Part shown: positions 1 to 37,806 of the stretch, piece after piece
Position numbering within the stretch: the stretch's first letter is position 1
Layout of the letters: every line of letters starts with the position of its first letter
Assembly (NCBI GenBank): GCA_003153375.1
Contig: PLYM01000255.1
Location: 9,793-47,598, forward strand
Length of the DNA stretch: 37,806 nucleotides
DNA from: Planctomycetaceae bacterium
GTDB lineage: Bacteria > Planctomycetota > Planctomycetia > Pirellulales > PALSA-1355
Direction: 5' to 3'
The notes under the pieces: model-generated
Seen by the model: the letters and a program-made list of their open reading frames with translations, nothing else
Told to the model about the DNA's origin: nothing
Database searches by the model: none
Translations under genes and position numbers: made by a program

Positions 1-1164
1 GTGTTGCAGTTGATCATGGACAGCTTGCGCTATTGGATCGTACACATGCGGATCGACGGTTTTCGCTTCGATCTGGCCAGCACGCTGGCGCGCGAGCTGC
101 ACGAAGTGGACAAACTGGGGGCGTTTTTCGACATCATTCACCAGGACCCGGTGATCTCGCAGGTGAAGCTGATCGCCGAACCGTGGGATCTGGGCGCCGG
201 CGGCTATCAGGTCGGCAACTTTCCGGTGTTGTGGAGCGAGTGGAACGGCAAGTATCGCGATTGCGTGCGGCACTTCTGGAAAGGGGACGGCGGCGTGGTG
301 TCGGAGTTTGCCACGCGGTTCTGCGGCTCGAGCGATTTGTACGAATGGAGCAACCGCCGGCCGCATGCCAGCATCAACTTCGTCACGGCCCACGACGGAT
401 TCACGCTGCACGACCTGGTTTCCTATAACCAGAAGCACAACGAAGCCAACGGCGAGAACAATCGCGACGGCACCGACGACAACATCAGTTGGAACTGCGG
501 CGCCGAGGGCGAGACCAACGACAAGAAGATTCTCGCCCTGCGCGAGAAAAAGAAGCGGGCCTTTCTGGCCACGCTCATCCTCTCGCAAGGCGCCCCCATG
601 CTGCGGGCCGGCGACGAGATCGGCCAGACCCAGCGCGGCAACAACAATGCCTATTGCCAGGACAACGACATCTCGTGGCTCAACTGGGACCTGAGCGAAG
701 AGGAGGAATCGCTGCTCAAGTTCACCCGCCGGGTGACTGCGCTATTCGCCGAGCAGCCAGTGTTCAATCGCCGCCGGTTTTTCCACGGCCAATTGATTCA
801 GGGCGACGAGGCGCCGGAAATCTCCTGGCTCGATCCGAGCGGGGCCACGATGTCGAAGGAAGCCTGGAACAAGGCCGAGGTCCGCTGCCTGGGGGTCGAA
901 TTGTTCGGCGGCAACATCGACGTCAACGAGAGGGGCGAAGCGATCAACGGCGATACGATGCTGCTGTTGTTCAACGCCGACCACGGCAAGCCGATTCCTT
1001 TCGTGCTGCCCGCGCCCGAAAACGGCACGCCCTGGGAGCTGATGTTCGATACCGCCAATCCCGACGCGGAAGTGGGAGGCAGCGTCGACAAAAAGTACCA
1101 GCTCGCGCCGTGCTCGTTGGTGGCCTTGTGCTCGCGGGTGCCGAGCGAGGAAACGACGATCTGA
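1..1164 (+). CDS. glgX: Glycogen debranching enzyme GlgX, 3' part (cut by window edge)
   Basis: This is the C-terminal 387 residues of an isoamylase-type GH13 enzyme that hydrolyses alpha-1,6 branches of glycogen or limit dextrins. The frame is open to base 1, so the GTG there is probably internal. GlgX proteins are usually about 700 aa, so the CBM48 domain and the first half of the barrel lie outside the window. Visible GH13 elements are RIDGFRFD, with the nucleophile Asp at residue 24, the acid Glu in AEPWD at residue 60, and the transition-state Asp in TAHDG at residue 130. A C-terminal beta domain follows. The gene converges on the treS gene with about 40 bases between them. It would supply linear maltooligosaccharides to the neighbouring trehalose genes. 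The family call is firm. GlgX is preferred over TreX because of overall similarity to bacterial debranching enzymes. Confidence 0.95.
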   Translation: MLQLIMDSLRYWIVHMRIDGFRFDLASTLARELHEVDKLGAFFDIIHQDPVISQVKLIAEPWDLGAGGYQVGNFPVLWSEWNGKYRDCVRHFWKGDGGVVSEFATRFCGSSDLYEWSNRRPHASINFVTAHDGFTLHDLVSYNQKHNEANGENNRDGTDDNISWNCGAEGETNDKKILALREKKKRAFLATLILSQGAPMLRAGDEIGQTQRGNNNAYCQDNDISWLNWDLSEEEESLLKFTRRVTALFAEQPVFNRRRFFHGQLIQGDEAPEISWLDPSGATMSKEAWNKAEVRCLGVELFGGNIDVNERGEAINGDTMLLLFNADHGKPIPFVLPAPENGTPWELMFDTANPDAEVGGSVDKKYQLAPCSLVALCSRVPSEETTI

Positions 1165-1206
1165 GCCGCGGAGCACGGCGGCAGGTAATGTTGCGCGGGA
1201 GGGACG

Positions 1207-4200
1207 CTACTGCGTCAGCTCAAGAATGCCATGGAGCGCGAACGTGGCGCGCTCGGGGCGGTTGTCGAGCTCATATTGCAGTTCTTCGATGGCCCGCTCC
1301 ATCAGGTGCACCTTGAGCAGCAGGTCGAGCTGCGGCTCGCTGCGCGGGAGCAGGTCGGTGGCGGCGGTGGCGGTAGAGTAGGCGCGCAGGAAGGCCGAAC
1401 TGCTCCAGGAGTACCAGAAATCAGCGGCCTGCTGCCAGGCGGCAATCGCGTCGGGCGCCACGACGCCGATCGTGGGCAGCCGCAACAGGGCCTCGGCGGC
1501 GGCATAGCGCAGCGAACGGACCATGCCGGCCACGTCCTCAAGCGCCGAGCGCTTGATGCGCCGCGCCGACAGCGGACGCCGCGCGTCGCCTTCGAAGTCG
1601 ATGACGACAAAGTCCTTGCCGGTATAGAGCACCTGGCCCAGGTGAAAGTCGCCGTGACAGCGAATGCGCTGCGCGAGAATCTTCGGTCCGACCAGGCCGC
1701 GAAAGACTTCGAGCACTTGTTTGTCGTGGTCCAATACCTGGGCGGCGGCTGCCTGGGTCTCGGGGCCGAGCGACTTGAGCTGGCGCTTGAGCTGTTGAAA
1801 GGCCTCGAAGGCCAGCTTGCGAGCCGATTGATAGAACGACCGCTGATAGAGCTGCGTGAACGGCTCGGGCGCGAAGGCCGGGTTGGCGGGTTCGGACGCC
1901 AAGGCCACGTGCATCTCGCCCGTGCGGCGGCCCAACAAGGCGGCCGACTCGAGGAACGCGCCCAGCAGATCTTTGGCGGCCTCGGGAGGCTCGCCCTTGG
2001 CCAGGGTCCACAGCGATTGGCGGCTGGCGCCATCGAGATCGGGACGCGCATCTAGACTGCCGGCCATCAGGTGTTCGAAGAACCGGCCCAACGAGTCCTG
2101 GGCAAATTGCCAGGCTGTGATCGTGTTGGGCACATAGCGGTGCAGGATGCCGACGTTCGTGGTCTCGCGATTGTCCAGGCGATATTCGAGCGAGCCGGCC
2201 ACCTGGGGCGTGTGCGGAAAACGGGTTTCCTCGCCATTGAGAAACCGCCCCATTTCGAAATCGGGGTTCACGCCGTTTTCAACCCGGCGAAAGAGCTTCA
2301 AAATCCATTGGTCGCCGAACACGACCGCGTTCTTAGTCTGATCGATGCGGGCCGGCGCGATCGACAGCTTCTCGGCCTCCTCGCCGTTCTTCTCCAGCAG
2401 CGCGTTGGACCAGCCGAGCAACTCGCCGTGCGAACCCTTCAAACGGCGGCGGCGAATCATCAGTTGCAACAGCGCGCTAGTGGCCGTGGGATCGAGCGAA
2501 GCGTCGTAGAGCACGCCCGATTCCTTGGTCGCCGCGTTTTGAATGGGCGCCAGCACCTGGGCTGGCGAAGTGGTGACCACGCGCTCGGCGTCGGCCCCCC
2601 AGGCAATGCCCAGCGGCAGAGCGTACGTCTCCGGCTCCGATTCCATGAACTCGATGCGCACCAACAGCAGCCGCGGTGCGGAGCGATCGGCGGCCTTGCT
2701 CAGGGGAATCGCGTCGATGATCCGCAGGCTCTGAATCCCTCGGAGCTTGCCGCCGAACCAGCGACGATGCGGCAGTTCGCGGATCAGAATCCGCTCGAAG
2801 CTCGAGCGCATGCGGCCGCGTACTAGTTCCGACGCGCGCGCGGGAATCACGAGCCGCGTGATTTCCTGTCCGTCGTCCTCGCCCGGCGCCGGTTCGCGCT
2901 CGAGCGCGAACCAATAGAACGAATGCGGCGCCACCGTCAGCACGTAGGGCGTCGTGCCAATCCGCGGGAAAGCCGTGCGCCCAAACACTTCCACCGGCTG
3001 CCGCCCGGCGAACCGCGACAGGTCGAGCTCGACGAACTGCACGTAGCGCGACATGTTGGCCACGACCAGCACGCTTTGCTGCTCGAGGTCGCGCGTGAAA
3101 GCCAGGATCTTGGGATTCTCGGGCGCCAGCATCTCGAGGCTGCCGCGTCCGAGCGCCGGATATTTTTGCCGCAGGGCGATGAGCCGTTTCATCCACCACA
3201 ACAGTGAGTGCGGATTCTTCTGCTGGTTCTCGACGTTCACCGTCTCGAACAGGTATTCGGGATCGACGATCACGGGCGAATAGAGCCGCTGCGGATTGGC
3301 ATCGGAGAAGCCGGCGTTGCGGTCGGGGCTCCATTGCATCGGCGTGCGCACGCCGTCGCGATCGCCCAGATAGATGTTGTCGCCCATGCCGATTTCGTCG
3401 CCATAGTAGATGACAGGCGTGCCCGGCAGCGAGAACAGCAAGGCGTTCATCAACTCGATTCGCCGGCGGTCGTTGCCCAACAACGGCGCCAAGCGGCGGC
3501 GAATGCCCAGGTTGATCCGAGCCTGCATGTCGCGGGCATAGACCCGATACATATAGTCGCGCTCTTCGTCGGTAACCATTTCGAGGGTCAATTCGTCGTG
3601 ATTGCGCAGAAACACGAACCACTGGCAGTCGGGCGGAATGGCGGGCGTCTGTTGCAAGATGTCGACGATCGGATAGCGGTCCTCCATGTGGATGGCCATG
3701 AACAACCGCGGCATGATCGGAAAATGAAAGGCCGCCTGGCACTCGTCCCCCTCGCCAAAATAGGCGATCGCGTCCTCGGGCCATTGGTTGGCCTCGGCCA
3801 ACAGCATGCGGCCGGGAAACTCAGCGTCAATGTGCTGCCGCACCTTCTTGAGAAAAGCGTGGGTCTCGGGCAGGTTCTCGCAGTTCGTGCCTTCGCGCTC
3901 GTAGAGATAGGGCACGGCGTCGAGCCGCAGACCATCGACGCCCAGCCGCAGCCAATAGTCCAAGGCATCGAACATCACCTGCTGCACGCGCGGATTCTCG
4001 AAGTTCAGATCGGGCTGATGGGCATAGAAGCGGTGCCAGTAGTAGGCCTTGGCCGTGGGATCCCACGACCAGTTCGAGACCTCGAAGTCCTTGAAAATGA
4101 TGCGCGCATCCTGATATTTTTCCGGCGTGTCGCTCCAGACGTAAAACTCTCGGGCGGGCGAACCGGGCTTCGAGCGCCGCGCGCGCTGGAACCAGGGATG

Positions 4201-4578
4201 CTGATCCGAGGTGTGGTTGAGCACCAGCTCGGTGATCACGCGCAGTCCGCGGACGTGGGCCTCGCGCACGAAGGTCTTGAAATCGCGCAGGTCGCCGTAC
4301 GAAGGGTTGACGTCCGTGTAGTCGGCGATGTCATAGCCGTCGTCGCGGAGTGGCGAGGGATAGAACGGCAGAATCCAGAGGGCCGTGACGCCCAGATCCT
4401 GCAAGTAGTCGAGCTTTTGCGTCAACCCGGCAAAGTCGCCGATGCCGTCGGCGTCGCTATCGCGGAAGGAGCGGACGTGAAGCTGATAGATGATCGCGTC
4501 TTTGTACCACGTGGGGTTGCCGTCGAGCGCCGGTTCGGCCTCGGCTTCGTGGGAACCTGGGGGAACTTTTTTGGCCAT
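1207..4578 (-). CDS. treS: Trehalose synthase / maltokinase fusion (TreS-Mak)
   Basis: A 1123-aa fusion. The N-terminal part (about residues 25-560) is a GH13 trehalose synthase that interconverts maltose and trehalose. Its nucleophile Asp lies in GLRLDAVPYLYE near residue 219, the acid Glu in LLAEANQWP near 260, and an NHD motif follows in the barrel. The C-terminal part (about 700-1123) is a maltokinase (Pep2 type) that makes maltose-1-phosphate from maltose and ATP. It shows the kinase-like loop RCHGDFHLGQ near 976 and IDFEGD near 991. Such fusions commonly feed the GlgE pathway, but no glgE is visible here. The ATG at 4578 was chosen because the TreS-type sequence starts there (MAKKVPPG, then WYKDAIIYQLHVRSF). 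The longer open frame upstream is antisense-like noise within treZ. The gene lies 29 bases downstream of treZ, probably in one operon. Confidence 0.95.
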   Translation of the reverse strand: MAKKVPPGSHEAEAEPALDGNPTWYKDAIIYQLHVRSFRDSDADGIGDFAGLTQKLDYLQDLGVTALWILPFYPSPLRDDGYDIADYTDVNPSYGDLRDFKTFVREAHVRGLRVITELVLNHTSDQHPWFQRARRSKPGSPAREFYVWSDTPEKYQDARIIFKDFEVSNWSWDPTAKAYYWHRFYAHQPDLNFENPRVQQVMFDALDYWLRLGVDGLRLDAVPYLYEREGTNCENLPETHAFLKKVRQHIDAEFPGRMLLAEANQWPEDAIAYFGEGDECQAAFHFPIMPRLFMAIHMEDRYPIVDILQQTPAIPPDCQWFVFLRNHDELTLEMVTDEERDYMYRVYARDMQARINLGIRRRLAPLLGNDRRRIELMNALLFSLPGTPVIYYGDEIGMGDNIYLGDRDGVRTPMQWSPDRNAGFSDANPQRLYSPVIVDPEYLFETVNVENQQKNPHSLLWWMKRLIALRQKYPALGRGSLEMLAPENPKILAFTRDLEQQSVLVVANMSRYVQFVELDLSRFAGRQPVEVFGRTAFPRIGTTPYVLTVAPHSFYWFALEREPAPGEDDGQEITRLVIPARASELVRGRMRSSFERILIRELPHRRWFGGKLRGIQSLRIIDAIPLSKAADRSAPRLLLVRIEFMESEPETYALPLGIAWGADAERVVTTSPAQVLAPIQNAATKESGVLYDASLDPTATSALLQLMIRRRRLKGSHGELLGWSNALLEKNGEEAEKLSIAPARIDQTKNAVVFGDQWILKLFRRVENGVNPDFEMGRFLNGEETRFPHTPQVAGSLEYRLDNRETTNVGILHRYVPNTITAWQFAQDSLGRFFEHLMAGSLDARPDLDGASRQSLWTLAKGEPPEAAKDLLGAFLESAALLGRRTGEMHVALASEPANPAFAPEPFTQLYQRSFYQSARKLAFEAFQQLKRQLKSLGPETQAAAAQVLDHDKQVLEVFRGLVGPKILAQRIRCHGDFHLGQVLYTGKDFVVIDFEGDARRPLSARRIKRSALEDVAGMVRSLRYAAAEALLRLPTIGVVAPDAIAAWQQAADFWYSWSSSAFLRAYSTATAATDLLPRSEPQLDLLLKVHLMERAIEELQYELDNRPERATFALHGILELTQ

Positions 4579-4607
4579 TCGGCAGATACCAGGGTGATGG
4601 GCGACGC

Positions 4608-6512
4608 TCAGTCGAGCGGTTCGGGCGCGAGCACGATCGCGGCGTGGCCCGGCAGAAACCAATGGCGCGGATCGAGCACGCCGGCCCCCGCGCCGCCATA
4701 GCAGGGGCTTTCGCTCGACCATAAAAGCTTCCAGCGCCTGCCGGACGGCGGCACCAGCAGCGGGTCGGTCATCGGACGGCAATCCAGGTCGCGGCCCAAG
4801 TTGACCAACAGCAGCCGATCGTCGCCTTCGCGGCCCAGGTAGCGTAGCAGGAACGCCTCGCCCGAGAGGACCGAGCCGTGCAGCCGATCGGCTCGCTGCG
4901 CGGCAAACACCGGATCTTCGCGGCGCAGACGCAGCAAGTCGCGGTGCAGGACGTAGGCTTCGGCGTGCAGCGCCCGCTCGGCATGATCGAGCTTCGAGGC
5001 TTCGAACGTCAAGCGGTCCGCGGGATCGGCCAGGTGTTCGGCCGCGTCGGGTCCGGCCATGCGGCCGAACTGCCGCAGGCAATCGTGCCGGCCGGTGCGC
5101 ACCAGTTCAGCCAACTCGCCCTGGTGGTCGGCAAAGTATTGAAAGCGGCTCGAAGCCGAAAATTCCTGGCCCTGAAACAACAGCGGCGTGCCCGGCGCCA
5201 GCAGCAACAAGGCGGTCAGCGCGCGGTGGCGGCCCGGCGAGGTCAGTTCGTGCAGCCGGCGACCCTGCGGCGAGTTGCCGATCTGATCGTGGTTTTGCAG
5301 AAAGATCACGAACTGCGGCGCCTCGACATCGAGTGCCGGAAAACCGCGGTGTCGTTCTTGCCGATGATTCCATTGTCCCTGGTAGAGATAGCCCCACTTT
5401 ACAGCCGAGATCAACTCTTGCGGCGTGCCGAGATAGTCGCCGAAGTAATACTCGGCGTGCCCGGTGCTCGCCACGCGGGCCGAGTGGTGGAAGTCGTCGT
5501 TCCAGGCGGCGTCAAGTCGACCTGAGTGCGGATCGCCACCGCGCAGTCGGCGCGAATCCTGGAATTCATCCTCGGCGACCACCAGCGTGTTGCGTCCGCC
5601 TGCCGCCTCGTGCACGCGGCGCCGCACGGCGGCCACGATGTGCTCGCTCGAGTCGTCGAAAATCGCCTGCACCGCGTCGAGCCGCAGGCCGTCGATATGA
5701 AACTCATCGGCCCAGTAGCCGGCGTTGGCGATGAAGAACTCGCGCACCGGCTGGCAATTGTCGCCGTCGAAGTTGACCGCCTCACCCCAGTCGGTGCGAT
5801 GCTTGGGCGACAGGTAAGCGGCGGAGAACTGGCCCAGATAGTTGCCAACCGGGCCAAAATGGTTGTAGACCACATCCAACATCACGCCCAGGCCATGGCG
5901 ATGGGCCTCGTCGACAAAGTGGCGAAAATCGTCGGGCGTGCCATACAAGCGCGTCGGCGCGAACAGATCGACGCCGTCGTAGCCCCAGCCGAACTGGCCG
6001 TCGAACTCGGCGACCGGCATGACCTCGAGGGTCGTGATGCCCAACTCGGCCAGTGCGGGCAGGTGGCGCACGGCGGCTTGCCAGGTGCCCTCGCGCGTGA
6101 AGGTGCCGATGTGCATTTCGTAGAAGACCTGGCCCAACAGCGAAATGCCGGGCCACTGCCCGTCGCGCCAGACGTAGCTCGCGGGATCGACAACCTCCGA
6201 AGGACCATGCGGTCCCTCGGGCTGACGCCGCGAGGCCGGATCGGGGAGCACCAGGACCTCGTCGTCGAGACGAAAGCCATAGCGCGTGCCGGTCGAGGCC
6301 CGCGGCGCGAAGCCGGAAAAATATCCGTCGTCTTCGGCGGTTAACAGCAGCGGCTCGACGGCGGCCGCTTGGGCGGCGACGACGAAGTTCACTTCCACTT
6401 TGCGGCGTCGCGGCGCCCAGACGCGGAAATGCACCCCGCCGTTGCGTTGCACCTCGGCGCCAACGGGTAGCCGCCGCGCCATCGCCTGCCGCTTCTGGGA
6501 GATCGTCGCCAT
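4608..6512 (-). CDS. treZ: Malto-oligosyltrehalose trehalohydrolase
   Basis: A 634-aa GH13 enzyme that releases trehalose from maltooligosyl-trehalose. An N-terminal CBM48-like domain (GGVHFRVWAPRRRKVEVNF) precedes the barrel. The barrel carries DGLRLDAVQAIFDDS (nucleophile near residue 278), VVAEDEFQD (acid Glu near 312) and FLQNHDQIGN (Asp near 408). LFAPTRLYGTPDDF and the aromatic Phe-Asp region match TreZ better than branching enzyme. The ATG at 6512 has AGAAGGA about 10 bases upstream. The in-frame extension to 6638 overlaps the 5' region of nothing else but lacks conserved sequence. TreZ normally works after TreY (maltooligosyl trehalose synthase). No treY is in the window, so it must be elsewhere or absent. 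The next gene on the strand is treS, 29 bases away. Confidence 0.93.
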   Translation of the reverse strand: MATISQKRQAMARRLPVGAEVQRNGGVHFRVWAPRRRKVEVNFVVAAQAAAVEPLLLTAEDDGYFSGFAPRASTGTRYGFRLDDEVLVLPDPASRRQPEGPHGPSEVVDPASYVWRDGQWPGISLLGQVFYEMHIGTFTREGTWQAAVRHLPALAELGITTLEVMPVAEFDGQFGWGYDGVDLFAPTRLYGTPDDFRHFVDEAHRHGLGVMLDVVYNHFGPVGNYLGQFSAAYLSPKHRTDWGEAVNFDGDNCQPVREFFIANAGYWADEFHIDGLRLDAVQAIFDDSSEHIVAAVRRRVHEAAGGRNTLVVAEDEFQDSRRLRGGDPHSGRLDAAWNDDFHHSARVASTGHAEYYFGDYLGTPQELISAVKWGYLYQGQWNHRQERHRGFPALDVEAPQFVIFLQNHDQIGNSPQGRRLHELTSPGRHRALTALLLLAPGTPLLFQGQEFSASSRFQYFADHQGELAELVRTGRHDCLRQFGRMAGPDAAEHLADPADRLTFEASKLDHAERALHAEAYVLHRDLLRLRREDPVFAAQRADRLHGSVLSGEAFLLRYLGREGDDRLLLVNLGRDLDCRPMTDPLLVPPSGRRWKLLWSSESPCYGGAGAGVLDPRHWFLPGHAAIVLAPEPLD

Positions 6513-6583
6513 GCAGCCGCTGTCCTTCTTGCGCCCGCCGCCCGCGCGCACAGTCGTTCGCCGAAATTCGTTGTTGCGAGCCA

Positions 6584-6871
6584 CTAACGGGGCGCCCGTC
6601 CCGGCATGACCACGCGGGAGATCCCGATCAGGATGCAAGCGCCCACGAAGGCGATCACAATGCTGCCCCAGAACCCGGCGTCACCTTGTATGAACATACC
6701 GGAAACAAAGCCGCCCACCAGGGCCCCAATCAATCCCAGGACAATGTCGCGAACGATGCCGTAGCCGCCACCGCTCATCACCGAACCGGCCAGCCATCCG
6801 GCAATCAAGCCCACCACGATCCACGAAATAACGCCGCCCGGGCTCATCACGATTTCAGCAAGCATGTTCAT
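6584..6871 (-). CDS. GlsB/YeaQ/YmgE-type stress-response membrane protein
   Basis: A 95-aa hydrophobic protein with three predicted membrane segments: WIVVGLIAGWLAGSVM, then DIVLGLIGALVGGFVSGMF, then a C-terminal one ending in RVVMPG. The glycine-rich pattern (GLIAGWLAG, GLIGALVGG) is typical of the GlsB/YeaQ/YmgE (transglycosylase-associated) family of about 85 aa, which is linked to general stress. Its biochemical role is unknown. The ATG at 6871 follows a good GGGGAGA ribosome site. A longer frame begins at 6913 but adds only a non-conserved leader. The gene lies divergently from csbD across a 380-base region, which suggests shared stress regulation. Confidence 0.88.
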   Translation of the reverse strand: MNMLAEIVMSPGGVISWIVVGLIAGWLAGSVMSGGGYGIVRDIVLGLIGALVGGFVSGMFIQGDAGFWGSIVIAFVGACILIGISRVVMPGRAPR

Positions 6872-7251
6872 AACAGGTCTCCCCGCGATAGGTCGGGCTG
6901 CGTCCGCGAACAAGACGAGCGACCGAGAAATGGCTTGACGAACGGTCCGCGAGGGTGTTTGAGGAGCAGAAATCGTGCCGAATTGACGGAATACCCAATT
7001 GCGGGGAGGCCCAGCGGCGCGCCGCCTCTCTCACCGGCTGCCGGCGAACCAAAGCGGGTGTTCGATGACCAAGCTCGAGCAGAGAGGCCGTTTCGGCGCT
7101 AATGCCGCATGAGGCACGACTTAGCGGGCTCCTTGCTCCTGGGTCACCGCTTAAAAATTCGTCGGCATATCGTTTGCAATCTCTAACCAACTATTGTCAC
7201 CGGGCTTGCGTTGCATGCAACGCTTCTTGCATTCTCATAAGGAGAGCTATC
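6872..7251. other. Divergent intergenic region between glsB-like gene and csbD
   Basis: This 380-base region has no credible gene. It must hold the promoters for the leftward GlsB-like gene and the rightward csbD. I could not identify a convincing -35/-10 pair. The one clear element is the palindrome at 7208-7223, annotated separately. An AAGGAG ribosome site at about 7239-7245 belongs to csbD. Confidence 0.6.
7208..7223. promoter_or_regulatory. Perfect 16-bp palindrome upstream of csbD, candidate operator
   Basis: GCGTTGCATGCAACGC reads identically on both strands with no spacer. It ends 28 bases before the csbD ATG and 15 bases before its ribosome site. A spacer-free palindrome suits a dimeric regulator better than a hairpin terminator. 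No regulator gene is adjacent, so its identity is unknown. Confidence 0.45.
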
Positions 7252-7452
7252 ATGTCGGGAAAGGCAGAAGAACTGAAGGGCCGCGTCAAGGAAGCCGCCG
7301 GCGCTGTGACCGATAACAATCAGCTGCGGCGCGAGGGAAAAGTCGACCAGGCGCGCGGCAAGGCCAAGCAGGCGATCGAAAAGGTTGCCGACAAGGCCAA
7401 GGAAGTCGTCGATCGGACGAAGGAAAAGCTCGACCGGGCGACCGACGAATAA
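7252..7452 (+). CDS. CsbD family stress-response protein
   Basis: A 66-aa, highly charged, helix-forming protein beginning MSGKAEELKGRVKEAAG. The repeated pattern (GxxKxxxG, then DQARGKAKQAIEKV) is characteristic of the CsbD/YjbJ family. The family is strongly induced by general stress in Bacillus and enterobacteria, and its molecular role is unknown. The ATG at 7252 is set by the ribosome site AAGGAGAG about 7 bases upstream. The longer frame starting at 7102 runs through the promoter region and has no family similarity. The length is normal for the family. Confidence 0.93.
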   Translation: MSGKAEELKGRVKEAAGAVTDNNQLRREGKVDQARGKAKQAIEKVADKAKEVVDRTKEKLDRATDE

Positions 7453-7479
7453 GCGGTCGACGGCCGACACGAGATGGGG

Positions 7480-7506
7480 CCGCCACGATCAATTGGGTCG
7501 TGGCGG
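7480..7506. terminator. Hairpin between convergent csbD and the ATPase gene
   Basis: CCGCCACGA at 7480-7488 pairs perfectly with TCGTGGCGG at 7498-7506 across a 9-base loop. It lies between two convergent genes, 27 bases after the csbD stop. There is no T run on either side, so a bidirectional terminator is likely but not certain. Confidence 0.5.
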
Positions 7507-7515
7507 TCCGCCGGA

Positions 7516-10500
7516 CTAGACGGCCAGACGCCGGGAACGGCCGTCTTCGGGCGGGGCGGCGAGATGTTCACGGACCCAATCGAGCCAGCCGTCGGTCGGC
7601 GAGCGATAGGGCCGGAACTTCTCGAGCACTTCTTGCTCCTCGCTGTGAAACAGCGCGCGATGGGGGCCCAGCTTGCTCGCCGCGGGCGTATCGATCAGCG
7701 TGCTGGAATCGTTAGCGCCCATCTGCAACACGACGCGCAGCTCGAACTCGCGCAAGGTTTGCCGTTCCCAGGTGCGATTCAGATTATTGAGGCTGTCGCA
7801 CCAGGCCAGCACGTGAATGCCCACGGACGGTCCATCGCGCAAGACGGCGGCAAATTGCTTGGCGGGGTCAGGCGGGCGCTCCTCGCCGCCGCGCGAAAAG
7901 CCAAAATCATCTTCGCCACGCCGCAACTCGCGCAGCTTTTGCACGCCATAGACCAGCACAAAGATCGGCGGGAACTCGACGTCGGACTGTTGTTGACGCT
8001 GCGCGACCTCGGTGGCCAGCTCGTTGGTCGCGGCGGCCAATTCGCGCCAGGTGAAGATGCGCACCGGATCGGAGGTCAGCCGGGCTAGCTCGGCAAGTGC
8101 CGCGCCCTGAGTGGAACCGGCGGCGCTGCCATCGAACACGAAGAATCGCGCGCATTGGTCAACCGACGCGGGATGCTGAGCCGAGAGGCTGACGAGCGCC
8201 ATCGTGAACAGCCCCAACGCGGCTTCATCGTTCTGGCCGACAATCAATAGATTGGTGCCGCTTTGACGCCGGAAGACCACCGAGGTGGGATCCTTGATCG
8301 CGACGGCTTCGCCTAACCAGGCTTGGGCCGCCGCGGGAGCGGTGGCCGGGCGGCCGGCGGCCAACAGCCTCACCAGCAGCTCGTTGCGCTCGGGATTGGC
8401 CGGCACGTTGCCCTCGAACACCAATTGCGGCCGGGCAGCGATTTGCTGGCGTTCGACCAGCATTTGAATCTGGTCGAGATATTTTTCGCGTCGTTCATCG
8501 CCCAGCCACACGACCTGGAACGGATGGTTGCCTTCGACCAGGCCGTTCGAGTCGTTGTAGATCGCTTCGCCGGCTCGCGACAGCAGGCGGGCCGCCGAGT
8601 TGTCCTCGCTGAGAATCAAATGGGCGTCGGTCTCGCTGCACTGCAAGGCGACGCGCACGGCCATCTGGCCGATCGTGCTGCGGGCCAGCGTGTAGGTGCC
8701 GGCCAGCGTCTGCGACCCCAACAGGACGTGAATACCGAAGGCGCGACCTTGGCGCACCAGGCGGTCGAGCAGCAAGCCGGCATCCTGCGCGATCTTGTCG
8801 TCCTCGACGAAGAATTCCTGGAACTCATCGACGATGATCAGGATGCGCGGCATCGGCCGGCTCTTGTCGGCTTCGCGAAAGCCGGCCAGATCTTGCACGC
8901 CCAAGGCGCGAAACGCCTCGGCCCGCGAGCGCAGCTCGGCATCGAGCCGCGCCAGGACGCTGGTGCCGAATTCCCGATCGCTTTCGATGGCCACGACGCG
9001 CGCGTGGGGCAGGTGGTGCGTGGCGTAGGTTTTGAATTCGACGCCCTGCTTGAAGTCGATCAGGTAGAGTTCGATCTCGTCGGGGTTGTAACGCAGGCAG
9101 AGGTTCGTGATCAGCGCGTGCAGCAACGTCGATTTGCCCGAGCCGGTCTTGCCGGCCACGAGCACGTGCTGCGAAGTGCCCTGGCCCAGCCGCATATACT
9201 GCAGCCGCGTGGCGCCGGCGCGGCCCAACGGAACGTCGATACCCGAGCGGGTGGAGCCGGTCCACAACTCTTCCGGCGAGGGCGCGATCACCTCGAACGG
9301 CACCTCGACGCGCCCGGCGTCGACGGCATACTGGCCGGCCAGTTGCAGCATCTCGGTGACTTGCGTGGGCTGCGGCGCGCCATCGAGTGTCAGGGCGAAC
9401 GCATCGAACGGCTTCTGCTTCCAGGCGAACTGCCCTTGATTCCAGACCAGCGTGGTGGCGTGCTGCTCGATATCGGCCAGCGACACACCGGTGGCCAGCG
9501 GCAGTTGGGTGTCGACCATCATCAGGATCGAGACACCGCACCGCGCGCCGCTGGCGGCGATCGACATCAGACGGCGCTGGGCCGCCTCGCTGAAGTTGGC
9601 CGGAAAATTGGCGATCACCAGAAAGCGGTAGGGCTCGGCGATCTCGCCGGCCTGACGGTTGTATTGCTCAATGCTCTCGAACTCGTTGCGGAGATACTTC
9701 TGGATCACATTCTCCATGTGCTCCGAAATGTCGGTCAGCCGTTGTTCGATGTGGCGGGGGTCGGTCCAAATGCGGCTGGCGATCAGCGCCTCGTTGTAGT
9801 CAGCCAGGTGCATGAAGGCGGCAAAATTCTCGCCCAGTCCGACCGGGTCGATGATCGTCATCCGCAGCTTGCCCGGCGGCACCGTGACCAAGAGCCGCAG
9901 CATGACGGCCTGCATCGTTTCGACCGCCACGCGGCGGCCATTGCCCTGGGCCTTGAAGAGCAGCGACGATTTGTCGGGGAACGGCACCATGGCCGGCAGC
10001 CAGTAGCCGCGCGGAGCCATGTCGGCCAACGACCGCTCGGCCGGCACGCCGCCGGGAATCTGGTCGAGGTTCACGCGGAACTGGCCAAAACGAATCGCGG
10101 GTGGAACCTGGGAGGCGGCGGCCCAGTGGCCGTCGAGCTGGCTCCAGTCGGCCAGGCAGGCGGGGCGCGGCTCGGCACCTCGATCGCCCCAGATCTCGCG
10201 CGCGGTTGCTTGTAAGCGCGCCAGGCCGGCGCGCCATTGCTCGCTGAGGGCCTGCCATTGGGCCGCCTGGCGCTCTTCGATTTCTTGCGTTTGCCGCCGA
10301 TAGCGGTCTTCGATCACGGTGCGCTGGGCTTCCTTCTGGCGAAGCTCGGCATCGCGGCGCGCGCGGGTTGATTCGGCCAGCCCCAGATCGCGATCGTGCC
10401 GTTGGGCAATCTCCTCCAGCTTCTTGGGATAGGTCAGGGCGGGACCCTGGAGGCGCTGATCGCGGCGTTCATCGCGGCGCGCCACTCGCGACGCGTATTT

Positions 10501-11493
10501 TTGCTGCGCCAGCTCGAGTGCCTGCACTCGGCGCTGATCGACTTCGGCCTGCTGCGCCGCGGCACGGGCGCGGGCGGCTGCGACGGCCTGCTCGGCCAGG
10601 CGTTCGGCATCCTGCGTGGCGGCCGACAGGGGCGGATAGACGGTGAGAATCTGTTGGCGGGCCAGGCGGCGCAAATAGAAACTGGAACCCACACCCAGCG
10701 CGACGAAGAGCAGCAGGATTCCGGCGGCCACGCCGGTACTTTGTTCGGTTCCCAAGGCAACGCCGGCCAGCGCCAGTCCCGAGAGCACGAACACCCAGGC
10801 CAGCGTGAAGTGGGCGGCCAGGGCCGGCACGCGCAACTGGCCAAGTCGCTGCCGCTGGCTAATCGAGAACTGCACGCGCTCTTCGACGTCGGCCAGCGTC
10901 GCGGTCGCGCCTTCGCTGGACAACGGGGGTGGCGACGGCACCTCGGGTACGGCTTGCCGCCATTGGCTCAACAACTCCTCGGCCTCTTCGCGCTCCGAGC
11001 GCGCGCGTTCGAGCCAACCCGCGACGAGCACTTCGAACTCTTGCAGTTGGCGCGGCGCGATGTGGCGGGCCGCTTCGTAAACGGTGTCGGCCTCCCAGCC
11101 CGCTTCCTTGAGTTTGCGCTCGGCCTTCTTGGCCGACATGGCATATTCCTGCGCAACTTGCTGTTGCAACTCGGAGAACTGCCGCTCGACGGTCGCCGCC
11201 TCCTGTTCGAATCGCGCGGCGGCGTGGCGGCGCTGCTCGGCGTAGTCGTTTTCCAGGTCGCGCCGCTCGACTTCGAGCTCGACGGCCAGCGCCCGGCGCG
11301 AATCCTCGACGGCCCGCTTCGCGGCGTTCGAGGCGGCCTGATATTGGGCCGTGACGCGCGATTCGCCTGCCTGACGATCGGTGACCGTCTGCGCCAGGTC
11401 GATCAGAAACTGCACCTCGCGCGCCTGGGGGTCGCCTGGCGGGCTGTCGGCCGCGGGCGGAGCAAGGTTGCGAGGCGAGTCTTCGGAAGTCAT
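7516..11493 (-). CDS. FtsK/SpoIIIE-type ATPase, EssC/EccC-like, with N-terminal coiled coil
   Basis: A 1325-aa protein expected to power export of WXG100-type substrates. Residues 1-215 are charged and Ala/Glu/Arg-rich, probably a long coiled coil. Two membrane segments lie at about 222-278 (LAWVFVLSGLALAGVAL and GILLLFVALGVG). A second charged helical region follows. Three RecA/FtsK-like units then appear. The first, near 500-620, has AQGNGRRVA where a P-loop would be. The second has an intact Walker A, GKTGSGKS, near 781-788 and Walker B RILIIVDEFQEFF near 886. The third has the degenerate VGQNDEAA near 1084. There is no N-terminal FHA domain as in Firmicute EssC. The ATG at 11493 lies 28 bases after the preceding small gene, in the same operon as the WXG100 gene. 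A role in DNA translocation is possible, but the operon partners favour protein secretion. Confidence 0.88.
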   Translation of the reverse strand: MTSEDSPRNLAPPAADSPPGDPQAREVQFLIDLAQTVTDRQAGESRVTAQYQAASNAAKRAVEDSRRALAVELEVERRDLENDYAEQRRHAAARFEQEAATVERQFSELQQQVAQEYAMSAKKAERKLKEAGWEADTVYEAARHIAPRQLQEFEVLVAGWLERARSEREEAEELLSQWRQAVPEVPSPPPLSSEGATATLADVEERVQFSISQRQRLGQLRVPALAAHFTLAWVFVLSGLALAGVALGTEQSTGVAAGILLLFVALGVGSSFYLRRLARQQILTVYPPLSAATQDAERLAEQAVAAARARAAAQQAEVDQRRVQALELAQQKYASRVARRDERRDQRLQGPALTYPKKLEEIAQRHDRDLGLAESTRARRDAELRQKEAQRTVIEDRYRRQTQEIEERQAAQWQALSEQWRAGLARLQATAREIWGDRGAEPRPACLADWSQLDGHWAAASQVPPAIRFGQFRVNLDQIPGGVPAERSLADMAPRGYWLPAMVPFPDKSSLLFKAQGNGRRVAVETMQAVMLRLLVTVPPGKLRMTIIDPVGLGENFAAFMHLADYNEALIASRIWTDPRHIEQRLTDISEHMENVIQKYLRNEFESIEQYNRQAGEIAEPYRFLVIANFPANFSEAAQRRLMSIAASGARCGVSILMMVDTQLPLATGVSLADIEQHATTLVWNQGQFAWKQKPFDAFALTLDGAPQPTQVTEMLQLAGQYAVDAGRVEVPFEVIAPSPEELWTGSTRSGIDVPLGRAGATRLQYMRLGQGTSQHVLVAGKTGSGKSTLLHALITNLCLRYNPDEIELYLIDFKQGVEFKTYATHHLPHARVVAIESDREFGTSVLARLDAELRSRAEAFRALGVQDLAGFREADKSRPMPRILIIVDEFQEFFVEDDKIAQDAGLLLDRLVRQGRAFGIHVLLGSQTLAGTYTLARSTIGQMAVRVALQCSETDAHLILSEDNSAARLLSRAGEAIYNDSNGLVEGNHPFQVVWLGDERREKYLDQIQMLVERQQIAARPQLVFEGNVPANPERNELLVRLLAAGRPATAPAAAQAWLGEAVAIKDPTSVVFRRQSGTNLLIVGQNDEAALGLFTMALVSLSAQHPASVDQCARFFVFDGSAAGSTQGAALAELARLTSDPVRIFTWRELAAATNELATEVAQRQQQSDVEFPPIFVLVYGVQKLRELRRGEDDFGFSRGGEERPPDPAKQFAAVLRDGPSVGIHVLAWCDSLNNLNRTWERQTLREFELRVVLQMGANDSSTLIDTPAASKLGPHRALFHSEEQEVLEKFRPYRSPTDGWLDWVREHLAAPPEDGRSRRLAV

Positions 11494-11521
11494 GCGCGTC
11501 GGGGGGCGAATGCCCGCGGGA

Positions 11522-11746
11522 TTAATGTTCGCAATCGTGTTGGGCCGCGGTCAGCGAAGCATTCAAGGCCCGCATCCGCTGCAAGGTGGCGTCGATTTGC
11601 GGGCCAAGTGGCTCGAGATACTTTTGCTCGAAGTCGCGGCTGACCGCATCGCGCCAGTCGGTCTTGGTCGAATCCCACCGCAGCAGCAGCTTCTTCCAGG
11701 CTTTGTGCAATTTGGTGGTGCCAGTGGTCAAGTCGCCGGGCTTCAT
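11522..11746 (-). CDS. Small helical WXG-like protein
   Basis: A 74-aa, mostly helical protein with no family I can name with certainty. Residues 31-39 read WRDAVSRDF. The same W-R-D-x5-F spacing occurs in the WXG100 protein of this operon, where it marks the turn between two helices. The next part (YLEPLGPQIDATLQRM) would form the second helix. It may be a second, shorter WXG-type substrate or chaperone. Its ATG overlaps the stop of the upstream coiled-coil gene in an ATGA arrangement, which implies translational coupling. The ATPase gene starts 28 bases downstream. Confidence 0.75.
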   Translation of the reverse strand: MKPGDLTTGTTKLHKAWKKLLLRWDSTKTDWRDAVSRDFEQKYLEPLGPQIDATLQRMRALNASLTAAQHDCEH

Positions 11747-12402
11747 GGCTGAGCACTCCGCGGTTGTAAATCGGCAGGCGTAACGGGCGGCTCCGCGTCG
11801 ATGACGTCGTTGTTCTCCGCCGCGGTCACTCCGTCGTTCGAGGTTGCCGTGTCCGTTGGTCGGGCCATCGAGGCCAGCGGCGGCGCACTGGCGGTGCTGG
11901 CCGAGCCGGTGGTCGGCGCGGTAAAGGCGACGTAGGACTCCAGCGAATTCATGATGCGATCCAGTAGCGCGATGGCCTGCGGCAGATCGGCGTCGAACAT
12001 GCCTGCGAGTTGATGGGCCCGGCCGGTGTATTCATCGGCTTCGCGCTCGACGATGCCGGCCCAGCGTCGCACGGCCTCGACCTTGTCCTCGGCATACTGA
12101 CGGCGCTGGCGGGCCCGTTCGACCGCCTTGCGTTCTTCCATGCACGAGGGGGTGCCGCCGCCGGGCAGTTTGGAGCAGCGGCAGCGCTCGAGTTCGATCT
12201 TGGCTTCGGTCACCTGATCCTCGCAGATGCGGACTTGCTGCTGCCAGCGGCGGGGCTCGGCCTCGAGCAGCCACTCGAGCGTGCGGCGCACTTCCAGGTC
12301 ATAGGAGCACATCGCGTCGCGCACCTCGTCGAGAAAGGTGTGCAGCGCCGCGCGGAAATCGCGCACCGCCTCGAGCGAGCCGACATGGGCGCCGTCACTC
12401 AT
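11743..12402 (-). CDS. Coiled-coil protein of the type VII-like operon
   Basis: A 219-aa protein whose first 160 residues are predicted long helices rich in Arg, Glu and Ala. The tail (about 163-219) is Pro/Ala/Ser/Thr-rich and probably disordered. Cys73, Cys75 and Cys87 flank a loop (CRCSKLPGGGTPSC) between two helices. Within a helical hairpin this could bind metal or form a disulfide. Trp residues at 44 and 53 lie in the first hairpin. I do not recognise a named family. The position between a WXG100 protein and the ATPase suggests an export partner, scaffold or substrate. The ATG at 12402 has AAGGTG nine bases upstream. An ATG at 12435 would add 11 residues and overlap the preceding stop region. 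Confidence 0.72.
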   Translation of the reverse strand: MSDGAHVGSLEAVRDFRAALHTFLDEVRDAMCSYDLEVRRTLEWLLEAEPRRWQQQVRICEDQVTEAKIELERCRCSKLPGGGTPSCMEERKAVERARQRRQYAEDKVEAVRRWAGIVEREADEYTGRAHQLAGMFDADLPQAIALLDRIMNSLESYVAFTAPTTGSASTASAPPLASMARPTDTATSNDGVTAAENNDVIDAEPPVTPADLQPRSAQP

Positions 12403-12436
12403 CTTCGCTGCACCTTGGTTCCTGACTGCCGGCATG

Positions 12437-12709
12437 CTAGCGCTGCCGCAAATACTCTTCGACCCGATCGGCCTTGCGCAGCAGGAACGGGACGTGCTGC
12501 TGGGCTGACTCCAGAAAGCGGTTGGTGGCCGCCAGCGTCAGCTCGAACTCCTCGGTGAACTTGACCTGCTCCTGATCGCGCCAGCTTTGTCCCAGTGTGT
12601 TGAGTTGCCCGCGCAGCATCAGCATCTGGTTCTGCAACTCGGCGCTGAACCGCTCGAGGTTCCGCGCAAAGCGCCGCAATTCATTCGGATCGACAATCGC
12701 CTGTGACAC
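12437..12709 (-). CDS. WXG100 family protein (ESAT-6-like)
   Basis: A protein of about 90 aa with two helices joined by a turn at residues 43-45, Trp-Arg-Asp, in place of the classic Trp-x-Gly. The sequence around it (LNTLGQSWRDQEQVKF) and the total length are typical of WXG100 proteins, which are exported as dimers by type VII systems. The start is uncertain. I prefer the GTG at 12709, giving VSQAIVDPNELRRF, because this looks like the natural beginning of the first helix and has GGGG upstream. Another GTG at 12745 gives 102 aa without a clear ribosome site. It is the first gene of the four-gene leftward operon that ends with the FtsK/SpoIIIE ATPase. Confidence 0.85.
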   Translation of the reverse strand: MSQAIVDPNELRRFARNLERFSAELQNQMLMLRGQLNTLGQSWRDQEQVKFTEEFELTLAATNRFLESAQQHVPFLLRKADRVEEYLRQR

Positions 12710-13087
12710 GCTGCAAGCCCCGGCTCGGAAGGTCGAAATGGCCACGGCGCGGGAGCGCCATCTACTATTCTAGCATGGCGGCCCCGCGGGCGAATTGGGG
12801 GCGGAAAAACGTGCTGTGGCGAGAATGCAGACCATGGCCCTTCCGGCCCGATGGCCAGGCAGGGAGCCGCGGCCGCCGAGAAGTCGGGGCTGACATTGAC
12901 GGCGCAACTCGCGTATTGCCCGTAACGGCAGTCCACTGCCGACTGGCCGATGATTTGCCTTGGTATGACTACAGAGTTACCATAGCCGGGACTGCCGCTA
13001 ATAATACAAACGCTTCCGCACGGTAAGTACTCTTGTGCCTTGCGTGAAGCAGGCCAATTCCGACATCCACCATAGAGAGATCGCGCC
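12710..13087. other. Divergent intergenic region between the WXG100 operon and the TIR gene
   Basis: About 380 bases without a credible gene, less GC-rich towards the TIR side (about 12960-13030). A short inverted repeat, CGGCAGT at 12926-12932 and ACTGCCG at 12935-12941 with a 2-base spacer, could be an operator. I see no firm promoter. Both the leftward operon and the rightward TIR gene must start here. Confidence 0.5.
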
Positions 13088-13786
13088 ATGGAGTCGCCGG
13101 AAGATCCGGGGGTTTTCGTTGTTTACGGCAGAAATGTAAATGCATATCGTGAAATGCGCAAGTTTCTCTCTACTGTGGGAGCGCGCGAGTGGACGTTCGA
13201 GGACGCAAGCGATGCCCAGGCAAACTCGTTCGTCACCGAAATCGTGCTGCATTGCATCGAACGAGCCAGCGCGGTGATCGTGCTCTTCACCGCCGATGAG
13301 CTGGCGGCGCTCTATAAGGCGGAACGATTGGCGGGCCGGAACTCAGAGACTGTCGATGAATTTCGGTGGCAGCCCAGGCCCAACGTTATCTTCGAAGCTG
13401 GAGTCGCGTTCGGAAAAAAACGGAAGGAAACGATTATTGTCGCAGTCGGTCGTGACGTCTCCGGCTTCTCCGACATTGCGGGTGTACATTTGGTCCGCCT
13501 GACGAATCGGCAGGGCAAACAAAGCTTGCGCCGGCGACTTGCCGGAATCATCAAAGGCATGCCCGAACAATTGCGAGACGACTGGGAGGATCCGGTCTTC
13601 TCCGGCGATTTCGATGCCTGCACGATAAAGCGATGGCCGATTTACGACGAATTGCAAGATCTCGAAGGCACATTGCGCGGTCGGTCGGTGGCCAGAAAAG
13701 ACAAGAAGAAGGGTCGGAAGCAGTCAAAGGTATCCTACACGCTGTTCGAGATCATCTGCGAGGTGTTGTCCGAAGGACTCGCGTGA
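13088..13786 (+). CDS. TIR-like nucleotide-binding protein (CAP12/Pycsar TIR type)
   Basis: A 232-aa protein. Residues 9-155 match the TIR-like domain seen in CBASS and Pycsar effectors. They comprise an opening strand VFVVYGRN (9-16), a helix with MRKFLSTVG, a strand SAVIVLFTADE (61-71), and RPNVIFEAGVAFGKK, in which Glu103 is the expected NADase glutamate. DIAGVHLVRL then matches the family's closing 'D..G...i.l' strand. Such domains cleave NAD+ in abortive-infection defence when activated by a nucleotide signal. No cyclase is adjacent. Residues 165-232 form a separate region that appears to continue in the +1 frame after the stop (next feature), so the true product may be about 307 aa. Codon and base use are less GC-biased than the neighbours, suggesting acquisition by transfer. 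The ATG at 13088 is preceded by GAGAGA. Confidence 0.82.
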   Translation: MESPEDPGVFVVYGRNVNAYREMRKFLSTVGAREWTFEDASDAQANSFVTEIVLHCIERASAVIVLFTADELAALYKAERLAGRNSETVDEFRWQPRPNVIFEAGVAFGKKRKETIIVAVGRDVSGFSDIAGVHLVRLTNRQGKQSLRRRLAGIIKGMPEQLRDDWEDPVFSGDFDACTIKRWPIYDELQDLEGTLRGRSVARKDKKKGRKQSKVSYTLFEIICEVLSEGLA

Positions 13787-14012
13787 CTGGCGACGTAACA
13801 AACCTCGCGACTTCGTGAAAGTGATCAAGCGCCTTTACGGCGATAAAATCGCCGACAGGAGCTATTGGTGGCTGTGCGTGGCAGGTTTTTTTCAATTCAC
13901 CGATTCGGATTATTGGTTCGATTCCGATGAGTGGTGGGAGTACTCTGTCGACTACACCCACTTCTCCAACCGCGCCTTGGCACTCTGTGACAAGATTACC
14001 TATCTCAGCTGA
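13785..14012 (+). pseudogene. Probable frameshifted 3' continuation of the TIR gene
   Basis: In the +1 frame relative to the TIR gene, starting at its stop codon, 75 sense codons encode a protein-like stretch (DWRRNKPRDFVKVIKRLYGD, then many aromatic residues, ending CDKITYLS). The aromatic-rich yet mixed composition does not look like a chance frame in this genome. It would directly extend the helical tail of the TIR protein (LFEIICEVLSEG). A lone GTG start at 13815 is possible but has no ribosome site. A one-base insertion or deletion, a sequencing error, or less likely programmed +1 shifting at GCG-TGA-C (AAGGA lies just upstream) could explain it. Confidence 0.55.
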
Positions 14013-14035
14013 GACGAGGTTTCTCCTCACGTCTC
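14011..14035. terminator. Short hairpin between the TIR tail and ligD
   Basis: GAGACG at 14011-14016 pairs with CGTCTC at 14030-14035, and AGG at 14017-14019 with CCT at 14025-14027. It spans the convergent ends of the TIR fragment and ligD. No T run is present, so a terminator role is tentative. Confidence 0.3.
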
Positions 14036-16693
14036 GAGTTGCTTGCGCATCTTGGCAGTGAAGGTTTGCTGCACGTCGGCCATCTCGGACCAGGGGTCGC
14101 GGTCGAGGGACTTGATGCGGCGCAGAACGCTGGAGACGTCGAAACGGTCGCCGGAGCTGACGCGGCCCAGCTCGTCCCAGGTGATGGGCACTGCCACCGG
14201 CGCGCCGGCGCGGGCGCGGGTCGAGTAGGCGGCCACGGAGGTGGCGCCGCGCTGGTTGCGCAGATAGTCGACAAAGATCTTGCCGTGGCGGGCACTCTTG
14301 GTCATCGTGGCGATGAAATCGTCGGGGGCTGCTCGCGTGACGGCCACGGCGACGGCTTTGGCGAAGTCGGCCACGGCGGGCCACTCGTGGCGCCGCGCCA
14401 AGGGCACGACCAGGTGCAGCCCCTTGCCGCCGCTGGTCTTGACGAAGCTGGTCAGGCCCAGCTCCTCGAGCAGGTCGCGAATCTGCCGGGCCGCGGCCAC
14501 GGTTCGCTTCCAGGGCACGTCGTCGGCCGGGTCGAGATCGAAGATCAACCGATCGGGCCGCTCGAGCGCATCGGCGCGCGAGCCCCACACGTGCAGCTCG
14601 AGCGCGCCGAACTGCACCAGCTCAATCAGGTCGCCCGCCTCGCGAATGACGACGTACTCGCGGGTGCCTTCCTTTTCTTTCACCGACACTCGAGCAAGCC
14701 GCTCGAGCATGCCGGGCGTGGGATGCTTTTGAAAGAATCGCGGACCTGACAAGCCGGCGGGACAACGCACGATCGACAACGGCCGATCGGCCACGTGCGG
14801 CAGCATCCACGGCGCCACGGCCAGATAATAGTCGGCTAAATCGCGCTTGGTGATTCGCTGGTCGGGATACAACACGCGGTCGGGATGCGTGAGCCGCTGC
14901 CCGGCGATGGTGGCGGCTTCGGCCGATTTTGCCGGTCCGGGTTTAGACGAGGCCGACTTGGACGAAGAGGTTTTGCGCGCGGCGCCGTTCGCGTCTGCGT
15001 TTTTGGAATGCGCCTTGCCTTCGACCTGGGCCACCGGTGCCGGCTGCTCGCGATGCACGCTGCGGGCCGGCTTGTCTTCGCGCAGACCGAGGAACGCGGG
15101 ATGCCGCAGCAGACCATCGCGGGTCCAGTTGGAATAGCGAACCTGGGCCACGAGGGTCGGCCGCACCCAGTGGGCGCCGCGCTCGCGCTTAATCTTGGCG
15201 GCGGCAAAGGGTGATTTCTTCAACTCGAGCCGGTGCAGCTTTTTCGAAAGTTGGCCCAGCAGCTTGTCATCAAAGCCGGTGCCCACGCGGCCGGCATATT
15301 GCAGCTCGCCCGACGCGTCGTAGTAACCCAATAGCAGGGCCCCGAAGCCGACGCGCGAACCGCCGGGCTGGGTGAAGCCGCCGATCACGAACTCGCTGTT
15401 GGCCGCGCACTTGATTTTCAGCCAGTCGGGACCGCGGCCCGGCTGGTGCGGGCGATCGGCGCGCTTGGACACCATGCCCTCAAGACCCAGGCGCGCGGCT
15501 TCGGCGAAGAACACGTCGCCATGCCCGGCAATGGACTCGGTGAGGCGGATCGGTCCGCGGTTCGAGGGGAGCTTGAGCGACTTGAGCCGCGCTTTGCGAT
15601 CGGCCAGCGGCAAGGGGCGCAGATCTTCGCCGTTGAGCCACAGCAGATCGAAAACATAGTAGATCAAGGGGCCGCTGCCTTCGTGCAGGGCCTGCTGCAA
15701 GTTCTGAAAATCGCTGACGCCGTGCTCGTCGAGCGCCACGACCTCGCCGTCAATGATCGCGTTGTCCACATTCAGGCGCCCGCAGGCCGCGGCCACGGCC
15801 GGAAACTTCGCGGTCCAATCCAGGCCCCCGCGCGTTTGCAGCCGCACTTCGCCATGGTCGACAAAGGCCACGATGCGATAGCCGTCGAACTTGAACTCGT
15901 GGATCCACTCCGGTCCCTCGGACGGCTTGTCGACGAGCGTGGCCAGCTGCGGCTTGATCGACGTCGGCAGATGCTGCGAGCCGGCGGCGCTTTTGCCCTT
16001 GCTGATGGTTTTGGCCACTCGCGATCGAGCAGCCGATTTTTTCGCTACCGACGATGCCTTGGACTTGGGCCGCGCGCTCGATGTTTTGGGATGCGAGGCC
16101 TTGCCATCGGTCGAGTCCCAGACGGCGTCGCCGGCGGAGGCAATTTCGTCCAAGTCACGCCCACTGGCCACACTCAGCGGCTCGCGGGCGGCGACATCGA
16201 ATTTCGCATGGTCGCGGGCTTCCTCGTCGCGCTCCTTGATCAGCAGCCACTGACGAGGATCGCGCCCGTGGCCGCCGGCGCGGACGAGGGTCCAGCCGCC
16301 GTTGAGTTTTTCGCCGTGCAGGCGGAACTTGAGTTTCCCGGCGCGGTAGCCCGCCGCGGCGTCGCCGACCGGCTCCCAATTGCCGCGATCCCAGAGCATG
16401 ACGGTGCCACCGCCGTATTGGCCCTCGGGTATCGTGCCTTCGAAACCGCCGTATTCGAGCGGGTGGTCTTCGACGGCCACGGCCAGCCGCTTTTCGGCTG
16501 GGTCGAGACTCGGTCCCTTGGGCACGGCCCAGCTCTTGAGCACGCCATCGAGCTCGAGGCGAAAATCGTAGTGCAGATGCGACGCATCGTGCTTCTGCAC
16601 CACGAAAGCGCGGCCACGGCCGGAGGCCGGTTTGCCGCGCGGCTCCCGCGTCTTTTGGAAGTTTCGCTTCCGCCGATATTCCGCCAGGGGCAT
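14027..16693 (-). CDS. ligD: Multifunctional DNA ligase D (phosphoesterase-ligase-polymerase)
   Basis: An 888-aa NHEJ enzyme with the domain order of Pseudomonas LigD. Residues about 1-165 are the 3'-phosphoesterase (FVVQKHDASHLHYDFRLE, then WAVPKGPSLDP and the EGTIPEGQYGGG loop). A Lys/Ser/Ala-rich linker follows (about 190-245). The ATP-dependent ligase spans about 250-560, with the adenylated Lys near 269 in EFKFDGYR. A second Lys-rich linker precedes the primase-polymerase domain (about 598-885), which has LTHPDRVLYP, the DLDP metal motif near 718 and TSGGKGLHLV near 751. It processes and seals double-strand breaks bridged by Ku, encoded about 2.3 kb away. The ATG at 16693 gives the usual MPLAEYRRKRNFxKT start. 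Confidence 0.96.
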   Translation of the reverse strand: MPLAEYRRKRNFQKTREPRGKPASGRGRAFVVQKHDASHLHYDFRLELDGVLKSWAVPKGPSLDPAEKRLAVAVEDHPLEYGGFEGTIPEGQYGGGTVMLWDRGNWEPVGDAAAGYRAGKLKFRLHGEKLNGGWTLVRAGGHGRDPRQWLLIKERDEEARDHAKFDVAAREPLSVASGRDLDEIASAGDAVWDSTDGKASHPKTSSARPKSKASSVAKKSAARSRVAKTISKGKSAAGSQHLPTSIKPQLATLVDKPSEGPEWIHEFKFDGYRIVAFVDHGEVRLQTRGGLDWTAKFPAVAAACGRLNVDNAIIDGEVVALDEHGVSDFQNLQQALHEGSGPLIYYVFDLLWLNGEDLRPLPLADRKARLKSLKLPSNRGPIRLTESIAGHGDVFFAEAARLGLEGMVSKRADRPHQPGRGPDWLKIKCAANSEFVIGGFTQPGGSRVGFGALLLGYYDASGELQYAGRVGTGFDDKLLGQLSKKLHRLELKKSPFAAAKIKRERGAHWVRPTLVAQVRYSNWTRDGLLRHPAFLGLREDKPARSVHREQPAPVAQVEGKAHSKNADANGAARKTSSSKSASSKPGPAKSAEAATIAGQRLTHPDRVLYPDQRITKRDLADYYLAVAPWMLPHVADRPLSIVRCPAGLSGPRFFQKHPTPGMLERLARVSVKEKEGTREYVVIREAGDLIELVQFGALELHVWGSRADALERPDRLIFDLDPADDVPWKRTVAAARQIRDLLEELGLTSFVKTSGGKGLHLVVPLARRHEWPAVADFAKAVAVAVTRAAPDDFIATMTKSARHGKIFVDYLRNQRGATSVAAYSTRARAGAPVAVPITWDELGRVSSGDRFDVSSVLRRIKSLDRDPWSEMADVQQTFTAKMRKQLET

Positions 16694-16726
16694 GTTGGGC
16701 CTGCTCTCGCGCCTGGCGCGAATGGT

Positions 16727-17257
16727 TTAACCTTCGCGCATCGGCATTGATTCGACACCGTGCCGGTGGAAAATCTCGGTGGCCCGCTGGAGCATCGCCT
16801 GCTTGTGCGTGTTGTCCTGCTCGGCCGCCACGAGGATTTTTCCGCGGGAGACGGCCTGGTCATAGTAGTTGGCCAGCTCCTTTTCGACGCCGCGGGTCAT
16901 CATGGCGCCAACCAGTCCACCCACCACGCCGCCTCCCCAGAGCGCGATGCCGCCGGCCGCCAACAGGGCCGCGCCGCCGAGCGTGGGAATGCTGGCCAAG
17001 GCGACGGTCGCGATGGCGCCGATCGCCGCGCCGCAAGCTCCGCCGGTGACCGCCGCAGCCGGAGTGTGGCTGCCAGCCGGGTCCTGATGCTCGAATTGCT
17101 TAAAATGTTCCTGAACGGCCGCCTCGGAACAGATCACGGTGATCTGTTCCTTGGTGAAGCCGGCCGCGAGCAACTCGCTCACGACATTGTCGGCCGCCTG
17201 CACGGTGTCAAAGACGCCGACGCGCAACGGACGGTTCGTGATCTGGGTCGTACTCAT
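16727..17257 (-). CDS. General stress protein 17M-like (YflT type) membrane-associated protein
   Basis: A 176-aa protein. The N-terminal domain (VGVFDTVQAADNVVSELLAAGF, then EQITVICSE) is typical of the heat-induced YflT/GSP17M family and of DUF1269-like proteins. Its centre, about residues 70-115, is very rich in Gly and Ala (AIGAIATVALASIPTLGGAA, then GGGVVGGLVGAMM). It could form a glycine-zipper membrane hairpin. The C-terminal part (GKILVAAEQDNTHKQAMLQR) resembles the ligand-like second half of the family. The exact function is unknown. The ATG at 17257 has AGGAG upstream. The start lies inside the last 50 bases of the BON gene, so the two are probably co-transcribed. Confidence 0.75.
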   Translation of the reverse strand: MSTTQITNRPLRVGVFDTVQAADNVVSELLAAGFTKEQITVICSEAAVQEHFKQFEHQDPAGSHTPAAAVTGGACGAAIGAIATVALASIPTLGGAALLAAGGIALWGGGVVGGLVGAMMTRGVEKELANYYDQAVSRGKILVAAEQDNTHKQAMLQRATEIFHRHGVESMPMREG

Positions 17258-17582
17258 AGCCGGTCTCCTGGGGTAAAGAGGCATTCCTTAGGTAGTCTAG
17301 CATCCAAGATGGGCAGTTTACGGCCACTCGGCGATTGGCGATTTTCGGCCGAGGAATCACACGTAATTGGTCGATCAGCGTCACGACGCCCGCGACGCGA
17401 CGCCCGCAGGAAACGGCCAGCCAGCGGGCAGATTCCGACGACAACCGGCCACGGAGCGTTACAACTCCCTGATTCACCTCGACTTGAGGTCCGTCGTTGG
17501 CGGCCATTCCGTGCTTGGCCAAATAGTTTCTCACGCGGCGCTCGAGATCGGCGTCCGAGAGTGCATTCACAAGATGAGTCAT
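17208..17582 (-). CDS. BON domain protein
   Basis: A 124-aa protein. Residues 12-75 form a single BON domain: LERRVRNYLAKHGM, then VEVNQGVVTLRGRLSSESAR and GVVTLIDQL. BON domains bind phospholipid or act as periplasmic sensors (OsmY type). No signal peptide is visible, so a cytoplasmic or membrane-associated role is likely. The C-terminal 40 residues are unstructured and overlap the next gene by 50 bases in another frame. This is unusual, and the real end could be affected by a sequence error. The ATG at 17582 has GGCAGGCGGA upstream. Confidence 0.7.
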   Translation of the reverse strand: MTHLVNALSDADLERRVRNYLAKHGMAANDGPQVEVNQGVVTLRGRLSSESARWLAVSCGRRVAGVVTLIDQLRVIPRPKIANRRVAVNCPSWMLDYLRNASLPQETGYEYDPDHEPSVARRRL

Positions 17583-18028
17583 TTCAGTCCGCCTGCCTAG
17601 TTGAAGTCGACACGAGACCCGCGATCGAGCCGTCGCCGCGCGCCACGAACTCGATCATTGGCAAACAGCATGCCAAGATGTTGGCAACCCAGTGACCGAC
17701 TCGGGCCGGAACGAGACAATTGCGATCGAGCTGTCGTGCGGCCGGGTCTTGGTCGATCGCCGTGCGGCTCGGCAGCCTGGCGGCCATGCTCGCGCCAGCA
17801 ATTGCCCGTCGAGGTCGGTTTGAAACGCAGCTGACGCCGTTTTCGGTCTTCGCACGACCACCTTGGCTCCCCATCAGACAGCGCGCGGCGCGCGGCTTGC
17901 GCGGCGCGAAAACTTTTACTTGCAGCTCACGCACGGCCACGTTCACGGGCACGCGACTTGCTTTCCACTTTCCGAAATCTGGAGGCGGTGTGTACTTCTC
18001 AATGAGTTTTTGTCAAGGAGATCGTGTG
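17583..18028. other. Divergent intergenic region between the BON gene and the DUF4142 gene
   Basis: About 445 bases without a credible gene. Frames on both strands exist but show the Arg/Pro/Ala bias of chance frames in high-GC DNA. An AAGGAG ribosome site at 18015-18020 belongs to the rightward gene. I see no clear promoter or repeat. Confidence 0.5.
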
Positions 18029-18805
18029 ATGGCTACCACAGTTCGGACACTGCGAGGAACCGGTGCGCTGGCGTTGGGCTTACTACTGGTTGCTAGCGCC
18101 AGTGCGCAGCAAGCTCAACCGGCGCGTCCTGGTCTTCCAAGGGCCGCGCAACCGGGCGCCCAGCAACAACAACCCAAGAGCTTGCAGCCGGTACAGAGAG
18201 TCACGGCGAACAAGCCGACCGACGGGGCAATGACGAATGACCAGATGATCGCGAATTGCCTGCTCACCGAAAATCAGGCCGAGATCGCGATCGCCCAGTT
18301 TGCTCAAGACAAGTTGGACAACAAGGACGTCCGCAAGTTTGCCGAGATGCTGGTCAAGGAACACGCGCCGCTGACGGAAGAGTTGGAACGCTTCGGCGCC
18401 AAGCCCGTGCAATTTGGTCAAAACCGGAATCGCGAGCGCGAGCGGAACGCCACCGAGCAACGCACTTCCGCCGACGGAACGGCCCGGGCTCAACAGCCCA
18501 TGCACATGTCTGAAATCCACCGCGAGATCGCCGAACGCTGCGTGAACACGGCTGAAAAGGAATTAGGCGCGAAGGACAATGCCAAGGAGCGCGACGAGTG
18601 TTTCGTGGGCATGCAAATTGGCGCTCACTACCACATGATCGACTCGCAGAAAGTGCTGCGAGAGTATGCCAGCCCCGAACTGCGGGCGCTGCTCGACAAA
18701 TCGATGCAGTCGGCCGAATCGCACCTCGACCAGGCCAAGCACCTGATGCGCGAACTGGCCCACAACGATCGCGGCTCGGACAAGAGCGAGAAGAGCGACA
18801 AGTAA
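18029..18805 (+). CDS. Secreted DUF4142 family protein
   Basis: A 258-aa protein with a signal peptide (MATTVRTLRG, then LALGLLLVASASAQQ). A Gln/Pro/Ala-rich linker (about 27-65) leads to a four-helix DUF4142-type domain. That domain contains LTENQAEIAIAQFAQDKL, VRKFAEMLVKEH and, towards the end, MQIGAHYHMIDSQKVL and AESHLDQAKHLM. The family resembles ferritin-like helical bundles and often contains conserved His residues, but its function is not established. It acts outside the cytoplasm. The ATG at 18029 is fixed by the AAGGAG site 8 bases upstream and by the signal peptide. It is followed by a strong terminator. An insertion rich in Arg, Asn and Gln (FGQNRNRERERNATEQR) splits the domain between helices. 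Confidence 0.85.
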   Translation: MATTVRTLRGTGALALGLLLVASASAQQAQPARPGLPRAAQPGAQQQQPKSLQPVQRVTANKPTDGAMTNDQMIANCLLTENQAEIAIAQFAQDKLDNKDVRKFAEMLVKEHAPLTEELERFGAKPVQFGQNRNRERERNATEQRTSADGTARAQQPMHMSEIHREIAERCVNTAEKELGAKDNAKERDECFVGMQIGAHYHMIDSQKVLREYASPELRALLDKSMQSAESHLDQAKHLMRELAHNDRGSDKSEKSDK

Positions 18806-18843
18806 CGAGGTGTGCAGGAAGTTGACGAGCAATCGTCGAAACA

Positions 18844-18907
18844 AACGGGCAGTCCAGTTATTCCGACCTGGTGGGTGGTCGGGTAACGGACTGTCCGTTG
18901 TTTTTTT
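18844..18907 (+). terminator. Rho-independent terminator after the DUF4142 gene
   Basis: A long hairpin: the left arm at 18844-18868 (AACGGGCAGTCC...CCGACC) pairs with the right arm at 18877-18899 (GGTCGG...GGACTGTCCGTT), with a few bulges. Seven T residues follow at 18901-18907. It lies 38 bases after the DUF4142 stop. Confidence 0.88.
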
Positions 18908-19017
18908 GTGGCTGAAGCGACGATGGAAGGCTCTACAGATCGGAAAAGCTGGCGAGCGGCCAGTGACACAAATGACCATGGCACATCGCAACGCGAGAAT
19001 CTGCGCCGTTTTCTTGT

Positions 19018-19884
19018 TCAGGCGGTACGGCGCTTCGTCGTTCGTCGTCGCTTTGCCGCCGGCGTCGCGCGGGAGAGAGCGGCGGTCTTCTTGCCGCGGC
19101 CTTGCGTCTGGGCGACACTCTTGCGCAATGCATCCATCAGATTGATAACCGGCGATTCTTCGTCGCGCGGGGCCTTGACGATTTCCTTGCCCTCGACCTT
19201 GGCGGCGATCAGTTGCTGGACGCGTTGGGTGTACTGATCGTGATACTGCGCAAGGTCGAACTTCTTGCGGGTCGAGCTTTCGATCAACTTGGTGGCTAGC
19301 CGTAGCTCCTCCTTGGGCACTGCGCTGGAGTCAAGCTCGCCCACGACGTCGCCCGCCGCGCGAATTTGTTGAGCGTAGTGCAACATCTCGACACACAATA
19401 CACCCTCCCGAGGACGGATCAGCACCAACTGCTCGCGGCCGAAGAAGACAGCCTGGCCCACGGCCCAGCGATTCAGATGTTCGAGCGCCTCGACCAGCAC
19501 CGCATAGGGCTTGTTGGCCATCGCTCCATCGGGCGCCAGGTAATAAGTGCGGCCGTCGAAGTAGACCGGATCAATCGCGTCGGCCGCCACAAAGGTGTCG
19601 ATGTTGATCGCGCGGTCCGACGCGGTCCGCAACTTGTCCACCTCGTCGTCGTCGATCACGATATATTGCCCCTTGGCATATTCATAGCCGCGAACAATCT
19701 CGTCGTTGGGCACCTCGCCGTGTACCGGGCAGATTTTCTGGTAGCGGATACGGTTGTGGCACGACGCGTGGAGCTGGTGAAAGTGCAGCTCGCCGCCGCC
19801 ACTTTCGGCCGCATTGAAGGCCTGGACGGGCACCGACACCAAACTCAGCCGGAGATAACCTTTCCAACTCGAGCGCGCTGCCAT
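19018..19884 (-). CDS. ku: Ku protein, NHEJ DNA-end binding
   Basis: A 288-aa bacterial Ku, which encircles broken DNA ends as a homodimer and recruits LigD. Family features are SWKGYLRLSLVSVPVQAF at the N-terminus, LHFHQLHASCHNRIRYQKIC with the conserved region after strand 2, YEYAKGQYIVIDDDEVDKL, and later AVGQAVFFGREQLVLIRP. The C-terminal tail is Lys/Arg-rich (QGRGKKTAALSRATPAAKR), a basic extension thought to help DNA binding and end bridging. The ATG at 19884 has GAGGAG 8 bases upstream. A frame extending to 19965 adds only a non-conserved leader. The length is normal. LigD is encoded on the same strand downstream, separated by three stress-type genes. Confidence 0.96.
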   Translation of the reverse strand: MAARSSWKGYLRLSLVSVPVQAFNAAESGGGELHFHQLHASCHNRIRYQKICPVHGEVPNDEIVRGYEYAKGQYIVIDDDEVDKLRTASDRAINIDTFVAADAIDPVYFDGRTYYLAPDGAMANKPYAVLVEALEHLNRWAVGQAVFFGREQLVLIRPREGVLCVEMLHYAQQIRAAGDVVGELDSSAVPKEELRLATKLIESSTRKKFDLAQYHDQYTQRVQQLIAAKVEGKEIVKAPRDEESPVINLMDALRKSVAQTQGRGKKTAALSRATPAAKRRRTTKRRTA

Positions 19885-20214
19885 GGACGTGAACTCCTCG
19901 AAAACCGGGGGTGGCCGGAACGGCCCGAGGCCGGGCCTAGGCGGCGATGCTAGCGTTGCTAGCAAACCCTATACCGAGGGGTGGCTTGTCGCGGAATCCA
20001 CGGATCCCCGCGCGCCGCGGAGTGTCTGGCGACCAGCGCGGGCGGTACGGAGCCGGATCTTCCGCCCCCTGGACCGCGATTCGGCGGCAAACGGCTGGGC
20101 CAAAGTCTGTGCCTGTTTGGCATGTTAACTGCGGAGTAAGGGGAAAACCGGCCACCGGTCGGCGCGTGCGATGGAGCATGTTGTCTTGAGTGTCTGTTTT
20201 CGAGGAGTGCTACG
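19885..20214. other. Divergent intergenic region between ku and the secreted protein gene
   Basis: About 330 bases with no credible gene. It holds the inverted repeat TGCTAGC (19948-19954) / GCTAGCA (19958-19964) with a 3-base spacer, 64-80 bases upstream of the ku start, which may be an operator. GAGGAG at about 20202-20207 is the ribosome site of the rightward gene. No convincing promoter consensus was found. Confidence 0.5.
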
Positions 20215-21009
20215 ATGCGACGAATCATGGTGCCTTGGGCGTTGTTTTCGCTGACCGCTGTTTCGACTTGCTGGGCGCAAGCGCCGGTCACGGTTCCCCA
20301 GGATCGGGTTGAACGCCGGGAAGAGCGGCGCGAGCGAGTGGGCGATGCCGCGCGCTCCGCAGCCGCCAGCGGCGAGAACATTGTGACCCCCGAGGCGAAT
20401 GTGCAGATCCCACCCGCGGGCAGCGGACGGCCGACGACCGTGCAGACTCCAAGAGCCACGGTTACGGTCCCGCGGGCGGTCAACCCCGCCGCGGCCGCAA
20501 CGGCGGCGGACCGGGCCCCCGCGCCGGCAGGGGAGCAGTGGCGCTATCGGCGACACAATGGCAACTGGTGGTATTACCAGCCCGATAAATCCTGGGTTGT
20601 CTGGTCAGGCAATGCTTGGGTGCCGTATCAACCCAATGCTTCGCGCTATGCGACCGGCTACCGCGGCGACGACTCGTTGAACACGGGTGACTACAACCCG
20701 GCGTATGACAGCTATGAAACCACGCGGCGGCGCGGTCTGTTCCGCGGCCGTACGTATGTCACGACGCCAGCGGTGCCGAGCATTCCGGCCGTCCCGCCCC
20801 CGGTTCGCGGTAGCGCCATTCAAGGCGGCGGTGGTCAGGCGACCGGCGGACCCGTTGGCAGCGTGCAAGAACGCGGCACCATTCGCATCGGCGGTGGCTC
20901 GAGCAGCCAGAGCAGCGGCGCGCGGGCGCGTGGAAATCTCGGCACGTGGGGTACGGCCGGCGGACAGGTCGGCGGCAGCGGCGTGAGCGCCGACGCGGTC
21001 GAACGCTGA
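20215..21009 (+). CDS. Secreted Pro/Gly-rich protein of unknown function
   Basis: A 264-aa protein with a cleavable signal peptide (MRRIMVPWALFSLTAVSTCWAQA). A charged segment (VERREERRERVGDA) follows. The centre, about residues 102-130, is WRYRRHNGNWWYYQPDKSW then WSGNAWVPYQP, a Trp/Tyr-rich motif found in many planctomycete secreted proteins. The last 80 residues are Gly/Ser/Pro-rich and probably disordered, with sequences such as GGSSSQSSGARARG. I do not recognise a named family. The likely location is the periplasm or cell envelope. The ATG at 20215 follows GAGGAG. It converges on the YhhN-type gene with about 20 bases between. Confidence 0.78.
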   Translation: MRRIMVPWALFSLTAVSTCWAQAPVTVPQDRVERREERRERVGDAARSAAASGENIVTPEANVQIPPAGSGRPTTVQTPRATVTVPRAVNPAAAATAADRAPAPAGEQWRYRRHNGNWWYYQPDKSWVVWSGNAWVPYQPNASRYATGYRGDDSLNTGDYNPAYDSYETTRRRGLFRGRTYVTTPAVPSIPAVPPPVRGSAIQGGGGQATGGPVGSVQERGTIRIGGGSSSQSSGARARGNLGTWGTAGGQVGGSGVSADAVER

Positions 21010-21030
21010 GCACCGAACTACCTTAGCGAC

Positions 21031-21867
21031 TCATGCGAGTCGACGTTGTTGCACGATCACCGCGGCGGCGATGGTCGAGAAGACGATGAGCATCTGGCCG
21101 GGACCATAGGTGAGCCAGACGCATTCGGTGTCGAGCGCGAAGTGGCCGCGAAAAAGTTCGCAGGCGAGAATCAAATCGCTGGCCAGGAAAAGCGCGGCGC
21201 CGACAGCCAACGCGAGCAGCCGCCGATCTTGCAATGCCAGGCCAGCCGTGATGCCGGCCGTGCCCGCCAGCAGCAGGGAGTAGGGCAGGGCAGGGCCTAC
21301 GAGCGGCCGCGCTTCCGTTCCCTGCACGACCACGATGTACCAGGCGACCAGGGCGACGAGTTGCCAAGCGATGATCGCCACCGCGAGCGCCGCTCGCGCG
21401 GTCAGGCCAGCGCGACGGGCCAGGACGATGCAACCAGTGATGTAGGCTACGTGCCCAAGTCCGAAGGCGACCATGCCGCCGAGCACGCCGTGAATCACGG
21501 GCACGAACTCGAGCCAGCCGGCGTTGAAGAAATCGCCGATCGCCCCGGCCATCATGCCGAGCGCGATCCAGAAGGCGAATCGGCCCAGGCCCAGTTGGCG
21601 CCACCAGGCAGCCGAGAGCCAGGCGGCAGCAACCAGCACGAGCGACGAGGCCATGCGCGCGGCGGTGGCTGGCAGCGCGCCGTGAGCGGGTGGCATGTCG
21701 GCACTGGGGAAGCCCAGAAAGCCGGCCCAACTGGGATTGCCCAGCAGCATCGCGGCGGTCAGCAGCGCGGCCCAGGTGATCCAGAGCACGACGAACGCGG
21801 CGAGCAACGTCGACGACGCACGACGGGGCGCCGACCAGCGGGCGGCTGACGGATCGAAGTCGATCAT
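21031..21867 (-). CDS. YhhN (TMEM86/lysoplasmalogenase) family membrane protein
   Basis: A 278-aa integral membrane protein with about eight hydrophobic segments. YhhN-type motifs are visible: GAIGDFFNAGW (Gly-Asp-Phe), FGLGHVAYITGC (Gly-His-x-x-Tyr) and GAALFLASDLILA (Phe-x-x-Ser-Asp). Characterised relatives hydrolyse the vinyl-ether bond of lysoplasmalogens, but many bacterial members are untested. The ATG at 21867 (MIDFDPSAARW) is preferred. ATGs at 21888 and 21915 would extend it by 7 or 16 residues. A small hairpin (CGACTC 21027-21032, GAGTCG 21037-21042) overlaps the stop and may separate it from the convergent gene. Confidence 0.75.
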   Translation of the reverse strand: MIDFDPSAARWSAPRRASSTLLAAFVVLWITWAALLTAAMLLGNPSWAGFLGFPSADMPPAHGALPATAARMASSLVLVAAAWLSAAWWRQLGLGRFAFWIALGMMAGAIGDFFNAGWLEFVPVIHGVLGGMVAFGLGHVAYITGCIVLARRAGLTARAALAVAIIAWQLVALVAWYIVVVQGTEARPLVGPALPYSLLLAGTAGITAGLALQDRRLLALAVGAALFLASDLILACELFRGHFALDTECVWLTYGPGQMLIVFSTIAAAVIVQQRRLA

Positions 21868-22200
21868 GGCTTTCTTTCCGCCTAACATTCTCTGGCTGGG
21901 CGTTGATTTCTTCACATCGTCGATCAGACCGCGATCCTACCCCGCCTGGCCGGCAGTTCAAAGTGGCCTGGTTTTCGGCGCTGACAAACGGGGGAGCGAG
22001 GTGGTAGGGTCTGTTCATCGGGCGATCGCTCCCACGGTCGTTCGCCTGTGACGCCCAAATCACTCCCGGCCCGAGCCGGGATCTGGCCCTGCCGCGCCCG
22101 GCGGCGTTTTGCCGCGACCCACCCCTTCGAGCGCGCCGTGATCGGCGCGCGACGCGCGAGCGTTGTTGCCTTTTCGCAGCCCCATTAGGAGTTTCGCTCA
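21868..22200. other. Divergent intergenic region with a GC hairpin
   Basis: About 330 bases between the YhhN-type gene and the acidic protein gene. GCGCGCC at 22131-22137 pairs with GGCGCGC at 22144-22150 about 50 bases before the rightward ATG. It may be a 5' untranslated hairpin or an operator. AGGAG at about 22187 is the ribosome site of the acidic protein. Nothing else is clear. Confidence 0.45.
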
Positions 22201-23139
22201 ATGGACCACGATCATCCTCGCACCGCCAAGGAAGCCGCTCTCGAGGCCGCGAAGTCGCAGAGTTCACACGAGCCGCCAGAGGAGCAGAATTTCGATACCC
22301 AAGACCCGGTCGCCTCGCCGGGCGCGTTGTTGGGGCGCGTGGACGATGAAGACGACGGGGCCGGATCACTCGAGGTGGCCGACGACAGCGACGCTTCCGA
22401 GTTGGACTCGCAGAATTTGGTTAGCAACGCCGGCGACGACAGCGACTTGGGCGAACCGGGCGCGACCAGCGCTGATTTTTTCGATCCGACGGGCGCCGAC
22501 GTTGCGCTCGATGACGTCAGCAGCGCCGGAGCCGCGCCGCAGGGTGATGCCGATCAGGACGGCGCGTACTCACCCGACGCGGCGGGGTGGTCAACGCTCA
22601 ACGGTGTGAATGTCGGCTTCGCGGCGGAGGGATCTGCGACCGGCGGTTTTATGCCGGGCAGTTTTGTCACCGGCGGAGTGGACATGCCCGCTGAATCGCA
22701 ACCGTTCCTGGAACCCAGTCCGATTGACGTCGAGTCGACTGCTGCTGGTGCAGCCGGCGACCTCGTCCTGCGCCAGGACCGCAGACGGGCCTCGATCGAG
22801 CAGTTGCCCTACATTCCGCGCGATCAAGCGCCAGAGGTCGTGCGCCTGCCAGGCACCATGCCCGACGCCGATTACCCCGCGGGCTTCGTGTGGAATGGGG
22901 ACAGGTCCAGCGTGCGCGCGCGGGGTTTGACCGTCGGCACTGCCGATGGCGGGCCGCCGCTGGCGCGGCCGACCGTGCTGATGACGCTCAGCGACGGGCA
23001 GACGCGGCAGATTCTTCAGGAGGCGCTGGCCGTAGACGCCCGGCGCTGCGAACTGCGGGCCAAGGAAGTGGCGGAGTTCGTCGTCCACGACGTGTTTTGG
23101 CACCGCGATTGTCAGATGCGCGCCGTTCTCGGGAAATGA
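22201..23139 (+). CDS. Acidic protein of unknown function
   Basis: A 312-aa protein not recognised as a family member. Residues 1-130 are strongly acidic and low in hydrophobics (VDDEDDGAGSLEVADDSDAS), probably disordered. Residues about 195-312 look folded. They include LPYIPRDQAPEVVRLPG, PTVLMTLSDGQTRQILQEAL and a C-terminal FVVHDVFWHRDCQMRAVLG with His and Cys residues. No signal peptide or membrane segment is present. The ATG at 22201 follows an AGGAG ribosome site. It converges on the GIY-YIG gene 14 bases away. It could be an adaptor or a non-catalytic partner, but nothing in the sequence fixes a role. Confidence 0.75.
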   Translation: MDHDHPRTAKEAALEAAKSQSSHEPPEEQNFDTQDPVASPGALLGRVDDEDDGAGSLEVADDSDASELDSQNLVSNAGDDSDLGEPGATSADFFDPTGADVALDDVSSAGAAPQGDADQDGAYSPDAAGWSTLNGVNVGFAAEGSATGGFMPGSFVTGGVDMPAESQPFLEPSPIDVESTAAGAAGDLVLRQDRRRASIEQLPYIPRDQAPEVVRLPGTMPDADYPAGFVWNGDRSSVRARGLTVGTADGGPPLARPTVLMTLSDGQTRQILQEALAVDARRCELRAKEVAEFVVHDVFWHRDCQMRAVLGK

Positions 23140-23153
23140 TTCTGCCCGCCTCG

Positions 23154-23909
23154 CTACCGTCTGATGTTGAATAACGGATCTCGCGACCGAATCAATTCCG
23201 TCTCGAGTGCTCTTCGAACCCGCGTCGAGGTGTCCGATGGAAGAACATGCACCTCAACGAGGATCTCGCTTGGACCGTCCCCCCAGAGCCATCGAGCAAA
23301 ACCCTTGTTGTCAGAATGGTCGAGATGCTTGCGAATTCTGTTTTGCAGATTTTCGGCTTCTCCGACATATAGCGTGCTGTGCTTCGTCAAGAAGACATAG
23401 AGTCCCTGCTTGGCAGGCAACCTGCTGAGATCGACACTTGCGACTTCCAGAATCTCAACCGTTTCGGCAGGAATTACGCGACTAACAACTTCGGGTTTGA
23501 GCTGTCGTCCCTTTCGTAGATTGAGTGCAGCCCATCGGTACTCGACGGGGCGGTAGCCCGGGGCAATCCGATCAGCCAGTCGATCAAATTCTGTGGCAAC
23601 TTCGGGGTCGCAAATGATGTCATCCAAGCTCAAGGCATCGCGTCGTTCGACGAACCGCGCCGCGATTTCGGCAGCGAATCGATATTCATCTTCTTCGAGA
23701 AATGTTGATCGTTTGGACTTTAGGCCCCGCAGGCCGCCTTGCTTTCGGAGGTTCAGCAGTGATCGATTGAGTGCCGAAGCGGGTTCAACGAGCCCCAGGC
23801 AGCGACACTCCTTTAGGAAGACTTCGTCAAGCTCTGGATCAGCGACCACTCGGTCAGGGGAGTATCCCGAACAGGCCAATTCGTAAGCTGCTCGCAGCTT
23901 CGATTTCAT
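23154..23909 (-). CDS. GIY-YIG nuclease-like protein, paralogue of the methyltransferase C-terminal half
   Basis: A 251-aa protein. Residues about 1-60 and 72-135 are two helical modules, each with a 'D-x-(V/I)-x-x-DP' centre (PDRVVADPELDE and LDDIICDPEVAT). A GIY-YIG domain follows (about 160-251). It starts with KQGLYVF, then LYVGEAENLQNRIRKHL, and ends ALETELIRSRDPLFN. The Glu at residue 236 matches the catalytic Glu of UvrC-type GIY-YIG nucleases, so cleavage activity is plausible. The upstream methyltransferase has the same architecture at its C-terminus. The ATG at 23909 overlaps that gene's stop as ATGA, so the two are translationally coupled. The longer open frame upstream lies inside the methyltransferase gene. 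It may be the endonuclease of a restriction-modification-like pair. Confidence 0.82.
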   Translation of the reverse strand: MKSKLRAAYELACSGYSPDRVVADPELDEVFLKECRCLGLVEPASALNRSLLNLRKQGGLRGLKSKRSTFLEEDEYRFAAEIAARFVERRDALSLDDIICDPEVATEFDRLADRIAPGYRPVEYRWAALNLRKGRQLKPEVVSRVIPAETVEILEVASVDLSRLPAKQGLYVFLTKHSTLYVGEAENLQNRIRKHLDHSDNKGFARWLWGDGPSEILVEVHVLPSDTSTRVRRALETELIRSRDPLFNIRR

Positions 23910-25612
23910 GCGTTTGACTGGTCGGGAAGATTCAAAAGCGGCTGATGTTTCATGATCATTCGATATTGGTACGCGAGCCGGTCTGCATAGTCGCAGGTAG
24001 TGCGAAAGTAATGGGCAGTTAATGACTTCCACTTCTTCCACTGCGGACGCGTCTCGATTCCAAACTGCAAGTGAAGTCTCTGACGTAAATTGCTCGATTC
24101 CCCCGCATACAACGCCTCCCGGTTGGAACGGGCGACAACAACATAAACCCCAGACTCCTCAGGAAGTTTATTTGAACTAGTCAGGTCGAGGGGTACCTCT
24201 TTGTTGAATTGAACATCCATCAGCAACTTCGCTCGAGATCGCCCCAGTTTGGCACTTTTGCGTAGCCGCATTGCGGCCCAGCGGTACTGCAACGAAGTAA
24301 ATCCGGGCGCCCATTTTCGAGCGATTTCGTCGAACTCTGCAGCCAAGAAGGGGTCGCAGAGGATGCTATCCAAGCTTTCGTGCCCGGCCTTGATCATGTC
24401 TCGCCATGCAATTTCACTTGCGAATAGAAAATTCTCGCAGTCTTCTCGGCGGATTTCCGTGCGCCGCCGCGCGGGGAACTCAACCAGCAGGCCGGCCTTG
24501 CGCATGCCGAACAACGTCCGGTTCCAGGAGCGCGGCTCGCCCGGCAAGCCAAGCTGGCGGCAGCGGTCGGCGAGTTGACCGTTCAACTCGGGGTCGATGA
24601 TCACGCGATCGAGTGAGTAACCGTCGTGCGTGGCCCGAAACGCGTCGAGCAGGCCGTCGTGCAGCACCTTTGCCTGAGTCCGCAGCGCCGCGTCGGCTAC
24701 CGGCGGGTCGATGCGCTTGGTCGTTTGCAGACGCTTGCCTTTGACGCCCGGCGCGGCGGTGGCTGGAGCGCTAATAGTGGGCTCGGCGGCGCCTTCCAAG
24801 GGATCGCCGACGCAGACGCGATTCAGCCGGGCCGTGCCGCGCTCGACGTAATCTTCCGAGAGATCGAAGGCCAGGTAGCGGCGGCCGAGCTTCTTGGCGA
24901 CGGCCACGGTGGTGGCGCTGCCGCTGAAGGGATCGAACACCACCTCGTTCGGAGCCGAGCAGAGGCGGATGATGCGGCCCAGCAATTGCTCGGGCATCTG
25001 GCAGCCGTGGAAGCCGGCCCGCTCCTTGAACGTGCCCGCCACGCGGGGAAAGTACCAGGTGTCTTCGTCGGGCGTGAAGCAGTCGGCCAGGTCCTGCGGA
25101 CGGAGCACCCAGGTGTCGTCGGGCAGCCGGCCGTTGGGGTTCGCCCGCAGGTCGGCATAGACGAGTTGCCGGGCCGAGGGGATGCGATTTTCCAATTCGT
25201 CGCCGCGAAAGGTGAACCGCTTGGGGTCCTTGACGAAATAGAACAGGTGGGCGTGCGAGCGGCTGAACTTTTGCTTGCAGTTGACGCCGAACGTGTAGTA
25301 CCAGATCACCCAACTGCGCGGGTGGAAGCCGACCGCCTGGCTGGCCAGCTTCAACTCGGCGGCATATTCGTCGCCAATCGCCAGCCAAAACGATCCGTCG
25401 TCAGCCAGCACGCGATGCACCGCCGCGATCCAACGGCTCGACCAGTCGAGATACGCATCGCGCGTTTGCTTGTCGTTATAGACGTCGTACTCGTAGCCAA
25501 TGTTGAACGGCGGATCGGCAAAGGCTAGGTTGACCGAGCCGGCCGGCAGGGCGTTCATTCCCTCGATGCAATCGCAACGGCGAATCGTGTTGAAGCGTTG
25601 AAGCACATCCAT
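23906..25612 (-). CDS. DNA methyltransferase fused to helical modules and a GIY-YIG domain
   Basis: A 568-aa protein. Residues 1-260 are an N6-adenine or N4-cytosine methyltransferase. Motif IV, ADPPFN (32-37), precedes the SAM motif FDPFSGSATT (near 226-235), which is the beta-class order. The segment between (about 90-200) should recognise DNA. Two helical modules follow (about 312-380 and 395-465; GYSLDRVIIDPELN and SLDSILCDPFLA). A GIY-YIG-like domain ends the protein (about 484-568; ESGVYVVVARS, ALYAGESSNLRQRL). At residue 549 it has Gln where UvrC-type enzymes have catalytic Glu, so it may be inactive or only bind DNA. The methyltransferase part has host-like high GC, while the rest is visibly less GC-rich. 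The ATG at 25612 has AAGGA 9 bases upstream. Confidence 0.9.
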   Translation of the reverse strand: MDVLQRFNTIRRCDCIEGMNALPAGSVNLAFADPPFNIGYEYDVYNDKQTRDAYLDWSSRWIAAVHRVLADDGSFWLAIGDEYAAELKLASQAVGFHPRSWVIWYYTFGVNCKQKFSRSHAHLFYFVKDPKRFTFRGDELENRIPSARQLVYADLRANPNGRLPDDTWVLRPQDLADCFTPDEDTWYFPRVAGTFKERAGFHGCQMPEQLLGRIIRLCSAPNEVVFDPFSGSATTVAVAKKLGRRYLAFDLSEDYVERGTARLNRVCVGDPLEGAAEPTISAPATAAPGVKGKRLQTTKRIDPPVADAALRTQAKVLHDGLLDAFRATHDGYSLDRVIIDPELNGQLADRCRQLGLPGEPRSWNRTLFGMRKAGLLVEFPARRRTEIRREDCENFLFASEIAWRDMIKAGHESLDSILCDPFLAAEFDEIARKWAPGFTSLQYRWAAMRLRKSAKLGRSRAKLLMDVQFNKEVPLDLTSSNKLPEESGVYVVVARSNREALYAGESSNLRQRLHLQFGIETRPQWKKWKSLTAHYFRTTCDYADRLAYQYRMIMKHQPLLNLPDQSNA

Positions 25613-25638
25613 TGCGTCATCCTTGTACGAGCCCGAAG

Positions 25639-25736
25639 CACTAACCCGAAGCGCCAGCGAAGGCGTATCGAAGTTGCCGGCCCGACCGCTCAGCCCGGGA
25701 TTTTCCGCATTCCCTCGCTCGCGCTTCGGGTTAGTG
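25639..25736. repeat. REP-like inverted repeat
   Basis: CACTAACCCGAAGCGC at 25639-25654 is an exact reverse complement of GCGCTTCGGGTTAGTG at 25721-25736. The match extends inwards with a few mismatches, giving arms of about 24 bases around a 50-base centre. One arm recurs at 36896-36916. It lies between the 940-aa gene and the methyltransferase gene and could form a long hairpin in the RNA. The rest of the 215-base gap (25613-25827) shows nothing further. Confidence 0.75.
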
Positions 25737-25827
25737 TGTGTGTAGTCGAAATACCATGCATGGCGCTACTGAACAAATGAGCATAGCGCGATTGGGCGAG
25801 CCAGACAAGTCGTTGGCGGTCGATTTC

Positions 25828-28650
25828 TTAGTTCGCAAGCAAGCTGCCGAATTCCAAATACCCGCGTCGTCCGAGCCGATCAATCAGCTTCTTCGCGGCA
25901 TCTCGTGGCGGACCGGACGTCTTGAGCGCCGATTCGAGGATTTCTCTCGCAGAATCACGCCAAAGATATATCCGCCATCCATCTTTGTCCCCGTCGACGA
26001 TTTTCTGCAAAATGGCGACCGATCTTGCTATATCTGTCTCACAGATCTTCGCAAGACGCGGCACAACTTCGTTTTCGGGGGATGGCATGGGAACGACGGA
26101 AACGAATTCTTCGAGCCGTTCGATAGACCAGTCCTTCGGAAGGGCTCCGGAACTGAACCACTGCCCGAATAGGTAGGCGTGCGGCTTCGCCGCAGCGTCG
26201 CTTGGACCGGAGGATTTCCAGTAGGACTCCCAAAGTAGCATTAGCCGTTGAATGAGAGGGGCCGGTAGGTCCGATTCCCGCTCGATACTGATGCCAACAA
26301 AGGCGATCGCATGGCGACGAATATCTGGATTGGTCACAGCTATAAAACGCGAAAAGAGTCCGTGCCCGTCGAGATTTAATTCCCCCCGACCGTACAAAAC
26401 TACGAGGTGTTCCCCAAGGCGAAACATTGGTTGAGAATAATCAGTATCTTGGATCGTCACGCGCGAAGACTGCTCAACTGCATACTCGAACTGCGATTTG
26501 AAAAGGCGATACAGCTCAATGCGAGGGTTAACCCAGACAAGAAACGAATTCCACGCAGCCCAGCCACAAGCCGTGCTTGGCGAACGGTCGTACTCACGAA
26601 GATCGAATAACCTTTCAGCATTTGACGACAACCAATTGACGTCCAACCATTCAATGAGACCTATTCTTGCGCCAATCACCGACAGCGCCTCAAAAGTGCG
26701 ATTTTCGGGAGCAATTTGACGATCAAGAAACTCGCGAACCTCCGGCATGCCGTCAAATCCTGCGGCCAACGACTTAGCATTTGCGTCGCCTATCTGTCGC
26801 CCCAACCAACGGGCGTAGTCAAGCGCAGCGTCGACTGCTCGCCCGCGAGGCGAATTTATCCCGAAAATTAAGTAATCTTGAAGCTGCGGATCGTCTTCTG
26901 TGGATCTAATAACATTTGACGTCGCGCTATCGTGTAGCGCACTTGTTACCAGCTCCCAAAGTGTGGTCCGATATGTCGCTACGTCGTACCGAGGCTGCTC
27001 GTCGGAATCGGCCTTGCAAACTGCACCCACGAACCCGATTACTTCATTTCGGACTTCTTGCCAGGGTTGACCGTCGATCTGACCCTGAGACTCGTCAGAT
27101 TCACGTCGTTTTGCCGGCCCTTCGTAAATCAACCATTTGCACAATGCCAAGACTGAACCGACGTCAATCAATTCGCCAGCAGTTACAGCAATTGCCATCT
27201 TTCCAATAAATGCGGACACGCAAGCCGCCACCGATCCCTTTAGAATTGCCGCCTCGGCCGAACATTCGACCGCTCGGACGCGGACATAGTCGCCGAAGAC
27301 GGCGGCAACCGCTGTGATATCGTCGCGGTCGCCCGCACCGATGAATGCATCAACTACCCTAACTACTTCGGCAAATGGAAGGCTCTCCAGCTCCTCGCGG
27401 TGTATTGGGCTTTCGTGTCCCCAGCTTGAAGTAATACGCGCGCACAAATCCGCAAGCGGTGGCTCACCATGTTTGGCGCGCATCCCCAAATAGAATTGTC
27501 TTTCGTTGGTTGGAAGGTGATCTCGAATCCAGTGGAATCGCTCAAATTTCCACCATTCGGCACGATCGATATCGTTTTTGTCATATTCGCCTGCAACGCC
27601 CTTTGTCGCCGTCGGACCTGCATCGACCCATTCCAGCCACGTCTGCTGATCGCTGGAATCAAGGATGTCCCATTGTTGTCCGACCATCCGCGCATATTCA
27701 TGCTTAAGCTCCGATTGATCCAACAGGGATCGGTTCATTATTGCTTTCCGTGCGATGTCTGGATCGGTCTGCGCAAATTCGTCGATCAGATGCAACGACA
27801 GCCGTTTGAAAAGAGAGAACTTTTGCTCGTCCAGTATCTGTAGTATTTCCGCCAAGGTTGCGAAGCCACTTCCGATCCCCTGTTCCAGACACCTCGTTGC
27901 GACGCCAACCAAGCGACTCGCAAACTCAAAATCATGGTTCTCCTCATGTTCTTCAATTGTAGGTCGCCAGACAAAGGAGTAGTCGCGTCCAGTCGCTGAG
28001 TCGGTGTATTCTCTTCTCTCTATCGAAGTGTTAAGTGAAGAGACCAACAATCTGCAGAATCTCTTCGCGTCGAGAGCAAGAAGTGCCGAGGCAACTGTCT
28101 GAAGCCCCTCCAAATACTCATAACCAGCGGCGCTCGCGCGATCATTCCCGCTCGGCATTCGATGCGATGAGAAAAGAGTGCCTGCAAGTTGGAACGCCGT
28201 CTCGTTCTCCATGCCAGTGGCGAGATGAACACAAAGCTTCGTTGCGTTGCCAACTCCGTACCAAAGCGAGTCGCGATCGACAGCTTGGCAAATCTGCGGA
28301 ACGAGTTTTTTGGCGAGCGTCGGAGCCATTTCGATCGCCGCGACAAGCATGTCGTCTATGACGGACGCGTTCTCCGTCTTAATCTTCAAAAGCACCGCCA
28401 AGACTTCTTCGGGCGCGAGCTTTGCCATCCTCGCCAGGTAGGAGGATGCAGCCCACTTTGGATGACGAGTTCCGCCGCCCTCTACGGTCTCAACCGAGGG
28501 TGCTGTGGCGAACAGCGAGCGCGCAGCCAAAGGCCCGATCCAATAAGGATTTTCCAAACGATCAAAGAAGTAGGCCTCGCGTTGACGTGTGCTGAATAAC
28601 GGAACAGCTTCGTCAACTTGCTCTGGCGTTGGCGCTTTGAAGGATTGCAT
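25828..28650 (-). CDS. Large helical-repeat protein of unknown function
   Basis: A 940-aa soluble protein with no Walker A motif, signal peptide or clear membrane segment. Most of it appears to be stacked helices in an armadillo/HEAT-like style. The N-terminus has REAYFFDRLENPYWIGPLAA, then short helical units (AKLAPEEVLAVLLKI, LVAAIEMAPTLAKKLVP). The C-terminus ends AAKKLIDRLGRRGYLEFGSL. These elements remind me of helical sensor regions attached to large STAND-type defence proteins, but that is an impression, not an identification. Its start overlaps the end of the upstream 247-aa gene by 38 bases, so both are co-expressed. The DNA is clearly less GC-rich than the gyrB side, which suggests acquisition by transfer. 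No catalytic motif was found. Confidence 0.8.
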   Translation of the reverse strand: MQSFKAPTPEQVDEAVPLFSTRQREAYFFDRLENPYWIGPLAARSLFATAPSVETVEGGGTRHPKWAASSYLARMAKLAPEEVLAVLLKIKTENASVIDDMLVAAIEMAPTLAKKLVPQICQAVDRDSLWYGVGNATKLCVHLATGMENETAFQLAGTLFSSHRMPSGNDRASAAGYEYLEGLQTVASALLALDAKRFCRLLVSSLNTSIERREYTDSATGRDYSFVWRPTIEEHEENHDFEFASRLVGVATRCLEQGIGSGFATLAEILQILDEQKFSLFKRLSLHLIDEFAQTDPDIARKAIMNRSLLDQSELKHEYARMVGQQWDILDSSDQQTWLEWVDAGPTATKGVAGEYDKNDIDRAEWWKFERFHWIRDHLPTNERQFYLGMRAKHGEPPLADLCARITSSWGHESPIHREELESLPFAEVVRVVDAFIGAGDRDDITAVAAVFGDYVRVRAVECSAEAAILKGSVAACVSAFIGKMAIAVTAGELIDVGSVLALCKWLIYEGPAKRRESDESQGQIDGQPWQEVRNEVIGFVGAVCKADSDEQPRYDVATYRTTLWELVTSALHDSATSNVIRSTEDDPQLQDYLIFGINSPRGRAVDAALDYARWLGRQIGDANAKSLAAGFDGMPEVREFLDRQIAPENRTFEALSVIGARIGLIEWLDVNWLSSNAERLFDLREYDRSPSTACGWAAWNSFLVWVNPRIELYRLFKSQFEYAVEQSSRVTIQDTDYSQPMFRLGEHLVVLYGRGELNLDGHGLFSRFIAVTNPDIRRHAIAFVGISIERESDLPAPLIQRLMLLWESYWKSSGPSDAAAKPHAYLFGQWFSSGALPKDWSIERLEEFVSVVPMPSPENEVVPRLAKICETDIARSVAILQKIVDGDKDGWRIYLWRDSAREILESALKTSGPPRDAAKKLIDRLGRRGYLEFGSLLAN

Positions 28651-29356
28651 CTAGCTCCTTGGTTCCTGTGAAGAAACTCCCCACAAAGCTGTGCAGAATG
28701 TTCTCGAAAGCCTCAAATTGTCGCCGCAGCTCAGCCTCGTCCACCGCCGGCACGCCGTCGGTGCGAAGATGCGCTCTGTCCATAAACCATTCGCGAACAT
28801 CTTGAAATGCTTTCACAATGCGCTCGTTCACGTCCGCACCTGGTGCCTCGGCACGTGCGAGAATCTCAAATAGAATTTTGTGAGCGCTCGGCCGTGACCG
28901 GCGCAGACGGTGTTCCCCTACCAGAACATCGATACGCCTTGCAACCTTGACAGGAATTGGGTACGTCTCGACTACGGGTGGACCTCCTGATTGGCAGAAG
29001 CCGTCGCCCATCGGCCAGTCGCGTGCAATTTTGTCCAAATGGCTTTCGTAATGAACACGTGAAGGTGCTTGCTGCGGATCGAGAATAAAAACGAGTCGAT
29101 CCGAGATGTCGCGAACCGCGTGCGCTATGAAGTGAAGGCGTCCCGGAAATGCGACGTCTTCAAGCAACTTCACCGCTCCGCGGTATGCATCAGCAACCGA
29201 CGGTGCCTGTTGACGAAACCAGTGCAAAAGCTCGATGCGCGACTGCGGCCAACTCGACTCGCTCCTAGCGTGAGCCATTAATTCGGAGTCGCTGCCGTCG
29301 ACATTAGTCGGATTGACTCCTTCATGGTGGCTCATGGTGTTGCCAAACTGGAGCAT
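28613..29356 (-). CDS. Unknown protein paired with the 940-aa protein
   Basis: A 247-aa soluble protein that I cannot assign. Helical stretches include PQSRIELLHWFRQQ, VADAYRGAVKLLEDV, the distinctive FPGRLHFIAHAVRDISDRL (70-88), then basic HRLRRSRPSAHKILFEIL (149-166). The C-terminal EAFENILHSFVGSFFTGTKE includes a possible amphipathic segment. The gene begins 11 bases after the gyrB stop on the same strand and ends 38 bases inside the 940-aa gene. The ATG at 29356 has GAGAG upstream. An ATG at 29335 is possible but has no ribosome site. The layout suggests a two-gene module, perhaps defence-related, transcribed with or just after gyrB. Confidence 0.78.
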   Translation of the reverse strand: MLQFGNTMSHHEGVNPTNVDGSDSELMAHARSESSWPQSRIELLHWFRQQAPSVADAYRGAVKLLEDVAFPGRLHFIAHAVRDISDRLVFILDPQQAPSRVHYESHLDKIARDWPMGDGFCQSGGPPVVETYPIPVKVARRIDVLVGEHRLRRSRPSAHKILFEILARAEAPGADVNERIVKAFQDVREWFMDRAHLRTDGVPAVDEAELRRQFEAFENILHSFVGSFFTGTKELDAILQSANARAS

Positions 29357-29367
29357 CGACTAATCTC

Positions 29368-32321
<2,954 letters not shown>

Positions 32322-32418
32322 CGATCCCTAACCAGTCTGTTGCTAAGTTTCAATTATTCGACGCTAGCCGCGGGAAGAACAGTCGTGCTCAGTGCTTCTC
32401 GGACCAATGGGTCTCGAA

Positions 32419-33534
32419 TCAATGATCGCGGGCCAACGGCATGATCACATAGCCGTAGCCATCGTCGGTCGAACAGACCGCCGCGCTCTCGCTGTCTTTG
32501 AGTTCGACCGTGACTACTTTCTCCGGATCGAGAACTTTCAAAAAATCACTGACGAACCGCGGATCGAGCGTGATCGAGAGCTCGGCGCCGTCGTAGGCGA
32601 TGGGCAACTCGACGCGCGACTGTCCGAGTTCGGCCGCCCGACCGCTGAGAACCAGGGAGCCGGCTTTGAAATTGAAATCGACGCCGCGGCTCTCTTCGCT
32701 GGTGACGATCGCCGCCTGGCGCACGGCCGAATGGAGCGGACCGACGGTCAGCTCGACCTTGGCCGCGTTGGTGCGTTGCGGGAACACGTCGCGCCACTTG
32801 GGAAACCGGCCCTCGACCAGCCGCGAATAGATCGTGGCCCGCGGACTGCGGATCAGGATTTCGTTGGGCCGGGCGGCGAGCTGAATCTCGGCGTCGCCGT
32901 CGGTCAGGGCCCGCTCGATGAGTTGCATCGCCTTGCTGGGCACGATCGTCATGCTGTCGCCCGACTGATGCCCACCGACGCTATGGGCAGGGACTTCCAT
33001 CTTGGCCAGTCGCCGCCCGTCGGTGCCGACGCCGACGATTTTTTCCGGCCCCATTTCCAAGAGCACGCCTCCCAGGGCATAGCGGCTGCTCTCGTTGTCG
33101 GTGGCAAAAATCGTGCGCTTGATCAACTCACGCAGCAGGCGGGCCGAAAGTTCGTGATAAGCGCCTTCCTGAAAATCGGCGACGGCCGGGAACTCTTGCG
33201 GGTTTTCCGAAGGGAGCTTGAACTCGCTGCGCTCGCCCCGCACGGTCGTCGACTGACCGTCGGATTCGAGGTGCAGCATGTCGTCGGAGCTTTCGCGCAA
33301 GATCGAGCCAAAGCGGCCCAGCGGCAAAATCGCGCTGCCGGGGGTGTGAACCTGAATGCCCGGCACCTGGATGCGAATGCCAATTTCCAAATCGGTGGCC
33401 AGCAGAATCGCCCCCTGATCACTCACCTCGAGCTTGATGTTCTGCAAAATCGGTTTGGGGCTGCGCGAGGGCACGACCGCCGCCGCGGTTTGAAACGCGG
33501 CCAGCAGTGCCTCGCGGTCGCAAGTGACCTTCAT
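32419..33534 (-). CDS. dnaN: DNA polymerase III beta sliding clamp
   Basis: A 371-aa clamp, normal length. It starts MKVTCDREALLAAFQTAAAV and continues KPILQNIKLEV and ATDLEIGIRIQV. The middle domain has RYALGGVLLE and VGTDGRRLAKME, and the C-terminus ends YGYVIMPLARDH, close to the family's 'y..MP.r' ending. As a ring-shaped dimer it tethers DNA polymerases to the template. The ATG at 33534 has AGGAAAGG upstream. A longer frame through the origin region is not clamp-like. It follows dnaA across the putative oriC. Confidence 0.96.
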   Translation of the reverse strand: MKVTCDREALLAAFQTAAAVVPSRSPKPILQNIKLEVSDQGAILLATDLEIGIRIQVPGIQVHTPGSAILPLGRFGSILRESSDDMLHLESDGQSTTVRGERSEFKLPSENPQEFPAVADFQEGAYHELSARLLRELIKRTIFATDNESSRYALGGVLLEMGPEKIVGVGTDGRRLAKMEVPAHSVGGHQSGDSMTIVPSKAMQLIERALTDGDAEIQLAARPNEILIRSPRATIYSRLVEGRFPKWRDVFPQRTNAAKVELTVGPLHSAVRQAAIVTSEESRGVDFNFKAGSLVLSGRAAELGQSRVELPIAYDGAELSITLDPRFVSDFLKVLDPEKVVTVELKDSESAAVCSTDDGYGYVIMPLARDH

Positions 33535-33901
33535 GTCGAGATGCCTTTCCTGGTGGTTGATTGCTGAAACCCGGTCGTGGGTTCGCTTCGCTCCAACATG
33601 CGAACCGCTCGCCTGGGTCCTTCCTGATATCCCTAAATAATTAAAAGTAGTAGTAGTAAAAGGACCGGGCGAAATTGTCGATCGCCGGCCACTGCCTGCT
33701 GCTAAGTGAAACCCCAGCGGCAACTTGCCAGGCTCGGGGAAGCAGAAAACGGTGTGCATAAAGCGTTGACGACGCGTCGCGCGGCCGTCGGTCGCATGTC
33801 GATCGCGGACGCGTTTTGTCGAAGCGACGGATTCGTGTGTTGCCACGGGCCCCAAGAGCCCACGGCCGTCGACCGATCGCGACAAGTTTTCCACGCGTGG
33901 T
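33535..33901. other. Probable oriC between dnaA and dnaN
   Basis: This 367-base gene-free region holds the only markedly AT-rich tract nearby (33634-33661, TAAATAATTAAAAG and following), carrying four overlapping TAG/TAA triplets. Two DnaA-box-like sites lie to the right: TGTGCATAA at 33753-33761 (TTATGCACA on the minus strand, fits TTWTNCACA) and TTTTCCACG at 33887-33895 (one mismatch). Position in a dnaA-dnaN cluster is the commonest place for bacterial origins. The number of boxes is low, so assignment rests on the combined evidence. Confidence 0.65.
33648..33658 (+). promoter_or_regulatory. DnaA-trio-like unwinding element
   Basis: TAGTAGTAGTA sits beside the AT tract TAAATAATTAAAA. In the basal origin model of Bacillus subtilis, DnaA polymerises from boxes onto 3'-GAT/AAT-5' triplets. 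Read 3' to 5' on the plus strand, this element runs leftwards from the box side into the AT tract, which is the expected polarity. The nearest box seen is about 95 bases away, further than in the model. Confidence 0.5.
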
Positions 33902-34963
33902 TCATGGCGCCACCAGCAGCTTTTTCAGATCGGTCACGGCCTGCCGGGTGGTGCGGTCGCGGCGCAGTAGTTTCTCGACGCGACCCACTCCGTAGATCAC
34001 GGTGGTGTGGTCGCGACCGCCGAAAAAGTCGCCGATTTGCTTGAGGCTCTTGCCCGAAAGTTGCCGGGCCAGGTACATCGCCACGTTGCGGGCGGCCACC
34101 AGGGGCTGTCGTCGCAGCGGGCTCTTCAAGTCGGCAACCTTGAGACCGAAGTAGCGGGCCGTCAGCCGGGCGACGTCGCGCAACTCGGGCGTCCTCGTGC
34201 TGTCGCGCTGGCTGAGGAACGTCGCCAGGTTCGCTGGCGAGGCCGAGCCCGCGGTAATCTGCGATTGGAGTTCCAACTCGAGCAGCGCCGCGATCAGTTC
34301 CGGCACGCTGCCGGCGAGGCCTTGAGCCAGCGAGCGCACGGTGCGCTTCGGCAAGGAAATGCCACGCACGGCCGCCACACGCTCCAGGATGGCCGCACGA
34401 GCACTCATGCCAGGCAACGCCAAGGGCACAGCCAGTCCGGCCGACAGCCGGCTGCGCAGCGAGCTCAACAAGCCGGGGGCATGATTCGGCAGCGCGCGGG
34501 CCGTGACCACGACCAGCGCTCCGCGTTCGACCAATGCGTCGAGCGCGTGCAGCAACTCTCCTTGTGCGGTTCGCTTGGAGACCAACTGCCCCAGATCTTC
34601 CACGATCAATAGCGCGGCCCCGTGCAGTTCAGCGCGCCACGCTTCGAGCCGCCCGTCGGCCAGCGCGGCGGTGTGGGCTTCGGCAAATTCGGCGGCGGTC
34701 TGACAGATGACGCGAGCGGTGGGAAACTTCAGCCGCCACCAGGCCGCCAGGCCGTGGGCCAGATGCGACTTGCCGCTGCCGTGCGGACCGTAGAGGACCA
34801 GCGGGTTGTATTCGGTCGCGACGCTGTCGAGAAAAGGCTGGATCGCGGTGGCGGCCAGGCTGTTTTCAGGACCGGCGACGAACTCGCCCAAGCGCTCCAC
34901 GGCCGCCGTTGATGAGCGAGCGGCAAGGCCTGGCAGGGGGATCGTGAATACGCCAGTCACCAC
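33902..34963 (-). CDS. dnaA: Chromosomal replication initiator DnaA, short form
   Basis: A protein of about 353 aa, shorter than the usual 440-470 aa. The AAA+ domain has LYGPHGSGKSHL (Walker A, residues 59-66), a Walker B-like LLIVEDLGQL (120-123 region, Glu in place of the first Asp), and SSLRSRLSAGL with an arginine finger. The C-terminal helix-turn-helix ends in FGGRDHTTVIYGV (about 314-326), the DnaA signature that binds DnaA boxes. Domain I, which contacts DnaB and regulators, is missing, and domain II is nearly absent. Possible starts are GTG 34963 (preferred, GGACGGA upstream), GTG 34993 and TTG 35026. The last overlaps the likely promoter. It is the first gene of the dnaA-dnaN-dciA-gyrB cluster. 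Confidence 0.92.
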   Translation of the reverse strand: MVTGVFTIPLPGLAARSSTAAVERLGEFVAGPENSLAATAIQPFLDSVATEYNPLVLYGPHGSGKSHLAHGLAAWWRLKFPTARVICQTAAEFAEAHTAALADGRLEAWRAELHGAALLIVEDLGQLVSKRTAQGELLHALDALVERGALVVVTARALPNHAPGLLSSLRSRLSAGLAVPLALPGMSARAAILERVAAVRGISLPKRTVRSLAQGLAGSVPELIAALLELELQSQITAGSASPANLATFLSQRDSTRTPELRDVARLTARYFGLKVADLKSPLRRQPLVAARNVAMYLARQLSGKSLKQIGDFFGGRDHTTVIYGVGRVEKLLRRDRTTRQAVTDLKKLLVAP

Positions 34964-35026
34964 GGCGGGTCCGTCCAAACGAAAGGGGTCCACGATACGA
35001 AAGATTTCGCAAAATCGAGAACCCAA

Positions 35027-35032
35027 ATTGTA
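35027..35032 (-). promoter_or_regulatory. Possible -10 element of the dnaA promoter
   Basis: TACAAT on the minus strand, next to a short A/T-rich run (AAAAACGATACAATTT) in otherwise GC-rich DNA. No well-spaced -35 box was found: a TTGACC lies 25 bases upstream, too far. If it is used, transcription would start near 35019 and exclude the TTG start at 35026. The rest of the gap 34964-35187 shows nothing else clear. Confidence 0.35.
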
Positions 35033-35187
35033 TCGTTTTTGGGCCCGTTCCGCGAGCGGTCAATCGGTCGATCCGGGCAAAGAGGCAAGGGCCCAAAACC
35101 CCGAGAAATCAGCGGCAAAAAGCAGTCGACCGCGGGCCGGCGGAAGAGGGTCCGGCGGGCCCGGGCGGGGGCCTCGGGCGGCGCATG

Positions 35188-35224
35188 AAAAAAGCCGGGC
35201 CCTGATGGGGAATCAGGACCCGGC
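35188..35224 (-). terminator. Rho-independent terminator after the outer-membrane protein gene
   Basis: On the minus strand a 13-bp stem (GCCGGGTCCTGAT at 35224-35212 with its partner at 35206-35194, one G-T pair) is followed by six T residues (35193-35188). It lies 45 bases past the stop of the outer-membrane protein gene and insulates dnaA from it. Confidence 0.88.
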
Positions 35225-35269
35225 CGGGGTGGGATGATCGACCGGTGGGATAGCTAGTGAGCGCGGATT

Positions 35270-36658
35270 TTAGAAGCAGTATTCGAGGCGAGAAACAATT
35301 CCATCAAAGGTGACTGTCTGACCAAGGTTGACGAAGTCTGTAGTCTGTACGGCTTGCACGAACTGAGGGGTCGAGACCGTGTTGAACCAATAAGCGGTGT
35401 AATAGCCAGTCGAGGACCGCCAACGACCGTTGGCGCTGGTCCAGCGGATGCCGATCTCGAACTCCAGCACGGGCAGGGCCCGGTCGTCATTCCAGCGGCT
35501 GAGGGCCTGCGTTTGGCCGGCCGTTTCGTTGACCTGCCAGTAGTCGGAGTGGAACTGCCCGAACAGGACGCTGAGGAAGCTTTTGCCATAGACCGAGAAC
35601 AGTGAGTTGCCCAAGCGGCGTTCGCCATCAAGGCCCAACTTCAGGCCGGTGCCCTCGAAGCGCACGGCCGTGCTGTTGGTGATGATGTCGCCCGGCTGAG
35701 TGAAGTCGCCGGTCTGGTTGAAGAACTGCCGCAGGGTCGCATAGCGAAAGCCCACCGTGTAGTTCAACGCATGACACGGGCTATATGAGAACAAGCGGCG
35801 GAAGTCGATGTCGAACGTCTGGAAGTTGATGTTGTAATTGGCCGCCAGGAAGGACGTGTTGGCATTGGCGGCCGGCGAGCCGGGCATCAGCACCAGCGAG
35901 TTGAGAAAGCCGTTGTTCGGCGCCGAGATCGAGTCGCTGACGTGGTTCGCGAAGTTCGTGTACGTGAAGGCCACGCTCGAAATGTCGCTCAGCGCCTTGG
36001 TGACGCCAACGCGATAGCCGAGCGTGAAGTTCGGATCGGCCACGCCCACGTTGCCACCGGGCAGTCCGGCGCCGTTGAGCTGATTGGCGTAGGCCATGTC
36101 GATGCCGCGCGGCTTGAGGAACAACGACTCGGCAAAATAGCTGTTGTAGTGGGCCCAAAAGGGCCGGCATTGGCAGCCACAGCCGCCGCCGCACTGGTTG
36201 CACCGATCGCATTGGCCGCACTGGGAACAGCCGCCACAGGCTTCACATTGCTCGCAATGTTGACCTGGCGGCAGCGCGGCCGGGGCTTCGGCCGTGCTGG
36301 CGGCGTTGGCGCCGGCTGCCGGTGGCGCCTCGTCGGCAAATGGCGAGTGAACTTCCTCGGGCTTGCGTTGCCCGGCGGTGTTGAGCGAAGGGCCCATGTC
36401 CGAATCGTCGTTCGGATCATGGGCAATGGCGGCGGGAGTCGAGGGCGGGGCTTGAGCCGGGCGGGCGGGTGCCTGGGCCACGAAGGCGGGGTCGCGATAG
36501 ATGCGGACCTTGCGGCCGGAAGGCGAGGCGTGCAAGCGCGGGGGTGGCGGAGCAGTCGCCGGTTCGTCGAACTCGAACGAAGCCCGGTCTTCGGCAATCG
36601 CGACCGCGGCGATCAACGCCCAGGCCGCACATGCGAGTCGTAGGGTCTTGCCGAACAT
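35270..36658 (-). CDS. Outer-membrane beta-barrel protein (Lpg1974/BBP7-like) with Cys-rich segment
   Basis: A 462-aa exported protein. A signal peptide (MFGKTLRLACAAWALIAAVA) is followed by a Pro/Ala-rich linker (about 25-130). Then comes a segment at about 133-165 in which eight cysteines occur at every third residue (HCEQCEACGGCSQCGQC and onwards) plus three more. The rest, about 170-462, resembles the Legionella major outer-membrane-like barrels abundant in planctomycetes: NSYFAESLFLKPRG, FTLGYRVGVTKALS, then alternating strands, ending in an aromatic residue (EYCF), as in barrel proteins. The ATG at 36658 has GAGGAG upstream. The open frame to 36895 precedes the signal peptide and is not coding. 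The barrel is firm; the exact family label is from memory. Confidence 0.82.
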   Translation of the reverse strand: MFGKTLRLACAAWALIAAVAIAEDRASFEFDEPATAPPPPRLHASPSGRKVRIYRDPAFVAQAPARPAQAPPSTPAAIAHDPNDDSDMGPSLNTAGQRKPEEVHSPFADEAPPAAGANAASTAEAPAALPPGQHCEQCEACGGCSQCGQCDRCNQCGGGCGCQCRPFWAHYNSYFAESLFLKPRGIDMAYANQLNGAGLPGGNVGVADPNFTLGYRVGVTKALSDISSVAFTYTNFANHVSDSISAPNNGFLNSLVLMPGSPAANANTSFLAANYNINFQTFDIDFRRLFSYSPCHALNYTVGFRYATLRQFFNQTGDFTQPGDIITNSTAVRFEGTGLKLGLDGERRLGNSLFSVYGKSFLSVLFGQFHSDYWQVNETAGQTQALSRWNDDRALPVLEFEIGIRWTSANGRWRSSTGYYTAYWFNTVSTPQFVQAVQTTDFVNLGQTVTFDGIVSRLEYCF

Positions 36659-36895
36659 CAGTAGCTCCTCGTTGACTGGAACAGGCTGCCTAACCGTGAT
36701 AAGGCGAACTGCCCGCACAACAGTCATCGACGGAACAACCGTCATGCTCCAAAAACCCCACAGCGCGCGGCACAATCGGCAGATGCGGAGAAGTTTTCCT
36801 GATTTCCCTAGAATCAAGATGCCGCTGCAAAAGATGGACGGCCGGAGCGTCGCGCGCAAGCGAGGGTTCTTGCTGGGTTTACGATCGGTGCCCAC

Positions 36896-36916
36896 CCCTC
36901 GCGCTTCGGGTTAGTG
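36896..36916. repeat. Third arm copy of the REP-like repeat
   Basis: CCCTCGCGCTTCGGGTTAGTG repeats the right arm found at 25712-25736 (16 bases identical). A partial partner, CAAGCGAGGG at about 36857-36866, precedes it, suggesting a decayed palindrome. It lies between the outer-membrane protein gene and the metal transporter gene. Nothing else was seen in the gap 36659-36951. Confidence 0.7.
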
Positions 36917-36951
36917 GGAACGGAATGCTAGCGGTGCCTGCGATTCCGGCG

Positions 36952-37650
36952 CTATCCCACGGCGCGGGCGATGGTGAAGGCGGCCGCCGCGGCCAGGCCG
37001 CCGATGAGGGCGGTTTGCCAGCCGCCGCGCAGCGGTTTGAGGCCGGTGAAGCTGCCTTTGACGGCGCCAAACACGAACAGCGCGGCCAGCGTCACGGCAA
37101 TCGAAGCCCAGAGAGCCGTGGAGAGACTCGAAAGCACCATGTAGGGCACCAGCGGGATCAATCCACCCACGATGTAGGAGAGCCCGATTGTGAATGCACT
37201 CGAGCGGGCGCGACCGGCGTCGGGCGCTTCAAGACCCAACTCGAAGCGCATCATGAAGTCGACCCAACGGTCACTCTGTCCGCTGATGGCTGCCACGACC
37301 GGGCCAATGTGTTCCTCCGAAAGTCCGTAGCCGCGAAACACGTCGGCCACTTCCTCCCGTTCGTGGTCGGGCAGCTCGACGATCTCGGCATACTCGCGCC
37401 GTCGCTCCGAGGCGTAGTGTTCGGCGTCGGTGCGAGCCGCCAGGTAGCCGCCGAGGCCCATCGCGATGGCGCCGGCCGCCACCTCGGCCAGTCCGGCCGT
37501 CACGACGATCGTGGTGCTGCTGTTGGCCACCCCGGTCAAACCCGCGGCCAGGGCAAAGGGCACAGTCAATCCGTCGGACATGCCGATGACCATGTCGCGA
37601 ATCGTGGCCGAGGCCCGAAAGTGCTTTTCCAAGTGGGGAGTCAGCGGCAT
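36952..37650 (-). CDS. VIT1/CCC1 family iron/manganese transporter
   Basis: A 232-aa membrane protein. Residues 1-85 contain HLEKHFRASATIRDMVIGMSD and DGLTVPFALAAGL, the family's first membrane hairpin. The segment AGAIAMGLGGYLAARTDAEH leads into a charged cytoplasmic helical domain (about 85-145; EHYASERRREYAEI, EEVADVFRGYGL) that binds metals in VIT1. Three more membrane segments follow (IGLSYIVGGLIPLVPYMVL, IAVTLAALFVFGAVKG, ALIGGLAAAAAFTIARAVG). Relatives move Fe2+ or Mn2+ out of the cytoplasm. The length is normal. The ATG at 37650 has GAGG upstream. The 37651-37806 end of the window shows no gene. Confidence 0.9.
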   Translation of the reverse strand: MPLTPHLEKHFRASATIRDMVIGMSDGLTVPFALAAGLTGVANSSTTIVVTAGLAEVAAGAIAMGLGGYLAARTDAEHYASERRREYAEIVELPDHEREEVADVFRGYGLSEEHIGPVVAAISGQSDRWVDFMMRFELGLEAPDAGRARSSAFTIGLSYIVGGLIPLVPYMVLSSLSTALWASIAVTLAALFVFGAVKGSFTGLKPLRGGWQTALIGGLAAAAAFTIARAVG

Positions 37651-37806
37651 GGCAATCGACCTCGCAACAGAGCACGTGAAAAAATCGTGGCGCCGCGGCG
37701 GATGGCTTGCCCACGCGGATCGCTTCGGACCAGAATCATACCACCGGCTCGAGCGGCCGGGCCAAACCATCGCCCCTTAACGGCGAATGGCACACGGATA
37801 AGGAAA

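What the first reader, a model, noticed from the sequence alone, without database searches (positions are those of the whole stretch)
7516..12709. Minimal type VII secretion-like operon in a planctomycete-type genome
A WXG100 protein, a coiled-coil protein, a small WRD protein and an FtsK/SpoIIIE ATPase form one leftward operon. Canonical partners such as EccB, EccD, EccE, EssA/EssB, YukD or mycosin are not visible. How substrates cross a Gram-negative-type envelope is unclear.
Basis: partly seen in the sequence, partly recalled or inferred. Interest (0 to 1): 0.7.

Follow-up and report, generated by a model that had tools for sequence, protein, structure and literature searches.

The report
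Stripped-down type VII export module, Planctomycetota
This four-gene operon encodes a stripped-down relative of the type VII protein-export machine, kept as a fixed four-part set across many planctomycetes; the kind was noted in passing in 2012, but no description of this membrane-anchored, toxin-free form was found in the papers searched, and no export has been tested.

Summary
A leftward operon encodes a 90-aa WXG100 protein, a helical-hairpin protein, a 74-aa 'WRD' protein and an EccC/EssC-like ATPase. The same four genes, in one order, occur across Planctomycetota, one copy each. In 392 genomes, ATPase (61) and WXG100 (60) coincide in 58. In some genomes the genes are scattered, yet all four are kept: one functional set.

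The ATPase model has the EccC 'DUF' domain plus two FtsK-type domains; only the middle domain of three has Walker motifs; two TM helices precede them. The WRD protein is a second WXG100-like hairpin. YukC/EssB, EccB and EccD are not found, YukD only once, unlinked.

The kind is known: Zhang et al. 2012 list planctomycetes among lineages with solo WXG proteins and such an ATPase; Bell et al. 2024 describe a CoCoNuT-linked form; H. pylori HP0062 also has WRD. In a Helicobacter plasmid relative the hairpin slot holds a DNase-type protein followed by a SUKH immunity gene. The planctomycete form differs: anchored ATPase, hairpin without toxin, chromosomal, single-copy.

Best reading: a type VII-like exporter of its own hairpin proteins across the inner membrane. 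Export, substrate and outer-membrane step are inferred.

The parts
12437..12709 (-). WXG100-family protein, 90 aa, W-R-D at the hairpin turn, ends EYLRQR
   Evidence: PF06013 over cut-off; 110 of 120 distinct relatives are exactly 90 aa and 97 end Y[LMQ]xQR; closest solved structure H. pylori HP0062, 4.6e-11
11743..12402 (-). long helical-hairpin ('coil') protein, 219 aa from the conserved start; helices 10-76 and 88-161, disordered tail
   Evidence: AF2 mean pLDDT 84.6; co-conserved in 59 of 392 genomes
11522..11746 (-). 74-aa second WXG100-like protein ('WRD'), W-x-D turn
   Evidence: iterative and profile cross-matches to the WXG100 family; PF06013 the most frequent Pfam match among members, 2 of 17, best 8.8e-4
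7516..11493 (-). EccC/EssC-like ATPase, 1325 aa: N-terminal coiled coil, TM pair about 229-247 and 254-272, coiled coil, DUF domain about 432-725, active FtsK domain about 745-1015, degenerate domain about 1035-1310

Best explanation
It is a minimal type VII-like protein-export module of the 'solo WXG100 + EssC-like ATPase with only the middle domain active' kind. Proposed mechanism: the ATPase is anchored by its TM pair and assembles as a hexamer. The single competent FtsK-type domain hydrolyses ATP; the DUF and the C-terminal degenerate domain have structural or substrate-binding roles. The WXG100 and WRD hairpins form a dimer or bundle with the long hairpin protein and present a fixed C-terminal tail (EYLxQR) as the docking signal. 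The complex is moved across the inner membrane. In at least one plasmid-borne relative the long-hairpin slot carries a nuclease toxin; in the window and most planctomycetes no toxin domain is seen, so the exported object is probably the hairpin complex itself. Shown here: gene set, co-retention, domain make-up, absence of four known partner families. Inferred: hexamer, dimer, docking, export, outer-membrane step.
For: ATPase: EccC match over the whole core (Foldseek E 8e-30); residues 432-725 match the EccC5 DUF domain (8rin, Z 15.4, 226 aligned, 3.8 A), a domain of type VII ATPases; Walker A of the middle domain in 66 of 67 and Walker B in 67 of 67, none in the outer two domains; two TM-like segments in 55 of 67. 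Set: ATPase 61, WXG100 60, coil 59 of the same 392 genomes, ATPase and WXG100 together 58; in one complete chromosome (G161) the four lie at four separate places and are still all kept, and three ATPase-less genomes have no WRD protein. Relatives: Helicobacter plasmid order WXG100 / hairpin slot with WHH-Colicin DNase domain / SUKH immunity / 77 aa / FtsK; Caballeronia plasmid has the same order with TerY-P-type vWA, PP2C and kinase genes downstream.
Against: No export, complex or activity has been measured. The usual WxG and YxxxD/E signals are absent (0 of 115). No partner that crosses the periplasm or outer membrane is linked. Homology of the coil to the proteins in the same slot of the relatives is weak in sequence (best 1.8e-6 in a small set, none for Helicobacter) and rests largely on gene position. 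CoCoNuT relatives lack TM helices (PMC11090510), so a cytoplasmic role is possible.
Confidence: 0.6

Rival explanations
1. A full secretion system whose other membrane and envelope parts are encoded elsewhere and are too divergent for the family models used.
For: Genes of this module do scatter in several genomes, so unlinked partners are possible; only four partner families were tested.
Against: No linked fifth gene is consistently conserved; no YukC, EccB or EccD above cut-off in 12 genomes and YukD in only one, unlinked.
Confidence: 0.2
2. A cytoplasmic or membrane-bound defence or stress complex that is not secretory, as in CoCoNuT / TerY-P neighbourhoods, with the ATPase remodelling protein or nucleic acid.
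For: Relatives sit in CARF, TerY-P and TerD neighbourhoods and one carries a nuclease domain.
Against: Planctomycete copies have no such conserved neighbours, no Pfam nuclease domain in the window protein, a TM pair, and an EccC DUF domain; WXG100 proteins of studied systems are secreted (PMC3935865).
Confidence: 0.15
3. The ATPase is a DNA translocase of the FtsK type.
For: FtsK_SpoIIIE domain; single-domain fold matches to FtsK are as good as to EccC (FtsK 6t8b Z 23.9).
Against: The genome has other FtsK-like genes (C93, C223); whole-core and DUF matches are to EccC; near-obligate company of WXG100 proteins.
Confidence: 0.05

Closest known systems
[quoted passage not shown] 2012, PMC3482391, Table 1 footnote 6)
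   Same: Planctomycetes named; solo WXG; three ATPase-type domains, only the middle one active
   Different: That note calls them mobile versions of T7SS; here chromosomal, single-copy, phylum-wide; the second WXG100-like protein and the hairpin protein are not mentioned in the footnote
CoCoNuT-associated EssC-like ATPase / two WXG100 proteins / coiled coil-nuclease (Bell et al. 2024, PMC11090510)
   Same: Same four-part logic: ATPase with only the central domain active, two WXG100-like proteins, coiled-coil protein
   Different: Theirs lacks TM helices and has a nuclease on the coiled coil; the planctomycete ATPase has a TM pair and the coil has no toxin domain
Helicobacter pylori WXG100 secretion cluster, HP0062 and HP0066 (PMC4978471, PMC3397514)
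   Same: HP0062 is the closest solved structure and also has WRD at the turn; FtsK/SpoIIIE gene and HNH/ENDO VII nuclease in the cluster
   Different: Not compared gene by gene here; nuclease partner present there
T7SSa to T7SSj (Garrett et al. 2024, PMC11217815)
   Same: EccC/EssC ATPase plus WXG100 protein
   Different: Those ATPases have four NTPase-type domains and further conserved components; the partners tested are not found here; described only in Gram-positives

Membership tests
Solo-WXG / middle-active EssC-like module (Zhang 2012; Bell 2024) | Three ATPase-type domains, only the middle one with Walker motifs | tested here: met
   Walker A 0/67, 66/67, 0/67 by domain; three RecA-like domains in the AF2 model
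Solo-WXG / middle-active EssC-like module (Zhang 2012; Bell 2024) | WXG100 protein plus a second WXG100-like protein | tested here: met
   PF06013 in 17/17; WRD protein cross-matches (hhalign E 2e-4 but probability only 46%)
Solo-WXG / middle-active EssC-like module (Bell 2024 form) | Coiled coil fused to nuclease | tested here: not met
   Window coil ends in a disordered tail, no Pfam domain; in Phycisphaerae relatives the tail carries an Imm33-like domain
Solo-WXG / middle-active EssC-like module (Zhang 2012; Bell 2024) | Mobile element | tested here: inconclusive
   One copy per genome, no conserved mobility gene nearby, planctomycete ATPases one group 98/96; transfer not tested
EccC/EssC type VII ATPase | TM pair followed by DUF domain and FtsK-type domains | tested here: met
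EccC/EssC type VII ATPase | DUF plus three further NTPase domains; curated NCBIfam cut-offs | tested here: not met
   Only two after the DUF; EccCa 110 bits against 509, EssC 106 against 778
WXG100 / ESAT-6 proteins | About 100 aa, Pfam PF06013 over cut-off | tested here: met
WXG100 / ESAT-6 proteins | W-x-G at the turn | tested here: not met
   WxD in 115/115, WxG in 0; HP0062 also has WRD
WXG100 / ESAT-6 proteins | C-terminal HxxxD/ExxhxxxH pattern | tested here: inconclusive
   50/115 match within the last 40 aa
T7SSa / T7SSb | EccB and EccD, or YukC/EssB and YukD partners | tested here: not met
   one unlinked YukD in G008; for EccB no control genome rang, so that negative lacks a positive control
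T7SSa / T7SSb | Secretion of WXG100 proteins | not testable with these tools
   needs cells

The most novel reading that the evidence does not exclude
A domesticated, toxin-free four-protein export machine in a Gram-negative-type phylum in which the ATPase is the only membrane protein and forms the inner-membrane pore itself, exporting a hairpin complex with a housekeeping role.
Probability: 0.3. Interest if true: 0.7.

Novelty: new variant of a known kind. Interest (0 to 1): 0.45.

Why it matters
If it exports proteins, it would be among the smallest type VII-like machines defined, with four parts that evolution keeps together even when unlinked. That makes it a tractable case for asking what an EccC-type ATPase needs to move a protein across a membrane, and how such systems work in cells with an outer membrane.

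Tried and rejected
Foldseek and VIA-align on the coil gave only generic long-hairpin matches (best Z 10.5, uninformative for long helices). Unlinked WXG100 or coil neighbourhoods in seven genomes showed no convincing shared extra partner. A domain tree with EccC and FtsK has very long branches; only the planctomycete group is trusted, and whether the active domain is D1- or D2-like is unsettled. The GTDB contig scan returned only the best 80 of 461 relatives, all with planctomycete names or plain 'bacterium', so it does not bound the spread to other phyla. Anantharaman 2012 is not held; Sutcliffe 2011 was seen only through citing papers.

Full report
What is there. The window lies in a 6.7-Mb genome whose closest named relatives are Planctomycetota. 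PF06013 has a single hit in the whole genome.

It is a conserved set. Full-size orthologues of the ATPase occur in about two thirds of the 56 relatives searched, mostly of the same order. Around 34 complete copies, only the same three genes are consistently conserved within about 9 kb. The order WXG100-coil-WRD-ATPase is kept in 31 of 34 order loci, 30 of 40 phylum loci and all 44 GTDB loci that hold all four. Over the same 392 phylum genomes ATPase is in 61, WXG100 in 60 and coil in 59; 56 have all three. The five ATPase/WXG100 mismatches are mainly incomplete assemblies; the exception is G427 (98% complete, 320 contigs). Genomes are related, so the tiny hypergeometric value is not a fair probability. 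The stronger point is dispersal: in the one- or two-contig genomes G080, G161 and G408 the genes are far apart and still all present.

The ATPase. The core was modelled from 56 sequences (mean pLDDT 83). Its first domain matches the EccC5 DUF domain, the next two match EccC ATPases 2-3. FtsK single domains score as high by Z, so the fold of one domain does not separate the two; the DUF domain and the whole-core match do. Only the middle domain has Walker motifs. Two TM-like segments precede the core in most copies. The plasmid relatives lack such a pair, and Deinococcus and R. pseudokoreensis have a separate small protein with one TM segment next to the ATPase.

The small proteins. The WXG100 protein is the most conserved part (71% mean column identity against 47% for the ATPase in similar sets), almost always exactly 90 aa with a fixed end. 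Its turn is WxD, never WxG. HP0062 of H. pylori also has WRD (PMC3397514). The WRD protein is a shorter relative: profile cross-matches are consistent though the hhalign probability is modest. The coil is a two-helix hairpin with a disordered tail. In Phycisphaerae relatives the tail bears an Imm33-like domain (PF24719, best 2e-13).

Relatives outside the phylum. Plasmids of Rhodococcus, Deinococcus, Caballeronia and Helicobacter carry the ATPase. In Helicobacter the hairpin slot holds a WHH/Colicin-DNase protein followed by a SUKH immunity gene. In Caballeronia the slot protein is longer, has no Pfam hit, and TerY-P-type genes follow. This points to the hairpin protein as a carrier for effectors, but sequence support for its homology is weak.

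What is known. Zhang et al. 2012 (PMC3482391) name planctomycetes among lineages with solo WXG domains and a three-domain ATPase with only the middle one active. Bell et al. 2024 (PMC11090510) describe two WXG100 proteins, a coiled coil-nuclease and such an ATPase in CoCoNuT loci, and report that their ATPases lack TM helices. Garrett et al. 2024 (PMC11217815) define T7SSa-j in Gram-positives only. No paper in the held library mentions WXG100 with Planctomycetota, but the library is partial and other name forms exist, as the 2012 footnote shows.

Verdict. Observation right; kind already noted; this branch is a variant with an anchored ATPase, no toxin domain and strict four-part retention. Export is the best explanation (0.6) and is untested.

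Noticed in passing
window 13088-13786 (+): Divergent gene next to the operon with a CAP12/Pycsar-type TIR domain (PF10137, 7.9e-19; PADLOC PDC-S35); not conserved beside other copies of the module.
   Followed up: partly
window 14027-16693 (-) and 19018-19965 (-): LigD with polymerase, ligase and phosphoesterase domains, and Ku: a non-homologous end-joining pair.
   Followed up: no
window 1207-6638 (-), 7102-7452 (+): Trehalose synthase-maltokinase-like fusion, an alpha-amylase-family enzyme and a CsbD-like stress protein beside the operon.
   Followed up: no
window 23154-25612 (-): N6/N4 DNA methylase next to a GIY-YIG protein, possibly a restriction-modification pair.
   Followed up: no
window 29368-33894 (-): gyrB and dnaN close together, as near many replication origins.
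   Followed up: no
L085, L086, L087, L115, L137, L176, L178, L183: Coil protein with an extra C-terminal domain, Imm33-like where tested, mainly in Phycisphaerae; role unknown.
   Followed up: partly
L202:10489-14457: Rhodococcus plasmid ATPase has an N-terminal TerD domain (4.4e-19), beside separate TerD genes.
   Followed up: no

Follow-up and report, generated by a model that had tools for sequence, protein, structure and literature searches.

The window, meaning the whole 37,806-nucleotide stretch of Planctomycetaceae bacterium DNA analysed here (contig PLYM01000255.1, positions 9,793 to 47,598), contains a methyltransferase gene followed by a nuclease gene, and the nuclease is homologous throughout to the C-terminal part of the methyltransferase. 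The larger protein, M (568 aa; positions 23906 to 25612, minus strand), is a beta-class N6/N4 DNA methyltransferase (Pfam N6_N4_Mtase, 1.8e-48) with a C-terminal unit made up of two helical modules and a degenerate GIY-YIG domain. The smaller, R (251 aa; 23154 to 23909, minus strand), consists of two such modules and a GIY-YIG nuclease domain in which the canonical catalytic residues are complete. The pair probably represents a Type II-like restriction-modification (R-M) cassette, whose nuclease and methyltransferase would share an accessory unit through duplication; judged from the sequences, this reading has a probability of roughly 0.7.

By BLASTP, R and M are identical at 75 of 247 positions (30%, E 4e-35; R 8-249 against M 324-562), and the whole length of R corresponds to the last 245 aa of M. 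The paralogy, proposed in a first-pass annotation of the sequence, is thus correct at the level of sequence and well above chance. The coordinates and reading frames which that annotation gave for both genes also hold, as does the overlap of the M stop and R start codons within ATGA (23906 to 23909, minus strand), and the shared motifs that it quoted are all present (GYS.DRV..DPEL, CR.LGL, CDP..A.EFD, and YRWAA..LRK). Its common plan of two modules plus GIY-YIG is found in both proteins, with the qualification that the GIY-YIG copy in M is degenerate. The annotation had known of no R-M family with this plan, and neither the modules nor the pair has a model in Pfam, NCBIfam, PADLOC, or PHROG.

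A methyltransferase and a nuclease with one C-terminal plan

The methyltransferase domain of M spans residues 10-266 (24815 to 25585, minus strand), with motif IV (DPPF) at residues 33-36, motif I (DPFSGSATT) near residue 227, and the target-recognition region between them. The match to Pfam PF01555 and the placement of motif IV ahead of motif I identify M as a beta-class N6_N4 enzyme; M scores 143.9 bits against the YhdJ equivalog (NF008572 / PRK11524), below the curated cut-off of 292. The nearest solved relatives of the domain are CcrM, MboIIA, and RsrI, which share the domain and its motif IV-then-I order but lack the extension of two repeats and a pseudo-GIY-YIG domain. Near-invariance among 59 relatives extends over the whole methyltransferase domain, the target-recognition region included (mean pairwise identity 0.66), and a single methylation target common to the whole M family is therefore likely.

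The C-terminal unit of M, its modules delimited by alignment with R, comprises module 1 (residues ~318-378; 24479 to 24661, minus strand), module 2 (residues ~391-455; 24248 to 24442, minus strand), and the degenerate GIY-YIG domain (residues ~475-564; 23921 to 24190, minus strand), which is expected to be inactive. In R, module 1 occupies residues 2-62 (23724 to 23906, minus strand; helices 2-12, 18-23, 25-37, and 44-56) and module 2 residues 72-136 (23502 to 23696, minus strand; helices 73-91, 95-100, 102-115, and 121-133). The nuclease domain (residues 155-250; 23160 to 23447, minus strand) is the one domain that Pfam detects in R (9e-8), and the AF2 model of the whole protein (pLDDT 81.7) contains no domain beyond the two-module and GIY-YIG unit.

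Modules 1 and 2 are a tandem duplication of a single helical repeat of ~60 aa, a point absent from the first-pass annotation: when an 86-sequence alignment was divided in two and the halves were compared with hhalign, the probability was 97.3 (E 2e-11). In an AF2 model of the modules alone (pLDDT 94), each module has four helices, the last of which is closed by a conserved Arg-Lys. Within R, the pair is R55 (invariant) and K56 (near-invariant) in module 1, and R132-K133 (both invariant) in module 2. The modules had no matches in Pfam, NCBIfam, PHROGs, or PADLOC. Searches with the pLDDT 94 model returned nothing under E 0.6 in Foldseek and a best Z of 4.7 in VIA, although a new fold cannot be concluded from this failure. 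Module 1 of R gave weak structural matches to winged helix-turn-helix proteins (Z up to 4.9, Fur family); with the better model none exceeded 4.7, and no beta wing is visible in it. The helical repeats and the invariant Arg-Lys pairs nevertheless suggest that the modelled modules bind DNA, and they may still give R its specificity.

The closest nuclease relatives of R are UvrC domains; in predicted structure, its GIY-YIG domain matches that of UvrC with a Z of 10.5 and an rmsd of 2.2 A over 88 residues. Structural matches also include T4 EndoII, I-TevI, and R.Eco29kI (VIA Z 7.2 over 90 residues), with a Z of 5.3 for Hpy188I. In the comparison with R.Eco29kI, only the GIY-YIG part of R aligned, and the sequence search gave no match. 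The PADLOC profile UzuA is matched by R at positions 148-205 of 277 only, the GIY-YIG part, and R is not recognised as a restriction enzyme by Pfam or PADLOC.

The state of the catalytic residues distinguishes the two copies of the unit. The catalytic glutamate (Glu236 in R; codon 23202 to 23204, minus strand) is present in all 21 R relatives that reach the position, one further R sequence being cut short, and in none of 62 M units. The corresponding residue in M (Gln549; codon 23966 to 23968, minus strand) is a near-invariant glutamine, found in 45 of the 62 units and at a similar frequency in M proteins with and without an R partner (16/22 paired, 29/40 solo). The Tyr of GIY, the Tyr of YIG, the Arg, and the His are kept in 22 of 22 R proteins, where the Glu and an Asn are also conserved; an R-specific motif, KHLDHSDNK..ARWLW, occurs in 20 of the 22 and in no M. 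The GIY-YIG domain of M is missed by Pfam and weakly matched by the UvrC-type models of NCBIfam. Because the glutamate is absent from all M units, the copy in M is expected to be a pseudonuclease, and R is expected to be an active nuclease. R is also under purifying selection, with a pN of 0.13 and a pS of 0.70 between loci L089 and L090, ratios that are rough since synonymous sites are near saturation.

Duplication, gene order, and decay of the nuclease gene

Relatives were searched genome by genome in the order, phylum, and class, as well as in 84,980 species genomes, and in these searches they were confined to Planctomycetota. After removal of duplicates, 62 methyltransferase-fused units remained, together with 22 R proteins encoded directly downstream of one. 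Gene order is constant: in all 22 distinct pairs with upstream sequence, M is followed by an adjacent R on the same strand, the reverse of the never-adjacent homologues that the first-pass annotation had considered. Measured from the stop codon of M, the gap before R is -4 or -1 in 15 of these pairs, an overlap of four bases or one. No intact R was found apart from M, with the exception of L099, at a contig end; in L105, the contig covers just the C-terminal end of M.

In a module-only tree built with FastTree, R and M form separate clades of 22 sequences (SH 0.85) and 64 sequences (SH 0.71), respectively. The divergent R proteins of L127 and L128 lie outside the R clade, and their M partners lie within the M clade. 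Separate clades argue for one old duplication rather than repeated ones, and the sequences fit a single ancient event that gave rise to the R and M units. Module distances among R proteins correlate with those among M proteins (r 0.67, p 0.0005). The modules of R are no closer to those of their own M (0.403) than to those of other M proteins (0.408; permutation p 0.85), and thus the modules give no hint of gene conversion or of recognition residues particular to a pair.

R is rare relative to M. Of the 397 genomes in the class sample, about 8 have pairs and 137 have the two-module and GIY-YIG unit, mostly as solo M. Decay of R with retention of M is evident in L063, from the same genus, in which M is intact and R ends after ~37 codons, running into a YhhN-family gene. 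Comparison of L063:663-1670 with positions 21031 to 21915 and 23154 to 23909 of the window demonstrates a deletion that fused the start of R to this gene. A YhhN-family gene also lies near R in the window. Another short remnant of R is found in L132, and an R fragment in L112 adjoins a transposase-like gene. R-M pairs usually end by losing the nuclease gene and retaining the methyltransferase gene, and the decay in L063 and L132 is as expected of such a system. R was not found in phage or plasmid records; a viral contig (L133) instead has a form of the unit fused to a HicB-like protein.

Other genes accompany the pair. A ~118-aa gene with no Pfam match (FEAELL.ELMLR.W.HPLADD ... PSCFCDP) lies directly after R in 11 cassettes (L050:8698-9063, L052:10408-10761, L053:3637-3993, and L091:10770-11129 among them) and after the solo M of L086, and L112 has a small downstream gene too. 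In the class search, it was found in six genomes, near M or R in all but one, where it is on a separate contig; it is absent from the window and its genome. Upstream of M in the window are overlapping genes for proteins of 940 aa and 247 aa (25828 to 28650 and 28613 to 29356, minus strand), neither with a Pfam match; the 940-aa protein weakly matches Dsr1 in PADLOC (7e-14). Farther along (29368 to 35026), the cassette neighbours gyrB at ~4 kb, with dnaN and dnaA beyond, and the pair of L050 is also near a gyrase-like gene.

The unit on other proteins

The unit is also found on proteins other than R and M. It is C-terminal, with a degenerate GIY-YIG domain, in a Type I HsdS encoded beside HsdR (L077:6311-8797) and in DrmMI/Eco57I-like methyltransferases (L165:1299-6107, L166:2312-7120, and L164:5311-8652), those of L165 and L166 lying downstream of a helicase gene. 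At eight loci (L056, L057, L058, L061, L106, L107, L133, and L177), a HicB-like ribbon-helix-helix (RHH) protein carrying modules and GIY-YIG is encoded beside a D12 (Dam-like) adenine methyltransferase, an arrangement checked by sequence motif at seven of the eight and by Pfam in L056, L058, L106, L107, and L133; six of the eight have a small gene of one family upstream. At further loci (L068, L167-L169, and L171-L176), the modules precede a fully conserved GIY-YIG domain and follow an N-terminus that by eye resembles a signal peptide, and these proteins are possibly exported nucleases. The HsdS and DrmMI-like forms have lost the catalytic residues, the signal-peptide-like forms have all of them, and the HicB forms are mixed in this respect. 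Its presence on this range of proteins makes the unit an appendage used generally by DNA-modification enzymes of planctomycetes.

Explanations for the pair and their meaning

As a Type II-like R-M cassette, the pair would work as follows. The methyltransferase domain of M would itself recognise the target sequence, which M would methylate, probably at N6 of adenine, and R, as a GIY-YIG endonuclease, would cleave DNA lacking the modification. Each protein would carry a copy of one ~250-aa unit, a GIY-YIG domain preceded by two helical repeats of DNA-binding-like character, derived from one old duplication and since then catalytic in R and a pseudonuclease in M. Translational coupling would hold R behind M, and R would be aimed either via its own modules or by docking on M through paired GIY-YIG domains. 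Presumably, R cuts the site that M modifies and restricts incoming DNA. Linked, separate R and M genes (22/22) and the intact active site of R are Type II features, and adjacent separate genes with a GIY-YIG catalytic domain are likewise seen in the R.Eco29kI, Cfr42I, Hpy188I, and DraR1 systems. Unlike in those systems, all of R is homologous to a stretch of its methyltransferase, the last 245 aa, and a dead copy of the nuclease domain persists in M. A Type II restriction enzyme shares no sequence with its methyltransferase as a generalisation rather than by definition (PMC4081073), and the similarity of R and M (E 4e-35) breaks that rule. Weighing against an R-M cassette are the many M genes without R, which are the majority; the occurrence of the unit outside R-M pairs; the lack of a good match between the modules and any solved fold; and the silence of Pfam and PADLOC on R as a restriction enzyme.

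How R finds its target is less certain. R may have no specificity of its own and may dock on M, through contact of its GIY-YIG domain with the pseudo-GIY-YIG domain or between modules, to cut at the unmodified site that M has found, following the logic of Type I or IIB systems and not that of a free-standing Type II enzyme. This is a tentative proposal and a sub-case of the R-M cassette, so that the probabilities of the two overlap. It is in keeping with the absence of R away from M, the lack of any domain in R besides the shared unit, the retention of a dead domain with a near-invariant Gln in M, and the correlated divergence of R and M modules. However, shared descent alone could produce that correlation, and 29 of 40 solo M proteins still have the Gln; as solo M keeps the pseudonuclease, the domain does not exist solely to hold R. 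The first-pass annotation had instead suggested that the modules are target-recognition parts common to R and M. In favour of this view, the modules are the sole conserved part of R beyond the nuclease domain, and an invariant Arg-Lys ends the last helix of both. As stated, this suggestion is unsupported and now seems somewhat doubtful: the methyltransferase domain of M already includes a target-recognition region that is conserved, module similarity within pairs shows no excess, and, as the main argument, the unit has a breadth of other carriers, of which the HsdS, DrmMI-like, and HicB-like proteins already possess separate domains for specificity or DNA binding. A broader, tentative possibility is that the duplicated unit serves planctomycetes as a shared, lineage-specific adaptor across several DNA-modification systems (beta-class methyltransferases, DrmMI-like enzymes, Type I HsdS, and, through HicB-like proteins, D12 methyltransferases). 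When attached to methyltransferases, it would be a conserved pseudonuclease that positions or licenses an active GIY-YIG partner, and R-M enzymes derived by duplication would recognise each other or DNA via homologous parts.

Functions outside R-M are less probable. M could be a regulatory or replication-linked, CcrM-like methyltransferase with R as a UvrC-like repair or recombination nuclease acting at its sites. The methyltransferase domain is near-invariant across the class and mostly solo, like housekeeping methyltransferases, M of the window lies close to gyrB, dnaN, and dnaA, and R is most like UvrC; yet R is rare and patchy and has decayed in a congener, which is not the pattern of a housekeeping gene for repair and makes this explanation unlikely. 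It is very improbable that R is a type IV, methylation-dependent nuclease of the wH-GIY-YIG kind, like Ahi29725I and Apa233I, with modules that read methylated adenine. Those enzymes also place a putative DNA-binding part before GIY-YIG (PMC11037411), and the weak winged-helix-like matches of module 1 agree with this, but the modules show no wing in the pLDDT 94 model and have no good fold match. Moreover, the 6mA-dependent type IV enzymes mostly stand alone, 87% having no methyltransferase among the three genes on either side (PMC11037411), whereas R is always beside an apparently intact methyltransferase, whose modification would expose the cell's own genome to cleavage.

Other known systems resemble the pair in part. 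In Lactobacillales, a methyltransferase is fused to or lies beside a GIY-YIG protein (Slx1-like, COG4123; PMC1564403), but the methyltransferase class and GIY-YIG family differ, and neither modules nor a paralogous second copy is described. Type IIG and IIB enzymes (BcgI, TstI) have recognition parts common to restriction and modification within one protein or complex, whereas R and M are two separate proteins with homologous units. The literature searched contains no planctomycete system of such a plan and no target sequence, and it is in that sense that the system is called undescribed.

In the standard account, Type II restriction enzymes and methyltransferases are unrelated and were joined by gene association, not duplication (PMC4081073). 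The R/M family departs from this published generalisation, being a clear case of a nuclease mostly homologous to its own methyltransferase, in which a dead copy is preserved. Its sequences suggest an R-M pair built by gene duplication, and the origin of matched specificity becomes directly testable in this family, which also adds an undescribed unit recurring on several DNA-modification enzymes within one phylum.

Follow-up and report, generated by a model that had tools for sequence, protein, structure and literature searches.

A GIY-YIG domain lacking the catalytic glutamate in a family of planctomycete DNA methyltransferase fusions

We describe a family of planctomycete N6/N4 DNA methyltransferases that end in a GIY-YIG domain from which the metal-binding Glu is missing. 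The loss is common to the whole family, and the fused domain very probably does not cut DNA. The explanation we prefer, to which we give about an even chance, is that this pseudo-nuclease survives as a non-cutting component of the module with which the methyltransferase handles its target, and that a small protein encoded next to some of the fusions is the nuclease, which is often lost.

The two genes and their relatives

The window (the whole stretch of 37,806 nt that was analysed, from contig PLYM01000255.1 of a Planctomycetaceae bacterium) encodes both proteins (Table 1). In the fusion protein, the Pfam N6_N4_Mtase match spans residues 27-257, and we take the methyltransferase to be of the beta class from its domain order (motif IV before motif I). 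Its motifs recur among the 126 full-length unique fusions: DPP[FY]N is found in 125 and DPFxGS[AGC] in 113. The middle repeats of the fusion matched no Pfam family. Searched as a single sequence, the fused GIY-YIG end falls below the Pfam threshold and is seen by the NCBIfam UvrC models (6e-4); with its GVY...YAG motifs, an alpha/beta core in the model, and UvrC HMM and fold matches, the domain has the GIY-YIG fold.

Table 1. Features of the locus (positions in the window)
Feature	Position	Strand	Basis
Fusion gene, 568 aa: methyltransferase, two helical repeats and GIY-YIG pseudo-nuclease	23906-25612	-	ORF, Pfam N6_N4_Mtase 1.8e-48
N6/N4 DNA methyltransferase domain, fusion residues 5-278, motifs DPPFN and FDPFSGS intact	24779-25600	-	
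Middle region, fusion residues 316-465, two helical repeats	24218-24667	-	HMM built here
GIY-YIG pseudo-nuclease domain of the fusion, residues 479-567	23912-24178	-	UvrC profile and fold matches
Gln549 codon CAA, replacing the metal-binding Glu	23966-23968	-	
Gln516 codon CAG, replacing the catalytic His (small-protein counterpart His195)	24065-24067	-	
Small gene, 251 aa: same two repeats and GIY-YIG	23154-23909	-	ORF, Pfam GIY-YIG (PF01541) 9e-8
Glu236 codon GAG, small protein	23202-23204	-	
940-aa protein weakly like the C-terminal part of defence protein Dsr1	25828-28650	-	PADLOC 7e-14, NCBIfam 1.8e-5
247-aa partner frame of the 940-aa protein	28613-29356	-	
gyrB, dciA, dnaN, dnaA	29368-35026	-	

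The start of the small gene overlaps the stop of the fusion gene as ATGA, an overlap that is seen in other pairs as well. The PF01541 match of the small protein is above the cut-off, and PADLOC and NCBIfam offered no better name for it. A methyltransferase gene thus adjoins a nuclease gene in the window, which is the gene arrangement of a type II restriction-modification pair; with the small nuclease gene nearby the window fusion is not a solitary methyltransferase, as most of its relatives are. The locus adjoins gyrB, dciA, dnaN and dnaA, i.e. it lies near a likely replication origin, and a gyrB-like gene is also found near the fusion at three other loci (L077, L099 and L113). No sirtuin domain was recognised in the 940-aa Dsr1-like protein, and its partner frame matches no known family.

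Relatives were collected in two locus sets. The fused C-terminal part matched 18 of the 392 genomes of the phylum that were searched with it, and the small protein matched 108 of 397 genomes of the class. A search with the combined alignment matched 319 of the 392 genomes, but most of these matches were confined to the GIY-YIG part (probably UvrC, by open-frame length); as we read its output, 13 genomes matched over the whole module. In the first locus set 120 frames carry the middle module, 80 of them with a methyltransferase, 36 stand-alone and four on other large proteins. From a scan of 84,980 species genomes by one peptide pattern we took the best 80 of 111 relatives; 79 of these 80 are labelled as planctomycetes and one only as 'bacterium'. 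Merging both sets (some contigs are common to both) and removing identical modules gave 136 fusion modules, including two counted as fusions cut by contig ends (L116 and L124), and 53 stand-alone modules; these counts do not represent independent events, because the rows are related. The family is nearly confined to Planctomycetota. The module had no match in phages and none in plasmids, and the genes that recur around solo fusions appear, judging from sequence alone, to be mostly of an ordinary chromosomal kind; an origin from a phage or other mobile element was rejected on these grounds.

Residues lost and kept in the fused domain

The preliminary description placed Gln549 of the fusion and Glu236 of the small protein 12 residues before a conserved Asn, and the codons confirm that each is exactly 12 before it (Asn561 and Asn248, respectively). 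It also put Gln549 at the position of the catalytic Glu of UvrC, where the column (consensus q) falls as well when the fused family is aligned by HMM with the solved UvrC domains. The AlphaFold2 models are confident (pLDDT 95.3 for the fusion module and 93.2 for the small protein): Gln549, residue 242 of the module, lies in its C-terminal helix (235-249), and Glu236 lies in helix 229-243 of the small protein. Both domains matched UvrC 1yd6 in VIA-align, the fused GIY-YIG with a Z of 7.6 (rmsd 3.0, 87 aligned) and that of the small protein with a Z of 9.6 (rmsd 2.4, 86 aligned).

The loss of Glu extends to every orthologue in the collection, and no orthologue with Glu, which would have counted against the preliminary description, was found: none of the 136 unique fusion modules (and none of the 80 fusions of the first locus set) carries Glu or Asp in this column. 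Since the loss is common to all 136, it is not a chance substitution, and a sequencing error or a mutation of a single genome is ruled out. The Gln itself is present in 88 of the 136, and the remainder have other residues, namely Arg (19), Lys (18), Trp (four), Ala (three), and Cys, Met, Phe and Val (one each), so that Gln, Arg and Lys together account for 125. The same column in the 53 stand-alone modules holds Glu in 44, Leu in four, and Phe and Val in one each, and is gapped in three; the gapped rows are incomplete or broken genes, and the Phe row is the gene remnant at locus L177, not a real nuclease.

The catalytic His is also gone from the window fusion (Gln516), a point absent from the preliminary description, and it is kept in only 23 of the 136 fusions vs 45 of the 53 stand-alone modules. 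The small protein, by comparison, has the full residue set of a GIY-YIG nuclease (Tyr171, Tyr181, Arg191, His195, Glu236 and Asn248), which is invariant in 20 aligned sequences; the fused domain has Arg512, with the metal-binding Glu replaced by Gln549. In R.Eco29kI, whose active set is Y49, Y76, R104, H108, E142 and N154, the change E142A leaves 0% cleavage with a Kd of 45 vs 16 nM (PMC1952068). This result, the absence of Glu from all fusions, the rarity of the His and the lack of any fusion-specific acid strongly support the earlier suggestion that the fused domain is non-cutting.

Other residues of the site persist. Among the 136 fusions the Tyr490 column holds Tyr in 124 and Phe in 12, the Tyr502 column Tyr in 116 and Phe in 19, and Gly504, Arg512 and Asn561 are kept in 133, 109 (27 are without it) and 132, respectively. 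The dN/dS of the fused GIY-YIG part is 0.02-0.35 in 11 of 15 close fusion pairs (synonymous sites are saturated in the other four), and that of the linker is 0.13-0.40 where computable; all 15 pairs are solo fusions. With both Tyr, Gly, Arg and Asn retained and a low dN/dS, the domain is a conserved pseudo-nuclease and not a decaying one.

In a tree built by a quick search (SH-aLRT support only, with S_L176 and S_L087 left out), a branch with a support of 95 has the fusions together on one side. Presence or absence of Glu requires three changes over 118 rows, and any correlation test on the loss is powerless, because independent losses are so few (one to two independent pairs). The small proteins of the seven pairs group together (support 86), and the fusions that partner small proteins are scattered among the solo fusions (eight changes for eight rows). 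The sister group of the small nuclease consists of fifteen solo stand-alone relatives (L033, L082-L085, L088, L096, L100, L103, L108, L112, L120, L122, L174 and L175) with the full Tyr-Tyr-Arg-His-Glu-Asn set and hydrophobic, signal-peptide-like N-termini, which on this basis are possibly exported GIY-YIG nucleases.

Role of the fused domain

According to the explanation we prefer, Glu would on the tree have been lost a single time, no later than in the common ancestor of the methyltransferase fusions. The disarmed domain and the two winged-helix-like repeats would make up a C-terminal target-handling module that places the methyltransferase on its DNA, the metal ligand being replaced by Gln, Arg or Lys. 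The small protein, which has the same module with an intact site, would most likely serve as the nuclease in a type II-like restriction pair and cut unmethylated DNA at a target common to both enzymes; lineages would often lose it and retain a solitary methyltransferase with the disarmed module.

That the fused domain holds DNA for the methyltransferase is, in our judgement, evenly balanced. The fusion's change from Glu to Gln copies one that stops cleavage and, because the His is gone as well, it goes no further than to suggest that binding survives. Unaltered binding is spoken against by the loss of the His in 113 of the 136 fusions, since H108F was the change that hurt DNA binding by Eco29kI most (Kd 114 nM, PMC1952068). 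For the repeats, a weak VIA-align match to an Lrp-type regulator was obtained (Z 5.2, model residues 7-77); such winged-helix resemblance in the models (Z about 5) gives no more than a hint. The VIA-align matches listed include no strong fold match for the two repeats, an absence that proves nothing.

The module is also found on proteins other than these methyltransferases. For example, it ends a type I specificity subunit, HsdS, at L145:4811-7297 (Methylase_S 2e-31), which adjoins a type I restriction subunit, and it ends Eco57I/DrmMI-like methylases at three loci (L168-L170), two of them (L169 and L170) beside a DpdE/DrmD-like helicase. Glu is absent from all four sequences, of which L168-L170 are close relatives. 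We tentatively put forward a broader reading, which we consider possible though doubtful: in Planctomycetota the Glu-less module would be a portable DNA-holding part on modification machines as unrelated as N6/N4 methyltransferases, DISARM/type IIG-like methylases and a type I specificity subunit. Cutter and modifier of one system would then recognise DNA through modules of common descent, and loss of the cutter would do the modifier no harm. Since the HsdS carrier already possesses two recognition domains, specificity cannot be what the module is needed for in that protein. Stand-alone modules occur within 4 kb of a D12-class methyltransferase at seven loci, with Glu replaced by Leu at four (L093, L095, L109 and L118, which are the Glu-less stand-alone forms of the tree set) and kept at three (L086, L138 and L159); the D12 neighbours of L086, L095 and L138 were assigned by Pfam and the other four by sequence clustering.

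The strongest alternative, which we nevertheless think rather unlikely, is that the dead domain is a structural or protein-contact part (e.g. a dimerisation surface of the methyltransferase) that does not touch DNA. Its presence on unrelated modification enzymes, including an HsdS with recognition domains of its own, would agree with such a role, as would the loss of the His and of part of the Arg; but Tyr, Tyr, Arg and Asn of the cleft are kept in 80-97% of fusions, beyond what a scaffold needs, and Glu is replaced mostly by Gln, Arg or Lys.

The preliminary description proposed instead that the fused domain may bind to, or form a dimer with, the active small nuclease, and that this could hold back cutting at the sites that the methyltransferase occupies. 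Homologous domains often dimerise, and the two genes are adjacent with the ATGA overlap here and in other pairs. The proteins also co-diverge: distances of the small proteins correlate with those of the fused modules (Mantel r 0.75, p 1e-4, 21 pairs, leaving out L177, L087 and L203) and more weakly with those of the methyltransferases (r 0.39, 18 loci, leaving out three more), and once the methyltransferase is controlled for, the partial rank correlation of the small protein with the fused module is 0.63 (p 0.001, 18 loci). This co-divergence fits long co-inheritance and is no proof of contact, as shared ancestry explains it equally well. Gene conversion between the neighbours was ruled out, because the identity between fusion and small protein is no higher within loci than between them (0.385 vs 0.395 for repeat 1, 0.401 vs 0.408 for repeat 2, and 0.233 vs 0.232 for GIY-YIG).

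Against docking as the reason for the change stands the absence of Glu where there is no nuclease to dock with. The small gene adjoins only 24 of the 136 unique fusions (22 of the 128 with at least 900 nt downstream), and three of these 24 pairs are incomplete or remnant (L087, L203 and L177, the last being the remnant); no small gene is adjacent to the other 112. A search of 12 fusion-bearing genomes with the small protein found no second copy in 10, which have the fusion alone, and the small-protein profile found no remnant beside 72 of the 80 fusions of the first set (76 of the 80 have at least 1 kb downstream). Purifying selection on the domain persists in the solo fusions. Locus L177 (1-1670) carries the nearest relative of the window fusion, 65% identical over the last 263 residues and with its end intact; about 34 residues of the small gene remain there (56% identical) and then run into the next gene, a homologue of the one at 21031-21915 of the window. 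The nuclease has been deleted at this locus and the fusion kept, a frozen step from a pair to a solitary methyltransferase. We thus consider the proposal of the preliminary description unlikely, although fusion and nuclease may touch each other in loci that retain both genes.

It is very improbable that the fused domain still cuts, either with a different acid or without a metal. In favour of it are the retained Tyr, Arg and Asn, the Glu505 column (after YxG), which is acidic in 73% of fusions, and the acids that occupy columns 485 and 544 in half of them. However, no fusion-specific acid exceeds 50%, the E142A mutant of Eco29kI is inactive (PMC1952068), and Glu505 is no substitute, because its column is equally acidic (77%) in the stand-alone forms that are active. 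Least credible of all is that a former nuclease domain is decaying neutrally: two catalytic residues are gone and four of the 80 fusions have no GIY-YIG HMM match, but the low dN/dS and the near-constant Gly504 and Asn561 speak against it.

Novelty and comparison with known systems

Methyltransferase-GIY-YIG fusions (Slx1-like, in Lactobacillales; PMC1564403) and GIY-YIG nucleases beside methyltransferases are already known; our searches of open-licence papers found no description of a family-wide Glu-less GIY-YIG on methyltransferases. Here evolution has fixed, throughout a large family, a change from Glu to Gln that inactivates a GIY-YIG restriction enzyme in the laboratory, and selection has preserved it. 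Should the module indeed hold DNA, the family would illustrate how a modification enzyme comes to use a former nuclease for recognition, and would account for a methyltransferase and its nuclease being able to go on sharing one target although the nuclease can be lost. It also provides a natural cut-dead GIY-YIG for structural work, and gives an explanation, which experiments can test, for many planctomycete methyltransferases that appear solitary.

By sequence and by fold, the closest solved relatives are the GIY-YIG domains of UvrC (PDB 1ycz and 1yd0-1yd6; 1.5e-8 with the fusion profile and 2.7e-5 with the small-protein profile). Unlike UvrC, the fusion is without the catalytic Glu and is joined to a methyltransferase, and the rest of UvrC is unmatched; it does not belong to UvrC/Cho, as the NCBIfam UvrC/Cho matches cover the GIY-YIG part alone and are far below the cut-off.

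The Lactobacillales fusion of a Slx1-like GIY-YIG and a COG4123 N-methyltransferase has the same order, with the methyltransferase N-terminal and the GIY-YIG C-terminal, and the two occur as separate neighbouring genes too (PMC1564403). The methyltransferase family and the GIY-YIG branch are different here, and a loss of Glu is not mentioned in the available part of that paper (PMC1564403). A GIY-YIG gene near a methyltransferase gene is also known from yeeC, near dnmA (PMC9973331).

The small protein is like the type II GIY-YIG enzymes R.Eco29kI and R.Hpy188I in the 12-residue spacing of Glu and Asn and in having a methyltransferase next door, and it matches Eco29kI in the Tyr-Tyr-Arg-His-Glu-Asn set (PMC1952068). 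The natural Gln of the fusion equals the laboratory change E142Q of R.Eco29kI, an 'inactive variant' according to the title of 3mx4; the fold matches to this structure, which come among the next after UvrC, have a Z of 5.8 for the fusion and 7.4 for the small protein, with no sequence match at E<=1. In contrast to Eco29kI and Hpy188I, nuclease and methyltransferase here have a two-repeat N-terminal module in common, and the methyltransferase bears a disarmed copy.

Over the methyltransferase domain the fusion matches the NCBIfam models of YhdJ-type enzymes (5e-42) and CcrM (3e-30), both far below the cut-off. YhdJ and CcrM are solitary (orphan) methyltransferases of the beta class. The fusions are like them in being mostly without a nuclease gene, but they add a C-terminal module of roughly 260 residues, including the pseudo-nuclease, that lies outside those models.
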